Source of the DNA: Paenibacillus sp. FSL H8-0548
GTDB taxonomy: Bacteria; Bacillota; Bacilli; Paenibacillales; Paenibacillaceae
DNA: 64,000 nt
Assembly: GCF_038630985.1 (NCBI RefSeq)
Contig: NZ_CP152049.1
Span: 2,747,501-2,811,500, forward strand
Direction of reading: 5' to 3'
The notes under the pieces were generated by a model. That model saw only the letters and a list, made by a program, of their open reading frames with translations. It was not told the DNA's origin and ran no database searches. This document shows, piece by piece, positions 1-64,000 of this stretch (positions are counted from its first letter, which is position 1; every line of letters begins with the position of its first letter). The position numbers and the translations under genes are program-made.

Positions 1-2
1 AT

Positions 3-512
3 AAAGTAGCTCAAAACGTATATGCGCAAGAGCTTACTCTTAATTTTGATCCGGCTAAATTGGACTTTGTTGATGCAACTTCATTGAAAACAGGTTTGGA
101 AGTCATCAGTAAAGAGGTGAAGGCGCCAGGGAAAGTACGAATTATTTTCGCGAGCCTAGGGGAAGGGAATGCGATTAATTCGGATGGCGATCTATTAAGC
201 TTACAGCTTAAAGCAAAATCGAATACACAGATTGCTACTACTGATGTTACGCTAACTAATATTATTTTGGCTGATGGAAACGGTGTTGAAACACCGCTTG
301 CCGAAGCTTCCAAAACGATAAGCATTGGATACACTAAAGGCGACCTGAACGGCGATGGCAAAGTGTCCATTGGTGACCTTGGCATCGTTGCCGCAGCATT
401 TGGTAAGACAGATCAAAGCCCTAACTGGGCTAGCTTTAAGGCAGCGGATGTAAATCCAGATGGGAAAATTGATATTTTCGATCTATCCACTGTTGCACAA
501 TTAATCGAATAA
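3..512 (+). CDS. Cohesin/dockerin-domain protein, C-terminal part (cut by window edge)
   Basis: The reading frame is open from the first codons, so this is the tail of a longer gene. The first 105 or so visible residues (QELTLNFDPAKLDFVDA onward) resemble the end of a cohesin-type beta-sandwich. The last 60 residues are a type I dockerin with two calcium-loop repeats, beginning DLNGDGKVSIGDLG and DVNPDGKIDIFDLS. Such modules are found on exported carbohydrate-active or surface proteins and mediate protein-protein docking. The catalytic or anchoring part lies upstream of the window, so substrate and location cannot be told. A good terminator follows directly. Confidence 0.75.
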   Translation, partial: KVAQNVYAQELTLNFDPAKLDFVDATSLKTGLEVISKEVKAPGKVRIIFASLGEGNAINSDGDLLSLQLKAKSNTQIATTDVTLTNIILADGNGVETPLAEASKTISIGYTKGDLNGDGKVSIGDLGIVAAAFGKTDQSPNWASFKAADVNPDGKIDIFDLSTVAQLIE

Positions 513-556
513 ATGCGAAGCAAAGGGATTCCGGGATGCAAATAGGTCTCCCTGAA

Positions 557-599
557 CGAAAAACGAGCCATAGAAGCGATTCTATAGGCTCGTTTTTCT
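557..599 (+). terminator. Rho-independent terminator after the dockerin gene
   Basis: AAAAACGAGCC and GGCTCGTTTTT form the base of a stem of about 16 bp with one bulge, closed by a short loop. The right arm ends in a T-run. It sits 45 bases after the stop codon. The A-run on the left arm could make it work in both directions. Confidence 0.8.
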
Positions 600-788
600 T
601 TGCTGTTATATGCCATTCAAACGCCATTGTCACAAATTCAAGCATGGGAGAGCAGCGGCTCAGATTGGTAGGAAGATCATCGGAATCCCCCCCTTCTCAG
701 TCGGTTTATCCCATTATGTCTTTGGTGCCTGTTCATTATAATTACTACTATAACCAGCTATACAAAAGCCGAAGGGGTTGAAGCATTC

Positions 789-2225
789 ATGTTTAATAAA
801 ATGAACAAAACAAGTATGTTGACAGTAAGCACCATTCTCGCTCTGACGTTGAGTGCATGCTCCTCAGGTGGCGGTAATACGACGAATTCACCTAAGGGGA
901 CAAACGAAACATCGCCACAGTCCACCAATGCAGCCGTTAACGAGGGAACCAGTGATGCACCGAAGGTGAAGCTAAACTATTGGACAGAGGATCGACATGA
1001 TTTGGCCTATATTCAGGAGGTCGTCCAAAGGTTTAACGAAACGAATAAAAACAACATCGAAGTCGAAGTAAAAGGGCTGTCTGAAAACTATAACCAGTCC
1101 GTGGACATTGCCTTCTCGAGCAAGCAAGCACCGGACATTATTAGAACCACACCAAGCAACTTTATACCCTTTGTCAAAAAAGGATATCTGGAACCGTTGA
1201 ATGGTTACATGAATGCGGAAATGGACGCTAAATTTGGAGGGGCGCTGATTGACAAGTCCAATATGATGGATGGCCAAATCTATTCCCTTCCAAACTACGG
1301 CTATTCAAGCAGACTTATTTATAATGTGGATTTATTTGAGAAAGCGGGCATTGCCGCTCCTCCTCAGACGTTGGATGAAATGATAGAAACGGCTAAAAAG
1401 TTGACTGAAGCTGGCAAGGATACCGGAGCTTACGGCTTTGCCATTAACTTTAAAGGAGCAGACAACTCCTTTGAGAAAGCGCCACGCTCGATCGCTGAAC
1501 TCAGTGGTATTGGCGGCTATGGCTACGATTTTAAAACAGGCAAATATGATTTTTCTGGATTTGCAGACATTATGACCGCATTCAAACAAATGAAAGACGA
1601 TGGCAGCATGCTGCCGGGCGTTGAGGCTATGGATATTGATCCGCTTCGTGCTCAATTTGCCGAAGGAAAGATTGGCATGTACCTCTCTATTTCCGCTGAG
1701 ACGAATGTGTATCTAGAACAGTTCCCTGCGAAAATTAACTGGGCCGCAGCGCTGCCGCCAACGATTGACGGCGAGATTAAAGGCGTAGCGGGCTACTGGA
1801 AAACAGGTCCATGGCTTTCGATTAGCAGCCAGACCAAACACAAAGAAGAAGCGTGGCAGTTCTTAGATTATATGTACAGCGATGAAGTGCTGCAAAAGTA
1901 TTATGAGGGTGGTTACGGATTATCCCTTCTTCCTGACATTATTGCGAAGTCCAAAACACCAGAAGTTCCTGGCATTGAAGGCTTCCTTCCGACAGAAAAT
2001 GATGGCATTTGGCCGATTTCCCCGAAAGTGACCGTGGATGGAACGGACTTTTCAAACTTATTTATTAAATACACGATCAGTGGCGGCGATTTGGATAAGA
2101 TGATCGAGGATGTCAATGCGCGATATAATGTGGCGCTGGATAAAGCGAGAGCAAGCGGAGACGTAACGACGGAAGCCATGCCGGACTTTGATGCGAAAAG
2201 CATGCAAGGGATGTTAACGAAATAA
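789..2225 (+). CDS. Sugar ABC transporter substrate-binding lipoprotein (family 1)
   Basis: A 478-residue lipoprotein. It has a hydrophobic N-terminal signal with lipobox LSAC (Cys about residue 24), a Ser/Thr/Asn-rich linker, then a MalE-like fold starting at KVKLNYWTEDRHDLAYIQEV. Family 1 binding proteins capture mono- or oligosaccharides outside the membrane and deliver them to two permeases. Two MalF/MalG-type permease genes follow in the same direction after a stem-loop, so this is the first gene of a CUT1 importer operon. A GAAGGGG ribosome site precedes the ATG. No ATPase is encoded here; a shared MsmX/UgpC-type ATPase, such as the one at 48541-49656, could energise it. The substrate cannot be inferred from sequence alone. 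Confidence 0.9.
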   Translation: MFNKMNKTSMLTVSTILALTLSACSSGGGNTTNSPKGTNETSPQSTNAAVNEGTSDAPKVKLNYWTEDRHDLAYIQEVVQRFNETNKNNIEVEVKGLSENYNQSVDIAFSSKQAPDIIRTTPSNFIPFVKKGYLEPLNGYMNAEMDAKFGGALIDKSNMMDGQIYSLPNYGYSSRLIYNVDLFEKAGIAAPPQTLDEMIETAKKLTEAGKDTGAYGFAINFKGADNSFEKAPRSIAELSGIGGYGYDFKTGKYDFSGFADIMTAFKQMKDDGSMLPGVEAMDIDPLRAQFAEGKIGMYLSISAETNVYLEQFPAKINWAAALPPTIDGEIKGVAGYWKTGPWLSISSQTKHKEEAWQFLDYMYSDEVLQKYYEGGYGLSLLPDIIAKSKTPEVPGIEGFLPTENDGIWPISPKVTVDGTDFSNLFIKYTISGGDLDKMIEDVNARYNVALDKARASGDVTTEAMPDFDAKSMQGMLTK

Positions 2226-2252
2226 CACGGCTATGATCTGAATCCTGCACAG

Positions 2253-2285
2253 AAGGATAGGGGGCATCTCGCAAACCCTATCCTT
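2253..2285 (+). promoter_or_regulatory. Stem-loop between binding-protein and permease genes
   Basis: AAGGATAGGG and CCCTATCCTT form a perfect 10-bp stem with a 13-base loop, and only a weak T-rich tail follows. A structure at this place commonly protects the binding-protein mRNA or partly terminates transcription, so that the binding protein is made in excess over the permeases. Confidence 0.6.
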
Positions 2286-2310
2286 GTTATTTAAGGAGAT
2301 GAAATTGAAC

Positions 2311-3207
2311 ATGACGAGCCTGCGTAAATTAGGAGAATCCTACTCATTTATTATACCCAGTCTTATATTCACCGTGGTGCTAGGTATTTATCCGATTCTA
2401 TGGGCGATTAGATATATGTTCTATAGCTATCCAGGATACGGGGAAGAAGTCTTTATCGGTTTTGGCAATTTCGCTGCTTTAATGCGAGATGAAGCCTATT
2501 GGAACTCGGTGGTCAATACGGCGATTTATGCTTCGGGTAAAATTATCATCACGATTCCACTTTCGTTAGTTTTAGCGGTCATTCTGAATAAAGGACTAAA
2601 GGGTAAAAACTTTTTAAGAGCGATTTATTTTATGCCTACTGTACTGAGTACGGCGGTCATTTCCATCGTCTTTTTTAACATCTTCAATTCGTACAACGGG
2701 ATCATAAACCAATTTCTCATGAAATATCACATCGTTTCCAAAGGGATTGATTGGCTTGGCCCGGATATGGCCATGTTTACTTCGATTATCGTTGCGATCT
2801 GGGGAGCAATTGGAAACTACATGCTGCTATTTCTAGCGGGTCTGCAAAGCATTCCAGATGATGTCTATGAGAGTGCTTCACTAGATGGGGCGAACGCTAG
2901 ACAAAAGTTTGTCTATATTACCGTTCCGATGCTGGGGCCTGTGCTGCAAATGATTATTATGCTGGCGATCACCATCTCTTTAAAGGGCTACGAGAGTATT
3001 ATGGTCTTAACCGAGGGCGGTCCAATCGGACGAACCGAAGTCATGTATCTTTATGTCTATCGGATGTTCTTCCCGATTTCGTCTAGCTCCACGATGATCC
3101 AGCAGATCGGCTATGGTAGCGCTGTAGGCTTTATGTCTGCCGTCATTGTTGGACTCATTACGATCGGTTATTTCTGGATCTCGAAACGTTTGAATCGTAT
3201 TTTCTAG
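2311..3207 (+). CDS. CUT1 ABC transporter permease, MalF-type
   Basis: About 298 residues with six predicted membrane helices. The EAA loop reads VYESASLDGANARQKFVYITVPMLGP, the contact site for the ATPase. It is the first membrane subunit of the importer begun by the lipoprotein at 789. AAGGAG at 2293-2298 supports a start at ATG 2311; TTG 2305 or ATG 2299 in the same frame are alternatives. The next permease gene begins 18 bases downstream, consistent with one transcript. The family is clear, the substrate unknown. Confidence 0.88.
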   Translation: MTSLRKLGESYSFIIPSLIFTVVLGIYPILWAIRYMFYSYPGYGEEVFIGFGNFAALMRDEAYWNSVVNTAIYASGKIIITIPLSLVLAVILNKGLKGKNFLRAIYFMPTVLSTAVISIVFFNIFNSYNGIINQFLMKYHIVSKGIDWLGPDMAMFTSIIVAIWGAIGNYMLLFLAGLQSIPDDVYESASLDGANARQKFVYITVPMLGPVLQMIIMLAITISLKGYESIMVLTEGGPIGRTEVMYLYVYRMFFPISSSSTMIQQIGYGSAVGFMSAVIVGLITIGYFWISKRLNRIF

Positions 3208-3225
3208 CTTAGGGGGTTAGCTGTA

Positions 3226-4110
3226 ATGAACACTGCACCAGCAACTAAAATCGCTCCATTGACAAAAACCGGCAGGAGAGCGAAACGTTTATTTTCCAGA
3301 TTGATCGTATGGGGATTTCTAGCCATGATCGCGATATTTACTGTATTTCCAGTGCTGGTTACGCTATTTGGCTCCTTCAAAACGAATGCAGAGCTAACCA
3401 CGGGTGCGACTATTCTTCCAAGTGTATGGCATTTCTCGAATTACCTGGAGGCTTGGAAACAAGCTGACTTTGCAAAATTCACTTGGAATAGCCTTTTTAT
3501 TAGTACATTCACAACGATTGGCACACTGCTCCTCGCTTCTATGGCAGCCTATGCCGTGGACCGCAGAAATTTTTTCGGCAAAAGCTTTTATGTTTCGCTT
3601 CAAGCGGCAACCATGTTCATATCGATTGGCGCCGTTGTCATCCGTCCTCAATTTGAGCTGATGGTGAAGTTAAATCTAAATTCCTCGTTATGGGGAATCA
3701 TATTTATACTGATCAGTGCGCATGCGACGACTTTCTTTATTCTGATTGGGTTCTTCAAAGGAATTCCTCGGGATTTGGATGAGGCAGCTTACATTGATGG
3801 ATGCAATTTCTTCTCGGTGTATTGGCGAATTATCCTTCCGTTATTGAAGCCGGGCTTAGGCGTAGCTGCCTTGTTCGCTTTCCGCAACGCTTGGAATGAA
3901 TACATTTTGCCGCTTGTTTTTACGATGACGAACCCTAAACTACAAACCTTGACGGTTGGTTTAGCAGATTTGCGATACGGCACTACAGCAGCAACCCAAA
4001 CTCATCTCATTATGGCGGGTGCCTGCTTGTCCATATTACCGATTCTCATCGTTTATGTTATAGCGAACAAGTCCTTTATGCAGGTGACAGGCGGTTCTGT
4101 CAAAGGCTAG
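3226..4110 (+). CDS. CUT1 ABC transporter permease, MalG-type
   Basis: A protein of 294 residues with six predicted helices, a cytosolic N-terminal Lys/Arg-rich segment and the EAA motif DLDEAAYIDGCNFFSVYWRIILPLLKPG. It ends in the family-typical GGSVKG. It pairs with the MalF-type permease just upstream to form the channel. AGGGGG precedes the ATG. A strong terminator follows within 30 bases, so this is the last gene of the three-gene operon. Confidence 0.9.
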   Translation: MNTAPATKIAPLTKTGRRAKRLFSRLIVWGFLAMIAIFTVFPVLVTLFGSFKTNAELTTGATILPSVWHFSNYLEAWKQADFAKFTWNSLFISTFTTIGTLLLASMAAYAVDRRNFFGKSFYVSLQAATMFISIGAVVIRPQFELMVKLNLNSSLWGIIFILISAHATTFFILIGFFKGIPRDLDEAAYIDGCNFFSVYWRIILPLLKPGLGVAALFAFRNAWNEYILPLVFTMTNPKLQTLTVGLADLRYGTTAATQTHLIMAGACLSILPILIVYVIANKSFMQVTGGSVKG

Positions 4111-4139
4111 GAGCATGGATATGATGAGTTCAAGTTGCA

Positions 4140-4172
4140 GCACGCCACGAAAATTGTGGTGTGCTTTTTTTT
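4140..4172 (+). terminator. Terminator after the first CUT1 importer
   Basis: GCACGCCAC pairs with GTGGTGTGC (one G-T pair) around a short loop, followed directly by a run of eight T. Confidence 0.85.
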
Positions 4173-4264
4173 GTCCTAACAAATTCACACTCGCTAACGT
4201 TGAATGAACGAAAAGCAACAGAGATCTTTTCGCAAATTGCCATCAGCTTATTCATTTACAAAAT

Positions 4265-4296
4265 TTGAGTTTAGCTTTGATTATTTAATAATCAAA
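4265..4296 (+). promoter_or_regulatory. Candidate promoter and palindromic operator of the ribose operon
   Basis: At 4276-4296 lies a perfect 21-base palindrome: arms TTTGATTATT and AATAATCAAA around one T. A possible -35 TTGAGT (4265-4270) and -10 AATAAT (4287-4292) with 16-bp spacing place the palindrome over the promoter. Its size and position fit a repressor site, but no regulator gene lies next to the rbs genes, so the cognate protein is unknown. Confidence 0.4.
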
Positions 4297-4404
4297 TTGA
4301 ACAGGATAAGGTGTGAGAATAGAGCTTTCAGCTGCAGATTCGTAATCAGAGTTAGAGATGATATGAAGTAAAAATAAGATAAACAAATAGAAAGGTTGAT
4401 GGAA

Positions 4405-5283
4405 ATGGTTAAGATTTGTGTAATCGGAAGTTGTGCAATGGATTTGGTAGTCACATCAACCAAGCGGCCACATGCGGGTGAAACCGTTCTTGGGGATAAC
4501 TTCTCGACTGTTCCGGGAGGGAAAGGTGCGAATCAAGCAATAGCAGCAGCACGATTAGGTGCGCATGTTACGATGATTGGCTGTATTGGAGAAGATTTCT
4601 ATGGTAAAGCTATCATTGATAATTTAATTAGTAATAACGTTACCATTACGTTTGTAGACTCAACATCAGATGTGAGTAGTGGAACAGCTCATATTATTTT
4701 AGCTGAAGGTGATAACAGTATTATCGTAGTCAAAGGAGCAAATGATAAAGTTAGCCCTGCTTTAGTTGAAAAAGCACTTGATACGATAAAAACGGTTGAT
4801 ATGGTTCTAGTACAGCAAGAGATACCAGAGGAAACGGTTTGTTATGTTAGCGACATTTGCCATAGATTCAAAATACCATTATTACTAAACCCAGCACCAG
4901 CTCGTACGATCAGTAAAACAGTCATTGAAAATGCAGCTTATCTCACACCGAATGAACATGAATGTGCAGTTCTGTTTCCGGAGTACACAACAACAGAAGC
5001 ATTACGGAAATATCCCAACAAGCTATTTATTACGGAGGGGAGTAAAGGCGTTCGATATTACGATGGGGAGCAAGAAGTACTCGTTCCAACTTATAAAGTG
5101 AATGCTATAGATACGACAGGAGCTGGTGATACCTTCAATGCTGCATTAGCCGTTGCGCTGGCGGAAGGCAGCTCAACTCAGCAAAGTTTGAAGTTTGCTA
5201 ATCGTGCTGCTTCTTTATCTGTAACAAAATTCGGAGCCCAGGGTGGTATGCCAACAAGATCTGAAGTAGAGGTGAACCTATAA
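4405..5283 (+). CDS. rbsK: Ribokinase
   Basis: About 292 residues of the PfkB/ribokinase family; it phosphorylates D-ribose at O5 with ATP in the cytoplasm. Visible are the N-terminal substrate-site motif PGGKGANQAIAAARLGA and the C-terminal anion-hole/catalytic motif DTTGAGDTFNAAL, whose Asp is the catalytic base. AGAAAGG upstream best matches the third in-frame start (ATG 4405, giving MVKICVIGS); TTG 4396 and ATG 4399 are less well spaced. It is the first gene of an rbsKDACB operon and is followed 2 bases later by rbsD. Confidence 0.93.
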   Translation: MVKICVIGSCAMDLVVTSTKRPHAGETVLGDNFSTVPGGKGANQAIAAARLGAHVTMIGCIGEDFYGKAIIDNLISNNVTITFVDSTSDVSSGTAHIILAEGDNSIIVVKGANDKVSPALVEKALDTIKTVDMVLVQQEIPEETVCYVSDICHRFKIPLLLNPAPARTISKTVIENAAYLTPNEHECAVLFPEYTTTEALRKYPNKLFITEGSKGVRYYDGEQEVLVPTYKVNAIDTTGAGDTFNAALAVALAEGSSTQQSLKFANRAASLSVTKFGAQGGMPTRSEVEVNL

Positions 5284-5285
5284 TT

Positions 5286-5684
5286 ATGAAAAAACATGGA
5301 ATATTAAACAGTCATATCAGTAAAATCCTTGCTGACTTGGGTCATACAGATACGATTGTCATTGCAGATGTAGGACTTCCAATTCCAAAAGATGTTCCTA
5401 AAATAGATTTAGCTCTAATGATAGGTGTCCCAAGCTTTCAAGACGTTGTGAATGTTATCGCAGAAGATATGGTTATCGAAAAAATAATTGTAGCTGAAGA
5501 GCTTGCAGCAAACAATAAAGAAACCTCCCAATACTTAAACGATCGTTTTAAGGAAATCGATAAAGAAGAGATTTCACATGAACAATTTAAAATGATAACC
5601 CAGCACGCAAAAGTCATTATTCGAACGGGTGAGGCTAAGCCATATGCAAATTGCATACTTCAATCAGGTGTTAATTTTGGATAA
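5286..5684 (+). CDS. rbsD: D-ribose pyranase
   Basis: A protein of 132 residues that interconverts beta-pyranose and furanose forms of ribose so that ribokinase receives its substrate. The N-terminus MKKHGILNSHISKILADLGH carries the conserved His20, with Asp28 in the following IADVGLPIP segment. The C-terminal TGEAKPYANCILQSGV motif is also typical. Length equals the family norm. It lies in the usual place between rbsK and rbsA. Confidence 0.95.
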   Translation: MKKHGILNSHISKILADLGHTDTIVIADVGLPIPKDVPKIDLALMIGVPSFQDVVNVIAEDMVIEKIIVAEELAANNKETSQYLNDRFKEIDKEEISHEQFKMITQHAKVIIRTGEAKPYANCILQSGVNFG

Positions 5685-5702
5685 CGAGGGGGTTCTAACG
5701 AC

Positions 5703-7184
5703 ATGCACGTTGAAATGAATGATATCCATAAGTCATTTGGTGCTAACCGTGTATTGACAGGTGTGAATTTTGAACTTCATGAAGGCGAAGTCCATGCACT
5801 TATGGGTGAGAATGGTGCTGGTAAATCTACTTTGATGAATATATTGATTGGCTTACATAAACGTGATCAAGGAACCATCATGATTGATGGTCAGGAAACA
5901 TACTTTGCAAATCCCAAAGAAGCGGAAAAAAGCGGGATTGCTTTTATTCATCAAGAGTTGAATGTATGGCGGGACATGACCGTGCTAGATAATCTTTTTA
6001 TTGGAAAAGAACGGTCTTCAAGTTTCGGTTTACTTGATATAAAAGAGATGAGAAAGCTCGCTAATGAGCAATTTAAAAAGCTTTCCGTAACGATTCCATT
6101 GAACCAGGAAGCAGGGAAATGCTCGGTTGGTGAAAAACAAATGATTGAAATTGCAAAGGCTCTTATGACCAATGCGAAGGTGATTGTTATGGATGAACCT
6201 ACAGCGGCATTAACAGAGCGTGAAATACAGAAGTTGTTTGAGGTTATCGCATCACTGAAGAAAGCTGGAGTATCAATCGTCTATATTTCGCATCGAATGG
6301 AGGAGATCTTCGCGATATGCGATCGAATAACCGTCATGCGCGATGGGAAAACGGTGGATACAAAACCAATTCCAGAAACGAATTTCGATGATGTTGTGAA
6401 AAAGATGGTTGGGCGAGAATTAACAGACCGTTTCCCATCCAGTCAAGCTAAGCCTGGAGAAGTTGTGCTTGAAGTTAAAAACGCAACAAAGAAGGGACAG
6501 TTTAGAGATGTTAATTTTTCTGTGCGATCTGGGGAAATTATCGGCTTCTCAGGATTAATGGGGTCAGGACGTACCGAAATGATGAGGACGATTTTTGGAT
6601 TAGATTCTTTGGATCGTGGTGAGATTTGGGTGAAAGGAAAAAAGGTCATCATTCATAATCCGAATGATGCTATGAAAGCGGGTATAGGGTTTGTTACGGA
6701 GGATCGTAAAGATGAAGGTTTAGTTCTTGATTTTTCTGTTAAGGACAATATGGTGCTAACCAATTTATATAGTTTTGCACCTAGAGGACTAATCAATAAG
6801 AAGAAGGAACAACAATTTGTTGATGTCCTTATTGAACGATTGCATATTAAGACACAATCCTCATCCACTTTAGTTCGGAATTTATCCGGCGGTAATCAAC
6901 AGAAAGTGGTTATTGCCAAATGGATCGGCATTGGATTAAGTGTTCTCATATTAGATGAACCTACACGTGGAGTCGACGTAGGAGCCAAAAGAGAAATATA
7001 TCAACTGATGAATGAATTAACTGAACGAGGTGTAGCGATTATTATGGTTTCATCAGAGCTTCCGGAAGTATTAGGGATGAGTGACCGTATCTTCGTTGTT
7101 CATGAAGGGAAGATCAGTGGAGAGCTTTCAAAACAGGAAGCATCGCAAGAGCATATTATGAGGTTAGCTACAGGGGGGCAATAG
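5703..7184 (+). CDS. rbsA: Ribose ABC transporter ATP-binding protein (two nucleotide domains)
   Basis: A 493-residue CUT2-type ATPase with two tandem nucleotide-binding domains. Domain 1 (about 1-235) has Walker A GENGAGKST, signature VGEKQMIEIAKAL and Walker B VIVMDEPTAAL. Domain 2 (about 250-490) has the degenerate P-loop GLMGSGRTE, signature LSGGNQQKVVIAKW and Walker B LILDEPTRGVDVGA. It powers ribose import with RbsC and RbsB. AGGGGG stands 9 bases before ATG. The stop codon is immediately followed by the rbsC start. Confidence 0.95.
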   Translation: MHVEMNDIHKSFGANRVLTGVNFELHEGEVHALMGENGAGKSTLMNILIGLHKRDQGTIMIDGQETYFANPKEAEKSGIAFIHQELNVWRDMTVLDNLFIGKERSSSFGLLDIKEMRKLANEQFKKLSVTIPLNQEAGKCSVGEKQMIEIAKALMTNAKVIVMDEPTAALTEREIQKLFEVIASLKKAGVSIVYISHRMEEIFAICDRITVMRDGKTVDTKPIPETNFDDVVKKMVGRELTDRFPSSQAKPGEVVLEVKNATKKGQFRDVNFSVRSGEIIGFSGLMGSGRTEMMRTIFGLDSLDRGEIWVKGKKVIIHNPNDAMKAGIGFVTEDRKDEGLVLDFSVKDNMVLTNLYSFAPRGLINKKKEQQFVDVLIERLHIKTQSSSTLVRNLSGGNQQKVVIAKWIGIGLSVLILDEPTRGVDVGAKREIYQLMNELTERGVAIIMVSSELPEVLGMSDRIFVVHEGKISGELSKQEASQEHIMRLATGGQ

Positions 7185-7186
7185 TG

Positions 7187-8155
7187 ATGACGACAATCAA
7201 GGACGACAGAGCACATAAAGGCTTGCAGCTTGGACAATTTACACAGAAACTTGGAGCATTACTAGGGTTGATTATCCTTATTATCATTGTAACTGTGCTG
7301 AACCCAAGTTTTTTGGAACCACTGAATATTCTCAACTTGCTTAGACAAGTAGCGATCAATGCGCTTATTGCCTTCGGAATGACCTTTGTTATTCTGACAG
7401 GTGGCATTGATTTATCCGTCGGATCCATTCTTGCGCTCTCTAGTGCGATTATGGCAAACCTTATGCTATCCGGCTGGGATCCTATATTAGCAATAATTGC
7501 TGGCTGTGTATTAGGTGGAGTGATGGGTGTTGTTAACGGTGTTCTAATTACTAAGGGGAGAATGGCACCATTTATTGCTACGTTAGCGACCATGACTATT
7601 TTTCGAGGATTAACGCTTGTATATACGAATGGTAATCCGATCACAGGTCTTGGAGATAGCTTAATGTTTCAATTATTTGGCCGAGGTTATTTTCTAGGTA
7701 TTCCTGTTCCAGCTATTTCGATGATCATTGTTTTTGTAGTTTTGTGGGTTGTACTTCATAAAACACCATTTGGTCGAAAAACCTATGCCATAGGCGGTAA
7801 TGAAAAAGCATCGATTATTTCAGGTATTAAAGTAGATCGGGTCAAAATAATGATCTATTCATTAGTGGGGATGTTATCGGCTTTGGCAGGAGCAATTCTT
7901 ACCTCAAGATTGAACTCTGCACAACCAACAGCGGGAACTTCTTATGAGCTAGATGCTATAGCCGCAGTAGTACTTGGTGGGACAAGCTTAACTGGTGGGC
8001 GTGGGCGTATTGTAGGCACATTAATTGGGGCGCTTATCATCGGTATTTTGAATAATGGTCTCAACTTACTCGGTGTATCTTCTTTTTATCAAATGGTAGT
8101 AAAAGGGATTGTTATTGCGATTGCTGTACTATTAGACCGTAAGAAAGCCTTATAA
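7187..8155 (+). CDS. rbsC: Ribose ABC transporter permease
   Basis: About 322 residues, with many hydrophobic helices and the CUT2 signature AVVLGGTSLTGGRGRIVGTLIGALIIG near the C-terminus. It forms the membrane channel for ribose with RbsA. Start is ATG 7187, 8 bases after GGGGGG inside the end of rbsA; GTG 7184, which overlaps the rbsA stop, is possible. Length matches the family. Confidence 0.95.
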   Translation: MTTIKDDRAHKGLQLGQFTQKLGALLGLIILIIIVTVLNPSFLEPLNILNLLRQVAINALIAFGMTFVILTGGIDLSVGSILALSSAIMANLMLSGWDPILAIIAGCVLGGVMGVVNGVLITKGRMAPFIATLATMTIFRGLTLVYTNGNPITGLGDSLMFQLFGRGYFLGIPVPAISMIIVFVVLWVVLHKTPFGRKTYAIGGNEKASIISGIKVDRVKIMIYSLVGMLSALAGAILTSRLNSAQPTAGTSYELDAIAAVVLGGTSLTGGRGRIVGTLIGALIIGILNNGLNLLGVSSFYQMVVKGIVIAIAVLLDRKKAL

Positions 8156-8170
8156 GAGGGGGATACCTAT

Positions 8171-9088
8171 ATGAAAAAAATAAGTGTAATTCTGATTTCG
8201 TTTCTTTTAGTACTAATGACAGGCTGTTCTTTGGAGCCTCCAGATTGGGCAAAGCCAAACAGTGGTGGGAAAATAGGTAATATCAAAATTGGGTTGTCGA
8301 TATCTACACTGAATAATCCATTCTTTGTATCCGTCAAAGATGGTGTAGCAGCAGAGGCTGCGAAGCTTGGAATAGAAGTAATTGTAATTGATGCTCAGAA
8401 TGACTCAGCGAAACAAAGTAATGATGTGGAGGATTTAATGCAAAAAGGTGTTAATGCACTATTAATTAACCCTGTAGATTCATCTGCGATCTCAACAGTA
8501 GTACAGACTGCGAATAGTTTGGATATTCCTGTCGTAACTTTGGATCGCTCCGCTGACAAAGGTGATGTGAAAGCACTGGTAGCATCTGATAACGTCAAAG
8601 GCGGATCTATGGCGGCAGAATATATTGTACAGCAAGTTGGAAAGGGGGCCAAAGTCATTGAGTTGGAAGGATCACCAGGAGCTTCTGCGACTCGTGAACG
8701 CGGTAAAGGTTTCCATGAAATAGCAGATACACAGTTAGATGTTATTGCAAAGCAAACCGCGGATTTCGATCGAACGAAAGGACTAACAGTTATGGAGAAC
8801 CTCTTGCAAGGAAATCCAGGCGTACAAGCTGTTTTTGCTCACAATGATGAGATGGCGCTTGGTGCTATAGAGGCGATTCAAAGCTCAGGAAAAAACATCC
8901 CTATTATAGGTTTTGATGGAAACGAAGATGCGCTTAACTCTATACAAGCAGGAAAATTAACAGGAACAATTGCCCAACAGCCTGATTTAATCGGACAACT
9001 CGCTGTTCAAGCGGCTAAAGATGTTTTAGATGGAAAAACGGTGGAAAAGTTAATTGCGGCACCTCTTAAATTGGTTATTAAAGAATAA
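8171..9088 (+). CDS. rbsB: Ribose-binding lipoprotein
   Basis: A protein of 305 residues with a signal peptide and lipobox LMTGC (Cys about 19). The mature part is a periplasmic-binding-protein type 1 fold (IKIGLSISTLNNPFFVSVKDG; VVTLDRSADKG; IIGFDGNEDALNSIQAGKL), typical of ribose/galactose binding proteins. It captures ribose outside the membrane for RbsAC. It is the last gene of the operon, with a terminator 55 bases downstream. Confidence 0.94.
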   Translation: MKKISVILISFLLVLMTGCSLEPPDWAKPNSGGKIGNIKIGLSISTLNNPFFVSVKDGVAAEAAKLGIEVIVIDAQNDSAKQSNDVEDLMQKGVNALLINPVDSSAISTVVQTANSLDIPVVTLDRSADKGDVKALVASDNVKGGSMAAEYIVQQVGKGAKVIELEGSPGASATRERGKGFHEIADTQLDVIAKQTADFDRTKGLTVMENLLQGNPGVQAVFAHNDEMALGAIEAIQSSGKNIPIIGFDGNEDALNSIQAGKLTGTIAQQPDLIGQLAVQAAKDVLDGKTVEKLIAAPLKLVIKE

Positions 9089-9142
9089 GGGTAAAGTAAT
9101 GTGAAAATCTTTATCGGGATGAGAGGATATTTTATTAGAGGG

Positions 9143-9183
9143 AACCTCTCTGCAGCGATGTTTGGCTGTGGAGAGGTTTTTTT
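9143..9183 (+). terminator. Terminator of the rbs operon
   Basis: AACCTCTC and GAGAGGTT form the stem, with further pairing inside (TGCAGC/GGCTGTG), and the stem runs into a TTTTTTT tract. Confidence 0.85.
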
Positions 9184-9360
9184 GTATTATTATCTGCTTC
9201 CATTATTAAGCTATAATACGAACGGCAGGATTCTTTAATTCACTTCCCGAATATCCTAATTACAACCAGAAAAATGATCGAGTTGGATACAAATGAGAAT
9301 GTGTTTAAAGAGCTATTTGCTTTTGATAATGAAGAAATAGTGATAATGAGGTGAATTTTA

Positions 9361-9651
9361 ATGGAGGATAACAAGTACCCTGAGAATTACTTTGAACACT
9401 ACATTGTTTGTTTTTTTAGCACAGATCAAACTCCAGATGAAGCTGGCTTCCAAAAATTAGCGAGGTTATATTTAGATCTGGAAGGCTTAACTACATTTTC
9501 TGAACTAATAAATGAAATACAGCTAATTAAGGAAAATAACGATTGGTCTTACTTTGAAAAGGGAACTAAAGATTTTGAAATAAACTTAGGTACTGTTGAA
9601 TTTAAAAAAATGGCTGAAGTAGCAATCAAGGTGTTTAAGGATTTGAGCTAA
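9361..9651 (+). CDS. Small acidic hypothetical protein
   Basis: A 96-residue soluble, acidic protein (MEDNKYPENYFEHYIVCFF...). It has an AATGAGGTGA ribosome site 5-10 bases before ATG. No catalytic motif was recognised. Size, acidity and the company of other small, A+T-rich genes would fit an immunity protein of a toxin system, but no toxin gene is visible, so this is only a possibility. Coding style is more A+T-rich than the operons on either side. Confidence 0.6.
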   Translation: MEDNKYPENYFEHYIVCFFSTDQTPDEAGFQKLARLYLDLEGLTTFSELINEIQLIKENNDWSYFEKGTKDFEINLGTVEFKKMAEVAIKVFKDLS

Positions 9652-9703
9652 CAGGTGACGATAGCTACATTTACGCTGGTATAGTTGGAAGGAGGAATGG
9701 TTG

Positions 9704-9907
9704 TTGAAGAAAATCTTTAGTTTAATGGGAATCAAAAATAAACCTAATTTCATGGATTATATCTCGATTATAATTTTATTAATTGCAGCAATTATGTTGT
9801 TTTTTCACTTGATAATATTTCAAAATGTAAATCTGTTTTTAACAGGAGTAGTTGGTTTAATTATGTATTTAGTACTAATCATCATTCAAAATAGAATGAG
9901 AAAATAA
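9704..9907 (+). CDS. Small two-helix membrane protein, hypothetical
   Basis: About 67 residues: a basic N-terminus (KKIFSLMGIKNK), then two hydrophobic segments (about residues 20-40 and 45-62) and a basic C-terminus. GGAGG at 9691-9695 is best spaced for TTG 9704; TTG 9701 is one codon earlier in the same frame. The family was not recognised. It sits between two other unknown small genes in an A+T-rich stretch. Confidence 0.55.
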   Translation: MKKIFSLMGIKNKPNFMDYISIIILLIAAIMLFFHLIIFQNVNLFLTGVVGLIMYLVLIIIQNRMRK

Positions 9908-9968
9908 AAATCTTTTATTACATAGAAAAATTATGAATCTAACGGGACACTATAGCTTAAATAATCAG

Positions 9969-10008
9969 CTCAACGAGACTGCCGGTATGAAACGGCAGTC
10001 TCGTTGAG
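9969..10008 (+). terminator. Perfect 16-bp hairpin without T-run
   Basis: CTCAACGAGACTGCCG and CGGCAGTCTCGTTGAG are exact inverted copies around an 8-base loop (GTATGAAA). No T-tract follows on either strand, so it may be a Rho-type or processing hairpin rather than a standard terminator. Confidence 0.5.
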
Positions 10009-10059
10009 GTAACTGTAGGTCATAAGCTATCTGAAATACTTTGAAAGAGTTGATAAATC

Positions 10060-10374
10060 GTGAAGACAGTAGGAACGGTAAAGATCTATTTCCTGACTGC
10101 CGATGAAGGCGGGCAAAGTATTATTCCAGTTGGAAACTTCTCAATACCCATCATCTTTGAAGAAGATAGAGAGTTAATAAATGGCTTATGGAGTGCAGTG
10201 ATTGAATTTCACAAATCTCCAAATACTCAAAGAGATACAACTGCAGATTTGTATTTACTTTTCCATGAGAAAGAAGAGGCGCCGAATCATTTAATCAAAC
10301 CTGGAATGAAATTTGAATTAACGACAAATAGAGTGATAGCCAAAGGGATAATTGAAACATCAAAAAACAAGTAA
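10060..10374 (+). CDS. Stand-alone EF-Tu C-terminal-like beta-barrel protein
   Basis: A protein of 104 residues with GTG start and only a weak GAAAGAG site. The pattern VKIYFLTADEGGQ, then LYLLFHEKE, then LIKPGMKFELTTNRVIAKGIIE resembles the third beta-barrel domain of EF-Tu, without any GTPase domain. Such isolated domains occur as small proteins of unknown function in Firmicutes. The assignment rests on pattern only. It is the third of three small accessory genes. Confidence 0.55.
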   Translation: MKTVGTVKIYFLTADEGGQSIIPVGNFSIPIIFEEDRELINGLWSAVIEFHKSPNTQRDTTADLYLLFHEKEEAPNHLIKPGMKFELTTNRVIAKGIIETSKNK

Positions 10375-10385
10375 GGTTACAGCCC

Positions 10386-10415
10386 CCGTTCAGAAGAAAG
10401 GATAACATATCGTGA
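10386..10415 (+). pseudogene. Relic of a histidine-kinase C-terminus
   Basis: These ten codons read PPFRRKDNIS-stop. The intact YesM-type kinase ending at 15182 finishes IPFERKDNIS-stop, and the identity continues past the stop into the promoter block. The rest of the relic gene is missing. It is therefore a duplicated or deletion-remnant tail rather than a functional gene. Confidence 0.6.
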
Positions 10416-10453
10416 GATTGTACAATTTATGGGGCTTAGAGAGGCTATATACT
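10416..10453 (+). promoter_or_regulatory. Promoter block of the GH28 gene, shared with the Lpl operon
   Basis: It contains the perfect palindrome ATTGTACAAT (10417-10426) and a -10-like TATACT (10448-10453). The same palindrome (15184-15193) lies exactly 31 bases before TATAAT (15215-15220) upstream of the Lpl-type binding-protein gene. The conserved spacing suggests an activator site next to the -35 region; the YesN-type regulator at 12338 is the obvious candidate. Confidence 0.5.
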
Positions 10454-10618
10454 TAAGTGCATATAAGAAATATATTCATTTGGGAGTGTTACCTGTTTAT
10501 TTACTTATTTAAGGCTGGCTGGACTGCTCGTTTGTTATTTGTATAAGGAAAGTCAGGATAGGGTTTCTTATGATCCACAATGCACATGAATTCACAAACA
10601 GAAAGGAAAGATCGCGCT

Positions 10619-12148
10619 ATGTACACTGAACAACAGCTGATTCAAATCACCTTTAATCTCTTCACTCCGCCCGCAGCCCAAACAGCCGACAGCATAGCTC
10701 TTCTTTGGGATAAGCCCATTCGCACCAGCGTTGAGCGTTACGAGGTGTATGTGAACAGTTCTCTCGTCGCCACTACTGAGAATACAGACTACACTATTCA
10801 GGGACTTGCTGCCGCACAGGAGTATGAAATCTATGTGTGTGCATATGTAGCAGCAGGGGAACCGCTGAAAAGCAATACCTTGAACGTCGTAACGAGGCCC
10901 CAGCCTCAGGTGTTTGATATCACGTCCTTCGGTGCGGTAGGGGACGGCTCTACGTTGAACACACAGTCGATCCAATCTGCAATTGATGTGTGTAGTCCAG
11001 GTGGTCTTGTCAATATCCCCGCAGGTGTGTTCCTGTCCGGTGCTATATTCCTCAAAAGCGATATGACGCTGTACCTAGGAGAAGGGGCAGTGCTGCTTGG
11101 CAGCCCCGATACGCAGGACTACCCGCTCATAGAATCCCGGTGGGAGGGTCTGGAAAAAACCTGCTACACCAGCCTTGTCAACACACCGAATACGGCGGGT
11201 GGACGCTTGCGCAACATCACCATTGCTGGGCCCGGTAAAATAGATGCAAACGGTAGCTTGCTTCGCAAAAAGGAGCTATCGGAAGCGGCAGGTAGGCCGG
11301 GATCTGCTATATGTATCCGAAATACCGATAATGTGTACCTGCAAGGAATCACGGTTCGCCAGTCTCCCTTTTGGTGCGTGCACATCGTGTACTGTAACGG
11401 CCTAAGCGTCAACGGCGTGGGCATTCATACTAAATATGATGAAGAGGGCAAACTGTATGATGGCATTGTGAACGGCGACGGGCTGGATCCCGATTCCTGC
11501 AGCAACGTATATATTTTCAACTGCCACATCGCAAGCCAGGACGACTGCATTGCCATCAAGTCCGGCCGAAACGCTGAGGGCCGTGCGGTAGGCATTCCGA
11601 CGGAAAACGTGCGTATTAGCAACTGCCGCTTTACCAGCGGTTTCGGCGTGGCTATGGGGAGCGAGATGTCTGGCGGTGTGCGTAACGTGTTGGTGGAAGA
11701 CTGCGTGTTTCATAATGCCTTCAGTGTAGCGAGCATCAAGGCTATTCGCGGGCGCGGCAGTGTGATAGAGAATATCACCTACCGGGACTGTACGTTATCT
11801 AACCAAAACGTTGAACTTCAAGATACTCAGTGGTTCCGTGGGGCATTATATGTAGACCAATTCTACGGCGATTTGATTTTTGACCCGCACCAAGACCTGC
11901 CAAAGGATGAGGGGACCCCGGTCATTCGGAACGTACTGTTCCAAAACATCACACTGGATACGGTCGCCGGAAACGTCATCTACCTTACCGGTCTGCTAGA
12001 AAGCCCGCTGGAGAATATTCGCTTTGAGAACATAACCGCCGTAGGCAAGCATGGCTTTATAGCAAACAATGTTCGAGGCCTTGTACTGGATAATGTCTCG
12101 GTGGAAGCCCGCGAGGGACAGGCTATGCACTTTATCAATGTGAAATAA
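10619..12148 (+). CDS. GH28 polygalacturonase-family enzyme with N-terminal fibronectin type III domain
   Basis: About 509 residues. Residues about 8-95 form a fibronectin type III domain (SIALLWDKP...YEVYVNSSLVATTENTDYTI). From about 100 follows a right-handed beta-helix of GH28: start FGAVGDGSTLNTQSIQSAID, catalytic motifs NGDGLDPDS and SQDDCIAIKSG, then SGFGVAMGSEMSGG and the basic site SIKAIRGRG. The enzyme hydrolyses galacturonic-acid linkages of pectin or its oligomers. There is no signal peptide, so it probably acts on imported oligosaccharides in the cytoplasm. ATG 10619 follows AAAGGA at 10603-10608; the upstream in-frame ATGs lack a site. The promoter block is shared with the Lpl-type importer, implying joint control. 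Confidence 0.88.
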   Translation: MYTEQQLIQITFNLFTPPAAQTADSIALLWDKPIRTSVERYEVYVNSSLVATTENTDYTIQGLAAAQEYEIYVCAYVAAGEPLKSNTLNVVTRPQPQVFDITSFGAVGDGSTLNTQSIQSAIDVCSPGGLVNIPAGVFLSGAIFLKSDMTLYLGEGAVLLGSPDTQDYPLIESRWEGLEKTCYTSLVNTPNTAGGRLRNITIAGPGKIDANGSLLRKKELSEAAGRPGSAICIRNTDNVYLQGITVRQSPFWCVHIVYCNGLSVNGVGIHTKYDEEGKLYDGIVNGDGLDPDSCSNVYIFNCHIASQDDCIAIKSGRNAEGRAVGIPTENVRISNCRFTSGFGVAMGSEMSGGVRNVLVEDCVFHNAFSVASIKAIRGRGSVIENITYRDCTLSNQNVELQDTQWFRGALYVDQFYGDLIFDPHQDLPKDEGTPVIRNVLFQNITLDTVAGNVIYLTGLLESPLENIRFENITAVGKHGFIANNVRGLVLDNVSVEAREGQAMHFINVK

Positions 12149-12185
12149 CAGTAAACAAAAGCTCAGCGCATTCATGGAGGCTGTA

Positions 12186-12260
12186 GCGCACCCCTTATAG
12201 TAGACATTGGAGACGCACCCTTTGTGTAGAACCGATGAAGACTATTGGGGGTGCTTTTCT
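12186..12260 (+). terminator. Terminator region after GH28, with two alternative left arms
   Basis: The right arm CTATTGGGGGTGC (12242-12254) followed by TTTTCT can pair with GCACCC at 12215-12220 or with GCACCCC..TATAG beginning at 12188. The two left arms belong to an imperfect direct repeat (CGCACCC-CTT-TAGTAGA-like). One hairpin is a plausible terminator; the competing pairing is noted without a known role. Confidence 0.5.
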
Positions 12261-12337
12261 GTTTGGGAGACTTCACTTTCCTTTCCATCAGTAGGTGATT
12301 AGGCTATCATTAATTCAAAAACGATCCGGAGGTTCTT

Positions 12338-13351
12338 ATGCTTAAGATTTTAGTTGCAGAAAACGAGCCATGGATTAGAGCGGCTATTATTGAAATGGTG
12401 GAGAGCATTGGACACGATATTAAAGTCGTTGGCGACGCAACAAACGGCGAAGAAGCTTGGCATATGCTTCAGCAATTGTGGCCGACTGTTTTAATTACGG
12501 ATATTATGATGCCGGAGATGGACGGGCTGGAGCTTGTTCAAAAGATTACGGAACATAAAATACCGATGGCGGTTATTATTATCAGTGGATATGAAAACTT
12601 TCAATATGCGCAGCGAGCGATAAGTTATGGCGTCAATAAATATCTCCTGAAGCCAGTGAACAAGGAGGAACTGCGTGATGCTTTGCTCGAGGTGATGGGG
12701 AAATTGACAGAAATCGAGAATATGAATCATCATTTAATAAAAATTCAAACGTATTTCGATACGATTAATGATATTGATTCCACAGTGGGTATGAAAAATC
12801 TATATAAACTTGTAGATGAAATCAGGAACTTAAAACATGTGAATTACGGAGCTTACTTGAGCTTGCTCCGAATTGTAGAGTCGAAGATCAGCACCATGCT
12901 AACTAGTATCAACGCTGAGCATACGGTGAAGTCCAACTTTAGCGAGATTTCAGATCAAGAAATTCGTACACATTTGGGTAAATTAATGGAGACATGGTTT
13001 CTTCATCCGGAACGCAATAAAAAGGAACTAAAACTAATTATTAAATCCGCTTGCAATTTTATTCAAAACCATTACCAGGATGACTTAACGCTAACTCAAA
13101 TGGCAGAGTATTCAAATTTGAGCATCTCTCATTTCAGTTCCCTGTTTAAAAGTAATACGGGTGAGTCGCTCATCACCTATATTAACCAAGTACGCGTGGA
13201 GAAAGCAAAAGAGCTGCTCCGTAACTCAGACGACAAAATTTATTTGATTTCCGAGCAGGTCGGTTTTTCGAGCCAACCTTATTTTATTCGTGTTTTCAAA
13301 AATATGACGGGTATGTCGCCGAATGAATATCGAAAAAGTTGGGGGATCTAG
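12338..13351 (+). CDS. Response regulator with AraC-type DNA-binding domain (YesN-like)
   Basis: A protein of 337 residues. The receiver domain (about 1-120) has acidic pocket AENEP, the phosphorylation Asp in VLITDIMMPEMDG and Lys in KYLLKPVNKEEL. The C-terminal AraC/XylS region (about 235-335) has two helix-turn-helix motifs (LTLTQMAEYSNLSISHFSSLFK; KIYLISEQVGFSSQPYFIRVFKNMTGMSPNEYR). CCGGAGG precedes ATG. The cognate sensor kinase gene follows after one base. With the adjacent Lpl-type importer and the GH28 gene, it likely activates uptake and breakdown of a pectin-derived oligosaccharide. Confidence 0.92.
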   Translation: MLKILVAENEPWIRAAIIEMVESIGHDIKVVGDATNGEEAWHMLQQLWPTVLITDIMMPEMDGLELVQKITEHKIPMAVIIISGYENFQYAQRAISYGVNKYLLKPVNKEELRDALLEVMGKLTEIENMNHHLIKIQTYFDTINDIDSTVGMKNLYKLVDEIRNLKHVNYGAYLSLLRIVESKISTMLTSINAEHTVKSNFSEISDQEIRTHLGKLMETWFLHPERNKKELKLIIKSACNFIQNHYQDDLTLTQMAEYSNLSISHFSSLFKSNTGESLITYINQVRVEKAKELLRNSDDKIYLISEQVGFSSQPYFIRVFKNMTGMSPNEYRKSWGI

Positions 13352-13352
13352 C

Positions 13353-15182
13353 ATGAAGCAGTTACTCTATCGTCTGACATTAAGGCAAAAAATTATTGTG
13401 AGTTTTATAAGCTTAGCAATGGTTTCTGTTTTATCTATGAATTCTCTCTCAAGCTTCTACTACACCCGTACGATACAGCAGGATTTTTATAATATAACCG
13501 AAACCACGACCGAAAGCCTCAACCATCAGATAGAAATCTACTTTCAGCAGATTGCAAAATCTACATATGCCATGAATGCAGGTATATTAAGATACTCAAG
13601 CGTGCTGCTGGAACAAGGGGATTCAAGTTTGATTCAGGATTGGCTGAGAGATGATTCGATGAGCCTAGGGAAAATTTCCATGACAAAAGAAATTTTAAGG
13701 AAGTACATTTCATTTAACTATCCGGAGATCGATAACATTTATCTTATGTCGCTGGATCGGAGAGTTCTGCCAACATACGGTTCTTCCAGCGATATCGAAT
13801 TGTCAAATCAACCTTGGTTTTTGTTGCCAATGAGTCTACAGCTAGAAATCATCCCAACGTACTACGGAGAGCAGTTATCTTTTCCGGTGCTTGCTGCAGC
13901 GATTCCAATTTTCGATGTGACCGATACAAAAATATCGGGCAGGCTTGTATTGCAAATGAGACTAACTGAAATTAAGAACATGATTGGGAACATGCGCATC
14001 GGTAAAACCGGATATATCTTTATGGTTTCATCGGACGGAAAAATTGTACATCACCCAAATACGAAGTGGTTGGCATCTCCGATCGAGGAGACCGAACTCT
14101 CATGGCTTTCGCTTGACGAGCCGAATTCTCTCCAAGAGTGGAATGGGGAAAAATATCTTGTTTCATACAGTGTTTCCGATGTGACAGGATGGAAGACTAT
14201 TGCGATGGTACCGTTTAAAGAGATGGCGACAGGGATGCAAATCGCTCAGAATTCTGCCGTCATCGTTATGGCGTTGTTGATCCTGCTTATCATCATTTCC
14301 GTACCGATTATGGCTAACCGCATTACCCGTTCGATGGTTTATTTGAAGAGAGCGATGGAAAAGCTACAGACCGGCGATTTATCCGCACGGGCACCGATAA
14401 CTCCAGGACGCGACGAAATTCAGATGCTCAGTGTGAGCTTTAACCGAATGGCAGAAAGGCTGAACCAGCTTGTAAATACGGTGTACAGTATGGAGCTTAA
14501 GGAAGTACAAATGAAGCTTCTGCAGAAAGAGGCGACAATTCAGGCTTTGCAAAATCAAATCAATCCTCACCTGCTATACAACACGTTGGACATTATCAAG
14601 AGTATCGCCTTTCTAGAGGGAGTTCCACGGATAGAACGAATGGCAGAAAATCTTGCATCGTTATACAGGTTTACAGCAAAACTGGAACAGTCGGAAATCA
14701 GTCTAGTAGAGGAATTGGAACATCTAAAAAAATATCTGGAAATTATTCATATTCGTTATACAAAGCATTTCGAAAGTAAAGTTTATGTGGATGACAAATA
14801 TCTGAGTGCAACCATCATCAAACTCTCCTTGCAGCCGATCGTCGAGAATGCTGTTAAGTATGCAGTTGAGCCGCAAAATGGCAAAGCTGCTGTGATCATA
14901 AGCGCATATCCTGAGGGGTCTGACCTGATTATCGAAATAGGGGACAACGGTTCGGGAATTAAGGCAGATATCCTACAAGATCTGAAAGAGCGACTTGCTT
15001 CCATTACACATCAACCGAATCATGGCATGAAGACTTATGATTCACTGGGACTTGTAAATGTCCACAATCGCTTGGTGCTTTATTATGGTAAATCGTATGG
15101 GATAGAAATACATTCTTTTCCGGGTAAAGGAACGGTAGTTTCGGTAAGAATTCCGTTTGAGAGAAAGGATAACATTTCGTAA
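13353..15182 (+). CDS. Membrane sensor histidine kinase (YesM-like)
   Basis: About 609 residues. TM1 lies at about 13-35, followed by an extracellular sensing region and TM2 at about 300-322 (SAVIVMALLILLIIISVPIMA). Then come HAMP, the His_kinase motif QINPHLLYNTLDIIK (phospho-His about 405) and the ATPase part with N-box LQPIVENAVKYAV and G-boxes GDNGSGI and GLVNVHNRL. GGGGG 8 bases upstream selects ATG 13353 rather than the in-frame ATG 13323, which overlaps the regulator gene. It partners the upstream YesN-like regulator and probably senses an external sugar. Its last codons and downstream promoter are duplicated at 10386-10453. Confidence 0.92.
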   Translation: MKQLLYRLTLRQKIIVSFISLAMVSVLSMNSLSSFYYTRTIQQDFYNITETTTESLNHQIEIYFQQIAKSTYAMNAGILRYSSVLLEQGDSSLIQDWLRDDSMSLGKISMTKEILRKYISFNYPEIDNIYLMSLDRRVLPTYGSSSDIELSNQPWFLLPMSLQLEIIPTYYGEQLSFPVLAAAIPIFDVTDTKISGRLVLQMRLTEIKNMIGNMRIGKTGYIFMVSSDGKIVHHPNTKWLASPIEETELSWLSLDEPNSLQEWNGEKYLVSYSVSDVTGWKTIAMVPFKEMATGMQIAQNSAVIVMALLILLIIISVPIMANRITRSMVYLKRAMEKLQTGDLSARAPITPGRDEIQMLSVSFNRMAERLNQLVNTVYSMELKEVQMKLLQKEATIQALQNQINPHLLYNTLDIIKSIAFLEGVPRIERMAENLASLYRFTAKLEQSEISLVEELEHLKKYLEIIHIRYTKHFESKVYVDDKYLSATIIKLSLQPIVENAVKYAVEPQNGKAAVIISAYPEGSDLIIEIGDNGSGIKADILQDLKERLASITHQPNHGMKTYDSLGLVNVHNRLVLYYGKSYGIEIHSFPGKGTVVSVRIPFERKDNIS

Positions 15183-15183
15183 G

Positions 15184-15220
15184 ATTGTACAATTTTCAGA
15201 GCTATTCGAGGTTATATAAT
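15184..15220 (+). promoter_or_regulatory. Promoter block of the Lpl-type importer operon
   Basis: The palindrome ATTGTACAAT (15184-15193) begins 2 bases after the kinase stop codon, and TATAAT (15215-15220) forms a good -10. A homologous block with identical spacing precedes the GH28 gene. It is inferred to be the target of the local YesN-type regulator. Confidence 0.55.
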
Positions 15221-15261
15221 AAGAATTGTAAAGGGAACATAACAAAAAAGGGGATGTTGAT

Positions 15262-16806
15262 TTGAAGAAGATTCTGAAGGCGGTTACAGTATCATTCTTG
15301 GCTTTAAGCATGGTCATTGGATGTTCGTCAGCAAAACAAGATGGGAATGGGACGAAAACAGGACCTACAGCAGCCACGGAAACTTCCGGATCAAACAAGA
15401 CGGGGACAAACAACGAGGAGAAGCTTGTAATTAATATTGCCGCCCAGTATTGGAGCGGGCCGAAATGGGCGGAGAATCACCCTACGATTCAGTATTTGAA
15501 CGACAAGTTTAATATCGATCTCAAGCTGCAGTTCATTAACGGGCCTGAATACAACGAAAAACTAAAGGTTATGGCCGCATCGGGTACGCTTCCGGACTTT
15601 TACCGAGTTGACGCACCAACGTACATCGATTGGCAATCCGAAGGCGCTTTTGTAGAGTTAACGGGTTTATTGCCGAAGTATACGAACCTGAGTGCGGCGT
15701 ACCCGCCAGGCGAAGCTATGTCGGTGTTGAATTCGGAGGGGGAGCTGTACGGACTTCCGGAAATTTCTTGGACTGTACGCGACACGGTGCAGATTCGGCA
15801 GGACTGGTTGGATAACGTCGGTTTAGAGCTTCCTTCGGCCGAAGAGTTCACAGTCGATAAATTTTACGAAATCGCGAAAGCTTTCGCAAAGCAAGATCCG
15901 GATAAAAACGGAATTAATGGCGATACGATCGGTTTTGCGGGCAACAACTTGGCACTACGGAACGCGTTCGGTCTTGCGAACGAATGGGCAGAAAAAGATG
16001 GAAAGTTGATCCCGCACCAGACGCAAGTAGAGGAGTATAAAGCTTATCTTGCCTTCATGAAGAAGGCTTACGACGAAGGAGTACTGGATCAAGATTTTGT
16101 ACTTCGTAAATCGAATGAAATTGAAGATTTGACGAAAGCGAACAAGCTGGGCATGTTCACCTATCATAACAATTACCCTAATATCAGCACGGAAGTAAAG
16201 AAGACGTTCCCAGACGCGAATCCGGTTATCGTTCCCATGGCTCCGCCCGTCGGACCTACGGGACTTCGCGGAAACACGAACATGGCGTTCGGTATGAATA
16301 AACAGGTTATCAATGCGAAAGCAAGCGATGCGAAGGTCGATCGGATTCTTCAAATTTTGGATTGGTGGGTTACCGAGGAAGGCACGCAGATTATGAAGAA
16401 CGGAATTGAAGGCGTCCATTATAACAAGAGCGCCGAAGGCAAGTACGAAGTAACCGATCTCTGGGAGCCGGAGATGCCGCGTTTCATGAACAGCAGCCTC
16501 TTTAAACGCCCTGGTACCGATTTTAACCTTTACCTCTGGACGGATAAGGCAGAAACTGACCGACATGAAATGTATACGTCACTCGTCGAGGAATATCCGT
16601 GGCCGAATGCAGCTATGGGCCTTGAATTTTATTCGGAGACGTACAAGGCAAAAGGTGCGGATTTGAAGACCAAGTTTGAAGAAGCTATCTTCAAGATTAT
16701 TGTAGGAGCCAAACCGATCGAATTCATCGAACAGGCTTCCGCCGATTATCTTGCGGGCGGCGGTGAGCAAATCATAAAGGAAATTAACGAAGCAGCAACG
16801 AAATAA
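15262..16806 (+). CDS. Oligosaccharide-binding lipoprotein (LplA-like)
   Basis: A protein of 514 residues with TTG start after AAAAAGGGGA. It has a signal peptide with lipobox VIGC (Cys about 21), a Thr/Gly/Asn-rich linker, then a large family 1 binding-protein fold (WAENHPTIQYLNDKFNIDLKL; ASGTLPDFYRVD; DPDKNGINGDTIGFAGN). At over 500 residues it is of the Lpl/YtcQ kind, usually paired with LplB and YtcP/LplC permeases, as here. It likely binds a pectin-related oligosaccharide; the substrate is inferred from the neighbouring GH28 gene and the GH78/GH115 remnants. Confidence 0.9.
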   Translation: MKKILKAVTVSFLALSMVIGCSSAKQDGNGTKTGPTAATETSGSNKTGTNNEEKLVINIAAQYWSGPKWAENHPTIQYLNDKFNIDLKLQFINGPEYNEKLKVMAASGTLPDFYRVDAPTYIDWQSEGAFVELTGLLPKYTNLSAAYPPGEAMSVLNSEGELYGLPEISWTVRDTVQIRQDWLDNVGLELPSAEEFTVDKFYEIAKAFAKQDPDKNGINGDTIGFAGNNLALRNAFGLANEWAEKDGKLIPHQTQVEEYKAYLAFMKKAYDEGVLDQDFVLRKSNEIEDLTKANKLGMFTYHNNYPNISTEVKKTFPDANPVIVPMAPPVGPTGLRGNTNMAFGMNKQVINAKASDAKVDRILQILDWWVTEEGTQIMKNGIEGVHYNKSAEGKYEVTDLWEPEMPRFMNSSLFKRPGTDFNLYLWTDKAETDRHEMYTSLVEEYPWPNAAMGLEFYSETYKAKGADLKTKFEEAIFKIIVGAKPIEFIEQASADYLAGGGEQIIKEINEAATK

Positions 16807-16831
16807 CGATAACCATGAGCTTCGATTTGTG

Positions 16832-16857
16832 CAGGCCGCATCTTCTCTTGCGGCCTG
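16832..16857 (+). promoter_or_regulatory. Stem-loop between lplA-like gene and permeases
   Basis: CAGGCCGCA and TGCGGCCTG form a perfect 9-bp stem with an 8-base loop and no long T-run. It is placed like the structures at 2253 and 46696 and probably sets a high binding-protein to permease ratio. Confidence 0.6.
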
Positions 16858-16908
16858 TCCTATTCCAATACGCCTATGTTGCGTTAGATAAGGAGTGAGA
16901 TTAGACAG

Positions 16909-17868
16909 ATGCGTCAACACGTGACACAACCGCAAGCAGCAAGCGCCGATTTAATTCCTTCCAAGAAAGCAAAGGCGAGATACTTTAAGCGCGCTTTTCC
17001 TTTTTATACGATGATTTCCCTAGGTTTGTTGTATTTTCTTGTTTTTCGCTACGGTCCAATGTTTGGCCTATTCATCGCATTCAAAGATTACTCGCCGTTC
17101 CGAGGCGTCTGGGAAAGCGAATGGATTGGTATGGACCATTTCGTTCGCCTATTCACGGATAGTGATTTTATTCTTTTGTTTAAAAATACATTGATCTTAA
17201 ACGTCTTGGATACGGTCATTGCTTTTCCTTTTCCAATTCTAATTGCAATTCTACTCAATGAGGTAGGAAATAAGTATTTTAAGAACTCGATGCAAACGAT
17301 CTTGTACGCACCACATTTTTTTTCGTGGGTAGTTATTGTTGGAATCACGATGCTGTTCTTCCGGGCGCAGGATGGCGGCGTGAATATGCTGCTGGACGCG
17401 ATGGGATTCGGCCGCATTGAATTAATGACAGATCCAAAATATTTTCGTTTCCTATGGTTATTTCATAATATTTGGCAAGGAGCGGGCTGGGGAGCAATTA
17501 TTTATTTGGCAGCGATCGCGTCAATCGATCCGGCTCTCTACGAGGCAGCCAAAGTGGACGGAGCGAACCGGTTGCGTCAAATTTGGAGTATTACCCTTCC
17601 GTCTCTGAAAAACGTCATTTTGATTATGTTTATTTTACGGCTCGGCAGCTTTATCGAAGTCGGCTTCGAGCATATTTTCCTATTGCAAAATCCATTGAAT
17701 CTTGGGGTCACGGACGTTTTCGATACGTACGTTTACCGTCAAGGTCTTGTGCAAGGTGATTTCAGCTACTCAACCGCTATCGGATTTTTTAAATCAATCG
17801 TAGGACTTGCCATGGTGGTAACCGCCAATACGATCGCAAAGCGGTTCGGAGAGGAAGGTGTCTACTAA
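16909..17868 (+). CDS. ABC transporter permease (LplB-like)
   Basis: A protein of 319 residues with a basic cytosolic N-terminus and six predicted helices. It has the LplB-typical segment LLYFLVFRYGPMFGLFIAFKDY and EAA motif LYEAAKVDGANRLRQIWSITLPSL. AAGGAGTGAG precedes ATG. The following permease starts on its last base, so the two are translationally coupled. Together they form the channel for the binding protein at 15262. Confidence 0.92.
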   Translation: MRQHVTQPQAASADLIPSKKAKARYFKRAFPFYTMISLGLLYFLVFRYGPMFGLFIAFKDYSPFRGVWESEWIGMDHFVRLFTDSDFILLFKNTLILNVLDTVIAFPFPILIAILLNEVGNKYFKNSMQTILYAPHFFSWVVIVGITMLFFRAQDGGVNMLLDAMGFGRIELMTDPKYFRFLWLFHNIWQGAGWGAIIYLAAIASIDPALYEAAKVDGANRLRQIWSITLPSLKNVILIMFILRLGSFIEVGFEHIFLLQNPLNLGVTDVFDTYVYRQGLVQGDFSYSTAIGFFKSIVGLAMVVTANTIAKRFGEEGVY

Positions 17869-18737
17869 TGAGTGAGCGTTTCTCTAAGGGCGATCGTCTA
17901 TTCAAGTTTATTGTATATGCATTTCTGATTGCCTTCACCGCTTCGATTGTGTTTCCGTTGATTTATGTCATCATGACTTCGTTTGCACCTGCACGGGACT
18001 ATTATACGCGAGGCTTCTTTCTTATTCCAAGTTCCTTTACGCTCGAGGCTTATCAATATTTATTTAATAATCCCGGCTTCATTCAAGCGTTAAAAAGCTC
18101 GATCTTGATTACCGTTGTCGGAACGTTCATTAATATTACGCTAACCTCTTTGATGGCCTATGGATTGTCGGAGCCCGGTATTAAAGGGCGGTCGGTGATT
18201 AATTTTATGATCCTGTTTACGATGCTTTTCTCCGGCGGACTCATCCCGAGCTACTTGGTCGTGGATGGCCTTAATCTTGTAGATACGTATTGGGCGCTTT
18301 GGTTGCCAGCAGCCATCGCTCCATTTAACGTGATCGTTATGCGCAGCTTTTTTGGATCGCTTCCGTATGAATTAAAGGAGTCGGCACGTATGGACGGATG
18401 CGGGGAGTGGAAGATGTTTGCGACGATCATCCTTCCATTGGCGAAGCCTGCAATTGCTACATTTACCTTGTTTTACATGGTCGGAAATTGGAATACCTAC
18501 TTCTCGGCAATCATCTATTTCAACGATGATTCGAAATGGCCGCTGCAAGTATTTTTAAGACAAATGCTCATCTTAAATGACGATAAAATAGGTCAACTGG
18601 CCGAAACGGTGTTTACGTATACCCCGGCGGCGCGTATGGCGGCGATCTTGATTACGGCATTGCCGTTGCTGGTTATCTATCCGTTTCTTCAAAAGCATTT
18701 CAGTAAAGGCATGTTAATCGGATCGGTGAAGGGATAA
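17868..18737 (+). CDS. ABC transporter permease (YtcP/LplC-like)
   Basis: A protein of 289 residues with six predicted helices. It has the family-typical stretch FTMLFSGGLIPSYLVVDGLNLVDTYWALWLP, EAA motif LKESARMDGCGEWKMFATIILPLAKP and C-terminus GMLIGSVKG. It overlaps the preceding permease by one base. It was followed originally by a glycoside hydrolase gene, now decayed, whose start lies 4 bases after this stop codon. No ATPase gene is in the locus. Confidence 0.92.
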   Translation: MSERFSKGDRLFKFIVYAFLIAFTASIVFPLIYVIMTSFAPARDYYTRGFFLIPSSFTLEAYQYLFNNPGFIQALKSSILITVVGTFINITLTSLMAYGLSEPGIKGRSVINFMILFTMLFSGGLIPSYLVVDGLNLVDTYWALWLPAAIAPFNVIVMRSFFGSLPYELKESARMDGCGEWKMFATIILPLAKPAIATFTLFYMVGNWNTYFSAIIYFNDDSKWPLQVFLRQMLILNDDKIGQLAETVFTYTPAARMAAILITALPLLVIYPFLQKHFSKGMLIGSVKG

Positions 18738-18741
18738 CTCC

Positions 18742-19699
18742 ATGAGTATGATAATTGATCGAAATACTACGTTTCGTTTACCTAATAAGTTGACCTCTCC
18801 AGTCCGACACGCATGGGATATGGTGGCGCGGGATCTGAAATCTGTCATTGACCCTATTTCCTTCACCAGTCGGATTTATACAGCAGGAGCTGGAGGAAGC
18901 TTTCCATTCGGGAGCGTTCTCATATTTGCTGGTGAACAGTGGGAATGTAAGACCGCATGTGTATACCTTGGATTACATCCGGGAGCTATGGAGCAAGGGA
19001 CCTACGGATTCGGAGGTGCATCTCCGACAGTTTGTGCGTCGTATGTACTCCGCATGCGAAGACGAGATTGCTGCATTCCATCTTGATTATGCGGAACAGA
19101 CCATTTCGTACGGTCCAAATGAAGATGATCGTGCGGGTGAGGAGTTTTATCATCACCCCGCTCGGGAAATCGTCGGCCATTGGCTGCAAGGAAGGGACGG
19201 ACACCCGCTGCATAGGTTGAACTGGGCAAGCGGTCCGGTAAGTTTTGCAGAGCAGGTTGAATGGTTTCGCCGCAAATGCGCAGATGCGCTACCCGGCTGT
19301 GAGGGATTTGCGGCTTTAGGTGATTCATTTAATGCATACTTGAATAAAGATTTTCCTGTCGCTTTCGTGCACGCATCGCGTGCGATGTGGTCCTATCAAC
19401 AAGGAATAGACGTTTTGAAGGAAGCAGAGCACGGCGATTGGCAAAATTTCTACCGAGCGGACTGGCTTACGAACATTAAGAGTACGGTGAACAATATGGA
19501 TACATTAAGAAGATGGCTGCGTATGCACGGAGACAATCCGGATTTCTTTGCTTGGTATAAAAATTTTCTGATGCCGGAAACAGATAAATGTATTTATTTG
19601 GAAAATACTCATCGTAATCCTTTGACAGACGACGAGCTGGCTCAAAGACTGCAAATAAAGTTCGGCATATCATACTTGCGGAACGAGAGGATTCACTGA
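18742..19699 (+). pseudogene. Decayed GH115-like alpha-glucuronidase gene with internal deletion
   Basis: The start (ATG 18742, after AAGGGA) encodes about 35 plausible N-terminal residues (MSMIIDRNTTFRLPN...HAWDMVARDLKSVID). Near 18850 the sense frame changes. From there to 19699 the protein resembles the middle of bacterial GH115 enzymes (ELEEAFHSGAFSYLLVNSGNVRPHVYTLDYIRELW). The intervening several hundred residues of a normal GH115 are missing, as is the C-terminal half. No ribosome site stands before the second frame. I read this as an internal deletion plus truncation. The family assignment comes from pattern memory and needs a profile search. Confidence 0.6.
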
Positions 19700-19720
19700 C
19701 CACCTGCAATAGCTTGCATT

Positions 19721-20185
19721 ATGGTTCCAGAACTGCTGCTGCAAACTTACAGCAACCGAATCGCCATTGAAGAAGATTATCCGGCAATGAAAGATTATAT
19801 GAACTATTTGAAATCAAAAGAGGTGCATGAAGGGTTAATTTGCCATAGCCTCGGAGACTGGGGCATTGCTCCGCAAACCGGCGGCGATTATATTGAAAAC
19901 GTAGAGACGGCATTTTATTATGAGTGTTACCGATTAATGGCTAAGTTCGCTGCTGTGCTGGATGCAGCCCGAGCATCCCAGTTATATTCGCTTTGTCGAG
20001 ATGGGGTGAAGCTGCATATAAGCATTCCGCCTAATACGACTGCGAAAGTCAAGCTGCCGATTCTTTCGTCTACTGGACATGTTCTGAAGAACGGTGCTCC
20101 ATGTGAATATGAAATGTTACGTGAGAATGGACAGATTTATGGCGTCATAAAGGTTGAGTCCGGAAGTTATCTATTTCATGCTTAA
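19721..20185 (+). pseudogene. Fragment of a GH78-like alpha-L-rhamnosidase gene
   Basis: The 154-residue frame starts inside a domain (VPELLLQTYSNRIAIEEDYPAMKDYMNYL), continues with GLICHSLGDWGIAP and ETAFYYECYRLMAKFAAVL as in the GH78 catalytic (alpha/alpha)6 barrel, then jumps to the C-terminal beta-domain pattern HISIPPNTTAKVKLP and a final GSYLFHA. GH78 enzymes exceed 700 residues, so both the N-terminal part and a central piece are gone. Rhamnosidase fits a pectin (rhamnogalacturonan) locus. It is not expected to be active. Confidence 0.6.
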
Positions 20186-20248
20186 TGCATTAAGGTAATA
20201 TGAAAGTAATCATAAATAACAGATTCAGATAAGAAAATTATTTAGTGG

Positions 20249-20276
20249 TAGGCACTGACGACGCAGTCAGTGCCTA
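20249..20276 (+). terminator. Hairpin ending the pectin locus
   Basis: TAGGCACTGAC and GTCAGTGCCTA form a perfect 11-bp stem with a 6-base loop, followed by TTTG only. It is the first hairpin after the decayed glycosidases. The rest of the gap 20186-20559 holds the relic ORF described next and A+T-rich DNA with no other recognised feature. Confidence 0.6.
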
Positions 20277-20288
20277 TTTGCTATAGCT

Positions 20289-20387
20289 AAGGAGGACAAC
20301 CAGATATTTACTGAACGATTAAAACGAACAGAGCTCAAGGACATGAAGATTAAGCATAAGCTGCTGGCCAGAGAAAACGGTTTATGA
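20289..20387 (+). other. Short ORF relic with orphan ribosome site
   Basis: AAGGAGG at 20289-20295 is followed by a short open frame from ATA 20304 to TGA 20385. It contains ATG 20343 (MKIKHKLLARENGL), which resembles the start of a sensor kinase. The strong site with such a short frame suggests a truncated gene, perhaps an earlier kinase copy. It is unlikely to be functional. Confidence 0.25.
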
Positions 20388-20559
20388 TTATTTCGAAAAT
20401 ATACGTAAAGAATCGATATTTACAAAATTCAATATAAAATTAACCGGCACAAAATGAACTTGATCTATTTCAGCGTTGTATTTTACATCCAAGAAATATT
20501 TCTTTTCTATAATGATACTTATCCAAGTGACACCATGAGAGGAATTGAGCCTATTAGAT

Positions 20560-22383
20560 ATGAAAGATAAGTTCATTATGCGAATTGCTGATATGGGGTT
20601 CAGAAATAAGCTTATTATTTTGTTCACGTTAATTTCGATTATGCCATTAAGTGTACTAGGATTATTGTCCTATAATCATGCTTCTTATACGGTCCAGGAG
20701 AAGGTTTATCAGACGATGTTGGAGAGTCTGTCTCAGATTACTTACAGTATAAATTATTTTATTAGCGATATTGAGCAGTTATCCATGTATATCTATAGCA
20801 ATGAGGATGTACAACAAGTTTTGTCGGTGGATTCAGACGATCGTTCGGCCAGCAATCGCTATCAGGACGAAAAAAGAATATCAGCAATCATGGAATCATT
20901 TGTTGGATTTAAAAACTGGGATATCGAAATTTATATTTTAGGGAAAAATGGAGACCGATTTTTCACGGCAGACGTGCTTCCTAAGCAATATAGGAATATA
21001 AACGCGAATTGGGGCTTGTTTCGCAAAGCTCACCTTGCAGGCGGCAACGCAGTATGGGATACCCATTATACACTTAAGAAGCTTTACGATTTTGGCACGG
21101 CGCTAGGGAATGGCAGACTGCTTAAAAATATCGATACAGGCGAGTTTTTAGGATTTTTGATCATTGATATTATGGAAACGGATTTAGTCGATAAATATGC
21201 CAAAGCGCATCTTGTAGAGAATGGACAAATTTTTTTGCTGGATCAATTCGGAAATGTTATATCAAGCCTGCCAAAGCATCAGATCGGAACAAAGCTCCAA
21301 GCTGAATTTCTATCGACAGTGCTGCAAGGGACAAAGGGATATTTCCAATCTAAGAATCAAAAAGGACAGAAAGAGATGATCATTTACGATACTTCTGAGG
21401 TTAGTGGCTTCAAGTTGGTTAGTGTCGTTCCTGTCAAGGAAATGATTAAAGAAAGCAGCAGCATAAGAACGTTTACAATCGGGATCTTGATCGTTGGAAT
21501 TATTTCTTCGGTTGGTTTCGCCTATGTGGTTTCCAATCATATTACCCATCCGCTTCGTAAGCTTCGACTACTCATGAGGCAAGCGGAGAAGGGGGATCTG
21601 GATATCTCATTTCCAGTGAAATATAAGGACGAGGTTGGACAATTAGGCCAAAGCTTTAACCGTATGATCGATAGAGTCCAATATTTGATCAAAGAGAATT
21701 ACGAGAAAATATTGCAGTTGAGGGAGGCAGAGTTAAAAGCAATTCAGGCGCAAATTAATCCTCATTTTCTTTATAATACGCTGGATTCGATTAACTGGAT
21801 GGCGAGGATTCATAACATTGATGAAATATCGCGAACGGTCATTTCCTTGGGAGAGCTTTTTCGTTACAGCATTCGGAAGGGAAATCAGTTCATTACAGTC
21901 AGCGAGGATATGACTCAAATTCAGCACTATTTGGCGATTCAGAAGATTCGATTCAGAGATAAAGTAACGATGGAAGTAGAGGTGGATGATGATGTTTTAT
22001 CCTTCTATACACTGAAATTGTTAATACAGCCAGTGGTAGAGAATGCGATTGTACATGGTCTGGAAAGAAAGGTGGGACATGGAACATTGCGTATTCGAGG
22101 CCAGGCAGCAGGGGGCAAAATTGTATTTGTAATTCAAGATGACGGGATAGGCTTCTCTGCCTATCAGCAAGAAAATCATTCGGTTCAGACAACAATGAGA
22201 ACAGGAGGGGGAAGCGGAATTGGACTGGATAATTTGAAGAAAAGAATGGAGCTTCAATTCGGTGAGGAAGCTTCCTTTCATATGCAGAGCGAAGTCGGAT
22301 CAGGCACTACTGTTACCATCAAGATTCCTCAAATCAAACATGCGGGTGATGAAAATGTTCAAGGTAATGATCGTAGACGATGA
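20560..22383 (+). CDS. Membrane sensor histidine kinase (YesM-like)
   Basis: About 607 residues: TM1 about 19-40, an extracellular sensor domain, TM2 about 305-327 (FTIGILIVGIISSVGFAYVV) and HAMP. Then come the phospho-His motif QINPHFLYNTLDSINWM (His about 401), N-box LIQPVVENAIVHGLE, and G-boxes QDDGIGF and GIGLDNLKKRM. The start is uncertain: TTG 20545 is too close to AGAGG and ATG 20560 rather far; ATG 20578 is also in frame. The regulator gene overlaps its end. This pair precedes, and probably controls, the AEP/Fe(III)-class importer and phosphodiesterase genes downstream. Confidence 0.9.
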   Translation: MKDKFIMRIADMGFRNKLIILFTLISIMPLSVLGLLSYNHASYTVQEKVYQTMLESLSQITYSINYFISDIEQLSMYIYSNEDVQQVLSVDSDDRSASNRYQDEKRISAIMESFVGFKNWDIEIYILGKNGDRFFTADVLPKQYRNINANWGLFRKAHLAGGNAVWDTHYTLKKLYDFGTALGNGRLLKNIDTGEFLGFLIIDIMETDLVDKYAKAHLVENGQIFLLDQFGNVISSLPKHQIGTKLQAEFLSTVLQGTKGYFQSKNQKGQKEMIIYDTSEVSGFKLVSVVPVKEMIKESSSIRTFTIGILIVGIISSVGFAYVVSNHITHPLRKLRLLMRQAEKGDLDISFPVKYKDEVGQLGQSFNRMIDRVQYLIKENYEKILQLREAELKAIQAQINPHFLYNTLDSINWMARIHNIDEISRTVISLGELFRYSIRKGNQFITVSEDMTQIQHYLAIQKIRFRDKVTMEVEVDDDVLSFYTLKLLIQPVVENAIVHGLERKVGHGTLRIRGQAAGGKIVFVIQDDGIGFSAYQQENHSVQTTMRTGGGSGIGLDNLKKRMELQFGEEASFHMQSEVGSGTTVTIKIPQIKHAGDENVQGNDRRR

Positions 22384-23935
22384 ATGGATTGTGCGCCAAG
22401 GATTGAAATTGACGATTCCTTGGATGGATATGCATTGCGAGGTCGTGGCAGAGGCGGACAACGGAATGGATGCGCTAAGGCTTTTTCATGAAGTGCTGCC
22501 TGATATCGTACTTACTGATATTCGAATGCCGGGGATGGATGGCTTGTCGCTTATGAAGGAGATTAGAGAAGAACACCCTACGGTTACTGCTATTTTTCTC
22601 ACAGGGTTCGATGATTTCTCTTACGCCCAGGAAGCGATCAAGCTAGGGGCGTTTGAATTACTATTGAAGCCCTCCGACCCGGAGGAGCTGCGGCGGGTAG
22701 TTGGTGAAGCGACTCGGAAAATTACGATACAGAGGCAGCAGATCGATTACAGGAAAAGTCTCGAAAATCATCAAAAAACGAATCAGCCTTTTGTTCTGGA
22801 AAAGGTGCTGTACCGCCTGATGATGGATACCGCCTCGATTAAAGAAGTGAATTTACTGTACGAGGCTTTGGAGGGCAGGCTAGAGCTGTTCGATGATTAT
22901 AGAATTGCCATTCTTGATTATTCGAAAGCTGAAGGGGATAGTACAAGGACGCAGTCCCTCTCACCAGATCGTTCAATCGTTGGCAGCTTGCTTATGCAGC
23001 ATGCGTTAACTGAAGCGATAGCATTAGATGAGCATTCGTATGCCATTTTACTTAATGAATCCGGCGGATCAAAATGGCGAGCTAGAGTGAAGGAGCTAAT
23101 GGAGCAGCAGGATGCTGCTGTGACGCTTAGCTTAAGTCATGTGCATCATGGTTTGTTAACACTAGGTCAAGCATATGCAGAGGCCTGTCTGGCACATTTC
23201 TATCATGCGTTTCCTGGTCATCCTCCCATTATCGATTATGAAGTGATTCATAACGAGGATCGTTCCTCCCTGGAGTGGAATGAAAGAGAGCTTGTTGAGG
23301 CCATGAAGTGGGGAAATGATGAGACTGTCAGGCAGGCCTTGCAGGATTTGTATAAATCAGTGTTGTGGGATCTAGGCGGCAGAGAGATGAAGCAGAAGCA
23401 GATTGGCATTCAATTGTTGTTTGTTGTCTACCATTTGTTAAACCTTCATTTTCGGGAAATCGAAGGATTGCCAGAGCTGAAACAAGTGATGGATGAAATT
23501 AATGGGAAGCGATCCTACAAAGCAATACTTGAGTGGTTGGAAAATATGGTTACCCAAGTGAATGGCCAATACTTAAGAAGCAAGCTCCCTATTAAAAATG
23601 AGATGGAAGAGGTACGGAACTATATTAACACTCATTTTACAGAAGAGCTGAAGATGTATGAGCTGGCTTCCGGACTGCATATGAGTGAAAGCAGCTTCAG
23701 CAAGTTGTTTAAGAAGCAATTCGGGATTAGCTTCTTAGATTACATTACAGAATTGCGAATCAATAAGGCGAAGGAACTGCTTCTTGATCCAGAGATTAGA
23801 ATCGGTGAGGTTGCTCGTATGGTTGGTTATCATGAGACGCGATATTTTAGTCAATTGTTTAAAAAAACGACTGGAGAAACGCAGAAGGTCTTCCGCATGA
23901 AGGTTCAAAAGCTGCGATATCGTGCGGAAAAATAA
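22355..23935 (+). CDS. Response regulator with AraC-type DNA-binding domain (YesN-like)
   Basis: About 526 residues, long for the family because of a central sensory or dimerisation region (about 140-415). The receiver has DDEW acidic pocket, phospho-Asp in VLTDIRMPGMDG and Lys in ELLLKPSDPEEL. The C-terminal AraC domain has two helix-turn-helix motifs (ELKMYELASGLHMSESSFSKLFKK; IRIGEVARMVGYHETRYFSQLFKK). ATG 22355 follows GGGTGA inside the kinase gene, so translation is coupled. It likely activates the promoter at 23961. Confidence 0.9.
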   Translation: MFKVMIVDDEWIVRQGLKLTIPWMDMHCEVVAEADNGMDALRLFHEVLPDIVLTDIRMPGMDGLSLMKEIREEHPTVTAIFLTGFDDFSYAQEAIKLGAFELLLKPSDPEELRRVVGEATRKITIQRQQIDYRKSLENHQKTNQPFVLEKVLYRLMMDTASIKEVNLLYEALEGRLELFDDYRIAILDYSKAEGDSTRTQSLSPDRSIVGSLLMQHALTEAIALDEHSYAILLNESGGSKWRARVKELMEQQDAAVTLSLSHVHHGLLTLGQAYAEACLAHFYHAFPGHPPIIDYEVIHNEDRSSLEWNERELVEAMKWGNDETVRQALQDLYKSVLWDLGGREMKQKQIGIQLLFVVYHLLNLHFREIEGLPELKQVMDEINGKRSYKAILEWLENMVTQVNGQYLRSKLPIKNEMEEVRNYINTHFTEELKMYELASGLHMSESSFSKLFKKQFGISFLDYITELRINKAKELLLDPEIRIGEVARMVGYHETRYFSQLFKKTTGETQKVFRMKVQKLRYRAEK

Positions 23936-23960
23936 CAAACATTTTTGAAAATCTCCTACG

Positions 23961-23989
23961 TTGTTGGATAGCTCCTGCGGTCTTATAGT
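23961..23989 (+). promoter_or_regulatory. Candidate promoter of the importer/phosphodiesterase operon
   Basis: TTGTTG (23961-23966) and TATAGT (23984-23989) with 17-bp spacing lie 34 bases before the binding-protein start codon. It fits a housekeeping promoter with a weak -35, as expected for an activator-dependent promoter. Confidence 0.45.
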
Positions 23990-24022
23990 AAGGGTGTACT
24001 AAAAAACAGCAGGAGGTTGAAC

Positions 24023-25138
24023 ATGATTAAATTTAGAAATGCAGCATTGTCAATGGTGGTTGTAATGGGTTTGATGTTATCGGCTTGTGGTACGAGTTCC
24101 AACAATGCGGGTACTGGAAAAACGAATAATGCCGGGGGCGCGTCAACGACAAATGAACCGGCTGCTACAGATTCTCCTTCAAATGCGGGAGGAACGGATA
24201 CAGTTAAACTGAGCGGGAAGGTTGTTATCTACTCACCTAATAATGCGGATATTAACAATCCGATCGTCAAGGAATTTCAAGAAAGAACAGGCGTACAGGT
24301 GGAGTTGATCGCCGGAGGCACAGGGGAATTGCTGAAGCGTGTTGAGGCAGAGAAAGATAATCCGCTGGGCGATGTTTTCTTCGGAGGAGATACAGCATCC
24401 CTTGGAGCCTTTAGCGACTATTATGAAGCGTACGAAACGAAAGAAAAGGCGAATATCAATCCGGCATACCTGCCTGCAAGTCACTTGTATACGCCGTTTA
24501 CACTTCTGCCAATGGTCATTATGTACAATAAAGAATTGGTTGCTGCAGGGGAGGAGCCAACGAGCTGGCAAGAATTGCTCGATCCAAAGTGGAAGGGCAA
24601 GATCGCTTTCGCAGATCCCGGTAAATCGAGTTCTTCCTTCACGCAATTGGCAACGATGCTGACTGCATTCGGCAAGGAAGATGAGAAGGGCTGGGAATTC
24701 GTTCAGAAGCTAGTAGCCAATCTTGACGGCAAACTGCTATCCAGTTCAGGCAGTGTTTATAAAGGCGTAGCCGACAAGGAATTTGCAATCGGCATTACAT
24801 TGGAGGAAGCAGCACTTCGTTACGTTGAGGGCGGAGCGCCAGTAGGAATTGTGTATCCATCAGAAGGTACCGTTGTAACACCAGATGGGATGGCAGTGAT
24901 TAAGGGTGCCAAAAATATGGAGAACGCCAAAGCGTTCATCGATTTTGCATCGGGACAAGATGTTCAGGCGCTGCTTCAGGACGAATTTTTCCGCAGATCG
25001 GTAAGAACGGATGCAGGAGCGATCTCAGGGTTGCCGGACATAGCCAGCATCAAAACGGTTGATTACGACTACGATTGGGTAACTGCGAACAAGACAGCCA
25101 TCGGTGAACGATTCATGAAGGTTGTAATGGGTCAATGA
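24023..25138 (+). CDS. Substrate-binding lipoprotein of the Fe(III)/2-aminoethylphosphonate class
   Basis: About 371 residues with signal peptide, lipobox LSAC (Cys about 22), a low-complexity Thr/Asn/Gly linker and the fold KVVIYSPNNADINNPIVKEFQERTGVQVELIAGGTGELLKRVEAE. AGGAGG at 24011-24016 selects ATG 24023. The class includes iron(III)-binding FbpA and the phosphonate-binding PhnS/AepX kinds, which look alike at this level. The neighbouring phosphodiesterase and phosphatase genes favour a phosphorus-containing ligand over iron; this is inference. The stop codon overlaps the ATPase start. Confidence 0.88.
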   Translation: MIKFRNAALSMVVVMGLMLSACGTSSNNAGTGKTNNAGGASTTNEPAATDSPSNAGGTDTVKLSGKVVIYSPNNADINNPIVKEFQERTGVQVELIAGGTGELLKRVEAEKDNPLGDVFFGGDTASLGAFSDYYEAYETKEKANINPAYLPASHLYTPFTLLPMVIMYNKELVAAGEEPTSWQELLDPKWKGKIAFADPGKSSSSFTQLATMLTAFGKEDEKGWEFVQKLVANLDGKLLSSSGSVYKGVADKEFAIGITLEEAALRYVEGGAPVGIVYPSEGTVVTPDGMAVIKGAKNMENAKAFIDFASGQDVQALLQDEFFRRSVRTDAGAISGLPDIASIKTVDYDYDWVTANKTAIGERFMKVVMGQ

Positions 25139-26232
25139 AGGTAACGTTTGATCAGGTAACCAAATATTTTGGCCAAGCGGCTGCGGTTAGCGGAGCGGAA
25201 TTCACCATTAATGATGGTGAGTTCTTCACTCTGTTAGGTCCTAGCGGATGCGGCAAAACAACGCTGCTTCGCATCATTGCCGGATTCTATCAGCAAGATC
25301 AAGGCGATCTCTACTTCGGCTCGAAATTAATGAATACGGTCCCTACTCATCAGAGGAATATCGGCATGGTGTTTCAGAACTATGCGATCTTCCCGCATAT
25401 GTCGGTATTTGATAACGTGGCTTACGGTTTGAAAGCTCGCAAAATAAATAAAACACAGATCGAAAAGAGAGTTATGGAAGCTCTTGAGATGGTTGAGCTG
25501 CAGCATTTGCGGGATCGCTCGCCATCGGATATGAGCGGCGGACAACAGCAACGCATAGCATTAGCCAGAGCCGTTGTCATCGAGCCGGAGCTGCTGCTTA
25601 TGGACGAGCCATTGTCCAACCTTGATGCGAAGCTGAGAGTTAAGATGAGAGCAGATATTAGAGCTTTGCAGAAGCAGCTGAATATTACGACCATCTATGT
25701 CACACATGATCAGGAAGAAGCACTGGCGGTATCAGATCGAATTGCGGTAATGAGCCGTGGTGTTATTCAACAGATTGGCTCTCCGCGGGATATCTATTTG
25801 AAGCCCGCGAATCAAACCGTAGCAAGCTTCATTGGTACATCGAATTTACTAGAGGGAGTTGTTAAGGAGCATGACCCCTCCACAGGAATAGCGATCGTTC
25901 AGTTGGGGAACCAGCTGATCCATATGAAGCTGGCACGAGCTTATGTTGGCAAGGCGTTGTTCTCCATTCGCCCTGAGAGAATACGATTGTTTGACATTAT
26001 GGGAGGCAATCCAGGGCAGAAATTAAATGGCATTGTGAAGCAGGCGACGTTTCTAGGCGGGAAAATGCATTATGTTGTTGAATCCGAGCATGGACATCTG
26101 TTGGAAGTAGAGCAGCAAATGAGCGAGCTGTTTGAGCCTTTCGAGGAACACCAGCGGCTATTCGTGGATCTCCAACTGGAACATGCGGTTCTGTTCGATG
26201 GCAAAGGAGAGGAGGTTCTCAACTTTGCTTGA
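25135..26232 (+). CDS. ABC transporter ATP-binding protein (Fe(III)/AEP class)
   Basis: A protein of 365 residues. Walker A GPSGCGKTT, Q-loop MVFQNYAIFPHMSV, signature MSGGQQQRIALARAV, Walker B LLLMDEPLSNLD and H-loop YVTHDQEEAL are intact. A TOBE-type C-terminal region follows from about 240. It overlaps the binding-protein gene by 4 bases and the permease by 8, so the three are one translationally coupled importer. This one is dedicated, unlike the CUT1 importers that borrow an ATPase. Confidence 0.93.
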   Translation: MKVTFDQVTKYFGQAAAVSGAEFTINDGEFFTLLGPSGCGKTTLLRIIAGFYQQDQGDLYFGSKLMNTVPTHQRNIGMVFQNYAIFPHMSVFDNVAYGLKARKINKTQIEKRVMEALEMVELQHLRDRSPSDMSGGQQQRIALARAVVIEPELLLMDEPLSNLDAKLRVKMRADIRALQKQLNITTIYVTHDQEEALAVSDRIAVMSRGVIQQIGSPRDIYLKPANQTVASFIGTSNLLEGVVKEHDPSTGIAIVQLGNQLIHMKLARAYVGKALFSIRPERIRLFDIMGGNPGQKLNGIVKQATFLGGKMHYVVESEHGHLLEVEQQMSELFEPFEEHQRLFVDLQLEHAVLFDGKGEEVLNFA

Positions 26233-27907
26233 CCGTAAGGGAATCCGTTTAGGGCGAAGGAAACTGTTTAGGTTGAAATGGGATGTTTGGTCGGTCGTTA
26301 CACTGGCTGCCTTTGCGTTTCTTGCATTTTTTGTCGTGTATCCGCTAGTTTCATTATTGCTAAACAGCTTCTATGATCAGACAGGCAAGTTAACATTAGG
26401 TAATTATTGGGAATTTATGCGCTTGAAATATTACTATTCGGCCTTGTTTAACAGTTTTAAAATATCAATACTAGCCACTTTGTTTGCAGTATTGATTGGT
26501 TTGCCGCTAGCATATTTATCGACTCGATTTCAAATAAGAGGCAAAGGTACTTTGAATATTCTTGTTATTTTGTCTCTGATGTCACCGCCCTTTATTGGAG
26601 CTTATTCCTGGATCTTGCTGCTTGGCAATAACGGTGTCATTACAAGACTGCTGCATAGCATCGGTATTCCGTTTACGTCTATTTATGGTTGGCAAGGCAT
26701 TGTATTCGTGTTTGCATTGCAATTTTATCCGCATATTTATTTATATGTTTCAGGTGCGCTCCGGACAGCCGATTCTTCACTGGAGGAAGCGGCCGAGAGC
26801 TTGGGAATGCCAGCCTGGAAAAGGCTGCTCACAGTTACATTGCCACTCGTTCTGCCAACATTATCAGCAGGTACTTTGCTCGTATTTATGGAGTCGTTCG
26901 CTGATTTTGGCACGCCGATGCTTCTGGGACAAGGCTATAAGGTCATGCCGGTGCTGGCCTATGAACAGTTCATTAATGAGATGGGCGGCAATATGTCTAT
27001 GGCAAGCACGGTCAGCGCTTTAATGATTGTGTGTTCGACATTGGTGCTATTTATTCAACGATTCGTGTCTTCCCGCAAAAATTATGCAACATCCGGCATG
27101 AGAACTGCAAAGGTTAAACCGCTGTCCAGAAAGAAAAGCTGGTTTTTCACGATCATTGCCTTCGTTCCGGTCAGTATTTCGATTTTGCCGCAAGCTACGG
27201 TCATTTATACCTCTTTCTTGGAGAGAAAGGGACCTGTGTTTCATCGGGGCTTCAGCTTGGATAGTTATATCCAAATAGGCTATAAGGTACAGAAGGCGAT
27301 TACGAATACATTCAGCTTCTCGTTGATGGCTATGGCGGTCATTATTGTCATGGGCGTGTTGATTTCTTATGTGCTTGTAAGAAGGGCATCTCGATTAACC
27401 GCATTTCTGGATGGGTTAATTATGGTCCCATACATTATTCCGGGAACGGTGCTTGGTATCAGCCTTATTGTCGCATTCAACAAGCCGCCGATCATTCTTA
27501 CAGGTACGTGGATCATTCTTGTCATTGCTTATGTAGCTCGCAAAATATCCTACACTGTCCGGTCGAGTGTCGGCATTCTTCAACAGCTGGATCGAAGTGT
27601 GGAAGAGGCCTCTATTAGTTTGGGTGTTGCTCCTATGAAGACGTTCTTCAAGACGACGGTCAGACTGATGATTCCAGGGGTGATGTCGGGCGCGATTATA
27701 AGCTGGGTTGCTGTAATTAATGAGTTAAGTACCTCTATTGTACTTTACCATGGAGCAACAGCGACGATATCGGTGAGCATTTATAGTGAGGTGTTCAGCT
27801 CCAATTACGGCACCGGAGCGGCACTTGCCACAATTTTATCTGTATGTACAATTATTTCACTGATTATCGCCAATTGGCTGTCGAGGGGCTCAAGAACGAT
27901 CGCGTAA
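26225..27907 (+). CDS. Fused double-domain ABC permease (Fe(III)/AEP class)
   Basis: About 560 residues with roughly twelve membrane helices in two homologous halves. Each half has an EAA-type loop: SLEEAAESLGMPAWKRLLTVTLPLVLP, and VEEASISLGVAPMKTFFKTTVRLMIPG. GGAGG at 26211-26215 lies 9 bases before TTG 26225, which gives MLDRKGIRL; the frame opens further upstream but without a site. One polypeptide thus makes the whole channel for the lipoprotein at 24023. Confidence 0.9.
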   Translation: MLDRKGIRLGRRKLFRLKWDVWSVVTLAAFAFLAFFVVYPLVSLLLNSFYDQTGKLTLGNYWEFMRLKYYYSALFNSFKISILATLFAVLIGLPLAYLSTRFQIRGKGTLNILVILSLMSPPFIGAYSWILLLGNNGVITRLLHSIGIPFTSIYGWQGIVFVFALQFYPHIYLYVSGALRTADSSLEEAAESLGMPAWKRLLTVTLPLVLPTLSAGTLLVFMESFADFGTPMLLGQGYKVMPVLAYEQFINEMGGNMSMASTVSALMIVCSTLVLFIQRFVSSRKNYATSGMRTAKVKPLSRKKSWFFTIIAFVPVSISILPQATVIYTSFLERKGPVFHRGFSLDSYIQIGYKVQKAITNTFSFSLMAMAVIIVMGVLISYVLVRRASRLTAFLDGLIMVPYIIPGTVLGISLIVAFNKPPIILTGTWIILVIAYVARKISYTVRSSVGILQQLDRSVEEASISLGVAPMKTFFKTTVRLMIPGVMSGAIISWVAVINELSTSIVLYHGATATISVSIYSEVFSSNYGTGAALATILSVCTIISLIIANWLSRGSRTIA

Positions 27908-27932
27908 ATAACAGGATGAGTGGAGGAGAACC

Positions 27933-29195
27933 ATGGTCTGGAAAAATATAGCAGGGTGGTCGGTTGTGGGCATGGGGGCTTTGGCAAGCTTGCTCATTCT
28001 AATATGGCTGCAGCCAATCAGCTCTAGCAGATCCCTCCAGTATATGGTACAGACAGAGGTTTCTCTGACGGCTTGGATTTATAGCAAGCCGGTTGGTGAG
28101 CTGTTAGCAGAGTATCAATCCAAGCATCCTGAAGTGAATATTGAAATACGTTCCTTTCGTTCAGAACAACTGCTCTACGAGGAGCTTACGGCAGCTATAT
28201 CGACGCAGATGCCCCCGCATATGGCAGAGATCGGCGGTGAATTTGGAATAATTGGGTTAGCTGAAACAGGAGGGCTGGCCCCATTTGACGATCAATTATC
28301 AAGTGAGGCCATGCTTGCGATTGATTCCAATTACTTGGAAACGTTCAAGTATGACGGACGGTTATGGGCTATGCCTTATGGAGTGGTTGTACCCGTTCTT
28401 TACTATAACGAGAATCTAATGCGTCTCAGTGATGCACCTTCTGAGGCGACATCGCTGAGCTGGGAACAGTTGACTTCGTATGGAGTGAAGATGACACAAG
28501 ATATTAACGGCGATGGGAGTACAGATATATGGGGCTTAGTAGCAGATAACAATGCGCTATGGAATCAGATTCGCTCAATCGGCATGAATGGGGCTGATTC
28601 AGCAGCGGATGCCGAATATTTGTTCAGTATGTGGCATGATCTGGTTCATCGCTACAAGATCATGCCTGCACTTGAGCATCATCTGGCTTTAAGCAGCTTT
28701 ATCGATGGAAAGGCAGGCATGCTGCTGGCGCCATCGGATATTTCGAAGAGGCTAGAAGAATATATTGGCGGCACGTTCGAATTTGGTGTGCTCCCTGTTC
28801 CTCATATTGCGCATAATGATGCAACTTCCGCTCGGGTGAGCGGTTTTGTGATGCTGAAGTCTGGTTCAGAGACGGAGCAGAATGTCCGTCATCTCATTTC
28901 ATACTTACTCCAGCCAGCAATACAGCAGCGTCTGTTCAAGGAAACGTCCAAGCTGCCCATCTTAAAGGAGAGCGTTGAACAAATGATCAGGCAAGGCGAT
29001 GATTTAACGGAGCGAGATTATGAACTGCTCCGGATAGCAGCTGGAAAGCTGCAGCTTGAGAGAGCAGGAATGACGAGTAAGGCAGGGCGCGAAGTGATTC
29101 ATAACATCCAATTGCAATTGGAGGGTTCTATAGAAGCATGTATTCCTTGTATGATGCAGACTTATGAGGAATCTTTCATGAGGGGAATGAGGTGA
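27933..29195 (+). CDS. Membrane-anchored extracellular solute-binding-like protein
   Basis: A protein of 420 residues. The N-terminus is an uncleaved-looking hydrophobic helix (about 7-27) without a lipobox Cys. After it comes a family 1 binding-protein fold (YQSKHPEVNIEIRSF; AEIGGEFGIIGLAETGGLAPFDD; DGRLWAMPYGVVVPVLYYNENLM; VLPVPHIAHNDATSARVSGFVML). GTGGAGGAG precedes ATG. It is a second binding protein, of a different family from the one at 24023, in the same operon. It may present ligand to the kinase sensor or widen substrate range. The PP2C gene overlaps its stop. Confidence 0.8.
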   Translation: MVWKNIAGWSVVGMGALASLLILIWLQPISSSRSLQYMVQTEVSLTAWIYSKPVGELLAEYQSKHPEVNIEIRSFRSEQLLYEELTAAISTQMPPHMAEIGGEFGIIGLAETGGLAPFDDQLSSEAMLAIDSNYLETFKYDGRLWAMPYGVVVPVLYYNENLMRLSDAPSEATSLSWEQLTSYGVKMTQDINGDGSTDIWGLVADNNALWNQIRSIGMNGADSAADAEYLFSMWHDLVHRYKIMPALEHHLALSSFIDGKAGMLLAPSDISKRLEEYIGGTFEFGVLPVPHIAHNDATSARVSGFVMLKSGSETEQNVRHLISYLLQPAIQQRLFKETSKLPILKESVEQMIRQGDDLTERDYELLRIAAGKLQLERAGMTSKAGREVIHNIQLQLEGSIEACIPCMMQTYEESFMRGMR

Positions 29196-30055
29196 GGGCT
29201 GGAATGATTATTGAGAAGCTTACGATCAAAGGAGATGGAGTTTGGAATGAGGATGCTCTTATCATCCAAGAAGAAAGAGGCCTGTTCGGCGTGTTGGATG
29301 GAGCGACTTCGTTTGTACCCTTCCGCGGACCAAATGGAGAGACAGGAGGATTCATGGCCTCACGGCATGTGCAGGAGCAGTTAGAGAGAGTTGAAGGCTG
29401 GGAATGGGAACAGCTATCACTGAAGGCTGCGGTACTTCTGGCAAATACAACATTGCGGCAAGCGATGGTTCATCACCAAGTAGATTGCACAATTCCTGAA
29501 CAGATATGGTCAACCGGCATTGCCGTGATTCGGATCAATGAGCAGAGAATTGATTATGCGCAAGCGGGTGACTGCATGATATTGGGAGTGTATGAATCGG
29601 ATGAGGTAAGGGTTCTGACGAGGGATCAGGTAGATCATTTGGATCAGCAGACGAGAAGGCGCTGGCAGGAGGCTGTCTCGGAAGGAAGTACCACTAAAGA
29701 GCAAAGAATGAGTAAGGAAGCTCCATATATTTTGGGAAACAAAGCGTTAATGAATACTACGGGAGGTTACGGTATTCTGAACGGTCAACCGGAGCTGGTT
29801 CATTTTCTCGAATATGGATCGATTAGCCGGAACCGGTTAACTGGATTGATTCTTTTGACAGACGGTATGTTCCCCTTATCAGAAAAGTACGATAGTCATG
29901 TGGATTACACTGCGCTGGCTAGGGAGATACAGACAAAGGGACTGGAGCGTTATTCGAAAGAGCTTCTGACATTGGAGAAATCGGATGCGGATTGTATGCT
30001 TTACCCGCGTATAAAAACTTCTGATGATAAAACGGCGATTTGGATCAAGTTCTAA
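29192..30055 (+). CDS. PP2C-family protein phosphatase-like
   Basis: A protein of 287 residues without signal peptide or membrane segment, so cytoplasmic. The PP2C pattern is visible: KGDGVWNEDALII, metal-binding GLFGVLDGATS, IDYAQAGDCMILG and GLILLTDGMFPL. PP2C enzymes are Mn-dependent phosphatases acting on phospho-Ser/Thr proteins, or possibly on small phosphate esters. GTG 29192 overlaps the preceding stop; ATG 29204 is an alternative start. Being coupled to an importer operon is unusual for a signalling phosphatase and suggests either regulation of transport or a metabolic role. Confidence 0.75.
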   Translation: MRAGMIIEKLTIKGDGVWNEDALIIQEERGLFGVLDGATSFVPFRGPNGETGGFMASRHVQEQLERVEGWEWEQLSLKAAVLLANTTLRQAMVHHQVDCTIPEQIWSTGIAVIRINEQRIDYAQAGDCMILGVYESDEVRVLTRDQVDHLDQQTRRRWQEAVSEGSTTKEQRMSKEAPYILGNKALMNTTGGYGILNGQPELVHFLEYGSISRNRLTGLILLTDGMFPLSEKYDSHVDYTALAREIQTKGLERYSKELLTLEKSDADCMLYPRIKTSDDKTAIWIKF

Positions 30056-30096
30056 CAGTTATAAATTGGTATTCCAAAATGGAGGCATGAAGAAAA

Positions 30097-33000
30097 ATGA
30101 AATCCACAAGGTTTTCTCAAAAACAGTTATTTGCTTGTACGATGTCATTTTTAATCTTTTGGTCGCTACTTACTGCTGCTTTCCCACAATCAATCTCAGC
30201 TGCCACGAACGCAAGCGCGAGGCTGACTGGACTTTCCTTGAGTACGGGGACTTTGTCACCGGTCTTCAATCCAGAGCAAACCGTGTACACAGCCCAAATT
30301 AGTGAGCAAAATAATACAGTTACGATTACTCCTGTTGCTGAGGAGTCTGGGGCGATAATCGCTGTTTCATTGAATGGTGATCCAGCTGTTAATGTGGTGA
30401 GTGGAGCAGCGAGCCTAGGCTTGAATCTGGAAATCGGCAGCAATGTTATTGCTATCAAGGTAACTTCAAGCGATGGCATGGCGATACGTAATTACTCCAT
30501 AAAGATTACGAAGTTGGCTGTTGTCCTGCAGCAAGGCTTCAACTATATCGGTCAGAAGGATGCTCATGTTAGTGAGGGGTCTCATAAGGCGAAAAATACG
30601 GGAGCCCATAATGCTGTTGAAGTAGGGTACTTCGATCCGTCAATGACAGACCGAAAGTTCGGTTTGTTCCAATTTGATGTATCATTGCTTCCTGATGATG
30701 CAGCTTTGACGAAGGCGACACTGGATTTGTATCTAGTGGGTACGCGTGTCCGTAGTGGCGATAAGCTGGACAAGTCGTTATTCATTCATGAAATTACAAG
30801 TGATTGGGAAGAGGGGACGGGGATTGGGTTCGATGGAACTGTCGGCGCCCCTGGCGTAATTTGGGATACACAGCCTAGTTTCAATGCGGATGCGCTTGAT
30901 TCCAAGCTGGTTGGAACTGCCCTCAATGAATGGTATTCATGGGAATTGACGGACTTAGCACAAAGCTGGGTGAACGGAAGCGCAAGTAATTTCGGAGTCA
31001 TTCTGAAGGAGGAGGACAGTCTTAGCGATGAGACAACGATTAAATCGACGAAAGATTTCGCCTCCGCCCAGTTCGAAACATGGGCTCAAAGACCTAAGCT
31101 GATTCTTCAGTACACACAACCGCTGACCGGGATTAATCTCGACAGCGAGTCGCTTGCGCTCGGTATAGGTCAGGCGCCAGTATCCTTGTCGACCGCAACC
31201 TTCGTTAGACCGCTCAATGCGGCATTGACTGGAGCGCTGGAATGGTCATCTGCCAATACTGAGGTAGCGACAGTAGATGCCAATGGCCTGGTTTCACCTG
31301 TAGGAGAAGGGACAACTGAGATTACAGTTAAAGCTACAGGTAATGACGGCAGCTATACGGATAAAGTACAAGTTATCGTAGCACCGCTTGAAGTGGGCGG
31401 CGGATTATCGGGACTAAGCATAAAGGGAGCAACGCTGGAGCCCGGATTTGCATCAGAAGTGCTTGACTATGAGGTTCAGGTACCGATTAACACGAAGAAA
31501 ATAACCGTTACGCCAACAGCAATTGAAGCGAATGCTACGATTTCGATTACGGTTGGAGGGGGAGAAACCCATACTGTCCCAAGCGTAGAATCCAGCTTGC
31601 CGATTGAATTGCAGGGAGATCGCACGCTCATACAGATAAAGGTAGAGTCGGCGGAAGCGTCAGATGCTGAGAAAACTGATGATCCTGCTAAGGTATATTC
31701 GATTACAGTGAAGCACAGAGATACTGGCGGCAAGGGTGACGACATTATCCGTGAATTTCTTAACCCGAACGGGCGCGCTTTAATTGTTGCCCACCGAGGC
31801 AATTGGCTTAATGGATTGCCTGAGAATGGACTGGATTCGATTCGTGAATCGATTGAAGAAGGAGTGGATATGGTCGAGCTGGATATCCGCACCACAAGCG
31901 ATGGCGTTCCAATTCTTATGCATGACAGCAACGTTAACCGAACAACGAATGGAAGCGGAGAAGTGAATAGCCTTACACTGGCTCAGCTTAAGCAATTATG
32001 CCTCAAGAATAGCGATGGCTCCATCAGTAATCCTTGCGAAGAGATTCCAACGCTTGAAGAAGCCATGAAATTAGCTAGAGGCAATATTATGGTGAATTTG
32101 GACATTAAGAATGCGGATTGGGATACCATGTGGGACATTCTGGTGAGGACGGATACTTCGGATCATGCCTTATACAAAACCAGCGCCGCTAAAGCTTCAA
32201 CGGCTAGCTGGATGGCTAAATTCAAGGATTCTGCTGTGCAGCCTCTCTTCATGCAGCTGACATCAGATCCAGCAACAGCGTATGACTTTATGAACCCGAA
32301 TACGACTCCTTTTACAGTGAATGCTTTCGAGGTGAGCTTCGGGAACGATGACTCTCCGGTCATGGACCCTGCTTTTATTGCTGACATGCACAAACAAGGG
32401 GCTAGAATATGGGTAAATACCATCTTCTCTGTACCTGGATTGGTGGGCCGGCATGGGGATTATGCTTTCCTGACAGACCCGACGGCCGGCTTCCCATGGT
32501 TGTTGGACCGAGGTGTGGATATGCTCCAGACGGATACGACTGCTCTCCTCATTAAGTATTTGAAGGAAAGAGGAAATGATAATTCTTCTGGCGTGACACA
32601 GACCGTTGTTCTGCAGCAAGGATTAGACGGATACGAGGGCACAACAGATACGCAAGTTGTGGAGCTGCCTGTAAATAACGATAATATTAACAATTTCGGC
32701 GGCAATACCCAGATTAAGATTGGTCCGCAGCAGGCTGTTTTGCCTGTAATGGAAGGAAACATAGCAGGAAAGATAGCTTCTCTTACTACAACAGGTGCAA
32801 GCCCAGCGAGTGAAGGCAAGGATAATCTTATTGATTCATCCCTGAAGAGCAAGTGGCTTACACAGCAAACTACATCTATGATCACTTTTGTAATGAAGGA
32901 ACCTGCTGTCGTACGTGGTTATGCGATATCATCCGCTAATGACTCTCCCGGCAGAGATCCTAAAAACTGGACATTTGAAGGCTCTAATAACGGCAGCGAT

Positions 33001-36000
33001 TGGGTTATCTTGGACACAAGATCTAATCAGTCCTTCGCAGAACGATTTTTCACGAAAACGTATCAAGGTTTTGCGAATGCAACAGCATATTCACAATATC
33101 GGATTAATATCACCGCAAATAGTGGCGATTCGTATTTGCAAATCGCTGAAATTCAGTTATCCGATGGAAGTCTAAATGTTCCGGAAAAGTCTGAAATTAA
33201 GGATCATCGTTACGGTCTGTTGAAATTCGATCTCTCATCCATACCATCGGCTGCAAAGGTGATTTCTGCTAAGCTGGGGTTATACTTGGTTGAGGCAGGT
33301 ACTGCCAATGGCTCTCTCTCAAGTGAAATTGCTGTGCATAAGTTGACTGCGCCTTGGATTGAGGGCAATGGAATTGGCGAAAACGGGAGTGCGATCCCTA
33401 GCGGACAGAATTGGGTGAATTGGCTAACGAAACCAGCCTTTGATGCCGCTCCGATTGCAAAAGCTGCGATTGGAATGGAATTATTTAGCTGGAAACAGCT
33501 AGAGATAGGCAATTTAGTGAAGGGCTGGCAGGAGGACCGTTCATCCAACTACGGACTACTGCTAAATAATGAAGATCGAACGATTTCATTTGTTTCATCG
33601 GAGCATAGCGTAAAGGGCTGGCGTCCCAAGTTAGAGGTGACGTATTCGATTCCGGTCGCTGGAATTTCGGTATCGCCGTCTATGCTTTCACTTGAAGTAG
33701 GAGAAAGTTCCAAACTTAATGCAGCAGTGATGCCTGACAATGGTTTGAATCGCGAGGTGTTCTGGAAATCAGACAATGAAGCGGTGGCGCGAGTAGACCA
33801 CACAGGCGTAGTAACAGCGATCAGCAAAGGAGCGGCTACTATCGTCGCTACAACAGCCGAAGGCGCATATACCGCATCCGTTCCAGTAACGGTAACCCGA
33901 TCTGGAGTGAGCAATAATCTGACCGATCTGAAGCTCAATGCGGGTGGTCTGATCGAGAGCTTCCATCCGGAAAAAACAGATTACATTGCAGATGTGCCAG
34001 AGGTATATAATCATCTCGCGATAACACCGTTCGCCGAGGAAGAAGAAGCGGTTGTGACGATATCAGTTAACGGTGGACAGCCCGTGCTGGCGGTTAGCGG
34101 ACAGCAAAGTGGTTCTTTCCCGCTTGAAATCGGAGATAATGTCATAATCGTTAACGTATCCACCAATGATGGATCAAATGTCAAATCGTACAAAATGATT
34201 GTTCCGAAAGCTGCATTCGCCTTCCAAGAAGGAATTGACGGTTATACGGGAACGGAAGATACTCAGCTGTCCAAAGGTACTGGCGGATCAGGCACTAAAT
34301 ACTATCAGTATAATCTGGGCAGTCAATACGGCTTCGAGGTTGGCTATTATAACCAAACGATTGACGATGAGAAATATGGTTTGGTACGTTTCGATAACCT
34401 GCCAATTCCTGAAGGAGCGATCATCAGCGAAGCGAGCCTAAATCTATATCATTACAACCAGCGCAGCACGGCTAGAGCAAGGGATGTGTTCGCGCATCAG
34501 GCTACTGCACCATGGATAGAAGGTCGAGGCGGAAGCGGCGATTCCAATGATGGTTCAGTGGCAGAGCCGGGTGAGGCTACATGGGAGAACTATATCACAA
34601 ACGGTACAAATCCTTTTAATCCGGTTGTAAGCGGACAAGCTAACATTTCAGGAGTACCTCAATGGTATGCATTCGAGATTACAGATATGGTACAGAACTG
34701 GACAAATGCTCCAGAAACTAATTATGGCGTCGTGCTTAAGCCGCAGTCCTACCCGAATTCAGACGATCCAACTATGACGGGTACGAAACGATTTTATACA
34801 AAGGATTATACAGATTCACAGCTGCGACCTTACTTGCGTGTCGTTTACCAGATGCAGGTTACAGGCATCGCGCTGGATCAATCTGAAATGAATCTTAAAT
34901 TGGGCGGCAGCGGCGGCAAGCTTACAGCAATTATTAAGCCGTTAAATGCTGTCGACAAGTCGGTAACATGGTCTTCCGATAACGAGGGAGTAGCTATAGT
35001 CGATCAGAGTGGATTTGTAACTTCAATCGCTGAGGGGACAGCAACAATTACAGCAACGAATGTAAATGGCCAAACAGCTTATGCGGTGATTACTGTTCGG
35101 AAGCTGGGTAACGAAGCAGAACTGACGGGGCTGGAGTTGTCGAGTGGACAGCTGTCATCAGCACTTGCAGCCGGTCAATACGAGTATGATGCCATTATAC
35201 CGACTAGTATTGATGAAATAAGCTTGACGCCTACAGTTGAACAGGGTACTAAGATTATCGTACGTTCGGGAAGTGGCGCTCAGCAGCAGGTAGAGAGCGG
35301 AACACGCAGTCTTCCGATTGCTATTCAAAATGGGATGGATATTACCATTGTCATTACATCTGAGGACGGGCAAACGGAGCGGACTTATACCATTGCAATG
35401 ATCAAGAAATCGGGTCTAAGTGATATTCAGCTGTCAATTGGCAGCTTATCGACTGCATTTTCTACAGATCAGCTGCAGTATACCGTTAACGTGCCAAGCA
35501 CAACAAATGATATCCGATTGAAGCCTTATGCCATCAATACAGCAGAGACGATTCGGATCAGCTCCCCAGATGGTCAAGATCAGACGATCTCAAGCGGAAA
35601 TAGCAGCACTCCGATTGAGCTGATATCGGGCGCGAATATTTTATGGCTGGAAACAAATTCATCCAATAAGGCAGACAGCCGCACTTACACCATCGTTATT
35701 AATCGGCAGATTGTCGTTAATCCTGGCCCAGGTCCTTCAAGCCCAGGATCAACGCCGACAGATGCAGCTGGAGAAACGATTAAGCTGGGTGATGAACTTG
35801 TCGTAAATATTCCGCTCGAAGATGCAGGTAATCAATGGACACTTAAGAAATGGCCTCAAGAAACAAATACTGCGCCTTATGATTTATTGAGTGCAGTATA
35901 TTCGATTGAGGCAGAGAATGCTAAGAAAAGCAGCAAGCCTTTGACGATTTCTTTGTCCTTCGATTATTCGAAAGTGAAAGAAGGCCGAGCTTCTGTGTTC

Positions 36001-36654
36001 CGGTTTGATGAATCGGTTAATCAGTGGGTTGAATTGGGCGGCTATGTACAAGATGGGATCATCACTGTAGCCACCAATACAATAGGCAAATTTGCTGTGT
36101 ATCTAGTGGACCGTGAACACCCTGCTGCAACTTGGCCGGATGTACGCAATCACTGGGCAGCGAGCACAATCGCCAAAGCGGTTGAGATGGGCATTTTGAC
36201 TGGTTATCCAGATGGTACTATGCAACCAAATGGTCAGATCACGCGCGTTCAATTCGCTGCGATGTTAGTTCGTGCACGCGGACTAAATGAGACGTTGAAT
36301 GCTGGTGATTACAAGGATCATTCGGATATTCCGACATGGGCGGAGGGAATTGTCGGTGCAGCGGTTGCTAATGGCATTATTTCCGGTTATTCAGATGGGA
36401 CACTCCGTCCTAATCAGCTCATTAATCGGGCTGAGATGATTACCATGTTAATGAGAGCTTACGATATTTCCGGGGATCTTAATGGACAATCCGGTTTCAA
36501 AGATGTAACTGCGATCCCTGAATGGTCGAAAGCTGCAGTATTCAAAGCAGAGCAGTTAAATATCATTGTAGGGAATCAGGGCAGCTTCAAGCCTGCTGAC
36601 ACAGCAACAAGGGCTGAAGCAGTCACAGTCATCATTCGTATGCTGGAAGCTTAA
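30097..36654 (+). CDS. Giant surface protein with glycerophosphodiesterase domain and three SLH motifs
   Basis: A protein of 2185 residues with a Sec signal peptide (about 1-36, ending AASIS-like) after GGAGG. Visible order: cadherin-like domain (about 40-140); DNRLRE/CBM96-type domain (141-341); Big2 (345-430); cadherin-like (431-541); GDPD catalytic domain (556-825) with AHRGNWLNGLPENGLDS, ELDIRTTSDGVPILMHD and later HGDYAFLTD; a second DNRLRE domain split by an F5/8C discoidin domain (834-880, insert 881-1026, 1027-1183); Big2; cadherin-like; third DNRLRE (1369-1584); Big2; two cadherin-like; Pro/Gly/Ser linker; three SLH (2011-2185). The GDPD domain would cleave glycerophosphodiesters on the cell surface, and SLH anchors it to wall polysaccharide. 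Confidence 0.88.
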   Translation: MKSTRFSQKQLFACTMSFLIFWSLLTAAFPQSISAATNASARLTGLSLSTGTLSPVFNPEQTVYTAQISEQNNTVTITPVAEESGAIIAVSLNGDPAVNVVSGAASLGLNLEIGSNVIAIKVTSSDGMAIRNYSIKITKLAVVLQQGFNYIGQKDAHVSEGSHKAKNTGAHNAVEVGYFDPSMTDRKFGLFQFDVSLLPDDAALTKATLDLYLVGTRVRSGDKLDKSLFIHEITSDWEEGTGIGFDGTVGAPGVIWDTQPSFNADALDSKLVGTALNEWYSWELTDLAQSWVNGSASNFGVILKEEDSLSDETTIKSTKDFASAQFETWAQRPKLILQYTQPLTGINLDSESLALGIGQAPVSLSTATFVRPLNAALTGALEWSSANTEVATVDANGLVSPVGEGTTEITVKATGNDGSYTDKVQVIVAPLEVGGGLSGLSIKGATLEPGFASEVLDYEVQVPINTKKITVTPTAIEANATISITVGGGETHTVPSVESSLPIELQGDRTLIQIKVESAEASDAEKTDDPAKVYSITVKHRDTGGKGDDIIREFLNPNGRALIVAHRGNWLNGLPENGLDSIRESIEEGVDMVELDIRTTSDGVPILMHDSNVNRTTNGSGEVNSLTLAQLKQLCLKNSDGSISNPCEEIPTLEEAMKLARGNIMVNLDIKNADWDTMWDILVRTDTSDHALYKTSAAKASTASWMAKFKDSAVQPLFMQLTSDPATAYDFMNPNTTPFTVNAFEVSFGNDDSPVMDPAFIADMHKQGARIWVNTIFSVPGLVGRHGDYAFLTDPTAGFPWLLDRGVDMLQTDTTALLIKYLKERGNDNSSGVTQTVVLQQGLDGYEGTTDTQVVELPVNNDNINNFGGNTQIKIGPQQAVLPVMEGNIAGKIASLTTTGASPASEGKDNLIDSSLKSKWLTQQTTSMITFVMKEPAVVRGYAISSANDSPGRDPKNWTFEGSNNGSDWVILDTRSNQSFAERFFTKTYQGFANATAYSQYRINITANSGDSYLQIAEIQLSDGSLNVPEKSEIKDHRYGLLKFDLSSIPSAAKVISAKLGLYLVEAGTANGSLSSEIAVHKLTAPWIEGNGIGENGSAIPSGQNWVNWLTKPAFDAAPIAKAAIGMELFSWKQLEIGNLVKGWQEDRSSNYGLLLNNEDRTISFVSSEHSVKGWRPKLEVTYSIPVAGISVSPSMLSLEVGESSKLNAAVMPDNGLNREVFWKSDNEAVARVDHTGVVTAISKGAATIVATTAEGAYTASVPVTVTRSGVSNNLTDLKLNAGGLIESFHPEKTDYIADVPEVYNHLAITPFAEEEEAVVTISVNGGQPVLAVSGQQSGSFPLEIGDNVIIVNVSTNDGSNVKSYKMIVPKAAFAFQEGIDGYTGTEDTQLSKGTGGSGTKYYQYNLGSQYGFEVGYYNQTIDDEKYGLVRFDNLPIPEGAIISEASLNLYHYNQRSTARARDVFAHQATAPWIEGRGGSGDSNDGSVAEPGEATWENYITNGTNPFNPVVSGQANISGVPQWYAFEITDMVQNWTNAPETNYGVVLKPQSYPNSDDPTMTGTKRFYTKDYTDSQLRPYLRVVYQMQVTGIALDQSEMNLKLGGSGGKLTAIIKPLNAVDKSVTWSSDNEGVAIVDQSGFVTSIAEGTATITATNVNGQTAYAVITVRKLGNEAELTGLELSSGQLSSALAAGQYEYDAIIPTSIDEISLTPTVEQGTKIIVRSGSGAQQQVESGTRSLPIAIQNGMDITIVITSEDGQTERTYTIAMIKKSGLSDIQLSIGSLSTAFSTDQLQYTVNVPSTTNDIRLKPYAINTAETIRISSPDGQDQTISSGNSSTPIELISGANILWLETNSSNKADSRTYTIVINRQIVVNPGPGPSSPGSTPTDAAGETIKLGDELVVNIPLEDAGNQWTLKKWPQETNTAPYDLLSAVYSIEAENAKKSSKPLTISLSFDYSKVKEGRASVFRFDESVNQWVELGGYVQDGIITVATNTIGKFAVYLVDREHPAATWPDVRNHWAASTIAKAVEMGILTGYPDGTMQPNGQITRVQFAAMLVRARGLNETLNAGDYKDHSDIPTWAEGIVGAAVANGIISGYSDGTLRPNQLINRAEMITMLMRAYDISGDLNGQSGFKDVTAIPEWSKAAVFKAEQLNIIVGNQGSFKPADTATRAEAVTVIIRMLEA

Positions 36655-36700
36655 GAGGTTAAATTAACTTTTCATTTTGGAATATTAGAAAAATACATTG

Positions 36701-36733
36701 AAAGCACCTCCGCAGAGAGGTGCTTTTATTTTT
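36701..36733 (+). terminator. Terminator after the giant surface-protein gene
   Basis: AAAGCACCTC and GAGGTGCTTT form a 10-bp stem with a 6-base loop, followed by TATTTTTG. Confidence 0.85.
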
Positions 36734-37133
36734 GTATAGGGAACTAAGGATTCTCCGAATCTGTTGATAAGGATGCTGCGCCGGTAGCCGGAGAACGGAA
36801 AACGAAAGCTAACGGAAACCAGAGACGCTAAAGTGCCATTTTTGGTTAGCGTCACATTTTAACGGAAGTGGGAGACGCTATTACGCAGAAATGAAGCGAT
36901 ATCGTGTATATTTGGTACAAATAGAGGCGCGTATTTCCGTTACAATCTTGAAACGACATATAAAGGCGATTTAGCGTCTGTGGTTTCCGTTAGAAGTCTG
37001 AGCTGACGCATCAGCGATGTGCAATCACCTGTAAGGGTGATTTTGTTCTTGTATAGGAATAGAGGCCTGGGTTTCCGTTAGAAGTCTGAGCTGACGCGTT
37101 TGCGATTTCCAATCACCCGTAGGGGGCTGGTTA
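36732..37133. repeat. Dispersed intergenic repeat, copy 1 (with duplicated tail)
   Basis: Main block 36732-37050. It carries an outer inverted repeat: TAACGGAAACCAGAGACGC.. at 36810-36832 against ..GCGTCTGTGGTTTCCGTTA at 36970-36992, 22 of 23 bases paired. Inside are inner TAACGGAA (36858 region) and TTTCCGTTA copies, and at the end the hairpin AATCACCTGTAAGGGTGATT followed by TTGTTC. The last 75 bases (TTTCCGTTAGAAGTCTGAG..AATCACCCGT) occur twice here in tandem. Homologous copies lie at 54209 and 55647. The rest of the gap to 37347 is A+T-rich regulatory DNA. Confidence 0.85.
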
Positions 37134-37240
37134 AAATTTGTTAATCAGTATTTTCTCAATAAAATTAAAGTGTTTGTAAAGCTTCTTATTTGGCCCAATT
37201 ATGCATTGATTAATTGGCAAGCAGTTTGTATGATATGTGA

Positions 37241-37300
37241 GACAACATAAAAGCAATATAAACAACATGAAAGCTACGTAAAACAGTTGAAACTAAGTGA
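37241..37300 (+). promoter_or_regulatory. Tandem ACAACAT motifs before the MATE gene (candidate DeoR operator)
   Basis: ACAACATAAAAGC (37242) and ACAACATGAAAGC (37262) are near-identical with a 20-base period, and a weaker third unit AACAGTTGAAAC follows at 37282. A 20-base step puts all units on one face of the helix, as in repressor arrays. The same ACAACAT core recurs before the PHP/phn operon and the transporter operon. Confidence 0.45.
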
Positions 37301-37347
37301 AAAACATGTGAGGTGTGGTACAATTTGAATGTGAATGAGGGATATGT

Positions 37348-38739
37348 TTGGGGAATAGTACGCTCGTAAAGTCTGATTTCACTCGCGAGATGAAAGGATT
37401 AGTCGTTCCATCCGTGCTGCAAATGCTTGTTGGCAATTCGTTCTCGTTAGTTAATATGCTTATGGTGACCAGCTTGGGAGATGGGGCAGTCGCTGTAACT
37501 GCCGCAGCGGGTAGAATCAGCTTCATTCTATCAATGATCCTTACCGCAATCTATGGGATGACCACTTATATGACCCAATACTATGGCAAACAACAGTATT
37601 CGCTTATGCGGGCAACATTCGGCTTTATGCTGCTGGCGGGAATCGGTACAAGTCTTCTAGCGTTTGTTGCTGTGTGGTCTTGGAAGGAGCCGATTCTCTA
37701 TCTATTTATTAAGGATGCTGAATTACTGCCGCTTGGTGTGCAGTACGTTGCGATTATGGCTTTTGTTTTTCTAATTAGTGCGATTAGAGATGCTTATGCG
37801 CAGGCGCTTGGATCTATAGGGAAGGTTAAGATCACGTTGTATGTCGGCCTATGTGCAATGGCAGTCAATATTATATTGGACTATGGCCTGATATATGGAA
37901 GGCTGGGCTTGCCTAAGCTTGGTGTTGCAGGAGCCGCGTGGGGAACATTAATCGCTTCGGGTATAAGTTTGTTGTTTTTGTTTGTTTTCATTTATAGTAA
38001 ATCGTATTATTTAAATATTGGATTTCGAGAGCTTTTCAGTTTCCCGCTGAAGCTGCGCAAGCAGGTGGTGAGAACGATAACGCCGCTCGTATTCCACGAA
38101 GGCATGTGGGCGATTGGCAATATGCTGTATGCCGTAGCTTTCGGATCATTAGGTATCGCGGCATTGACTACATTCCAGCTTGCAAATACGCTGCAGGGAT
38201 ATTTTATGATGGGAATTCACGGATTTGCTTATGCTGCTAAGGTAATGATCGGTCAAAAGCTGGGACAGGACAAGCATGAGCAGGCGCTGGATTATTCTCA
38301 GAGATTTACTCGCATTTCGGTTATTGCTGGTATAATCATTAGTATTGTCATAATTATGATTTCTCCGTTTATGTCCTTTGTTTTTCCTCAATTAAGTGGT
38401 GAGGTGCACGCTTCTTTAGGAAATGTCTTGCTGCTGCAGGCTTTGGCGATGACCGCATTTTTCTTGAATAATGTGTGGATTGTCGGTATGTTTAGAGCAG
38501 GCGGAGATAATTTGTTTACGATGAACATGATTTTAATTACAACATGGGCGATTACATTGCCGGCGGTATTTATTGGCGCATACGTGCTTCATCTGCCGCT
38601 GGAATGGGTTTACGCCATATTTTTATGTGAAGAGATTAGCAAGGCTTTGATCGGGTATAAACGTTATCGCTCTCAGAAATGGATGCGGAATTTGGTTGGG
38701 AATATGGCTGACTCGCCATCAACGGCTGCATCTTTATAG
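37348..38739 (+). CDS. MATE-family efflux protein
   Basis: A protein of 463 residues with twelve predicted membrane helices in two homologous halves (TREMKGLVVPSVLQMLVGNSFSLVNMLMVTSLGD...; TPLVFHEGMWAIGNMLYAVAFGSLG). MATE proteins export cationic or amphiphilic compounds using Na+ or H+ gradients. TTG start after GAGGGA. It stands first in the phosphonate region, directly before the DeoR regulator gene, and shares its candidate operator motif with the phn genes. It may export a toxic intermediate or a phosphonate-related natural product; the substrate is unknown. Confidence 0.85.
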   Translation: MGNSTLVKSDFTREMKGLVVPSVLQMLVGNSFSLVNMLMVTSLGDGAVAVTAAAGRISFILSMILTAIYGMTTYMTQYYGKQQYSLMRATFGFMLLAGIGTSLLAFVAVWSWKEPILYLFIKDAELLPLGVQYVAIMAFVFLISAIRDAYAQALGSIGKVKITLYVGLCAMAVNIILDYGLIYGRLGLPKLGVAGAAWGTLIASGISLLFLFVFIYSKSYYLNIGFRELFSFPLKLRKQVVRTITPLVFHEGMWAIGNMLYAVAFGSLGIAALTTFQLANTLQGYFMMGIHGFAYAAKVMIGQKLGQDKHEQALDYSQRFTRISVIAGIIISIVIIMISPFMSFVFPQLSGEVHASLGNVLLLQALAMTAFFLNNVWIVGMFRAGGDNLFTMNMILITTWAITLPAVFIGAYVLHLPLEWVYAIFLCEEISKALIGYKRYRSQKWMRNLVGNMADSPSTAASL

Positions 38740-38787
38740 TTTCTGGGTGCTTGAGAATAGTAGCGATGAACAATAGGAGGGTTTGCG

Positions 38788-39573
38788 ATGTCACTCGCGG
38801 GCGAAGAAAGAAAGCTGAATATTATGAACTTGCTGAACGAGCATGGGAAGGTTATTGCGAGCGACCTGGCGCGTATGTTCGAGGTTACAACCGAGACGAT
38901 TCGTAGAGATTTGGATGATCTAGAGAAGGAAAATAAGCTTAAGAAAGTGTATGGCGGCGCAATCAAGCTGAAGGTTGAGGTAGAGCCCACATTGTTTGAA
39001 AGAGCCTGTGTTAATCAAGAGGCGAAGGAGAAAATTGGGTATCTTGCTTTTACGCTAATCGAAGATTATGACGTGATTTTTATAGATGAAGGTACAACAC
39101 CGCTTCAAATTATCCCGTTTCTCTCTCAGAAACAGCAGGTTACCGTTTTGACGAGCTCGATCTCCGCATTAATGGCTTTGATTGAGCTCAAGAAACGAGA
39201 GCAATTCGATGGTCGAATGATTATGCTTGGCGGTGAAGTGAATGTGAAGCATCTTCGTGTAACAGGAGCGATTGCGGAAGCGAATATGTCGGATATTTTT
39301 GTGAATAAAGCATTTGTAACCGTTGACGCCTTATCGATTGAGCATGGATTCACGAGCTATGATTATGAGAAGGCGTCGCTTACCCGCAAATGGATTCAGC
39401 AGTCGGAAACCTCTATTATTTTGGCGGATTCATCGAAATGGAACAAGCGGTCTATGGTGAAAATATGTGACTTTCAAAATATCGATATCGTTATTTCGGA
39501 ATTAGAGCCTCCGGCTGCCTGGAAAACTCAGCTGGAAGAGTCGAATACGAGATGGATGATGCCAACAGAATAG
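38788..39573 (+). CDS. DeoR-family transcriptional regulator
   Basis: A protein of 261 residues. The N-terminal helix-turn-helix reads ERKLNIMNLLNEHGKVIASDLARMFEVTTETIRRDLDDLEKE, the standard DeoR signature. The C-terminal sugar-isomerase-like sensor domain includes FIDEGTTPLQIIPFL and ILADSSKWNKRSMVKI. Such proteins are usually repressors released by a phosphorylated metabolite. AGGAGGG precedes ATG. Recurring ACAACAT motifs around its own promoter region and the phn genes make it the likely regulator of the whole phosphonate locus; a phosphonate- or phosphate-bearing intermediate could be its signal. Confidence 0.9.
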   Translation: MSLAGEERKLNIMNLLNEHGKVIASDLARMFEVTTETIRRDLDDLEKENKLKKVYGGAIKLKVEVEPTLFERACVNQEAKEKIGYLAFTLIEDYDVIFIDEGTTPLQIIPFLSQKQQVTVLTSSISALMALIELKKREQFDGRMIMLGGEVNVKHLRVTGAIAEANMSDIFVNKAFVTVDALSIEHGFTSYDYEKASLTRKWIQQSETSIILADSSKWNKRSMVKICDFQNIDIVISELEPPAAWKTQLEESNTRWMMPTE

Positions 39574-39601
39574 TTAAGCATAATGTTTGAATCAGGCAAG
39601 G

Positions 39602-39643
39602 TGAAACGTCTGTCGCCGTCCTTTCGCGGCGCTGCGCGTTTCA
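39602..39643. other. Imperfect stem-loop after the DeoR gene
   Basis: TGAAACG (39602-39608) pairs with CGTTTCA (39637-39643), and inner CGCCG pairs with CGGCG. No T-run follows. It is G+C-richer than its surroundings and of unknown function. Confidence 0.35.
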
Positions 39644-39698
39644 TTCTTGAGAAATATAGAGATCGTATGGCCAAATGATAACCTTTCCTATATTTTGA

Positions 39699-39738
39699 AA
39701 AAGCCAGTAGAGAAGCTAAACTTCTCTGCTGGCTTTTT
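39699..39738 (+). terminator. Terminator of the MATE/DeoR unit
   Basis: AAAGCCAGTAGAGAAG pairs with CTTCTCTGCTGGCTTTT (one G-T pair) over a 5-base loop and continues as a run of T. Confidence 0.88.
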
Positions 39739-39742
39739 TTCT

Positions 39743-39880
39743 ATGTTGTTTGTTGTTGTGTAAAGATTGTAATCGCTATGTTAAATCTTTCGAATCGCAT
39801 TGTAATGGTCGTTTTTTCGCAGTAGAATAATGAAAACAACATAAATAAAAGTAAAAGCAGTAGAAAACAAAATGTTGTTT
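39743..39880 (+). promoter_or_regulatory. Regulatory region of the PHP/phnWX operon with ACAACA motifs
   Basis: ATGTTGTTTGTTGTTG (39743-39758) contains the motif in reverse. TGAAAACAACAT lies at 39831-39842, and the inverted pair AACAA...TTGTT (39865-39880, AAAACAAAATGTTGTTT) follows. The same core occurs before the MATE gene and the transporter operon. The region 39574-39947 has no protein gene; besides this and the two hairpins I see nothing else in it. Confidence 0.45.
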
Positions 39881-39947
39881 GTGGTCGTTTTTATATCCTT
39901 CAGCACATCTTCATTGAAACAGATGACTAAAAATAGGAGTGATGACG

Positions 39948-40928
39948 ATGAAAGACAAAGTGTATTTGGACAGAAGCAAACGGAAGTACAAAGGAAATTT
40001 GCATTTGCATACGACTTGGTCGGATGGATCACAAGAGGCAGCGGATGTTGTTTCTGCGTTCAAGGCTAAGGGCTACGATTTCATCAGCATCACGGATCAT
40101 GATGTATTCGCTCGTACCGCTGCATTTGACACGGAATCATTCACTGTACTGCCGGGCATGGAGAGAGGCGGCTTGAATCTAGTGCCGGATGAAGATCCAG
40201 GCTACCACTTTGGCGTGCTGGACGATCCAACGATCAAGTCGGAGAAAGAAAGATTCGATCATTTGCAAACATTCGAGGTTCCGATTCCTTGGGAGGGACA
40301 ACAATCTCCGCAGAAGCTGATTGATGAAATGAAGGCGCATGGAAATCTCGTGATATTCAATCACCCCGAATGGCATTTGACACGCTTTGAGGACATGGTT
40401 CAGTATGATGGTTTTTTTGCGATTGAAATTTATAATCACGCAACGGAATGGACGACGAGTTCTTCTTATGGAGCGGCTTACTGGGATCATGCGCTGCAGA
40501 ATGGGAAGCGTGTGTATGGTATTGCTGCTGATGATTCGCACGACCATGATCCAAACTGCAAAATTTCCGAGTATGGGGGAGGCTGGGTTTCTGTCGAAGC
40601 GGAGGAGCTTTCGCAGCAAGGCATTATTTCTGCACTAAAGAATGGACAATTTTATTCCAGCTCTGGACCTGAAATTTTTGATTTCCGTGTAGTGGATGGC
40701 TTTGTTCATGTCGAGTGCTCACCCTGCCAATACATCATGTTTAAAGCATTTCCGCTGCGTGGACCGTTCCACGTAGAACGGGAAAAGGGGGAGCTACTGA
40801 CCTCAGGAAGCATGGTAATCCAGAAAGGCATGAATTATATTCGGGTGGAGTGCGTGGATGAGAAAGGTAGAATAGCATGGTCTAATCCGATCTTTGTAGC
40901 AGATTTGGCAGAGGAGGATGAGCAATGA
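39948..40928 (+). CDS. PHP-domain metal-dependent phosphoesterase (first tandem copy)
   Basis: About 326 residues. The PHP metal motifs are NLHLHTTWSDG, ISITDHD, NHPEWHLTRFED and AADDSHDHD. The family hydrolyses phosphate mono- or diesters with two or three metal ions. AGGAG at 39935-39939 supports ATG 39948; GTG 39939 and ATG 39942 lie too close. There is no signal peptide. It is the first gene of the phosphonate operon, with a paralogue directly behind. With PhnW/PhnX downstream, cleavage of a phosphonate ester is a reasonable guess, not shown by the sequence. Confidence 0.82.
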   Translation: MKDKVYLDRSKRKYKGNLHLHTTWSDGSQEAADVVSAFKAKGYDFISITDHDVFARTAAFDTESFTVLPGMERGGLNLVPDEDPGYHFGVLDDPTIKSEKERFDHLQTFEVPIPWEGQQSPQKLIDEMKAHGNLVIFNHPEWHLTRFEDMVQYDGFFAIEIYNHATEWTTSSSYGAAYWDHALQNGKRVYGIAADDSHDHDPNCKISEYGGGWVSVEAEELSQQGIISALKNGQFYSSSGPEIFDFRVVDGFVHVECSPCQYIMFKAFPLRGPFHVEREKGELLTSGSMVIQKGMNYIRVECVDEKGRIAWSNPIFVADLAEEDEQ

Positions 40929-41899
40929 GAGATACTATAATTTTAGATGCCGGGCGTCAAAAGTATAAAGGTAATATTCATTCGCATTCCGTTCGCAGTG
41001 ATGGCGAATATACGGTAGAGCAAATGATAGAAGCCTATCGCTCAAAGGGCTATGATTTTATGTGCTTAAGTGATCATGAAGTCTATTTCCAAAGCGATGC
41101 GTATGACACGGAAGAGTTTATTATGTTGGACGGCTATGAAATGGCTTGCGAGATGGAACGTGAAACAACCGGCCAACAATACCATATGCATGGCCTTTTG
41201 GATCGGTCGCTGCAGGCAGAGAAGCCCTTTCTACACGATGAGGAGCATGCGAAGCCTAACTATGTGAGCCTGGATACGATCCAGCAGTTGATTGATGAGA
41301 TGAGAAGCAAAGGGAATCTCGTCATTATGAATCATCCAGAATGGTCTAAAAATCGAGAAGAAGATTTGCTAAAGCTTGAGGGCTATGCGGCGATCGAAAT
41401 CTATAATCACCAATCCGAAATTCAAGAGGCGGTAGGTTACGGCGTATCCTACTGGGACTATGTCCTAAAGCGGGGCAAGCAAGTAAATGCAATTGCGGCA
41501 GACGATACTCACGGCGGTCCTACTGATATGGCAGTGTCCGAATTTTATGGCGGCTGGATTACTGTAGAGAGCGAGCGATTAGAGCAGCAGGCGATTATTG
41601 ATGCTATGAAAGCAGGCCAGTATTACAGCTCCAATGGTCCGATGATTTATGGTCTTCGCATTGAAAACGACAGGCTTAAGGTCAAATGCTCTCCTGTGCA
41701 AAGTATTCGCTTTATTACCTTTCCAGACAATGGCTTGGCAGAAATGGACCCAACGGGTGAACTCATCACGGATGCTGAATATTTCATTCAAAATGATGAG
41801 CAATATGTGCGAGTGGAATGCATAGATGGATCAGGAAAAGTAGCGTGGAGCAATCCGATCTACCCCAAATTCGAAATGCAAGCATCGGAGGAGCTATGA
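40925..41899 (+). CDS. PHP-domain metal-dependent phosphoesterase (second tandem copy)
   Basis: A protein of 324 residues, clearly paralogous to its neighbour: GNIHSHSVRSDGEYTVEQMIEAYRSKGYDFMCLSDHE, GNLVIMNHPEW, EIYNHQSE, IAADDTHGG and the shared C-terminus IRVECVDEKGR/VRVECIDGSGK-like followed by VAWSNPI. All PHP metal ligands appear kept in both copies, so both could be active, perhaps on different esters. ATGA overlap with the first copy and with phnW shows translational coupling. Confidence 0.82.
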   Translation: MRDTIILDAGRQKYKGNIHSHSVRSDGEYTVEQMIEAYRSKGYDFMCLSDHEVYFQSDAYDTEEFIMLDGYEMACEMERETTGQQYHMHGLLDRSLQAEKPFLHDEEHAKPNYVSLDTIQQLIDEMRSKGNLVIMNHPEWSKNREEDLLKLEGYAAIEIYNHQSEIQEAVGYGVSYWDYVLKRGKQVNAIAADDTHGGPTDMAVSEFYGGWITVESERLEQQAIIDAMKAGQYYSSNGPMIYGLRIENDRLKVKCSPVQSIRFITFPDNGLAEMDPTGELITDAEYFIQNDEQYVRVECIDGSGKVAWSNPIYPKFEMQASEEL

Positions 41900-43005
41900 G
41901 CAATCCGTATTTATTATTGACGCCAGGTCCCTTATCGACAACTGCAACGGTCAAAGAGGCGATGCAAAAAGATTGGTGTACATGGGATCATGAATATAAA
42001 GCAATTGTTGAGCAAATTCGTCAGCAGCTGCTAGAGGTTGGCTGTACATCTAAGGAGCACTATACGACTGTGTTTATGCAGGGCAGCGGCACCTTCGGTG
42101 TTGAAGCGACGCTGGGATCTGTCATTCCGAGTGAGGGCAAGCTGCTCATTCTGCAAAACGGCGCCTATGGGAAGCGTATCGAGGAAATAGCAAAGGTGCT
42201 CGGTATCCCGCATTTATCCCTTGAATTTGCAGCTAATTTGCCTGTAGATCCACAAGCTGTTGAGAGGAAGCTGATAGAGGACACATCCATTACGCATGTG
42301 GCGATGGTCCATTGTGAGACGACGACAGGCATACTGAATCCGCTTGAGGCGGTTGTGGATGTCATTAAGCGAAATCATCGGATTGCAATCATCGATGCGA
42401 TGAGCAGCTTTGGTGGCATTCCGATCGCAGTAGAGGAGCTGCAAATCGACTTTATAATTAGCAGTGCAAATAAATGCATCCAAGGTGTTCCAGGCTTCAG
42501 CTTTATTCTTTGCAAAAGGGATGAGCTCATGAAATGCAAAGGGAGAGCACGCTCATTATCGCTGGATTTGTATGACCAGTGGGAGACGATGGAGAAGGAC
42601 TCCGGCAAATGGCGGTTCACTTCGCCAACGCATGTCGTACATGCTTTTAAGCAAGCACTAAAGGAATTAGCAGAAGAGGGTGGGGTGGAAGCCCGTCATG
42701 CACGATATCGAATCAACCAGCAAATCGTCGTGGAAGGGATGACGCAAGCTGGCTTTAAGGCTTATTTGGAAAGTGAGCTGCAGTCTCCCCTTATTACAAC
42801 CTTTTTGTATCCAACGCATATTCCTTTTACGTTTGAACACTTTTATAGCTATTTAAAGTTGGCTGGTTATGTCATTTATCCTGGGAAATTAACAGATTTG
42901 AATGTGTTTCGCATTGGGAATATGGGAGATGTGCATGCAAAGGATATGGAACGGTTGATTGAGCACATATTACGTTTTGTGGGAGAGAGTAAAGATGAGA
43001 ATTGA
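41896..43005 (+). CDS. phnW: 2-aminoethylphosphonate--pyruvate transaminase
   Basis: About 369 residues of the class V aminotransferase fold. It transfers the amino group of 2-aminoethylphosphonate to pyruvate, giving phosphonoacetaldehyde and alanine. The N-terminus NPYLLLTPGPLSTTATVKEAMQKDWCTWD is typical of PhnW. The PLP lysine is in SSANKCIQGVPGFSF (Lys about 193), and DAMSSFGG carries the cofactor Asp. GGAGGAG before ATG 41896 and a 4-base overlap with the PHP gene fix the start, although the frame is open 78 bases further up. phnX overlaps its end. Confidence 0.94.
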   Translation: MSNPYLLLTPGPLSTTATVKEAMQKDWCTWDHEYKAIVEQIRQQLLEVGCTSKEHYTTVFMQGSGTFGVEATLGSVIPSEGKLLILQNGAYGKRIEEIAKVLGIPHLSLEFAANLPVDPQAVERKLIEDTSITHVAMVHCETTTGILNPLEAVVDVIKRNHRIAIIDAMSSFGGIPIAVEELQIDFIISSANKCIQGVPGFSFILCKRDELMKCKGRARSLSLDLYDQWETMEKDSGKWRFTSPTHVVHAFKQALKELAEEGGVEARHARYRINQQIVVEGMTQAGFKAYLESELQSPLITTFLYPTHIPFTFEHFYSYLKLAGYVIYPGKLTDLNVFRIGNMGDVHAKDMERLIEHILRFVGESKDEN

Positions 43006-43816
43006 AGGCGTTATATTGGATTGGGCAGGTACTACGGTTGATTATGGCTGCTTTGCGCCGGTGCAGGTGTTTATTCATATTTTTGAGGAAATAGGCATTC
43101 CATTAACGATGGAAGAGGTTCGAGCTCCTATGGGTCAGTTGAAGCGGGACCATATTCAGTCGCTGCTGCAAATGCCAAGAATAGAAGCTGCTTTTCAAAA
43201 GAAATTCGGCCGCAGCTATACGGAGACTGATATTGATGAGCTTCATGAGCGTTTTGAGCCTAGGCTGATGGCTATTCTCTCGGAATTCGGCAAGCCCAAT
43301 CCATATGTTTTAGAGACCATCGAGCTGTTGAGACAGCAAGGCCTAAAAATCGGAGCGACTACAGGCTATACCACCACAATGCTTTCCATCGTGGCGAAAG
43401 CAGCTAAGGAATACGGATATGAACCAGATCATTGGGTAACACCTGATCTAGTTATGGACAAAGGCAGGCCTTATCCTTATATGATTTATGAGAATATGAA
43501 GCAGCTTGGCCTGCGCCATCATGCCCAAGTGGTTAAGGTCGGAGATACGATTTCTGACATGCAAGAGGCGAATAGTGCTGGAGTATGGGCGATTGGTATC
43601 GTGAAAGGCAGCTCCATGCTTGGTCTTACGGAGGCAGAGGTGCAGCAGTTGTCGCCTGAAGAAGAACGCCAGATCATCGCTGACGTAAGTAAGCGATATA
43701 TGGAAGCAGGAGCGCATGCCGTTATTGAAGATATGGCTGGGCTGCCTGCGGTAATTGAGCAAATCAATGAACGATTGATGAATAAGGAGCTGCCTTATGG
43801 ACATCCGCATCAATAG
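42995..43816 (+). CDS. phnX: Phosphonoacetaldehyde hydrolase (phosphonatase)
   Basis: A 273-residue HAD-superfamily enzyme that splits phosphonoacetaldehyde into acetaldehyde and phosphate. The nucleophile Asp9 is in ILDWAGTTVDYGCFAP and the Schiff-base lysine, about Lys50, in PMGQLKRDH. TTGYT and VKVGDTISDMQEANSAG are the later HAD motifs. It begins inside the end of phnW and ends inside the start of the lyase gene, so all three are translationally coupled. It completes the carbon-phosphorus bond cleavage route. Confidence 0.95.
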   Translation: MRIEGVILDWAGTTVDYGCFAPVQVFIHIFEEIGIPLTMEEVRAPMGQLKRDHIQSLLQMPRIEAAFQKKFGRSYTETDIDELHERFEPRLMAILSEFGKPNPYVLETIELLRQQGLKIGATTGYTTTMLSIVAKAAKEYGYEPDHWVTPDLVMDKGRPYPYMIYENMKQLGLRHHAQVVKVGDTISDMQEANSAGVWAIGIVKGSSMLGLTEAEVQQLSPEEERQIIADVSKRYMEAGAHAVIEDMAGLPAVIEQINERLMNKELPYGHPHQ

Positions 43817-45155
43817 CCGAATAGAAGGAGATATAAACGGAACGGATGCTCGTCAAGCTTGGCAAGACGAGTATCTAAGCGAAGAGACGCTTGCTGTACT
43901 GGAACAGGACAGCAAGCTTTTTCTTCATCAGTCGATGTCTACGCCATGCTTAAATGCGATCGTAAGTGCAGAGGGCATATATATTGAGGATCTGGATGGA
44001 CGCAGAGTGATCGATTTCCATGGAAACAGCGTTCATCAGGTAGGCCACAAAAATGAATATGTGATGAATGCCATTATTAATCAGCTGCAGCAGCTGCCGT
44101 TTCTGCCGCGTCGCTATACGAGCCAGATTGCGATTAAGCTAGCGCAGAAGCTAATCGAGCTTGCACCGGGAGATTTGAACAAGGTGTTGTTTGCGCCAGG
44201 TGGCACGACTGCTATTGGAATAGCGCTAAAGCTTGCGCGCAGGGCAACGGGCAAGCACAAAACAATTTCAACTTGGGATTCCTTTCATGGCGCAAGCTTG
44301 GATGCGATATCAATTGGCGGTGAAGCTGTATTCAGAAGCGGGATTGGACCGCTAATGTCAGGAACAGAGCATATGATGCCTTATAACAACTATCGTTCGA
44401 TCTTTGGCGAAGGAGAAGCTGCCAACGCCAAAAATCTGGACTATTTATGCTATATGCTGGAGAGGGAGGATGATGTGTGCGCAGTCATTCTCGAGCCGAT
44501 TCGCAGCACGGATGTACAGATCCCGAGCGTTGCCTATATGCAGCGTCTTCGTCAAATTTGCGATGATTATGGGGTGCTGCTCATACTGGACGAAATACCG
44601 ACAGCACTCGGCCGTACGGGCAAAATGTTCGTTCACGAGCATTATGATATTGTTCCCGATATCGTCGTCATTGGCAAAGGATTAGGCGGCGGGATTTTCC
44701 CAATGGCAGGTATTATAGCCAGAGAGCATCTAGATATTGCGGGAGACATTTCCCTCGGGCATTATACACATGAGAAAAGCGCTGTAGGCTGTGCGGCTGC
44801 ACTGGCTACCATTGAATACATCGAAAAGGAAAACCTGCTTGAGCATGCGCAAAATATGGAGCTATGGCTGATGGCTCATCTTCAGGAGCTGCAGAGGAAG
44901 TATGCCGTAATAGGCGATGTTCGGGTTAAAGGAATGCTGGCGGCAATCGAACTCGTATCAGATCGCGAGACGAAGGAGAAGGAAGTTGCAGGCGCTGAAA
45001 AAGTACTCTATGAATGCTTGTCACGAGGACTTAGCTTTAAGGTATCAAGCGGAAATGTCATTACGCTTGTTCCGCCACTAATTACAAGCGTGAAACAGAT
45101 GGAAGAAGCGATCGCCATTTTGGATCAAGCGCTTGAACAAGTATTTATAAAATGA
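43797..45155 (+). CDS. pbfA: Class III aminotransferase-like lyase, probable (R)-1-hydroxy-2-aminoethylphosphonate ammonia-lyase
   Basis: A 452-residue PLP enzyme: PGGTTAIGIALKLARRATGK, WDSFHGASLDA, VILEPIRST, LLILDEIPTALGRTG and the cofactor lysine in VIGKGLGGGIFPMAG (about Lys294). Class III members beside phnW and phnX are known as PbfA, which removes ammonia from the hydroxylated phosphonate to give phosphonoacetaldehyde. The call rests on this context plus family; another transaminase activity cannot be excluded. AAGGAG inside phnX precedes ATG. It is the last gene before the transporter operon. Confidence 0.78.
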   Translation: MDIRINSRIEGDINGTDARQAWQDEYLSEETLAVLEQDSKLFLHQSMSTPCLNAIVSAEGIYIEDLDGRRVIDFHGNSVHQVGHKNEYVMNAIINQLQQLPFLPRRYTSQIAIKLAQKLIELAPGDLNKVLFAPGGTTAIGIALKLARRATGKHKTISTWDSFHGASLDAISIGGEAVFRSGIGPLMSGTEHMMPYNNYRSIFGEGEAANAKNLDYLCYMLEREDDVCAVILEPIRSTDVQIPSVAYMQRLRQICDDYGVLLILDEIPTALGRTGKMFVHEHYDIVPDIVVIGKGLGGGIFPMAGIIAREHLDIAGDISLGHYTHEKSAVGCAAALATIEYIEKENLLEHAQNMELWLMAHLQELQRKYAVIGDVRVKGMLAAIELVSDRETKEKEVAGAEKVLYECLSRGLSFKVSSGNVITLVPPLITSVKQMEEAIAILDQALEQVFIK

Positions 45156-45174
45156 AATCAGATTTAATATTATG

Positions 45175-45260
45175 AAAACAACAACATTACAATTAAAAAA
45201 ATAACAAAACAATTTATTAATATGTAATTGACACAGTTTTTACAATTCTCCTTTATAGTT
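45175..45260 (+). promoter_or_regulatory. Promoter and ACAACAT motif of the phosphonate-locus importer
   Basis: AAAACAACAACAT at 45175-45187 matches the motif before the MATE and PHP genes. About 40 bases on, TTGACA (45229-45234) is a consensus -35, with a TATA-rich -10 candidate near 45253-45260 at a slightly long spacing. This suggests separate but co-regulated transcription of the importer. Confidence 0.45.
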
Positions 45261-45304
45261 TAGTTAAGCCAGTGAGAACTGGAAAACGAGGAGGGTTTAC
45301 TAGA

Positions 45305-46684
45305 ATGAAGAAGCTTGCACTTGGATTAGTTAGTGTAATGACAAGTATGACATTATTAGCAGGTTGTAGTACAGGCTCAAATACTGGAGCTGCCGCAAAT
45401 GGCGGCGCAGACACTTCTAGCAATGGCGAGAAAATGAAAGAGGTAGTGATCTCCGTTCGTGAGAACACCTGGGGAGCACGGAAAGACAATTTTATAGAAG
45501 CAGAAAAGCGTGTGAACGAACAGCTTAAGTCGGAGAATGTACAGATAAAAATCGACTGGTGGCCTGGCATTGGCGATGATGAGCTGATCTTGCAGGCGCA
45601 AGCGAATAAAGTAGCGGATGTATTCATTAACTCCAGTGTAGATATTGGGTGGCAGCTGAATGCCGGACTAATCCGCGATGTAGACTGGGTTGGAACATCA
45701 GAGGTGTTCAAAAACATGCCGGAATCCTACAACAACATGATGAAGTACGAAGATCATTACTATGGCGTTATTCAGGATATGGATGCTTCTCCCGTATTCA
45801 TTAGCCGTAAGGCGCTGGAAGGTCTCGGCTGGACTGCTGCGCAAATCGATGAGCTGAAGGCTCGCGTGGATGCAGGCACCTTTACCTTCAGCGAGCTTGT
45901 GGATCTGGCAGATTCGGCGGTTAAGCAAAAGCTGGTTAAGGTAGGCTTCGGCGTTGAGGATACGAGGTTTGAAGGCTGGAATTATACATTCGACAACTTT
46001 AATTACAGTGCGGAAGCGAACAAGATGGTGCTGTCTAAAAACACGCAGAAGGTGTATGAGTTTTGGCAGGATGCGAAGCAGCGCGGCGTAGTTACGGAGG
46101 GCATTGCTGAGATTGATACGGACAAGGCTGCCGAGCTGTTCATTAAAGGCGATTTGTTCGCTGAATTTGCCCGTACTGAATTTTATCAAGTGATGCGTAC
46201 ACAACTTGGCATGGATGAGGACTTAGCAGGCTATGAAGCTTGGTTTAAGGAAAATGCGATTTGGATCCCGGTTCCATCGGTTGAACAGGGAGGAAAACCT
46301 GTATCCTACAGCAATCCTGCATTGATCTACGTAGGAGCTAGAGTAGATGAAGAGAAGATGCCATATGTTCAAAAACTGATTGAGCATGTACTGGATGCGG
46401 ACCTACAGATTAATCATACGCTGAAAAGCGGCAAGCTTCCTGTAACGGCGGCGGCACAGGAAGATCCTCGCTTCCAAGAAATGAGCTTTTACAAGGATCA
46501 CGCTTATTTAATCGAGTTTACGAAAACTCGTCCCGCTCAAATGGATTATGCGGTCTACATGAAATCTTTTACGCTTGGTATTGATGCAATTCTGACTAAA
46601 GGTCAAACAGCAGCTCAAGCATTTGAGCTATTCCAAAAGGATGTAAAACAAAACGTACCAGCGAACAGTCTCATTGTAGAATAA
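45305..46684 (+). CDS. Substrate-binding lipoprotein of the phosphonate-locus importer
   Basis: About 459 residues: signal peptide with lipobox LAGC (Cys about 20), Gly/Ala/Ser-rich linker, then a family 1 binding-protein fold (KEVVISVRENTWGARKDNFIEAEKRVNEQL; WWPGIGDDELILQAQANKVADVFINSSVDIGW). GAGGAGGG at about 45290 selects ATG 45305 over the upstream in-frame start. The family usually binds sugars, so a glycosylated or glycerol-linked phosphonate is an attractive ligand; this is inference from the operon. A stem-loop follows the stop. Confidence 0.85.
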   Translation: MKKLALGLVSVMTSMTLLAGCSTGSNTGAAANGGADTSSNGEKMKEVVISVRENTWGARKDNFIEAEKRVNEQLKSENVQIKIDWWPGIGDDELILQAQANKVADVFINSSVDIGWQLNAGLIRDVDWVGTSEVFKNMPESYNNMMKYEDHYYGVIQDMDASPVFISRKALEGLGWTAAQIDELKARVDAGTFTFSELVDLADSAVKQKLVKVGFGVEDTRFEGWNYTFDNFNYSAEANKMVLSKNTQKVYEFWQDAKQRGVVTEGIAEIDTDKAAELFIKGDLFAEFARTEFYQVMRTQLGMDEDLAGYEAWFKENAIWIPVPSVEQGGKPVSYSNPALIYVGARVDEEKMPYVQKLIEHVLDADLQINHTLKSGKLPVTAAAQEDPRFQEMSFYKDHAYLIEFTKTRPAQMDYAVYMKSFTLGIDAILTKGQTAAQAFELFQKDVKQNVPANSLIVE

Positions 46685-46695
46685 CGATGATACAG

Positions 46696-46725
46696 AAAAG
46701 GTGCTCTGCTTGCAAGAGCACCTTT
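46696..46725 (+). promoter_or_regulatory. Stem-loop between binding-protein and permease genes
   Basis: AAAGGTGCTCT and AGAGCACCTTT form a perfect 11-bp stem with a 6-7-base loop and only a short T-run, as at the other two binding-protein/permease junctions. Confidence 0.65.
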
Positions 46726-46765
46726 CCGCATATTTTGTTTAAAGGAAGCAGGTGCAGATCTCATT

Positions 46766-47704
46766 ATGGAGATCCCAGTGTCTTTAGCCAAGAAGGCTTA
46801 CAAGAAGCCTTTAGCCAAGAAAATGTATCCTTATTTTTTCATAATGCCATTTGCTCTTCTCGTACTTGTCTTTTTTATTCTGCCAGCGATTGCGACCATT
46901 ATCATGTCCTTTACAGATTTGAACGCATCAATGAAAATTAATTTTGTTGGTTTCGATAATTTCAAGCGAATATTTACCGATTACAGTATGCCTCAAATTT
47001 TATGGAACACGGTCCTATTTGCAGTGGTTACCCTTGTGTTCTCTTTGTTTTTTGGTTTATTTATATCCATTGCAACCCAGTATTTCTTAAAGGGAAAATT
47101 AACGGCAGTCATTTATCGTGTCCTGTGGTTAATTCCAAGCATCATTCCTGCTGTTGTATATGTTACGTTCTGGAAGTATTTATTTGATCCTACGGGTGAT
47201 GGGCTAATCAATAAGGTTCTGCTTTTATTCCAGCCAGATGGCGATCCTATCTCGTGGTTTACAAAAATCGCGATGGCAATCGTGATCATCGCAACGATTG
47301 TATCTACTACCTCGGGTGGCATGATTTTATTATCGGCAGCAATCAGCTCCATCCCAGAAGATTTGTATAAGGCTGCCAAAGTTGATGGAGCAAGCGAGAA
47401 ATCGGTCATCACCAAGATCATTCTGCCTTCATTAAAATGGCCGTTAATGTATATTACGATATCGGATCTCATCGGCTTTGTATCCTCCTATTTCTTCATC
47501 TTGCTGCTGACAAATGGCGGACCTATGCGGGACACGACGACGTTATCTCTTTACGCGTACCAGCAGGCCTTCAATTTGAAATATTATGGATACGGCGCCG
47601 CTCTTTCTCTTCTGGTTGTGCTGATCTCGCTTATTTTGACGTTATGGCTGCTGAGGCTGTTTGATTTCAATGAAATGATAAAGCCATCGCGAATCGAGGA
47701 TTAG
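46766..47704 (+). CDS. CUT1 ABC transporter permease, MalF-type
   Basis: A protein of 312 residues with six predicted helices starting at about residue 25 (FFIMPFALLVLVFFILPAIATIIMSF). The EAA loop is LYKAAKVDGASEKSVITKIILPSLKWP. The start at ATG 46766 has only a modest AGGTG site; no better in-frame alternative was found before the first helix. It is followed 9 bases later by the second permease. Confidence 0.9.
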   Translation: MEIPVSLAKKAYKKPLAKKMYPYFFIMPFALLVLVFFILPAIATIIMSFTDLNASMKINFVGFDNFKRIFTDYSMPQILWNTVLFAVVTLVFSLFFGLFISIATQYFLKGKLTAVIYRVLWLIPSIIPAVVYVTFWKYLFDPTGDGLINKVLLLFQPDGDPISWFTKIAMAIVIIATIVSTTSGGMILLSAAISSIPEDLYKAAKVDGASEKSVITKIILPSLKWPLMYITISDLIGFVSSYFFILLLTNGGPMRDTTTLSLYAYQQAFNLKYYGYGAALSLLVVLISLILTLWLLRLFDFNEMIKPSRIED

Positions 47705-47713
47705 GAGGCAATT

Positions 47714-48544
47714 ATGTCGACAAGCATTGCAAAAAAACTGCTCGTGCACACGTATATGCTGCTCTTCACCATGCCTATCATTGGTATGATTATATGGTAT
47801 TTTCTCGCAGCAACCTTCAATGGCACGACGGGGCAATTTACGCTCCAGAACTTCAATTTTGTTAAAGAGCCGATCGAGTATGCGGGTGTAGTTCTGCCGG
47901 CGATTTGGCCGATTGTTCTAAATACTTTGGTCTATTCGGTTCTTATCGTGGTGATTGAAATTGGCATTGCTGTACCAGCTGCCTATGCATTTTCTAGGCT
48001 TGATTTCAAAGGCAAGCTGGCCGCCATGAAGTTCCTATTTCTTATGCGCTCCTTTCCAGGCATTACGCTCATTATCGCAACGTTCTTTATCCTCGTTCAA
48101 ATGAATTTGGTAAATACGTATTTAGGCGTTATTCTCGTTGCGATAACCGGATCATTGCCAGGCAGGGTGTATATTATGAAAGGTTTCTTCGATGAGGTGC
48201 CGTGGGATTTGGAATGGGCGGCTATGGTGGATGGATGCTCGAGATTTCGAGCGCTCATGAAAGTACTCGTTCCGTATGTATTGCCGGGCATTGGAGCTAT
48301 ATCCGTGTTCTCCTTCTTAGGCGCATATGGCGAATGGTTTTTATTCAAGCTGTTTATATTCGATGACAATATGCTGACGCTGGCTGGCTATCTGTCTCGT
48401 CTTGTTACGAAGGAAAATGTCATTTTGAACTATGGGCTAATTACGGCGATTGGTTTGTTTTATACGATTCCGCTAGTCGTGTTCTATATCTTTACTCAAA
48501 AAATATTCCTGAAAATCAATATGGGAGGAGCAAAGCAGGTATGA
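47714..48544 (+). CDS. CUT1 ABC transporter permease, MalG-type
   Basis: A protein of 276 residues with six helices, EAA loop LEWAAMVDGCSRFRALMKVLVPYVLPG and a C-terminus KINMGGAKQV in place of the usual GSVKG. AGGAGG stands 7 bases before ATG. It overlaps the ATPase gene by 4 bases, which ties this importer to its own ATPase. Confidence 0.9.
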   Translation: MSTSIAKKLLVHTYMLLFTMPIIGMIIWYFLAATFNGTTGQFTLQNFNFVKEPIEYAGVVLPAIWPIVLNTLVYSVLIVVIEIGIAVPAAYAFSRLDFKGKLAAMKFLFLMRSFPGITLIIATFFILVQMNLVNTYLGVILVAITGSLPGRVYIMKGFFDEVPWDLEWAAMVDGCSRFRALMKVLVPYVLPGIGAISVFSFLGAYGEWFLFKLFIFDDNMLTLAGYLSRLVTKENVILNYGLITAIGLFYTIPLVVFYIFTQKIFLKINMGGAKQV

Positions 48545-49656
48545 TTTCTCTTGTAAATATCGTGAAGGACTATGATGGCAAACAAAGCGGAAGCCGTGCG
48601 GTAGACGGATTGAATCTCGAAATTGCAAAGGGTGAATTTGTTGCGCTGCTAGGCCCTTCAGGCTGTGGAAAAACGACTACGCTAATGATGCTGGCTGGGC
48701 TTCTGAAGCCAACTTCTGGAGAAATATATTTCAAGGATAAGCTTGTCAACCATGTGGAGCCTAAGGATCGTAATATCGGTATGGTGTTTCAGTCCTATGC
48801 GCTTTATCCTCATTTGACAGTTCGTGACAACATTGCGTTCCCGCTTCGCGAGAGAAAAATGGCTAAGAAGGATGCGTACGAGCGTGCTTTGCAAACGAGC
48901 AAAATATTACAAATTGATCATCTGCTCGATCGCAAGCCGTCGCAGCTGTCAGGCGGCCAGCAGCAGCGTGTTGCCATGGCGCGCGCGTTGTCCAAGGACC
49001 CAGAAATCTTGCTGCTCGATGAGCCGATGTCCAATTTGGATGCACGATTGAAATTGGATGTACGGGATGAGATTCGGAAAATCCAACGTAAATTAGGAGT
49101 CACGACCATTATAGTTACGCATGACCAGGAGGAAGCTTTGGCTATCTCTGATCGTGTAGCTATCCTTAACGGAGGGAAAATTCAGCAATACGCGCCTCCG
49201 AATGAGCTGTTTAATCATCCTTATAATCTGTTTGTAGGCAGCTTTCTAGGCAATCCGCCTATGAACCTGATTGACGGAATCGTAGAGAAGAGAGATGAAC
49301 AACAGTGGATAAAGACGAAGCTGTTCGACTTGGAAATTCCCGAGGCGCGCAGGCTGGAGAAGCAGCATATCGGGAAAGCGGTTAAGCTTGGCATACGTCC
49401 TCATGATTTGTTCATTTCAGATCAACCGAGTGAGGCTGCTATTAGGTTGAAAATTGATCTGATCGAGCATCTAGGCAATGGGCAATTAGTAAAATTGACA
49501 GACCTTGCTGGGCAGTCCGATATTATGGTTCGGATGCTGGCTGATAACGAGAAGCTTCTAAGGGAGCGCGAGACGATCTCGATTGGCATAAGGCCGACTA
49601 AATTTCATCTGTTCGATATGACAGACGAAGGTCGCAATTTATTGCAGTTTCAATAG
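48541..49656 (+). CDS. CUT1 ABC transporter ATPase (UgpC/MsmX-like)
   Basis: A protein of 371 residues. Walker A GPSGCGKTT, Q-loop VFQSYALYPHLTV, signature LSGGQQQRVAMARAL, Walker B LLLDEPMSNLDARL and H-loop VTHDQEEAL are intact, with a TOBE/OB C-terminal domain from about 240. UgpC-like ATPases serve glycerol-3-phosphate or sugar importers. It belongs to the permeases upstream by overlap, and could also serve the ATPase-less importers at 0.8 kb and 15 kb, which is a common sharing arrangement in Bacilli. Confidence 0.92.
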   Translation: MISLVNIVKDYDGKQSGSRAVDGLNLEIAKGEFVALLGPSGCGKTTTLMMLAGLLKPTSGEIYFKDKLVNHVEPKDRNIGMVFQSYALYPHLTVRDNIAFPLRERKMAKKDAYERALQTSKILQIDHLLDRKPSQLSGGQQQRVAMARALSKDPEILLLDEPMSNLDARLKLDVRDEIRKIQRKLGVTTIIVTHDQEEALAISDRVAILNGGKIQQYAPPNELFNHPYNLFVGSFLGNPPMNLIDGIVEKRDEQQWIKTKLFDLEIPEARRLEKQHIGKAVKLGIRPHDLFISDQPSEAAIRLKIDLIEHLGNGQLVKLTDLAGQSDIMVRMLADNEKLLRERETISIGIRPTKFHLFDMTDEGRNLLQFQ

Positions 49657-49674
49657 AATGAGAAGGAGTAAAGA

Positions 49675-50478
49675 ATGACAATACCTAATCTCTTAATCGA
49701 TCAGCATGTGCATTCTTCTTATTCGCCTGACTCCAATTCAACCTTAGAGGAGCTTGTGCGATTTGCGCTTGCGCAGGGGAAGCCTGCTGTCGTTACGACA
49801 GACCATTTAGAATATGATTGCAAATATTTCAAGCAGGATGTTCATATTGATTGGAAGAACTACAATAGAGAAGCGGAAGAGTTGTCGCAGCGTTATGCGA
49901 TAGAGATTCGAAAGGGCATTGAGGTCGGCTTTCGAAGCGATTATAAAGTTGTCATAAACGAATATTTGGCAGAGCACGAGTTTGACGTTATTTTGCTGTC
50001 TGCGCATAATGACGGGAGGCTGGATTTTTCCGAAAAGGCTTTTCATGATAAGCCGATTCAGCAGCGGCTTAGGCATTATTTTACACAGGTAAGAGAGGCT
50101 GTCGACAAGATGGATAATTACGATATCGTTGCACATTTGGATTATGTTGTGAGATATACGACATTTCCGGTGTATGAAGAAGATATCGCGGCTTGCAAGC
50201 CTATTTTGTACGATATTTTAAAGCTGATCATTGAGAAACAAAAGGTATTGGAGCTGAATACAACCGGATTATATCGACAAGGCTGGATTCATCCTCATTC
50301 GTATATTCTCAACATGTATGTGAATTTAGGCGGCAGAGCGGTATCCATTGGCTCGGATGCGCATCAGGTGGGACATATAGAGCAAGGCTTTTCAGAAGCG
50401 ATAGAGCTGCTGCAGAGTAAAGGCATTCGAGAGGTTGTGCAATTTAAGAGAAGAGCACCATATTTGGTGTCTATATAG
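49675..50478 (+). CDS. PHP-domain phosphoesterase, histidinol-phosphatase-like
   Basis: A protein of 267 residues with AGAAGGAG before ATG. Metal motifs DQHVHSSYSPDS, VTTDHLEYD, LLSAHNDGR, DIVAHLDYV and SIGSDAHQVGHIEQG match the HisK/HisJ-type PHP phosphatases, which remove phosphate from small monoesters. It lies in the phosphonate-locus importer operon and far from any his gene, so histidine synthesis is an unlikely role. It is the third PHP protein of the locus and not closely similar to the tandem pair. A terminator follows. Confidence 0.8.
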   Translation: MTIPNLLIDQHVHSSYSPDSNSTLEELVRFALAQGKPAVVTTDHLEYDCKYFKQDVHIDWKNYNREAEELSQRYAIEIRKGIEVGFRSDYKVVINEYLAEHEFDVILLSAHNDGRLDFSEKAFHDKPIQQRLRHYFTQVREAVDKMDNYDIVAHLDYVVRYTTFPVYEEDIAACKPILYDILKLIIEKQKVLELNTTGLYRQGWIHPHSYILNMYVNLGGRAVSIGSDAHQVGHIEQGFSEAIELLQSKGIREVVQFKRRAPYLVSI

Positions 50479-50482
50479 TTAG

Positions 50483-50519
50483 AAAAACCACTGTGATAGT
50501 TAATGGCAGTGGTTTTTTT
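50483..50519 (+). terminator. Terminator of the phosphonate-locus importer operon
   Basis: AAAAACCACTG and CAGTGGTTTTT form an 11-bp stem over a loop of about 13 bases, followed by more T. Confidence 0.85.
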
Positions 50520-50532
50520 AATAGATTGAAGA

Positions 50533-50766
50533 ATGACGGATTTCATCTTGGCGAACTACGACAAACTGGACCTTGCTATCGATAATCCGACAGCAGCACC
50601 AATTGGTCAATATGATGAACCGTTAAAAGAAAGAGTGCCGGCTGCGTTAATCGAGGTGGGAAGCAAGGAAAATCAAATGTTCGGGGTTCGGATTTCGACC
50701 AAATCCGTCGCATATAGCTGCCTCGTTAAACTAACTGGCAGGATTGTTTATTCACTCCACGAATAA
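50533..50766 (+). CDS. Hypothetical protein or gene fragment
   Basis: A 77-residue frame (MTDFILANYDKLDLAIDNP...RIVYSLHE) directly behind a terminator, with no convincing ribosome site. The phrase KERVPAALIEVGSKENQMFGVR looks protein-like, but I do not recognise a family. It may be the tail of a larger lost gene next to the IS insertion. Confidence 0.3.
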   Translation: MTDFILANYDKLDLAIDNPTAAPIGQYDEPLKERVPAALIEVGSKENQMFGVRISTKSVAYSCLVKLTGRIVYSLHE

Positions 50767-50880
50767 CTCTAATATGTAATATTTGCAAAGTTTAAAAGTC
50801 TGATTTTACGAAATTACTTAAAAACCATAAACAAGGAGAAGCACAATGTGGTTAATTATTATTGAGTTATTAATTTTATT

Positions 50881-52399
50881 AACTCAACTTTCGCAGAGTC
50901 AAAACCGAGTTGACTCCAATCCGGTGTTAAGGTAAAGCTGGTTTAAGTAACGATCTTGCCAACATAGAAAAACACCGCTTCATTTGGTAAAGTGAGATTG
51001 TCGAGATCCACTAAACCAAAGAAGAGGTGTCCCTTCCATGATAAAGCAAAAGTCGTCCCTAGATCAACTCCCACCTGAAATGAGGCCTGCTTTTCAGGAA
51101 CTCGGTGTACTGAAGCACCTGAGAAATGCAGGATTCAAAAAGACTTTTGGCTATACCTGTTCCCATCTATTTATGCTCGTTTTTGTCCTTCTCTTTCATC
51201 AGAAGAACTGGTTTCGTCTGCTCGAAAGTTCCAAAAGTGAAGCCTTTCCTGGCAAAGATGCCGTCTACCGGTTTCTTAATCACAGCGGATTTGCTTGGCG
51301 GCGTTTCTTGACTTCTCTCAGCAGTGACACCGTTCAGCGAGTCGAAACCTTGACCTCCGTCACACGAACTTCCGTGTTTATTGTCGACGATTCCATGTTT
51401 GAACGAAATCGCAGCAAAGCGGTAGAACTTCTCGCTCGGTTCAAGGATCACGCCACCGGTGCTTATTATAAGGGGTTCCGTATGCTGACTTTAGGCTGGT
51501 CGGACGGCCATACATTTCTCCCTCTGGACTTCGCCCTGCTCAGTTCTGTGAAGGCTGGACTGACCGGTATTCATCCGGGAATCGATAAGCGATCCACTGG
51601 GTACAAACGCCGGAAAGAAGCTCTGCTTTCGGCCCCGCATCTGGTTTCTGAACTGCTGGATCGGGCCATCGCCTCGGGTGTTTCTGCGTCTTACGTACTC
51701 ATGGACAGTTGGTTCACTCATGCGCCCTTAATCGAGCGAGTGGTGGAACGAGGTCTTCATGTCATTGGCATGGTGAAAAACGACAACAAGCGATATCTCG
51801 TTCAGGGCAAGCGGGTCGATCTCAAAGGTCTTTACCGATCTGCAACGCAAGTCCAAGGGAAGCAACGGAATATTTTGCGTCAGATTCATACGGAACTGGT
51901 TCCCGGTATTCCAGTCGTCGTGGTCTTTGTTCGCCATCGCTCCAAGAAAAACGAGTGGCTCGCGATTCTATCGACGGATCTCACACTGACGGCACCGGAA
52001 ATCATTCAAATCTACGCTCTTCGCTGGGACATCGAGGTTTTTTTCAAATGCGCTAAATCCTTGCTGCGCCTGCAAAAAGAGTTCCAAGGTCGCTCCTACG
52101 ATCTGCTCATTAGCCATACTACGATTGTCTTTTCCCGTTATATTCTGCTGGCTTGGCAGCATCGGCAAAGTACCGATCAACGGACGCTCGGTGGACTGTT
52201 TTATTTGCTATGCGATGAAGTCGGTTCTTTGGACTGGGCAGTGGCTTTACAGCAACTGGTGGAATTGATGAACGAAATCGCTAATCAAGTCGGCAAAAAG
52301 CTATCCGCTATGATAAAAAGTCAACTACAGCTCTGGATCTCCGCTTTGCCCAATTACATCAAGGCTTACTTGCCAATTTCAGGCTGCGAAAGTTGAGTT
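50881..52399 (+). mobile_element. IS4-family insertion sequence
   Basis: The element is bounded by perfect 16-base inverted repeats, AACTCAACTTTCGCAG (50881-50896) and its complement (52384-52399), and carries one transposase gene. GAGTTATTAAT occurs in direct orientation at 50864-50874 and 52395-52405, in the same codon phase of the interrupted gene. The right copy overlaps the inverted repeat by 5 bases, so whether it is the target duplication, or only ATT is, remains open. Length of about 1.5 kb fits the family. Confidence 0.88.
51038..52396 (+). CDS. IS4-family DDE transposase
   Basis: A protein of 452 residues with an intact frame. Catalytic Asp residues are in FIVDDSMFERNRSK and YVLMDSWFTHAP. 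The YREK signature Y-2-R-3-E-6-K is exact in YALRWDIEVFFKCAK. AAGAGGTG precedes ATG, and the stop codon lies inside the right inverted repeat. It appears full-length and potentially active. Confidence 0.93.
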   Translation: MIKQKSSLDQLPPEMRPAFQELGVLKHLRNAGFKKTFGYTCSHLFMLVFVLLFHQKNWFRLLESSKSEAFPGKDAVYRFLNHSGFAWRRFLTSLSSDTVQRVETLTSVTRTSVFIVDDSMFERNRSKAVELLARFKDHATGAYYKGFRMLTLGWSDGHTFLPLDFALLSSVKAGLTGIHPGIDKRSTGYKRRKEALLSAPHLVSELLDRAIASGVSASYVLMDSWFTHAPLIERVVERGLHVIGMVKNDNKRYLVQGKRVDLKGLYRSATQVQGKQRNILRQIHTELVPGIPVVVVFVRHRSKKNEWLAILSTDLTLTAPEIIQIYALRWDIEVFFKCAKSLLRLQKEFQGRSYDLLISHTTIVFSRYILLAWQHRQSTDQRTLGGLFYLLCDEVGSLDWAVALQQLVELMNEIANQVGKKLSAMIKSQLQLWISALPNYIKAYLPISGCES

Positions 52400-53071
52400 A
52401 TTAATATGGATCGGAATTAAATCTGTTGTATTAATTTTTTATAACGGAAGCAATCAGAATTCTTTCTTTGTTCATTATCTTTATCATTCGTTTTTTGCCT
52501 TTCATATTGTATTTATTTTGATGATTTTATTTCTAGCTATATTTATTAGCCACTATAAGATTAAAGAATTAAAGACAAAGAGAACATTTAAGGTGCGCAT
52601 ATTTATAAATAGTTTACGCATTTCAAGAATACTAGTCTTTTTATTTCTTTTCTTAATGTGTATTTCAGTGAGGTATCAAATTCAAGAGGATTACTATAGA
52701 TACACTTCTAATGAGATAATATTAGAGACTTTAATTATTACCGATTTCAAGTTATCTGATGGAGCAAGAATTAGTAATAGTGTTTTGCCCTATCAGATCT
52801 ACTCTGAAGAAAAAATCTATTACTTATTTAGAAAGACTACATTACATAGACAAACAGCATATTCAATTGTTTATTTTATGAATTATAGTAATGAAAAGAT
52901 CATATTAGGTATTAAACAATTATAAGGTATACCAGGGTAGAGGAACATCGTCACCGTCAATTACACGGAACCAACGTTTTTGGAGGAGAAGCATTCGTTA
53001 ACCCAAATGGGCATTAAGAATCTCTGTTTATGCGGAAAGAAAGGTACTCTGGAGAGGAGATGTAAGTTTCA

Positions 53072-53485
53072 ATGATGAAAACCTATTGGAAGTATTTCTT
53101 GTACATCCAAGGAATAACACATGATTTGTCGAAGTTTTCACCAGCAGAGTTTTTTCCTTATGCCAAGAAATTTTACTCTGGGAAACCATTGAACGCAGAA
53201 GATGAAATAAAGTGGAAATACGCGTGGCTCCGACATCAAAATAAAAATAAGCATCATTGGGAGTATTGGGTTATTAATCCTAATGCTAAAGAGGCGTTAC
53301 CCATGCCCAAGAAATATATCATTGAGATGATATGTGATTGGCGCTCCTTTTCAAGAAATTGGGGTAGAAAGGTAAAAGATTCGACCCTAAACCTTACTGA
53401 TAACATAGTGGTTCATGCCGATACGAGAAAAGAAATTGAGATTTTAACGATGAGTAAAAAAACAAGGTTGCTCCGAAAATACTAA
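53072..53485 (+). CDS. DUF5662-like protein, possibly shortened at the N-terminus
   Basis: A protein of 137 residues. ITHDLSKFSPAEFFPYAKKFYSG followed by YAWLRHQNKNKHHWEYWVI and MPKKYIIEMICDWRSFSRNWG matches, from memory, a family of small proteins with conserved His/Asp residues that look metal-binding. Usual members have about 20 more residues before the HD motif, so the N-terminus may have been lost. AGGAG is 12 or more bases from ATG 53072, or slightly further from ATG 53075. The neighbourhood is A+T-rich accessory DNA. Function is unknown. Confidence 0.5.
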   Translation: MMKTYWKYFLYIQGITHDLSKFSPAEFFPYAKKFYSGKPLNAEDEIKWKYAWLRHQNKNKHHWEYWVINPNAKEALPMPKKYIIEMICDWRSFSRNWGRKVKDSTLNLTDNIVVHADTRKEIEILTMSKKTRLLRKY

Positions 53486-53510
53486 CACTCAAGGGAAATG
53501 TGGTGATTGA

Positions 53511-54029
53511 TTGTTTGAGATATTAGTAGTTACAACGTTTATGTATCTCCTTATCATCTCAGTCCCTAAATTACTCCAATCAATATTCTTGAATGAAAAG
53601 AAATATCATACTGAACTGGAAGGAGAGTATAGATACTATTGGTGGTTATACTTGGCGAATGCGATTCCAGTAATAATCGGTATTTCATTGTTTTATATAG
53701 GTGTAGAAAGTAGTAAGAATTATGGACTTAATATAAGTGAAATTATTGCTTGTTTATTAGGCATTAGTTTAATAACTTTTTCAATATATACTTCAATAAT
53801 GATTTATCGTGCTAAAGTTATTATTAAAGAAGATTTTATTATTTACTTCGATGGTTTTAAGCAAAAGTGTAACTTCAATGTGAAAGAAATAACAAGTATT
53901 GAAGCAGTTTATGGAAATATAATAATCGAAAAGTTCGATGGAACTAAGCATATTATACCGATGTATTTTAAAAATATTAGACAGTTATTTTCAATACTTA
54001 AAGATCACAATAGTAATTACTTTGGGTAA
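53511..54029 (+). CDS. Hypothetical membrane protein with three helices
   Basis: A protein of 172 residues. TTG start after AAGGGA...GGTGAT; hydrophobic segments at about 2-22, 45-65 and 75-100, then a soluble beta-rich tail (VIIKEDFIIYFDGFKQKC...IIIEKFDGTKHIIPMYF), which looks like a PH-like fold. No known family was recognised. Base composition is A+T-rich like the two genes before it. Confidence 0.55.
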   Translation: MFEILVVTTFMYLLIISVPKLLQSIFLNEKKYHTELEGEYRYYWWLYLANAIPVIIGISLFYIGVESSKNYGLNISEIIACLLGISLITFSIYTSIMIYRAKVIIKEDFIIYFDGFKQKCNFNVKEITSIEAVYGNIIIEKFDGTKHIIPMYFKNIRQLFSILKDHNSNYFG

Positions 54030-54059
54030 AAGACCTATTTTGTAAACTTTTCTTTAAGT

Positions 54060-54105
54060 AGAGGGTGTCCCAAAAGTGAACTGGTCCCCGTCAAATAGAC
54101 TTGCT
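54060..54105. mobile_element. Possible insertion-sequence end remnant
   Basis: GAGGGTGTCCCAAAAGTG followed by AACTGGTCCCCGTCAAATAG looks like terminal sequence of IS3-like elements. No transposase frame accompanies it. The call is weak and from memory only. Confidence 0.25.
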
Positions 54106-54208
54106 CAAGCTTATATCCTATTTATACTGCCGGCTCTGAGAAAGCAAACCAAACCGAACTTTGAAACAAAAAGGCATATAGAAAATAGAAGTTGCTATTG
54201 CTGCTTTG

Positions 54209-54516
54209 AGAACTCTGGATTCTCCGAACCTGTTGATCACGATGCTGTGCCAGCAGTCGGAGATCGGATAACGAAAGCTATCGGAAGCCAGAGACGCTAA
54301 AGCTCCATTTTTGGCTAGTATCACATTTTAACGGAACAGGGAGACGCTATTACGCAGAAATGAACCAAAATCGGGCATGAAGGGTACAAATAGAGGCTCG
54401 TGTTTCCGTTACAATCTTGAATCGACATATAAAGGCGATTTAGCCTCTGTGGTTTCCGTTAGAAGTGTGAACTGACGCGACTGTGATTCCATTCACCCGT
54501 ACGGGTGATTTTGTTC
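54209..54516. repeat. Dispersed intergenic repeat, copy 2
   Basis: It is homologous to 36732-37050. The outer inverted repeat is TATCGGAAGCCAGAGACGC.. (54279-54301) against ..CCTCTGTGGTTTCCGTTA (54439-54461). It contains GGAGACGCTATTACGCAGAA and ends with the hairpin TCACCCGTACGGGTGA followed by TTTTGTTC. It lies between the A+T-rich genes and the LacI gene. Besides this and the possible IS remnant, the gap 54030-54632 shows nothing else. Confidence 0.85.
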
Positions 54517-54632
54517 AGAGAGATTAAACTCTAGCCTGCTGATATCCGTTCTTTAGGGTTCGAAGCTTGCCAAAACCAAATTCGGTCTTCATAATAAGGG
54601 AAAACCATTTGATGGCTAAAAGAGGAATAGGA

Positions 54633-55637
54633 ATGAAAATTACGATATATGATGTGGCACGGGAAGCTGGTGTTTCTATAGCGGCGGTATCCCAGGTCAT
54701 TAACGGAAAAGGCAAAATTAGCGAGCAGCGCAGACATGAGATCATTCAGGTTATGGAACGATTAAATTATCAGCCCAGCGCTATTGCTTCCGCATTAACG
54801 GGCAAGAAGACATTTACGATTGGTCTGCTTGTGCCCGATATTTCCAATCCGTTTTTTGCAGAAATTGCACGTGCGGTAGAGGATCAAAGCCATAATCTAG
54901 GTTATGGCCTTTTTATATGCAGCACGGATAATAATAAGGATCGCGCAGAGCGTTATTTATCGTTAATGCAGCAGAAGCGGGTCGATGGCATGATTATCGG
55001 AACGGGAATTGCAAACAAAAGCACGCTAGCAAGTCTGGTGAAGAGCAAGCTGCCTGTCGTCGTGATTGCCCGCGAGGCAAAGCTTGGAGCAAAGACGGTC
55101 ATTATTGACGATTTTTGTGGGGGCGGAATGGCGGCGAACCATCTGCTTGAGCAGAATCACTCACATGTAGGTCTTCTATCCGAAAATGAAGAGGTCAGCA
55201 GCAGCCGGGAGCGGATTAGAGGCTTTCTTTCCGTATGGGAACAAGCGGGCCTTAGGATAGAGGAAGGTTTGATCCAGGCATGCGGCGACGAATTAGTCCG
55301 TGACGGCAAGGCGAAAGCCACCGAGTTGCTGAGCTCTGCCAACCCGCCATCAGCTCTGTTTTGCTGCAATGATTTGCTCGCGATCGGAGCACTGCAGGCA
55401 GCTAAAGGACTTGGTCTCCGAGTGCCTGAGCAGGTATCTATCATTGGTTTCGATAATACGATTTTGGCAGAGGTGACGGATCCTCCACTTACAACGATAG
55501 CACAGCCTACCAAAGAGATGGGGCAGATCGCGGTAGACTCATTAGTTGCAATGCTGGAGGACGGAAATCGGGATGACATAAGGATTGTACTTCAGCCCGA
55601 GCTTGTCATTCGGCAATCAACAGCCAAGAAGCAATAG
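54633..55637 (+). CDS. LacI-family transcriptional regulator
   Basis: About 334 residues. The N-terminal helix-turn-helix ITIYDVAREAGVSIAAVSQVINGKGKISEQRRHEI and the hinge YQPSAIASALTGKK lead into a periplasmic-binding-like effector domain (IGLLVPDISNPFFAEIARAVED; IIGFDNTILAEVTDPPLTTIAQP). AGAGGA 6 bases before ATG 54633 sets the start; the frame opens earlier. It stands before the inositol operon, whose promoter contains paired LacI-like half sites, so it is probably the iol repressor. This replaces the DeoR-type IolR known from Bacillus subtilis. Confidence 0.9.
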   Translation: MKITIYDVAREAGVSIAAVSQVINGKGKISEQRRHEIIQVMERLNYQPSAIASALTGKKTFTIGLLVPDISNPFFAEIARAVEDQSHNLGYGLFICSTDNNKDRAERYLSLMQQKRVDGMIIGTGIANKSTLASLVKSKLPVVVIAREAKLGAKTVIIDDFCGGGMAANHLLEQNHSHVGLLSENEEVSSSRERIRGFLSVWEQAGLRIEEGLIQACGDELVRDGKAKATELLSSANPPSALFCCNDLLAIGALQAAKGLGLRVPEQVSIIGFDNTILAEVTDPPLTTIAQPTKEMGQIAVDSLVAMLEDGNRDDIRIVLQPELVIRQSTAKKQ

Positions 55638-55646
55638 CTTTCGTAG

Positions 55647-55963
55647 TTGTATAGGAAACTATACATTCTCTGAATCTATTGATAACGATGCTGCTCCAGC
55701 ATCCGTAGAGCAAATAACGAAAGCTAACGGAAACCAGAGACGCTAATATTCCATTTTTGGCTAGTGCCATATTTTAACGGAAGAGGGAGACTCTATTACG
55801 CAGAAATGAAGCGAGATCGGGCATATAGGGTACAAATAGAGGCCCGTGTTTCCGTTACAATCTTGAAACGAATAATAAAGGCGATTTAGCGTCTCTGGCT
55901 TCCGTTAGAAGTGTGAGCGGATGCGTCTGCGACTTCCAATCACCTGTAAGGGTGATTTTTTTT
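55647..55963. repeat. Dispersed intergenic repeat, copy 3
   Basis: Outer inverted repeat TAACGGAAACCAGAGACGC.. (55725-55746) against ..GCGTCTCTGGCTTCCGTTA (55886-55907), 21 of 22 paired. Inner TAACGGAA and TTTCCGTTA copies are present as in the other two. The copy starts 10 bases after the LacI stop codon and ends in a true terminator hairpin, so LacI transcripts run through and stop in it. The remaining 240 bases before iolD hold the operator described below. Confidence 0.85.
55939..55963 (+). terminator. Terminator formed by the end of repeat copy 3
   Basis: ATCACC and GGTGAT enclose a short loop and run into eight T. The corresponding hairpins in copies 1 and 2 have a TTTTGTTC tail. Confidence 0.65.
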
Positions 55964-56147
55964 CTTTATTTAGAAAGGAGTGGATGGAGGAATAATTCTT
56001 CATATCCAATTCTTTTTTTTATATGTATGCAGATGGGGTTTTCTGATTTTCATTAGTTGAAGACGATGGAAGCCTTTAATACGAGTTTGGACCGCAGAAA
56101 AATAAAAAGATTGCCGGAGCTATGGATTTGGTGTATATTAAGTTCAA

Positions 56148-56183
56148 TTAAGCGCTTCACCTTGTGAAGTTAAGCGCTATACT
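56148..56183 (+). promoter_or_regulatory. Paired LacI-like operator over the iol promoter
   Basis: TTAAGCGCT occurs at 56148-56156 and 56170-56178, a 22-base step; the first contains the palindrome AAGCGCTT with the central CG typical of LacI-family sites. CTTCAC and GTGAAG between them add dyad symmetry. TATACT (56178-56183) is a likely -10 with TTCACC 16 bases upstream, so binding would block transcription. Confidence 0.55.
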
Positions 56184-56203
56184 TAGTGTGGAGGGAGCAT
56201 CAT

Positions 56204-58069
56204 ATGAATAAGATACGGTTAACGATGGCACAAGCATTGCTGCGTTTTCTTGATAATCAATATGTATCCGTTGACGGGAAAGAAACAAAATTCGTACAAG
56301 GTATCATGGGTATCTTCGGACATGGCAACGTTACAGGGCTCGGTGAAGCGATAGAGAGAAGTCCGGGAGAGCTCACCTTTATTCAAGGCAAGAACGAGCA
56401 AGGGATGGTCCATGCTGCAACCGCTTTCGCGAAACAGAAAAACCGTCTTCAAATTTATGCCTGTACTTCCTCGATTGGGCCTGGTGCTCTAAACATGGTA
56501 ACAGCTGCAGCAACGGCTACCGTCAATCGTATTCCGGTTTTACTGCTGCCGGGAGATAATTTTGCATCCAGGCAGCCGGACCCGGTGCTTCAGCAGCTTG
56601 AGGTCGTTTCCGATTATACCATTTCCGCTGTCGATGCTTTTAAACCAGTGAGCAAGTTCTGGGATCGCATCGTACGTCCAGAGCAGCTGATGCAAGCCGC
56701 TCAACAAGCGATTCGCGTGCTGACAGATCCAGCTGAAACCGGTGCCGTCACGCTGGCCTTGCCGCAGGATGTTCAAGCGGAAGCCTACGATTATCCGGTA
56801 TCGTTTTTCGAGAAGAAGGTTCATTACATGGACAGACGTCTCCCAACGCCGGAATCGCTGCAGCGGGCAGTCGAATTAATCTCGAGCAAATCAAGACCGC
56901 TTATTATTGCCGGAGGCGGCGTACTTTATTCCAGTGCAATGAAAGAGCTTGCTGAGTTCGCCGAAGCGTTTGGCATACCCGTTGCGGAGACACAAGCGGG
57001 CAAAAGCTCGATGCCATGGCATCATACGCTAAATGTCGGAGCCGTTGGTGTTACAGGCACATTGGCCGCTAATCGCCTGGCTGCCGAGGCTGATCTGATT
57101 ATTGGGGTAGGTACACGTTATTCGGATTTTACAACCTCCTCTAAATCGGCTTTCCGCAGTGAGGATGTTCAATTCGTCAATCTCAATGTCAGTGCTTTTG
57201 ACTCCTACAAGCTTAATGGAGTTGCCGTCACTTGCGATGCGCAAGCTGGCTTGCAGGGACTTCGCGGTGCATTAGCGGAAATGAATTATCGAGCAGACTA
57301 TGAGCCATCCGAAATCGCCGGGCTTAAACAGCTATGGGATGCTGAAGTTGACCGCCTGTACGCTGCTGAGCATGTAGATGGGCTGGCGCAAACGAGAGCG
57401 CTTGGCGTCATAAATGAAACGTTAGGCGATTCCGATATTATCGTCTGTGCGGCTGGAAGCCTTCCTGGAGATTTGCACCGGGTATGGCGCTCCGTTGAAC
57501 CGAAAACCTACCATATGGAATACGGATTTTCCTGCATGGGCTATGAGGTTAGCGGAGCATTCGGCGCAGCGCTTGCGGAACCGGAGAAGGATGTATACGC
57601 GATCTTGGGCGATGGCAGCTATCTGATGCTTCATTCTGAGCTGGTTACGAGCATTCAGGAGGGGCGCAAAATTACGGTGCTGCTGCTTGATAATCACGGC
57701 TATCAATGTATTCACAATTTGCAGAGAGGCCATGGCAGCGACGGCTTCGGCAATGAATTTCGCTTCCGCACGGAGAAATCCGGCGGTTTACAGGGCGAAT
57801 ATATGCCAATCGATTTCTCGGCGCATGCGCGCAGCATGGGTGCCGCTACGTATAAAGCAACAACTGCGGAAGAGCTCAGAGAGGCGCTGCTGCAGGCTAA
57901 AGAAGAAAAGGGCACAACGCTAATTGAAATTCCGGTTGTACCAGGCACGAATACATCGGGCTACGAGTCTTGGTGGAATGTGGGCGTACCTGAAGTTTCT
58001 GTTAGTGAGAAGGTAACGCTTGCCCACAAGGAAATGAAACAAACGATTGAGTCGGTACGACTCATCTAA
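56204..58069 (+). CDS. iolD: 3D-(3,5/4)-trihydroxycyclohexane-1,2-dione hydrolase
   Basis: About 621 residues of the thiamine-diphosphate enzyme family. It opens the ring of the dehydrated inosose to 5-deoxy-D-glucuronate. The N-terminal cofactor Glu is in FIQGKNEQGMVHAA, and the C-terminal diphosphate motif is GDGSYLMLHSELVTSIQEGRKITVLLLDN. GAGGGAG before ATG 56204 decides the start. It is first in the iolDECAGB operon. Confidence 0.94.
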   Translation: MNKIRLTMAQALLRFLDNQYVSVDGKETKFVQGIMGIFGHGNVTGLGEAIERSPGELTFIQGKNEQGMVHAATAFAKQKNRLQIYACTSSIGPGALNMVTAAATATVNRIPVLLLPGDNFASRQPDPVLQQLEVVSDYTISAVDAFKPVSKFWDRIVRPEQLMQAAQQAIRVLTDPAETGAVTLALPQDVQAEAYDYPVSFFEKKVHYMDRRLPTPESLQRAVELISSKSRPLIIAGGGVLYSSAMKELAEFAEAFGIPVAETQAGKSSMPWHHTLNVGAVGVTGTLAANRLAAEADLIIGVGTRYSDFTTSSKSAFRSEDVQFVNLNVSAFDSYKLNGVAVTCDAQAGLQGLRGALAEMNYRADYEPSEIAGLKQLWDAEVDRLYAAEHVDGLAQTRALGVINETLGDSDIIVCAAGSLPGDLHRVWRSVEPKTYHMEYGFSCMGYEVSGAFGAALAEPEKDVYAILGDGSYLMLHSELVTSIQEGRKITVLLLDNHGYQCIHNLQRGHGSDGFGNEFRFRTEKSGGLQGEYMPIDFSAHARSMGAATYKATTAEELREALLQAKEEKGTTLIEIPVVPGTNTSGYESWWNVGVPEVSVSEKVTLAHKEMKQTIESVRLI

Positions 58070-58094
58070 TCGAGAGTAAAAGGAGAAGTCAGCA

Positions 58095-58994
58095 ATGGAT
58101 AAATTCCCTTTCCAGCTTGGCATACACCCTATTAACTGGGTCGGTGAAGACGTGAAGGAGCATGGAAATGACACGACCTTCGAGCAAATTGTAGATGAAA
58201 TTCAAGCGTTAGGCTTGAGGGGAACGGAAATGGGGCGAAAATACCCGACCGATTCGGCTTTACTGAAGGAAGAGCTTTCGAAGCGCGGCATCAGCCTTTC
58301 TTCGCAATGGAAAACCGTATTGTTCTCCGATCCGGCCTACCGGGACGTCGAGCTTGCTGACTATCGCGAGCATGCAAAGTTTTTGCAAGGGATGGGCAGC
58401 AAGGTCATTAGCACTTGCGAAGGAGGAGGCTCGCTGCATTTCGATGCGCGGCGGACACCGAACGAGAAGGAAGTGCTGCGACTGGATGAAGCGGGCTGGA
58501 GAAGCCTGGCCGAGGGACTGAACGCGGCCGGAGCTATTGCGCAGGAATATGGCTTGAAGCTAACGTACCATCATCATGGAGGTACGGTGATCGAAAGCCC
58601 TCAGGAAATCGATCGTCTTATGGAGCTGACCGATCCTTCGTTTGTTTATCTATTGTTTGATACCGGCCACGCGTATTACGGCGGTGCTGATCCGCTAAAG
58701 GTGCTGCAAAAGCATTATGACCGAATCGCTTATGTCCATCTCAAGGACATACGGCAGGATGTACTGGATCGTTCGCGTGCGGAGCAAGCTGATTTCGTCA
58801 CTTGTATTCGCAACGGGGTATTTACTGTACCGGGAGATGGCTGCATAGATTTTGAACCCATAATTAAGGAATTAGTTACTCGCGGCTACGACGGCTGGGC
58901 GATGCTCGAAGGAGAACAAGACCCTGAAGAACATCCTGCTTACGATTACGCGAAGCAATCTTTGCTTTATTTAAATTCCCTTAAGACAACGTAA
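58095..58994 (+). CDS. iolE: Inosose dehydratase
   Basis: A 299-residue TIM-barrel (xylose-isomerase-like) enzyme that removes water from scyllo-inosose. IHPINWVGEDVKEHG at the N-terminus, LTYHHHGGTVIES, LLFDTGHAYYGGADP, YVHLKDIR and FTVPGDGCIDF are family motifs with the metal ligands. AAGGAGA precedes ATG. It lies 25 bases after iolD and 13 before iolC. Confidence 0.95.
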   Translation: MDKFPFQLGIHPINWVGEDVKEHGNDTTFEQIVDEIQALGLRGTEMGRKYPTDSALLKEELSKRGISLSSQWKTVLFSDPAYRDVELADYREHAKFLQGMGSKVISTCEGGGSLHFDARRTPNEKEVLRLDEAGWRSLAEGLNAAGAIAQEYGLKLTYHHHGGTVIESPQEIDRLMELTDPSFVYLLFDTGHAYYGGADPLKVLQKHYDRIAYVHLKDIRQDVLDRSRAEQADFVTCIRNGVFTVPGDGCIDFEPIIKELVTRGYDGWAMLEGEQDPEEHPAYDYAKQSLLYLNSLKTT

Positions 58995-59007
58995 AGGAGG
59001 ATGCAGC

Positions 59008-60018
59008 ATGCAGCAAGTGAATTTTTCAAGCGATAAACCGATGGATTTTGTAGCTATAGGACGTTTATGCATCGATTTGAACGCTAATGAGATCAATCGT
59101 CCCATGGAAGAGACGATGACCTTTACCAAATACGTAGGCGGCTCCCCTGCGAACATCGCGATCGGAATGTCGCGCCTTGGACAGAAGACTGCTTTTATTG
59201 GGAAAATCGCGAACGATCAGATGGGACGGTTTATCTCCAGCTATCTGCAGCGCGAAGGCATTGATACGTCGAGCGTCTCTGTAGATGACACGGGAGCGGT
59301 AACGGGGCTTGCTTTTACTGAGATCAAAAGCCCGTCTGAATGCAGCATTCTCATGTACCGAGACCATGTAGCTGATTTGCTTCTGAAGCCCGAAGAGGTA
59401 AGCGAGGAAATTATCTCGCAAGCGAAAATGCTGCTTATCTCGGGTACGGCTTTGGCGCAAAGCCCTTCGAGGGAGGCGGTGTTCCAAGCGCTGGATTATG
59501 CGAAGAAGCATGGGGCTGTTATCGCATTTGATCTTGATTATCGGCCTTATACGTGGAAATCGGCAGAGGAGACCGCCGTTTATTATAATCTGGCAGCTGA
59601 GAAATGCGATATTCTGATCGGTACGCGTGAAGAATTTGACCAGATGGAAAGGTTTGAAGCTAACCCCAATCACGATGACCGGGTGACTGCGACGAAGTGG
59701 TTCAGCTATTCTGCTAAAATTGCGATTATCAAACATGGCAAGGAAGGCTCAATTGCCTATGCGAAGGACGGCTCGGAGCATCGTGCCAAGAGTTATCCGG
59801 CTAAGGTCGTCAAAACCTTCGGAGCAGGCGATTCCTATGCTGCGGGATTTCTATACGGAGTTATGCAGGGCTGGACGCTGGAGAAAAGCATGGAGTATGG
59901 CAGCGCAGCCGCATGTATCGTCATTTCGAGCCATAGCTGCTCAGATGCCATGCCGACAACAGATCAAGTAAACGACTATATTAAGCGCTGTGAGCGCGGG
60001 GAAATTACAGCTTCATAA
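59008..60018 (+). CDS. iolC: 5-dehydro-2-deoxygluconokinase
   Basis: A 336-residue PfkB-family kinase that phosphorylates 2-deoxy-5-keto-gluconate. [15 protein letters not shown] starts the fold; [15 protein letters not shown] binds substrate, and [15 protein letters not shown] carries the catalytic Asp. AAAGGAGG is 8 bases from ATG. Length matches the family norm. Confidence 0.94.
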
Positions 60019-60037
60019 GCCGAGAGGAGAGCTAAAC

Positions 60038-61483
60038 ATGGTAAACACATTAAAAAATTGGATCGGCGGAGAATGGGTGGAGGCTTCAACCTCTGAAGTA
60101 GAGGCGGTTGTCAACCCAGCAACAGAAGAAATACTTGCGAATGTTCCTTTATCTACAAAAGAGGATGTCGACAAAGCGGTCTATGCAGCCAAGAATGCAT
60201 TCCAAAGCTGGAGCAAAACACCAGTACCGAAACGCGCACGTGTATTATTTAAATATCAGCAGCTGCTTGTTGACCATTGGGAAGAGCTTGCCCAGCTGAT
60301 TACGAAAGAAAATGGCAAAAGCTACAGCGAAGCTTACGGTGAGGTGCTGCGCGGCATCGAGTGTGTAGAGTTCGCGGCTGGTGCTCCGAACCTGATGATG
60401 GGCAAGCAATTGCCGGACATCGCTTCCCACATTGAATCCGGCATGTACCGTTACCCGATCGGCGTGATCGGCGGAATTACTCCGTTCAACTTTCCGATGA
60501 TGGTGCCTTGCTGGATGTTCCCGCTTGCTATCGCTTGCGGCAACACGTTCATCTTGAAGCCTTCCGAGCGTACGCCGCTATTGGCGCAGCGCCTAGCAGA
60601 GCTATTCGCAGAAGCTGGCCTGCCAGCAGGTGTGCTGAACGTCGTGCACGGAGCACGCGATGTCGTGAACGGGATTTTGGAACACAAGGATATTGCGGGG
60701 GTATCATTCGTCGGTTCTCAGCCCGTGGCTGAATATGTATACAAAACAGGTACGGCAAACGGCAAACGCGTGCAAGCTTTGGCTGGCGCCAAAAACCACT
60801 CCATCGTGCTTCCGGATGCTGATCTTGACCTGACGGTCAAAGAAATTGTCAATGCGGCTTTCGGCTCGGCTGGTGAGCGCTGCATGGCCTGTGCTGTCGT
60901 TGTAGCGGTAGGTGAAGTCGGCGATTCGCTTGTAAGCAAGCTGACCGATGCTGCAAACAAAATTACGATCGGCAACGGCATGGAAGAGAATATTTTCCTC
61001 GGTCCGGTCATTCGAAGCGGGCATAAGGAAAGAACGCTTCATTATATTGAAACTGGCGAGAACGAAGGAGCTTTGCTCGTTCGCGACGGACGCAAGGATG
61101 GAGCAACTGACGGAGAGGGATATTTCGTCGGTCCTACGATTTTCGATAACGTGGATTGCGGCATGAAAATTTGGCAGGACGAGATTTTTGCCCCCGTACT
61201 TGCGATTGTACGCGTAGCGACTTTGGAGGATGCCATTGTCCTAGCCAATCAATCCGACTTCGCTAACGGTGCTTGCTTATTCACGACCAATGGGAGCAGC
61301 GTTCGCCAATTCCGCGAGACGATTGATGCGGGCATGCTTGGCATTAACTTAGGCGTGCCTGCGCCGATGGCATTCTTTCCATTCTCGGGATGGAAGAAAT
61401 CGTTCTACGGCGATCTTCACGCAAATGGAACCGACGGTGTGGAGTTCTATACGCGCAAGAAAATGGTGACGGCACGTTGGTAG
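60038..61483 (+). CDS. iolA: Methylmalonate-semialdehyde/malonate-semialdehyde dehydrogenase (acylating)
   Basis: A protein of 481 residues of the CoA-dependent aldehyde dehydrogenase family. It converts malonate semialdehyde, the end product of inositol breakdown, to acetyl-CoA and CO2 with NAD+. Motifs: [33 protein letters not shown] and the catalytic Cys in [22 protein letters not shown] selects ATG 60038; the frame is open into iolC. The gene is also called mmsA. Confidence 0.93.
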
Positions 61484-61528
61484 TGTTGTTTGGCAGTTCA
61501 GGCATAGGGAAGCGGGAGGTATAATCAG

Positions 61529-62584
61529 ATGAAAAAACAAATAAAAATCGGCATTATTGGAGCGGGCCGGATTGGTAAGATCCATGCCGATAACCTGCTG
61601 CGTCTGCCCCAGGTACAGATAACGGCGGTCAGTGACCTGTTCGCAGGCCCTGAACTCATGGAATGGGCGACAGAGCGGGGAATTTCGAAAGTATGCAAAG
61701 ACAGCTCCGAAATTATAAATGATCCTGCGATTGATGCAATCTTTATCTGCTCTTCGACGGATACGCATGTCCCTCTCATTAAACAGGCAGCGGCAGCAGG
61801 CAAGCATGTGTTTTGCGAGAAGCCGCTCAGCATGGACATCAAGCGGACGGAGGAAGCCGTTGCGGCGGCAGCGGCGGCGGGCATTAAGCTGCAAATCGGC
61901 TTCAACCGCAGGTTTGACCATAATTTCAAGCGCGTGCGTGAGCATGTGCTGATCGGTTCGGTTGGCACGCCGCATATCGTGAAAATTACTTCACGCGACC
62001 CGAATCCGCCGCATGAGGAGTATATCAAAGTATCCGGCGGTATCTTTATGGATATGATGATCCATGATTTCGACATGGCACGTTTCCTGACCGGCAGCGA
62101 GGTGACGGAGGTTTATGCACAGGGTGGTGTTCTGATCGATCCGGTCTTCGGTAAATACGGAGATGTGGATACGGCCATCGTCACGCTGCGCTTCGCGAAT
62201 GGAGCGATGGGTGTGATTGACAACAGCCGCCAGGCAGCTTATGGCTATGATCAGCGTGTAGAGGTTTTTGGTTCCAAGGGCAGCGTCGCAGTCAGCAATG
62301 ATCACCCGAACACGGCTGAGGTCAGCTCCGCGGAGGGCGTGACGCGGGATAAACCGCTGCACTTTTTTCTGGAGCGCTACAATGAAGCTTACATCGATGA
62401 AACCAGGCAATTCGTGGAATGTCTCACAAATGGGCAGCCTCTCCCTGTTACGGGCGATGACGGCGTGAAGGCCGAAACGATCGCTTTGGCAGCCAAGCTG
62501 TCCTATCAGCTCGGACGTCCCGTTCAAATCAGCGAGGCTGTGGAATTGAAACAGAAAGCAGAGGGGGCGCAGAGCTATGTCTAA
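61529..62584 (+). CDS. iolG: Inositol 2-dehydrogenase
   Basis: A protein of 351 residues of the Gfo/Idh/MocA family. It oxidises myo-inositol to scyllo-inosose with NAD+, the first step of the pathway. Rossmann motif IGIIGAGRIGKIHADNL, catalytic Lys in CEKPLSMD, and GGIFMDMMIHDFDMARFL with the catalytic His/Asp. GGGAGG stands before ATG. Its last codons overlap iolB. The related scyllo-inositol or D-chiro-inositol specificity cannot be separated by eye. Confidence 0.9.
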   Translation: MKKQIKIGIIGAGRIGKIHADNLLRLPQVQITAVSDLFAGPELMEWATERGISKVCKDSSEIINDPAIDAIFICSSTDTHVPLIKQAAAAGKHVFCEKPLSMDIKRTEEAVAAAAAAGIKLQIGFNRRFDHNFKRVREHVLIGSVGTPHIVKITSRDPNPPHEEYIKVSGGIFMDMMIHDFDMARFLTGSEVTEVYAQGGVLIDPVFGKYGDVDTAIVTLRFANGAMGVIDNSRQAAYGYDQRVEVFGSKGSVAVSNDHPNTAEVSSAEGVTRDKPLHFFLERYNEAYIDETRQFVECLTNGQPLPVTGDDGVKAETIALAAKLSYQLGRPVQISEAVELKQKAEGAQSYV

Positions 62585-63395
62585 GCTAATCGTTAAGCCT
62601 GTGAGTCCGAATAAGGACGGCATCGTACTTGCTGTTTCACCCGAATCGGCAGGCTGGCAATATGTCGGGTTCGAGGTAGCGAAGCTGGAAGTGGGACAAA
62701 AGCTGGAACGCGTGACCGGCGATCTCGAATATTGCTTGGTACTGCTGTCTGGCATTGCAGATGTTGCCACACAGGAAGAGAGCTTTACGAAGGTTGGCGA
62801 TCGGATGAGCGTTTTCGAGAATAAACCGCCCTATGCCGTCTACGTTCCAAATGGCGACCGCTTTGAAGTAACTGCAACGACTGCACTTGAGCTTGCGATT
62901 TGCAGTGCCCCTGGGAAAGGCGGCTTCAAGGCACGCCTTATCGCACCTTCGGCTGCCGCACAGGAAACGCGGGGCTACGGAAATTTGGAGCGCCAAATTT
63001 ACAACATTTTGCCGGAGAGCGAGCCGGCAGACAGTCTGCTGGTAGTCGAGGTTATTACGCCGGAGGGTCATTGGTCGAGCTATCCGCCTCATAAGCATGA
63101 CCGTGATGCCCTGCCCGAGGAGTCGCTGCTGGAGGAAACATACTATTACAAAATTCAGCCTGAGCAAGGGTTTGCCGTGCAGCGAGTCTATACGGATAAC
63201 CGCTCTCTTGACGAGACGTTGATCGTAAAGAACGGTGAAACCGTGCTCGTTCCAGAAGGCTATCATCCGGTATCCGCGCCTCCGGGCTATGAAGTGTATT
63301 ATTTGAATGTCATGGCGGGACCGACAAGAGCCTGGAAATTTGTCAACGATGAGGAACACGCTTGGATTATGACGAAGCCGAGCGACCGAGTATAA
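62577..63395 (+). CDS. iolB: 5-deoxy-glucuronate isomerase
   Basis: A protein of 272 residues of the cupin-like KduI/IolB family. It isomerises 5-deoxy-D-glucuronate to 2-deoxy-5-keto-gluconate for IolC. Metal-binding pattern SYPPHKHDRD, then LLEETYYYKIQPEQGFAVQRVY and LVPEGYHPVSAPPGYEVYYLNVMAG. It overlaps iolG by 8 bases and ends the visible operon. Confidence 0.95.
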   Translation: MSKLIVKPVSPNKDGIVLAVSPESAGWQYVGFEVAKLEVGQKLERVTGDLEYCLVLLSGIADVATQEESFTKVGDRMSVFENKPPYAVYVPNGDRFEVTATTALELAICSAPGKGGFKARLIAPSAAAQETRGYGNLERQIYNILPESEPADSLLVVEVITPEGHWSSYPPHKHDRDALPEESLLEETYYYKIQPEQGFAVQRVYTDNRSLDETLIVKNGETVLVPEGYHPVSAPPGYEVYYLNVMAGPTRAWKFVNDEEHAWIMTKPSDRV

Positions 63396-63645
63396 AGATT
63401 GCCAATAGTATGATTTAGACATTGTCATGCAGCAAGTAAAACAAATGGAGGGCGGGAGCGAGTATGGCTCCTGTCCTTTCCTCGTTCTGACGATTTTATA
63501 TTTTAAAATTGCGATATATCAATAGTAGACACAATTGTGATAATCAGATCCATTGTTGTTCAGCACCCTCGATAGTAAGATACAAGTATAGCTGCTCAGG
63601 GGCCAGCCAACAATAAACTTGTATATGAAGAGGGGGAGTGCAACG

Positions 63646-64000
63646 ATGTTTAAGAAGGATTCCGAACTTTTAAAGCCGCTTACCGACAAGCAGCTGGAGC
63701 AATACAGGCAAGACGGATACATTATCATAAAAAAAGGGTGCAGCGCCGATTTGATCGATGCTTTTAACAGACACATTTACGAACTTCGCTCTGCGCCGCT
63801 GAACGAAATGCTCGACTGGGCACGCACCTCGGAGAAAGCACGCTTCTCCACGCGGCTTTTCAATCCGCATCAGCATGACAGCTTTTCTAGGCAAATGATG
63901 AAGCTTCCCATCGTAAGAGGCGCATTAGCCCAATTGATGGAAAAGGAAGCGGTTTGCGTGCAAAGCATGTTCTTCTATAAGGAACCGGGCTCTCACGGTC
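63646..64000 (+). CDS. Phytanoyl-CoA dioxygenase (PhyH)-family protein, N-terminal part
   Basis: The first 118 residues are visible; the gene runs off the window. LTDKQLEQYRQDGYIIIKKGCSADLIDAFNRHI is the typical PhyH opening, and QSMFFYKEPGSHG stands just before the expected iron-binding HxD motif, which lies outside. Members are Fe(II)/2-oxoglutarate oxygenases acting on small molecules. AGGGGGAG precedes ATG. In phosphonate pathways such enzymes (PhnY type) hydroxylate aminoethylphosphonate, but this relation cannot be judged from the fragment. Confidence 0.8.
   Translation, partial: MFKKDSELLKPLTDKQLEQYRQDGYIIIKKGCSADLIDAFNRHIYELRSAPLNEMLDWARTSEKARFSTRLFNPHQHDSFSRQMMKLPIVRGALAQLMEKEAVCVQSMFFYKEPGSHG

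Follow-up and report, generated by a model that had tools for sequence, protein, structure and literature searches.

The window analyzed here, a stretch of 64,000 nucleotides of Paenibacillus sp. FSL H8-0548 DNA, contains on its + strand, at positions 39948-50478, a single operon that encodes two PHP metallohydrolases (PHP1 and PHP2), PhnW, PhnX, PbfA, a CUT1 importer with a lipoprotein substrate-binding protein (SBP), and a further PHP enzyme, PHP3 (Table 1). The operon is limited by terminators at 39697-39739 and at about 50483-50517; the loop of the latter exceeds the limit of the terminator scan, and it is thus absent from the scan list. The genes were called by comparing NCBIfam scores with curated cut-offs and by Pfam domains, and each gene named in an earlier sequence-only reading was found on the + strand where that reading had placed it. 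The coupling of the tandem PHP pair to phnW that it described is also borne out, as the 4-base overlaps at PHP1/PHP2 and PHP2/phnW are both ATGA; phnW, phnX and pbfA overlap successively too. PhnW and PhnX exceed curated equivalog cut-offs, which places the operon in the PhnW-PhnX 2-aminoethylphosphonate (AEP) pathway, and PbfA, likewise above its curated cut-off, adds the PbfA extension of that pathway, as had been claimed.

Table 1. Features of the operon and of its upstream region (window coordinates)
Feature	Position	Strand	Basis
Operator-like motif upstream of MATE gene	37259..37268	-	motif search, 1 mismatch
MATE-family efflux pump (matE)	37348..38739	+	TIGR00797 161.2 vs cut-off 147.4
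DeoR-family regulator	38788..39573	+	Pfam DeoRC and HTH_DeoR
Intrinsic terminator after deoR	39697..39739	+	terminator scan; stem conserved in 7 aligned loci
Operator-like motif ATGTTGTTTG	39743..39752	+	motif search; position conserved in alignment
Promoter-like TTGTAA-17-TAGAAT	39800..39828	+	consensus match only; similar in alignment
Operator-like motif directly after -10-like box	39833..39842	-	motif search, alignment
Operator-like motif ATGTTGTTTG	39872..39881	+	motif search
PHP1, CehA/McbA-family PHP metallohydrolase, 326 aa	39948..40928	+	NF038032 110.2 vs cut-off 80
PHP2, CehA/McbA-family, tandem paralogue of PHP1 (43% identical), 324 aa	40925..41899	+	NF038032 98.8 vs cut-off 80
PhnW, 2-aminoethylphosphonate--pyruvate transaminase	41896..43005	+	TIGR02326 562.7 vs cut-off 400.8
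PhnX, phosphonoacetaldehyde hydrolase	42995..43816	+	TIGR01422 349.1 vs cut-off 220
PbfA	43797..45155	+	NF049939 708.6 vs cut-off 525
CUT1 substrate-binding lipoprotein (SBP)	45305..46684	+	Pfam SBP_bac_8
CUT1 permease 1	46766..47704	+	Pfam BPD_transp_1; UgpA-like, below cut-off
CUT1 permease 2	47714..48544	+	Pfam BPD_transp_1
MalK/UgpC-type ATPase	48541..49656	+	ABC_tran, OB_MalK, TOBE_2; UgpC model 382.2 vs cut-off 432
PHP3, HisJ-family phosphatase, accessory	49675..50478	+	TIGR01856 126.8 vs cut-off 90.2
Terminator hairpin with T-run after PHP3	about 50483..50517	+	read by eye from sequence

PHP1 and PHP2 both belong to the CehA/McbA family (NF038032). The AlphaFold2 model of PHP1 (mean pLDDT 95.1) shows a PHP barrel that carries the metal ligands H-x-H, D-H, E, H and D-x-H, an alignment of 72 sequences shows the likely ligand positions to be conserved, and the nearest solved relatives of the model are mostly phosphoesterases and nucleases, known or annotated. 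In a tree of PHP proteins PHP1 forms one clade; bootstrap support for PHP2 as a single group is only 27%. Relatives at about 25-40% identity keep company with sugar-type importers, and some of these distant relatives also adjoin phosphoesterase genes (GDPD, calcineurin-like or HisJ-PHP). PHP3 is of a different sort, a member of the HisJ histidinol phosphatase family related to the histidinol-phosphate phosphatase 4gc3. The earlier reading counted this third PHP enzyme as part of the system. The gene is indeed present, but among cassette loci it occurs only in close relatives of the window, a part of the clade, and it is accessory rather than core.

What kind of importer does the operon encode? 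A CUT1 importer is recognized by an SBP of family 1/8, by a pair of separate permeases and by an ATPase of the MalK type that carries OB and TOBE domains; the window has a lipoprotein SBP, two BPD_transp_1 permeases and such an ATPase. The best solved relatives of the SBP family profile are SmoF, MalE3 and UgpB. The importer falls outside UgpBAEC, the ATPase missing the UgpC cut-off and permease 1 scoring 97.9 against 335 on the UgpA model. It likewise falls outside the PhnS2T2U2-type AEP importers (TIGR03261, TIGR03265, TIGR03262): in an NCBIfam scan that took in the SBP, ATPase and permease 1, the SBP had no match, the ATPase scored 325.8 against 457.7 on TIGR03265, and permease 1 scored 33.4 against 593.25 on TIGR03262. 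The importer of genome G281 passes all three models. Of the earlier description, a sugar-type importer with a UgpC-like ATPase, the CUT1 type therefore survives; because the ATPase lies below the UgpC cut-off, "UgpC-like" is not diagnostic and means CUT1-type and no more. Two SBP clusters are called "inositol-phosphate transport system" by their sources, and an iol operon lies downstream of the window's cassette. Inositol was dropped as a candidate ligand, since no iol genes were recognised in the flanks beyond PHP3 that were examined, those of loci L037, L041 and L067.

The MATE pump and the DeoR regulator, encoded just upstream of the operon, belong to the system; the pump had been overlooked by the sequence-only reading. 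The MATE gene stands beside or within the cassette in 13 of 16 genomes carrying the PHP pair (it was not found in the fetched pieces of G069, G193 and G305), and DeoR genes accompany other pbfA loci as well. Control of the operon, and perhaps of the pump too, probably lies with the regulator, acting through operators of the type AAAACAACAT. Ten of the 16 cassette loci were scanned for this motif, with G305 and near-copies set aside; they hold 17 matches against 1.32 expected, and none of 300 shuffles scored as high. The window contributes four matches and G223 none, and because the motif was derived from the window itself, there is some circularity in what the window and its close relatives add to the count. 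In 10 of the 13 pbfA loci without the pair there are nine matches against 1.01 expected (0/300 shuffles as high), four of them in G036, with four loci having none; for three loci the stretch searched was that before phnW. The operator-like motif before the MATE gene is seen at three of eight loci checked. A TTAAC-N5-GTTAA element was also spotted by eye in several upstream regions. Control by PhoP, as in the Pho regulon, was considered and rejected: upstream of 11 operons the summed best PhoP-box scores, by a Bacillus consensus, came to 109 against 109.17 in shuffles, of which 125 of 200 scored as high.

How closely is the PHP pair tied to phosphonate genes? The survey sample held 296 genomes of the order, 21 of them with PbfA over its cut-off. 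Eight of those 21 carry the pair and none of the remaining 275 does (Fisher p 1.5e-10, with genomes treated as independent and kinship ignored; a weak 31% match in G067 was left out). Conversely, all 16 pair-carrying genomes found have PbfA over its cut-off, against 21/296 for the order. The order PHP1-PHP2-(MATE)-phnW-phnX-pbfA-CUT1 recurs in 12 of the 16, the window included and the SBP inferred in G305, so that the arrangement is not due to chance. The importer follows the pair. Among the 21 pbfA loci it is present at 8/8 with the pair, one copy being decayed, and no relatives of it were found in the pieces fetched for the 13 without; of those 13, six have a PhnS2T2U2-type importer, three a distant form of it, and four none in the fetched piece. 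At the orthologous site in G036 the pair and importer are both absent, in G051 they have decayed together, and in G069 they sit together at another site, away from pbfA and phnXW. Glycosidase-like genes lie alongside at the G069 site. The PHP pair, the CUT1 importer and PbfA are thus associated. Co-occurrence with PhnW was set aside as evidence, for PhnW is found in 16/16 pair genomes, yet also in 10 of 14 genomes with only the 25-40% PHP relatives.

Three cassettes have pbfA and lack phnWX, which ties the system to PbfA, and thus to R-1-hydroxy-2-aminoethylphosphonate (R-HAEP), more than to AEP. G001, G017 and G051 have elsewhere a phnS2T2U2-like-phnX-phnW-deoR operon, whose importer shares 59-65% identity with the G281 importer. 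The cassette thus adds something beyond uptake of free AEP, for which it is not required. On a wider scale, PHP1 as query against 398 genomes of the phylum yielded seven others, each 30-43% identical; the six regions fetched differ in context from the cassette, and none of the seven was counted. The cassette does appear to occur in Anaerocolumna (Lachnospiraceae), a group of anaerobes, where labelled relatives of PHP1, PHP2, SBP and PbfA apparently share one 22,370-base contig; the PHP1 relative scores 77.7 on NF038032, just under the cut-off of 80.

On balance we favor, with modest confidence and from sequence comparisons, a scheme in which the operon imports an aminophosphonate ester, the PHP enzymes de-esterify it, and PbfA or PhnW and then PhnX follow, probably under DeoR control. 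The importer would take up an organic ester linked to sugar, polyol or glycerol, most likely of R-HAEP and perhaps also of AEP, which PHP1 and PHP2 would hydrolyze in the cytoplasm to the free aminophosphonate. PbfA would then convert R-HAEP, and PhnW AEP, to phosphonoacetaldehyde, which PhnX would split to acetaldehyde and phosphate; any part played by the pump is presumptive. The reactions of PhnW, PhnX and PbfA are established, by family knowledge and by one published account (PMC8154272). The logic of import, internal cleavage and C-P bond breakage proposed earlier remains the best explanation, as the pair and importer share their presence, absence, decay and relocation and take the position that an AEP-type importer has at other pbfA loci. 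Its phosphonate pathway holds, with a closer tie to PbfA, and hence to R-HAEP, than to AEP.

Might the pair and importer instead serve an unrelated sugar or phosphodiester, such as glycerophospho- or glycosyl-phosphodiesters, and adjoin phosphonate genes only for a shared phosphorus supply? The G069 arrangement, apart from pbfA and phnXW and amid glycosidase-like genes, would fit, as would the GDPD and metallophosphoesterase genes that accompany paralogous modules. We nevertheless think this unlikely, though worth taking seriously: every pair-carrying genome, unlinked G069 included, has PbfA, PHP2 is joined to phnW by the ATGA overlap, and the pair with its importer occupies the place of the AEP-type importer at most other pbfA loci.

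A different chemistry has also to be weighed. CehA and McbA cleave a carbamate ester (carbaryl), and since both PHPs pass the cut-off of that family, they might strip a carbon-based group (carbamoyl, acyl or carboxylic ester) from an imported N- or O-acylated aminophosphonate. The model behind the family name, however, is a broad domain model; the solved folds that align best are phosphoesterases and nucleases, either known or annotated as such; and phosphodiesterase and phosphatase genes accompany some distant relatives. All of this makes the reading improbable. More improbable still is that the PHPs are diiron oxidases like PsfC, turning another phosphonate into R-HAEP or AEP. PsfC shares the fold, but the PHP family profile does not match it in sequence even at E values as high as 10; 3e38, TM0559 and 3o0f align better to PHP1; several nucleases tie with PsfC; and the cassette's apparent presence in anaerobes also speaks against an oxidase.

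If de-esterification is the right reading, where would the ester come from? According to one paper (PMC8154272), R-HAEP first came to light when an amoebal polysaccharide was hydrolyzed, and HAEP was first met in a bacterial lipid; R-HAEP also occurs in free form, as an intermediate of the PhnY*-PhnZ pathway, and abundance data are scanty. Invertebrate and protist glycans carry AEP, according to another (PMC6994554). The accounts consulted of the PhnW and PbfA routes start from free acids, and a marine polysaccharide study merely postulates alkaline-phosphatase-like enzymes for phosphonate ester hydrolysis (PMC5649143). In the titles and abstract openings searched, supplements and most subscription papers lying outside that search, pbfA clusters are nowhere described with PHP enzymes or with a CUT1 importer, and "PHP" has 0 occurrences in the main text of the PbfA-related papers examined. 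Tentatively, and with rather less confidence than we give the scheme itself, we suggest dedicated scavenging of phosphonoglycan or phosphonolipid fragments, for example from soil amoebae, the tandem pair feeding PbfA with R-HAEP from a natural bound form. These would be, as far as searched, the first CUT1 aminophosphonate-ester importer and the first PHP-family phosphonate-ester hydrolases. The cassette offers testable enzymes and an importer for the missing ester hydrolysis step in soil bacteria, and would give PbfA a plausible substrate supply.

Several known systems bear comparison. The phnWX-pbfA clusters with a PhnS2T2U2-type importer share the three C-P enzymes and usually a DeoR regulator, whereas the window has a CUT1 importer, two CehA/McbA-type PHPs and a MATE pump, and its gene order is phnW-phnX-pbfA rather than the pbfA-phnX-phnW of most pair-less clusters. 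The CehA/McbA metallohydrolases, whose family cut-off both window PHPs exceed, are linked to pesticide degradation; the context here is phosphonate catabolism. PsfC, from Pseudomonas fosfomycin biosynthesis, has the PHP fold and acts on a phosphonate, but is a biosynthetic iron enzyme beyond the reach of the PHP sequence profile. UgpBAEC, which imports glycerol-3-phosphate and glycerophosphodiesters, is of the CUT1 type and supplies one of the nearest solved SBPs, but the window's ATPase and permease 1 fall below the Ugp cut-offs and its operon has no glycerophosphodiesterase. In the SmoF system an anionic glycoside, sulfoquinovosyl-glycerol, is imported by a CUT1 importer and then unpacked inside the cell. 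Among solved structures SmoF comes closest to the profile of the window's SBP, but this relation is weak, and maltose binders and UgpB have it too; there a sulfonate meets a glycosidase, whereas here a phosphonate would meet a PHP enzyme.

The phosphonate, PHP and importer gene set that the sequence-only reading had picked out is indeed one operon on a single strand: PHP1 and PHP2 (tandem CehA/McbA-family metallohydrolases, "the pair"), phnW, phnX, pbfA, the substrate-binding lipoprotein (SBP), two permeases and ATPase of a CUT1 importer, and PHP3 of the HisJ family. The four-base overlaps it described are present as ATGA at PHP1/PHP2 and PHP2/phnW, and the coordinates give overlaps of 11 bases at phnW/phnX and 20 bases at phnX/pbfA. 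A second terminator, recognized by eye, closes the operon 3' of PHP3. PhnW, PhnX and PbfA all exceed curated equivalog cut-offs; PHP1 and PHP2 exceed the CehA/McbA domain cut-off and fall slightly below the Pfam PHP gathering score.

Features of the window around and including the cassette operon
Position	Feature	Remarks
20545-30055	Sensor kinase and response regulator (by eye), then PhnS2/T2/U2-like importer below AEP cut-offs; second SBP-like and phosphatase-like proteins (both by eye)	May serve organophosphate or iron uptake
30097-36654	Surface protein, 2185 aa, with SLH and GDPD (glycerophosphodiester phosphodiesterase) domains, just 5' of MATE gene	Not seen at the equivalent place in gene lists of L037, L041, L067
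39697-39739	Strong terminator	Between upstream MATE-deoR pair and operon
39948-50478	Operon, PHP1 to PHP3	SBP starts at 45305
51038-52396	IS4-family transposase	Directly 3' of operon
54567-63395	LacI-type regulator and myo-inositol catabolic operon, IolD first (TIGR04377 960.5 vs 715)	iol names other than IolD by eye

How widely is this cassette kept? A PHP2 search gave some match in 58 of 148 relatives and close tandem pairs (PHP2 59-100%) in nine, the window's own genome among them, with pair fragments in G051. Across 296 genomes of the order, a PHP1 search gave close copies in eight (G000, the window's own, G193, G223, G233, G272, G305, G341 and, broken, G051), a weak 31% match in G067 being left out of the counts. 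Both searches combined give 16 genomes with the pair, which stands with phnW, phnX, pbfA and a CUT1 importer in 12; for G193 and G305 some cassette genes were masked in reading-frame picking and their presence is taken from the genome searches, the G305 SBP being deduced from an SBP cluster with an equal-sized longest contig.

Of the 296 genomes, 21 carry a PbfA above the cut-off, and the pair occurs in 8/21 of these versus 0/275 others (Fisher p 1.5e-10, relatedness ignored); the other eight pair-carrying genomes, tested separately, all have PbfA, giving 16/16 overall. G023 and G044, with only ~40% PHP relatives, have no PbfA over the cut-off. Because the PbfA gene of G069 is distant from its cassette, the association does not reflect linkage alone. 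PhnW is likewise found in 16/16, but also in 10/14 comparison genomes, and since it is common in the genus its co-occurrence is uninformative.

Importer type was compared at 21 pbfA loci (2 fetched earlier and 19 others). The CUT1 importer adjoins the pair at all eight loci that have one, though decayed in G051. Among the 13 without the pair, six (G264, G253, G185, G281, G200, G089) have a PhnS2T2U2-type (AEP-type) importer, and a distantly related form occurs in three (G154, G302, G239); none was found in the fetched pieces of G036, G190, G207 and G167, the G190 piece running for 12 kb before its contig ends. All three subunits meet curated cut-offs in G281, the only locus tested for all three, the G154 SBP and permease tested fall below them, and the remaining PhnS2T2U2-type importers are assigned by identity to G281. 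The cassette SBP's family profile matches SmoF (1.1e-17), MalE3 (2.5e-17) and UgpB (7.3e-17) about equally; the SBP alone, at E up to 0.01, found no solved relative. This is in line with CUT1-type import of a small glycoside or glycerol ester that may be anionic, without fixing the exact ligand.

The pair and the importer go together as one module through absence, decay and relocation. The site that holds PHP1-PHP2-MATE-pbfA-importer in G017 is occupied in G036 by pbfA and deoR, with collinear flanks; the PHP1 search found no close copy in the whole G036 genome, nor were the MATE pump and importer found in the fetched piece. The G051 locus (L049) is decaying: its PHP genes are broken, one fragment seems to begin as PHP1 and finish as PHP2, permease 1 and ATPase are shortened, and no SBP was found there; MATE, pbfA and deoR look intact. 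In G069, pbfA and deoR remain at a site whose flank is common to G051 (in the 25 of 77 alignment rows listed), and the pair and importer lie elsewhere (L044), with genes for melibiase-like, GH109-like and acyltransferase-like proteins after them.

These L044 neighbours may hint at a sugar as the ester partner. At L041 the cassette is adjoined, upstream of its MATE gene, by genes for an SBP and a GH2 beta-mannosidase-like enzyme, and in the corresponding position L031 and L032 have sugar-type permease genes. At four loci (L046, L047, L048, L051), a related module joins a PHP relative of 26-40% to a sugar-type importer and holds calcineurin-like phosphoesterase, HisJ-PHP, GDPD or MATE genes, with no phosphonate genes in the fetched piece; these may be phosphodiester scavenging systems. 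At L099 and L100, PHP relatives of 30-33% identity have an RpiR-like regulator (by eye) before them and an MFS transporter (Pfam) directly after them.

Among named relatives in protein searches are Paenibacillus, Cohnella and Anaerocolumna for PHP1, and Saccharibacillus for SBP and PbfA. The Clostridia are represented by Anaerocolumna-labelled clusters related to PHP1, PHP2, SBP and PbfA, whose longest contig is 22,370 bases in every case; the PbfA exceeds its cut-off and the PHP1 relative falls just below that for CehA/McbA. At least 21 of 49 SBP clusters equal one of the first 68 PHP clusters in longest-contig size, at least 21 equal one of 120 listed PbfA clusters, and at least 30 equal either; we take equal sizes to mean the same contig, although a common long contig is not adjacency, and the counts are lower bounds, since each cluster lists just its longest contig and the cluster lists are capped.

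Upstream, AAAACAACAT-type motifs flank a promoter-like site on both sides, and occur upstream of the MATE gene in 3/8 loci. They are enriched at 10 cassette loci (17 vs 1.32) and 10 other pbfA loci (9 vs 1.01), with 0/300 shuffles as high in either set, counts for the window and close relatives being partly circular, as the motif derives from the window. A PhoP box was not supported. By eye, a palindrome-like TTAAC-N5-GTTAA lies upstream of PHP1 in L042, L043, L049, L068 (one mismatch) and L070, ~20 bases before a -35-like box.

What would the cassette bring to a cell that already handles AEP? G001, G017 and G051 have elsewhere a separate SBP-ATPase-permease-phnX-phnW-deoR operon, with an importer that shares 59-65% identity with the G281 one, and their PHP cassettes have pbfA without phnWX. 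The likely contribution of the cassette is therefore uptake of a compound other than free AEP, and PbfA is probably the C-P pathway enzyme proper to it. The window's own genome has a second phnX above the cut-off (L101, G000:C1 about 5,935,300) without adjoining phnW, near an oligopeptide-type importer and alcohol-dehydrogenase-like and phosphoesterase-like genes (neighbours by eye).

The best explanation is that the CUT1 importer takes up an aminophosphonate ester, its putative ligand, which the pair would de-esterify, by putative PHP chemistry, before PbfA or PhnW and then PhnX act. The ester import proposed in the sequence-only reading is kept and narrowed towards R-1-hydroxy-2-aminoethylphosphonate (R-HAEP), whose ester we prefer to an AEP ester mainly because of the pbfA-only cassettes beside separate phnX-phnW operons. 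AEP is attached to glycans of invertebrates and protists (PMC6994554), and enzymes for phosphonate release from polysaccharide esters are no more than postulated in PMC5649143. The AEP-transporter paper (PMC8316502) describes AepXVW, AepP and AepSTU.
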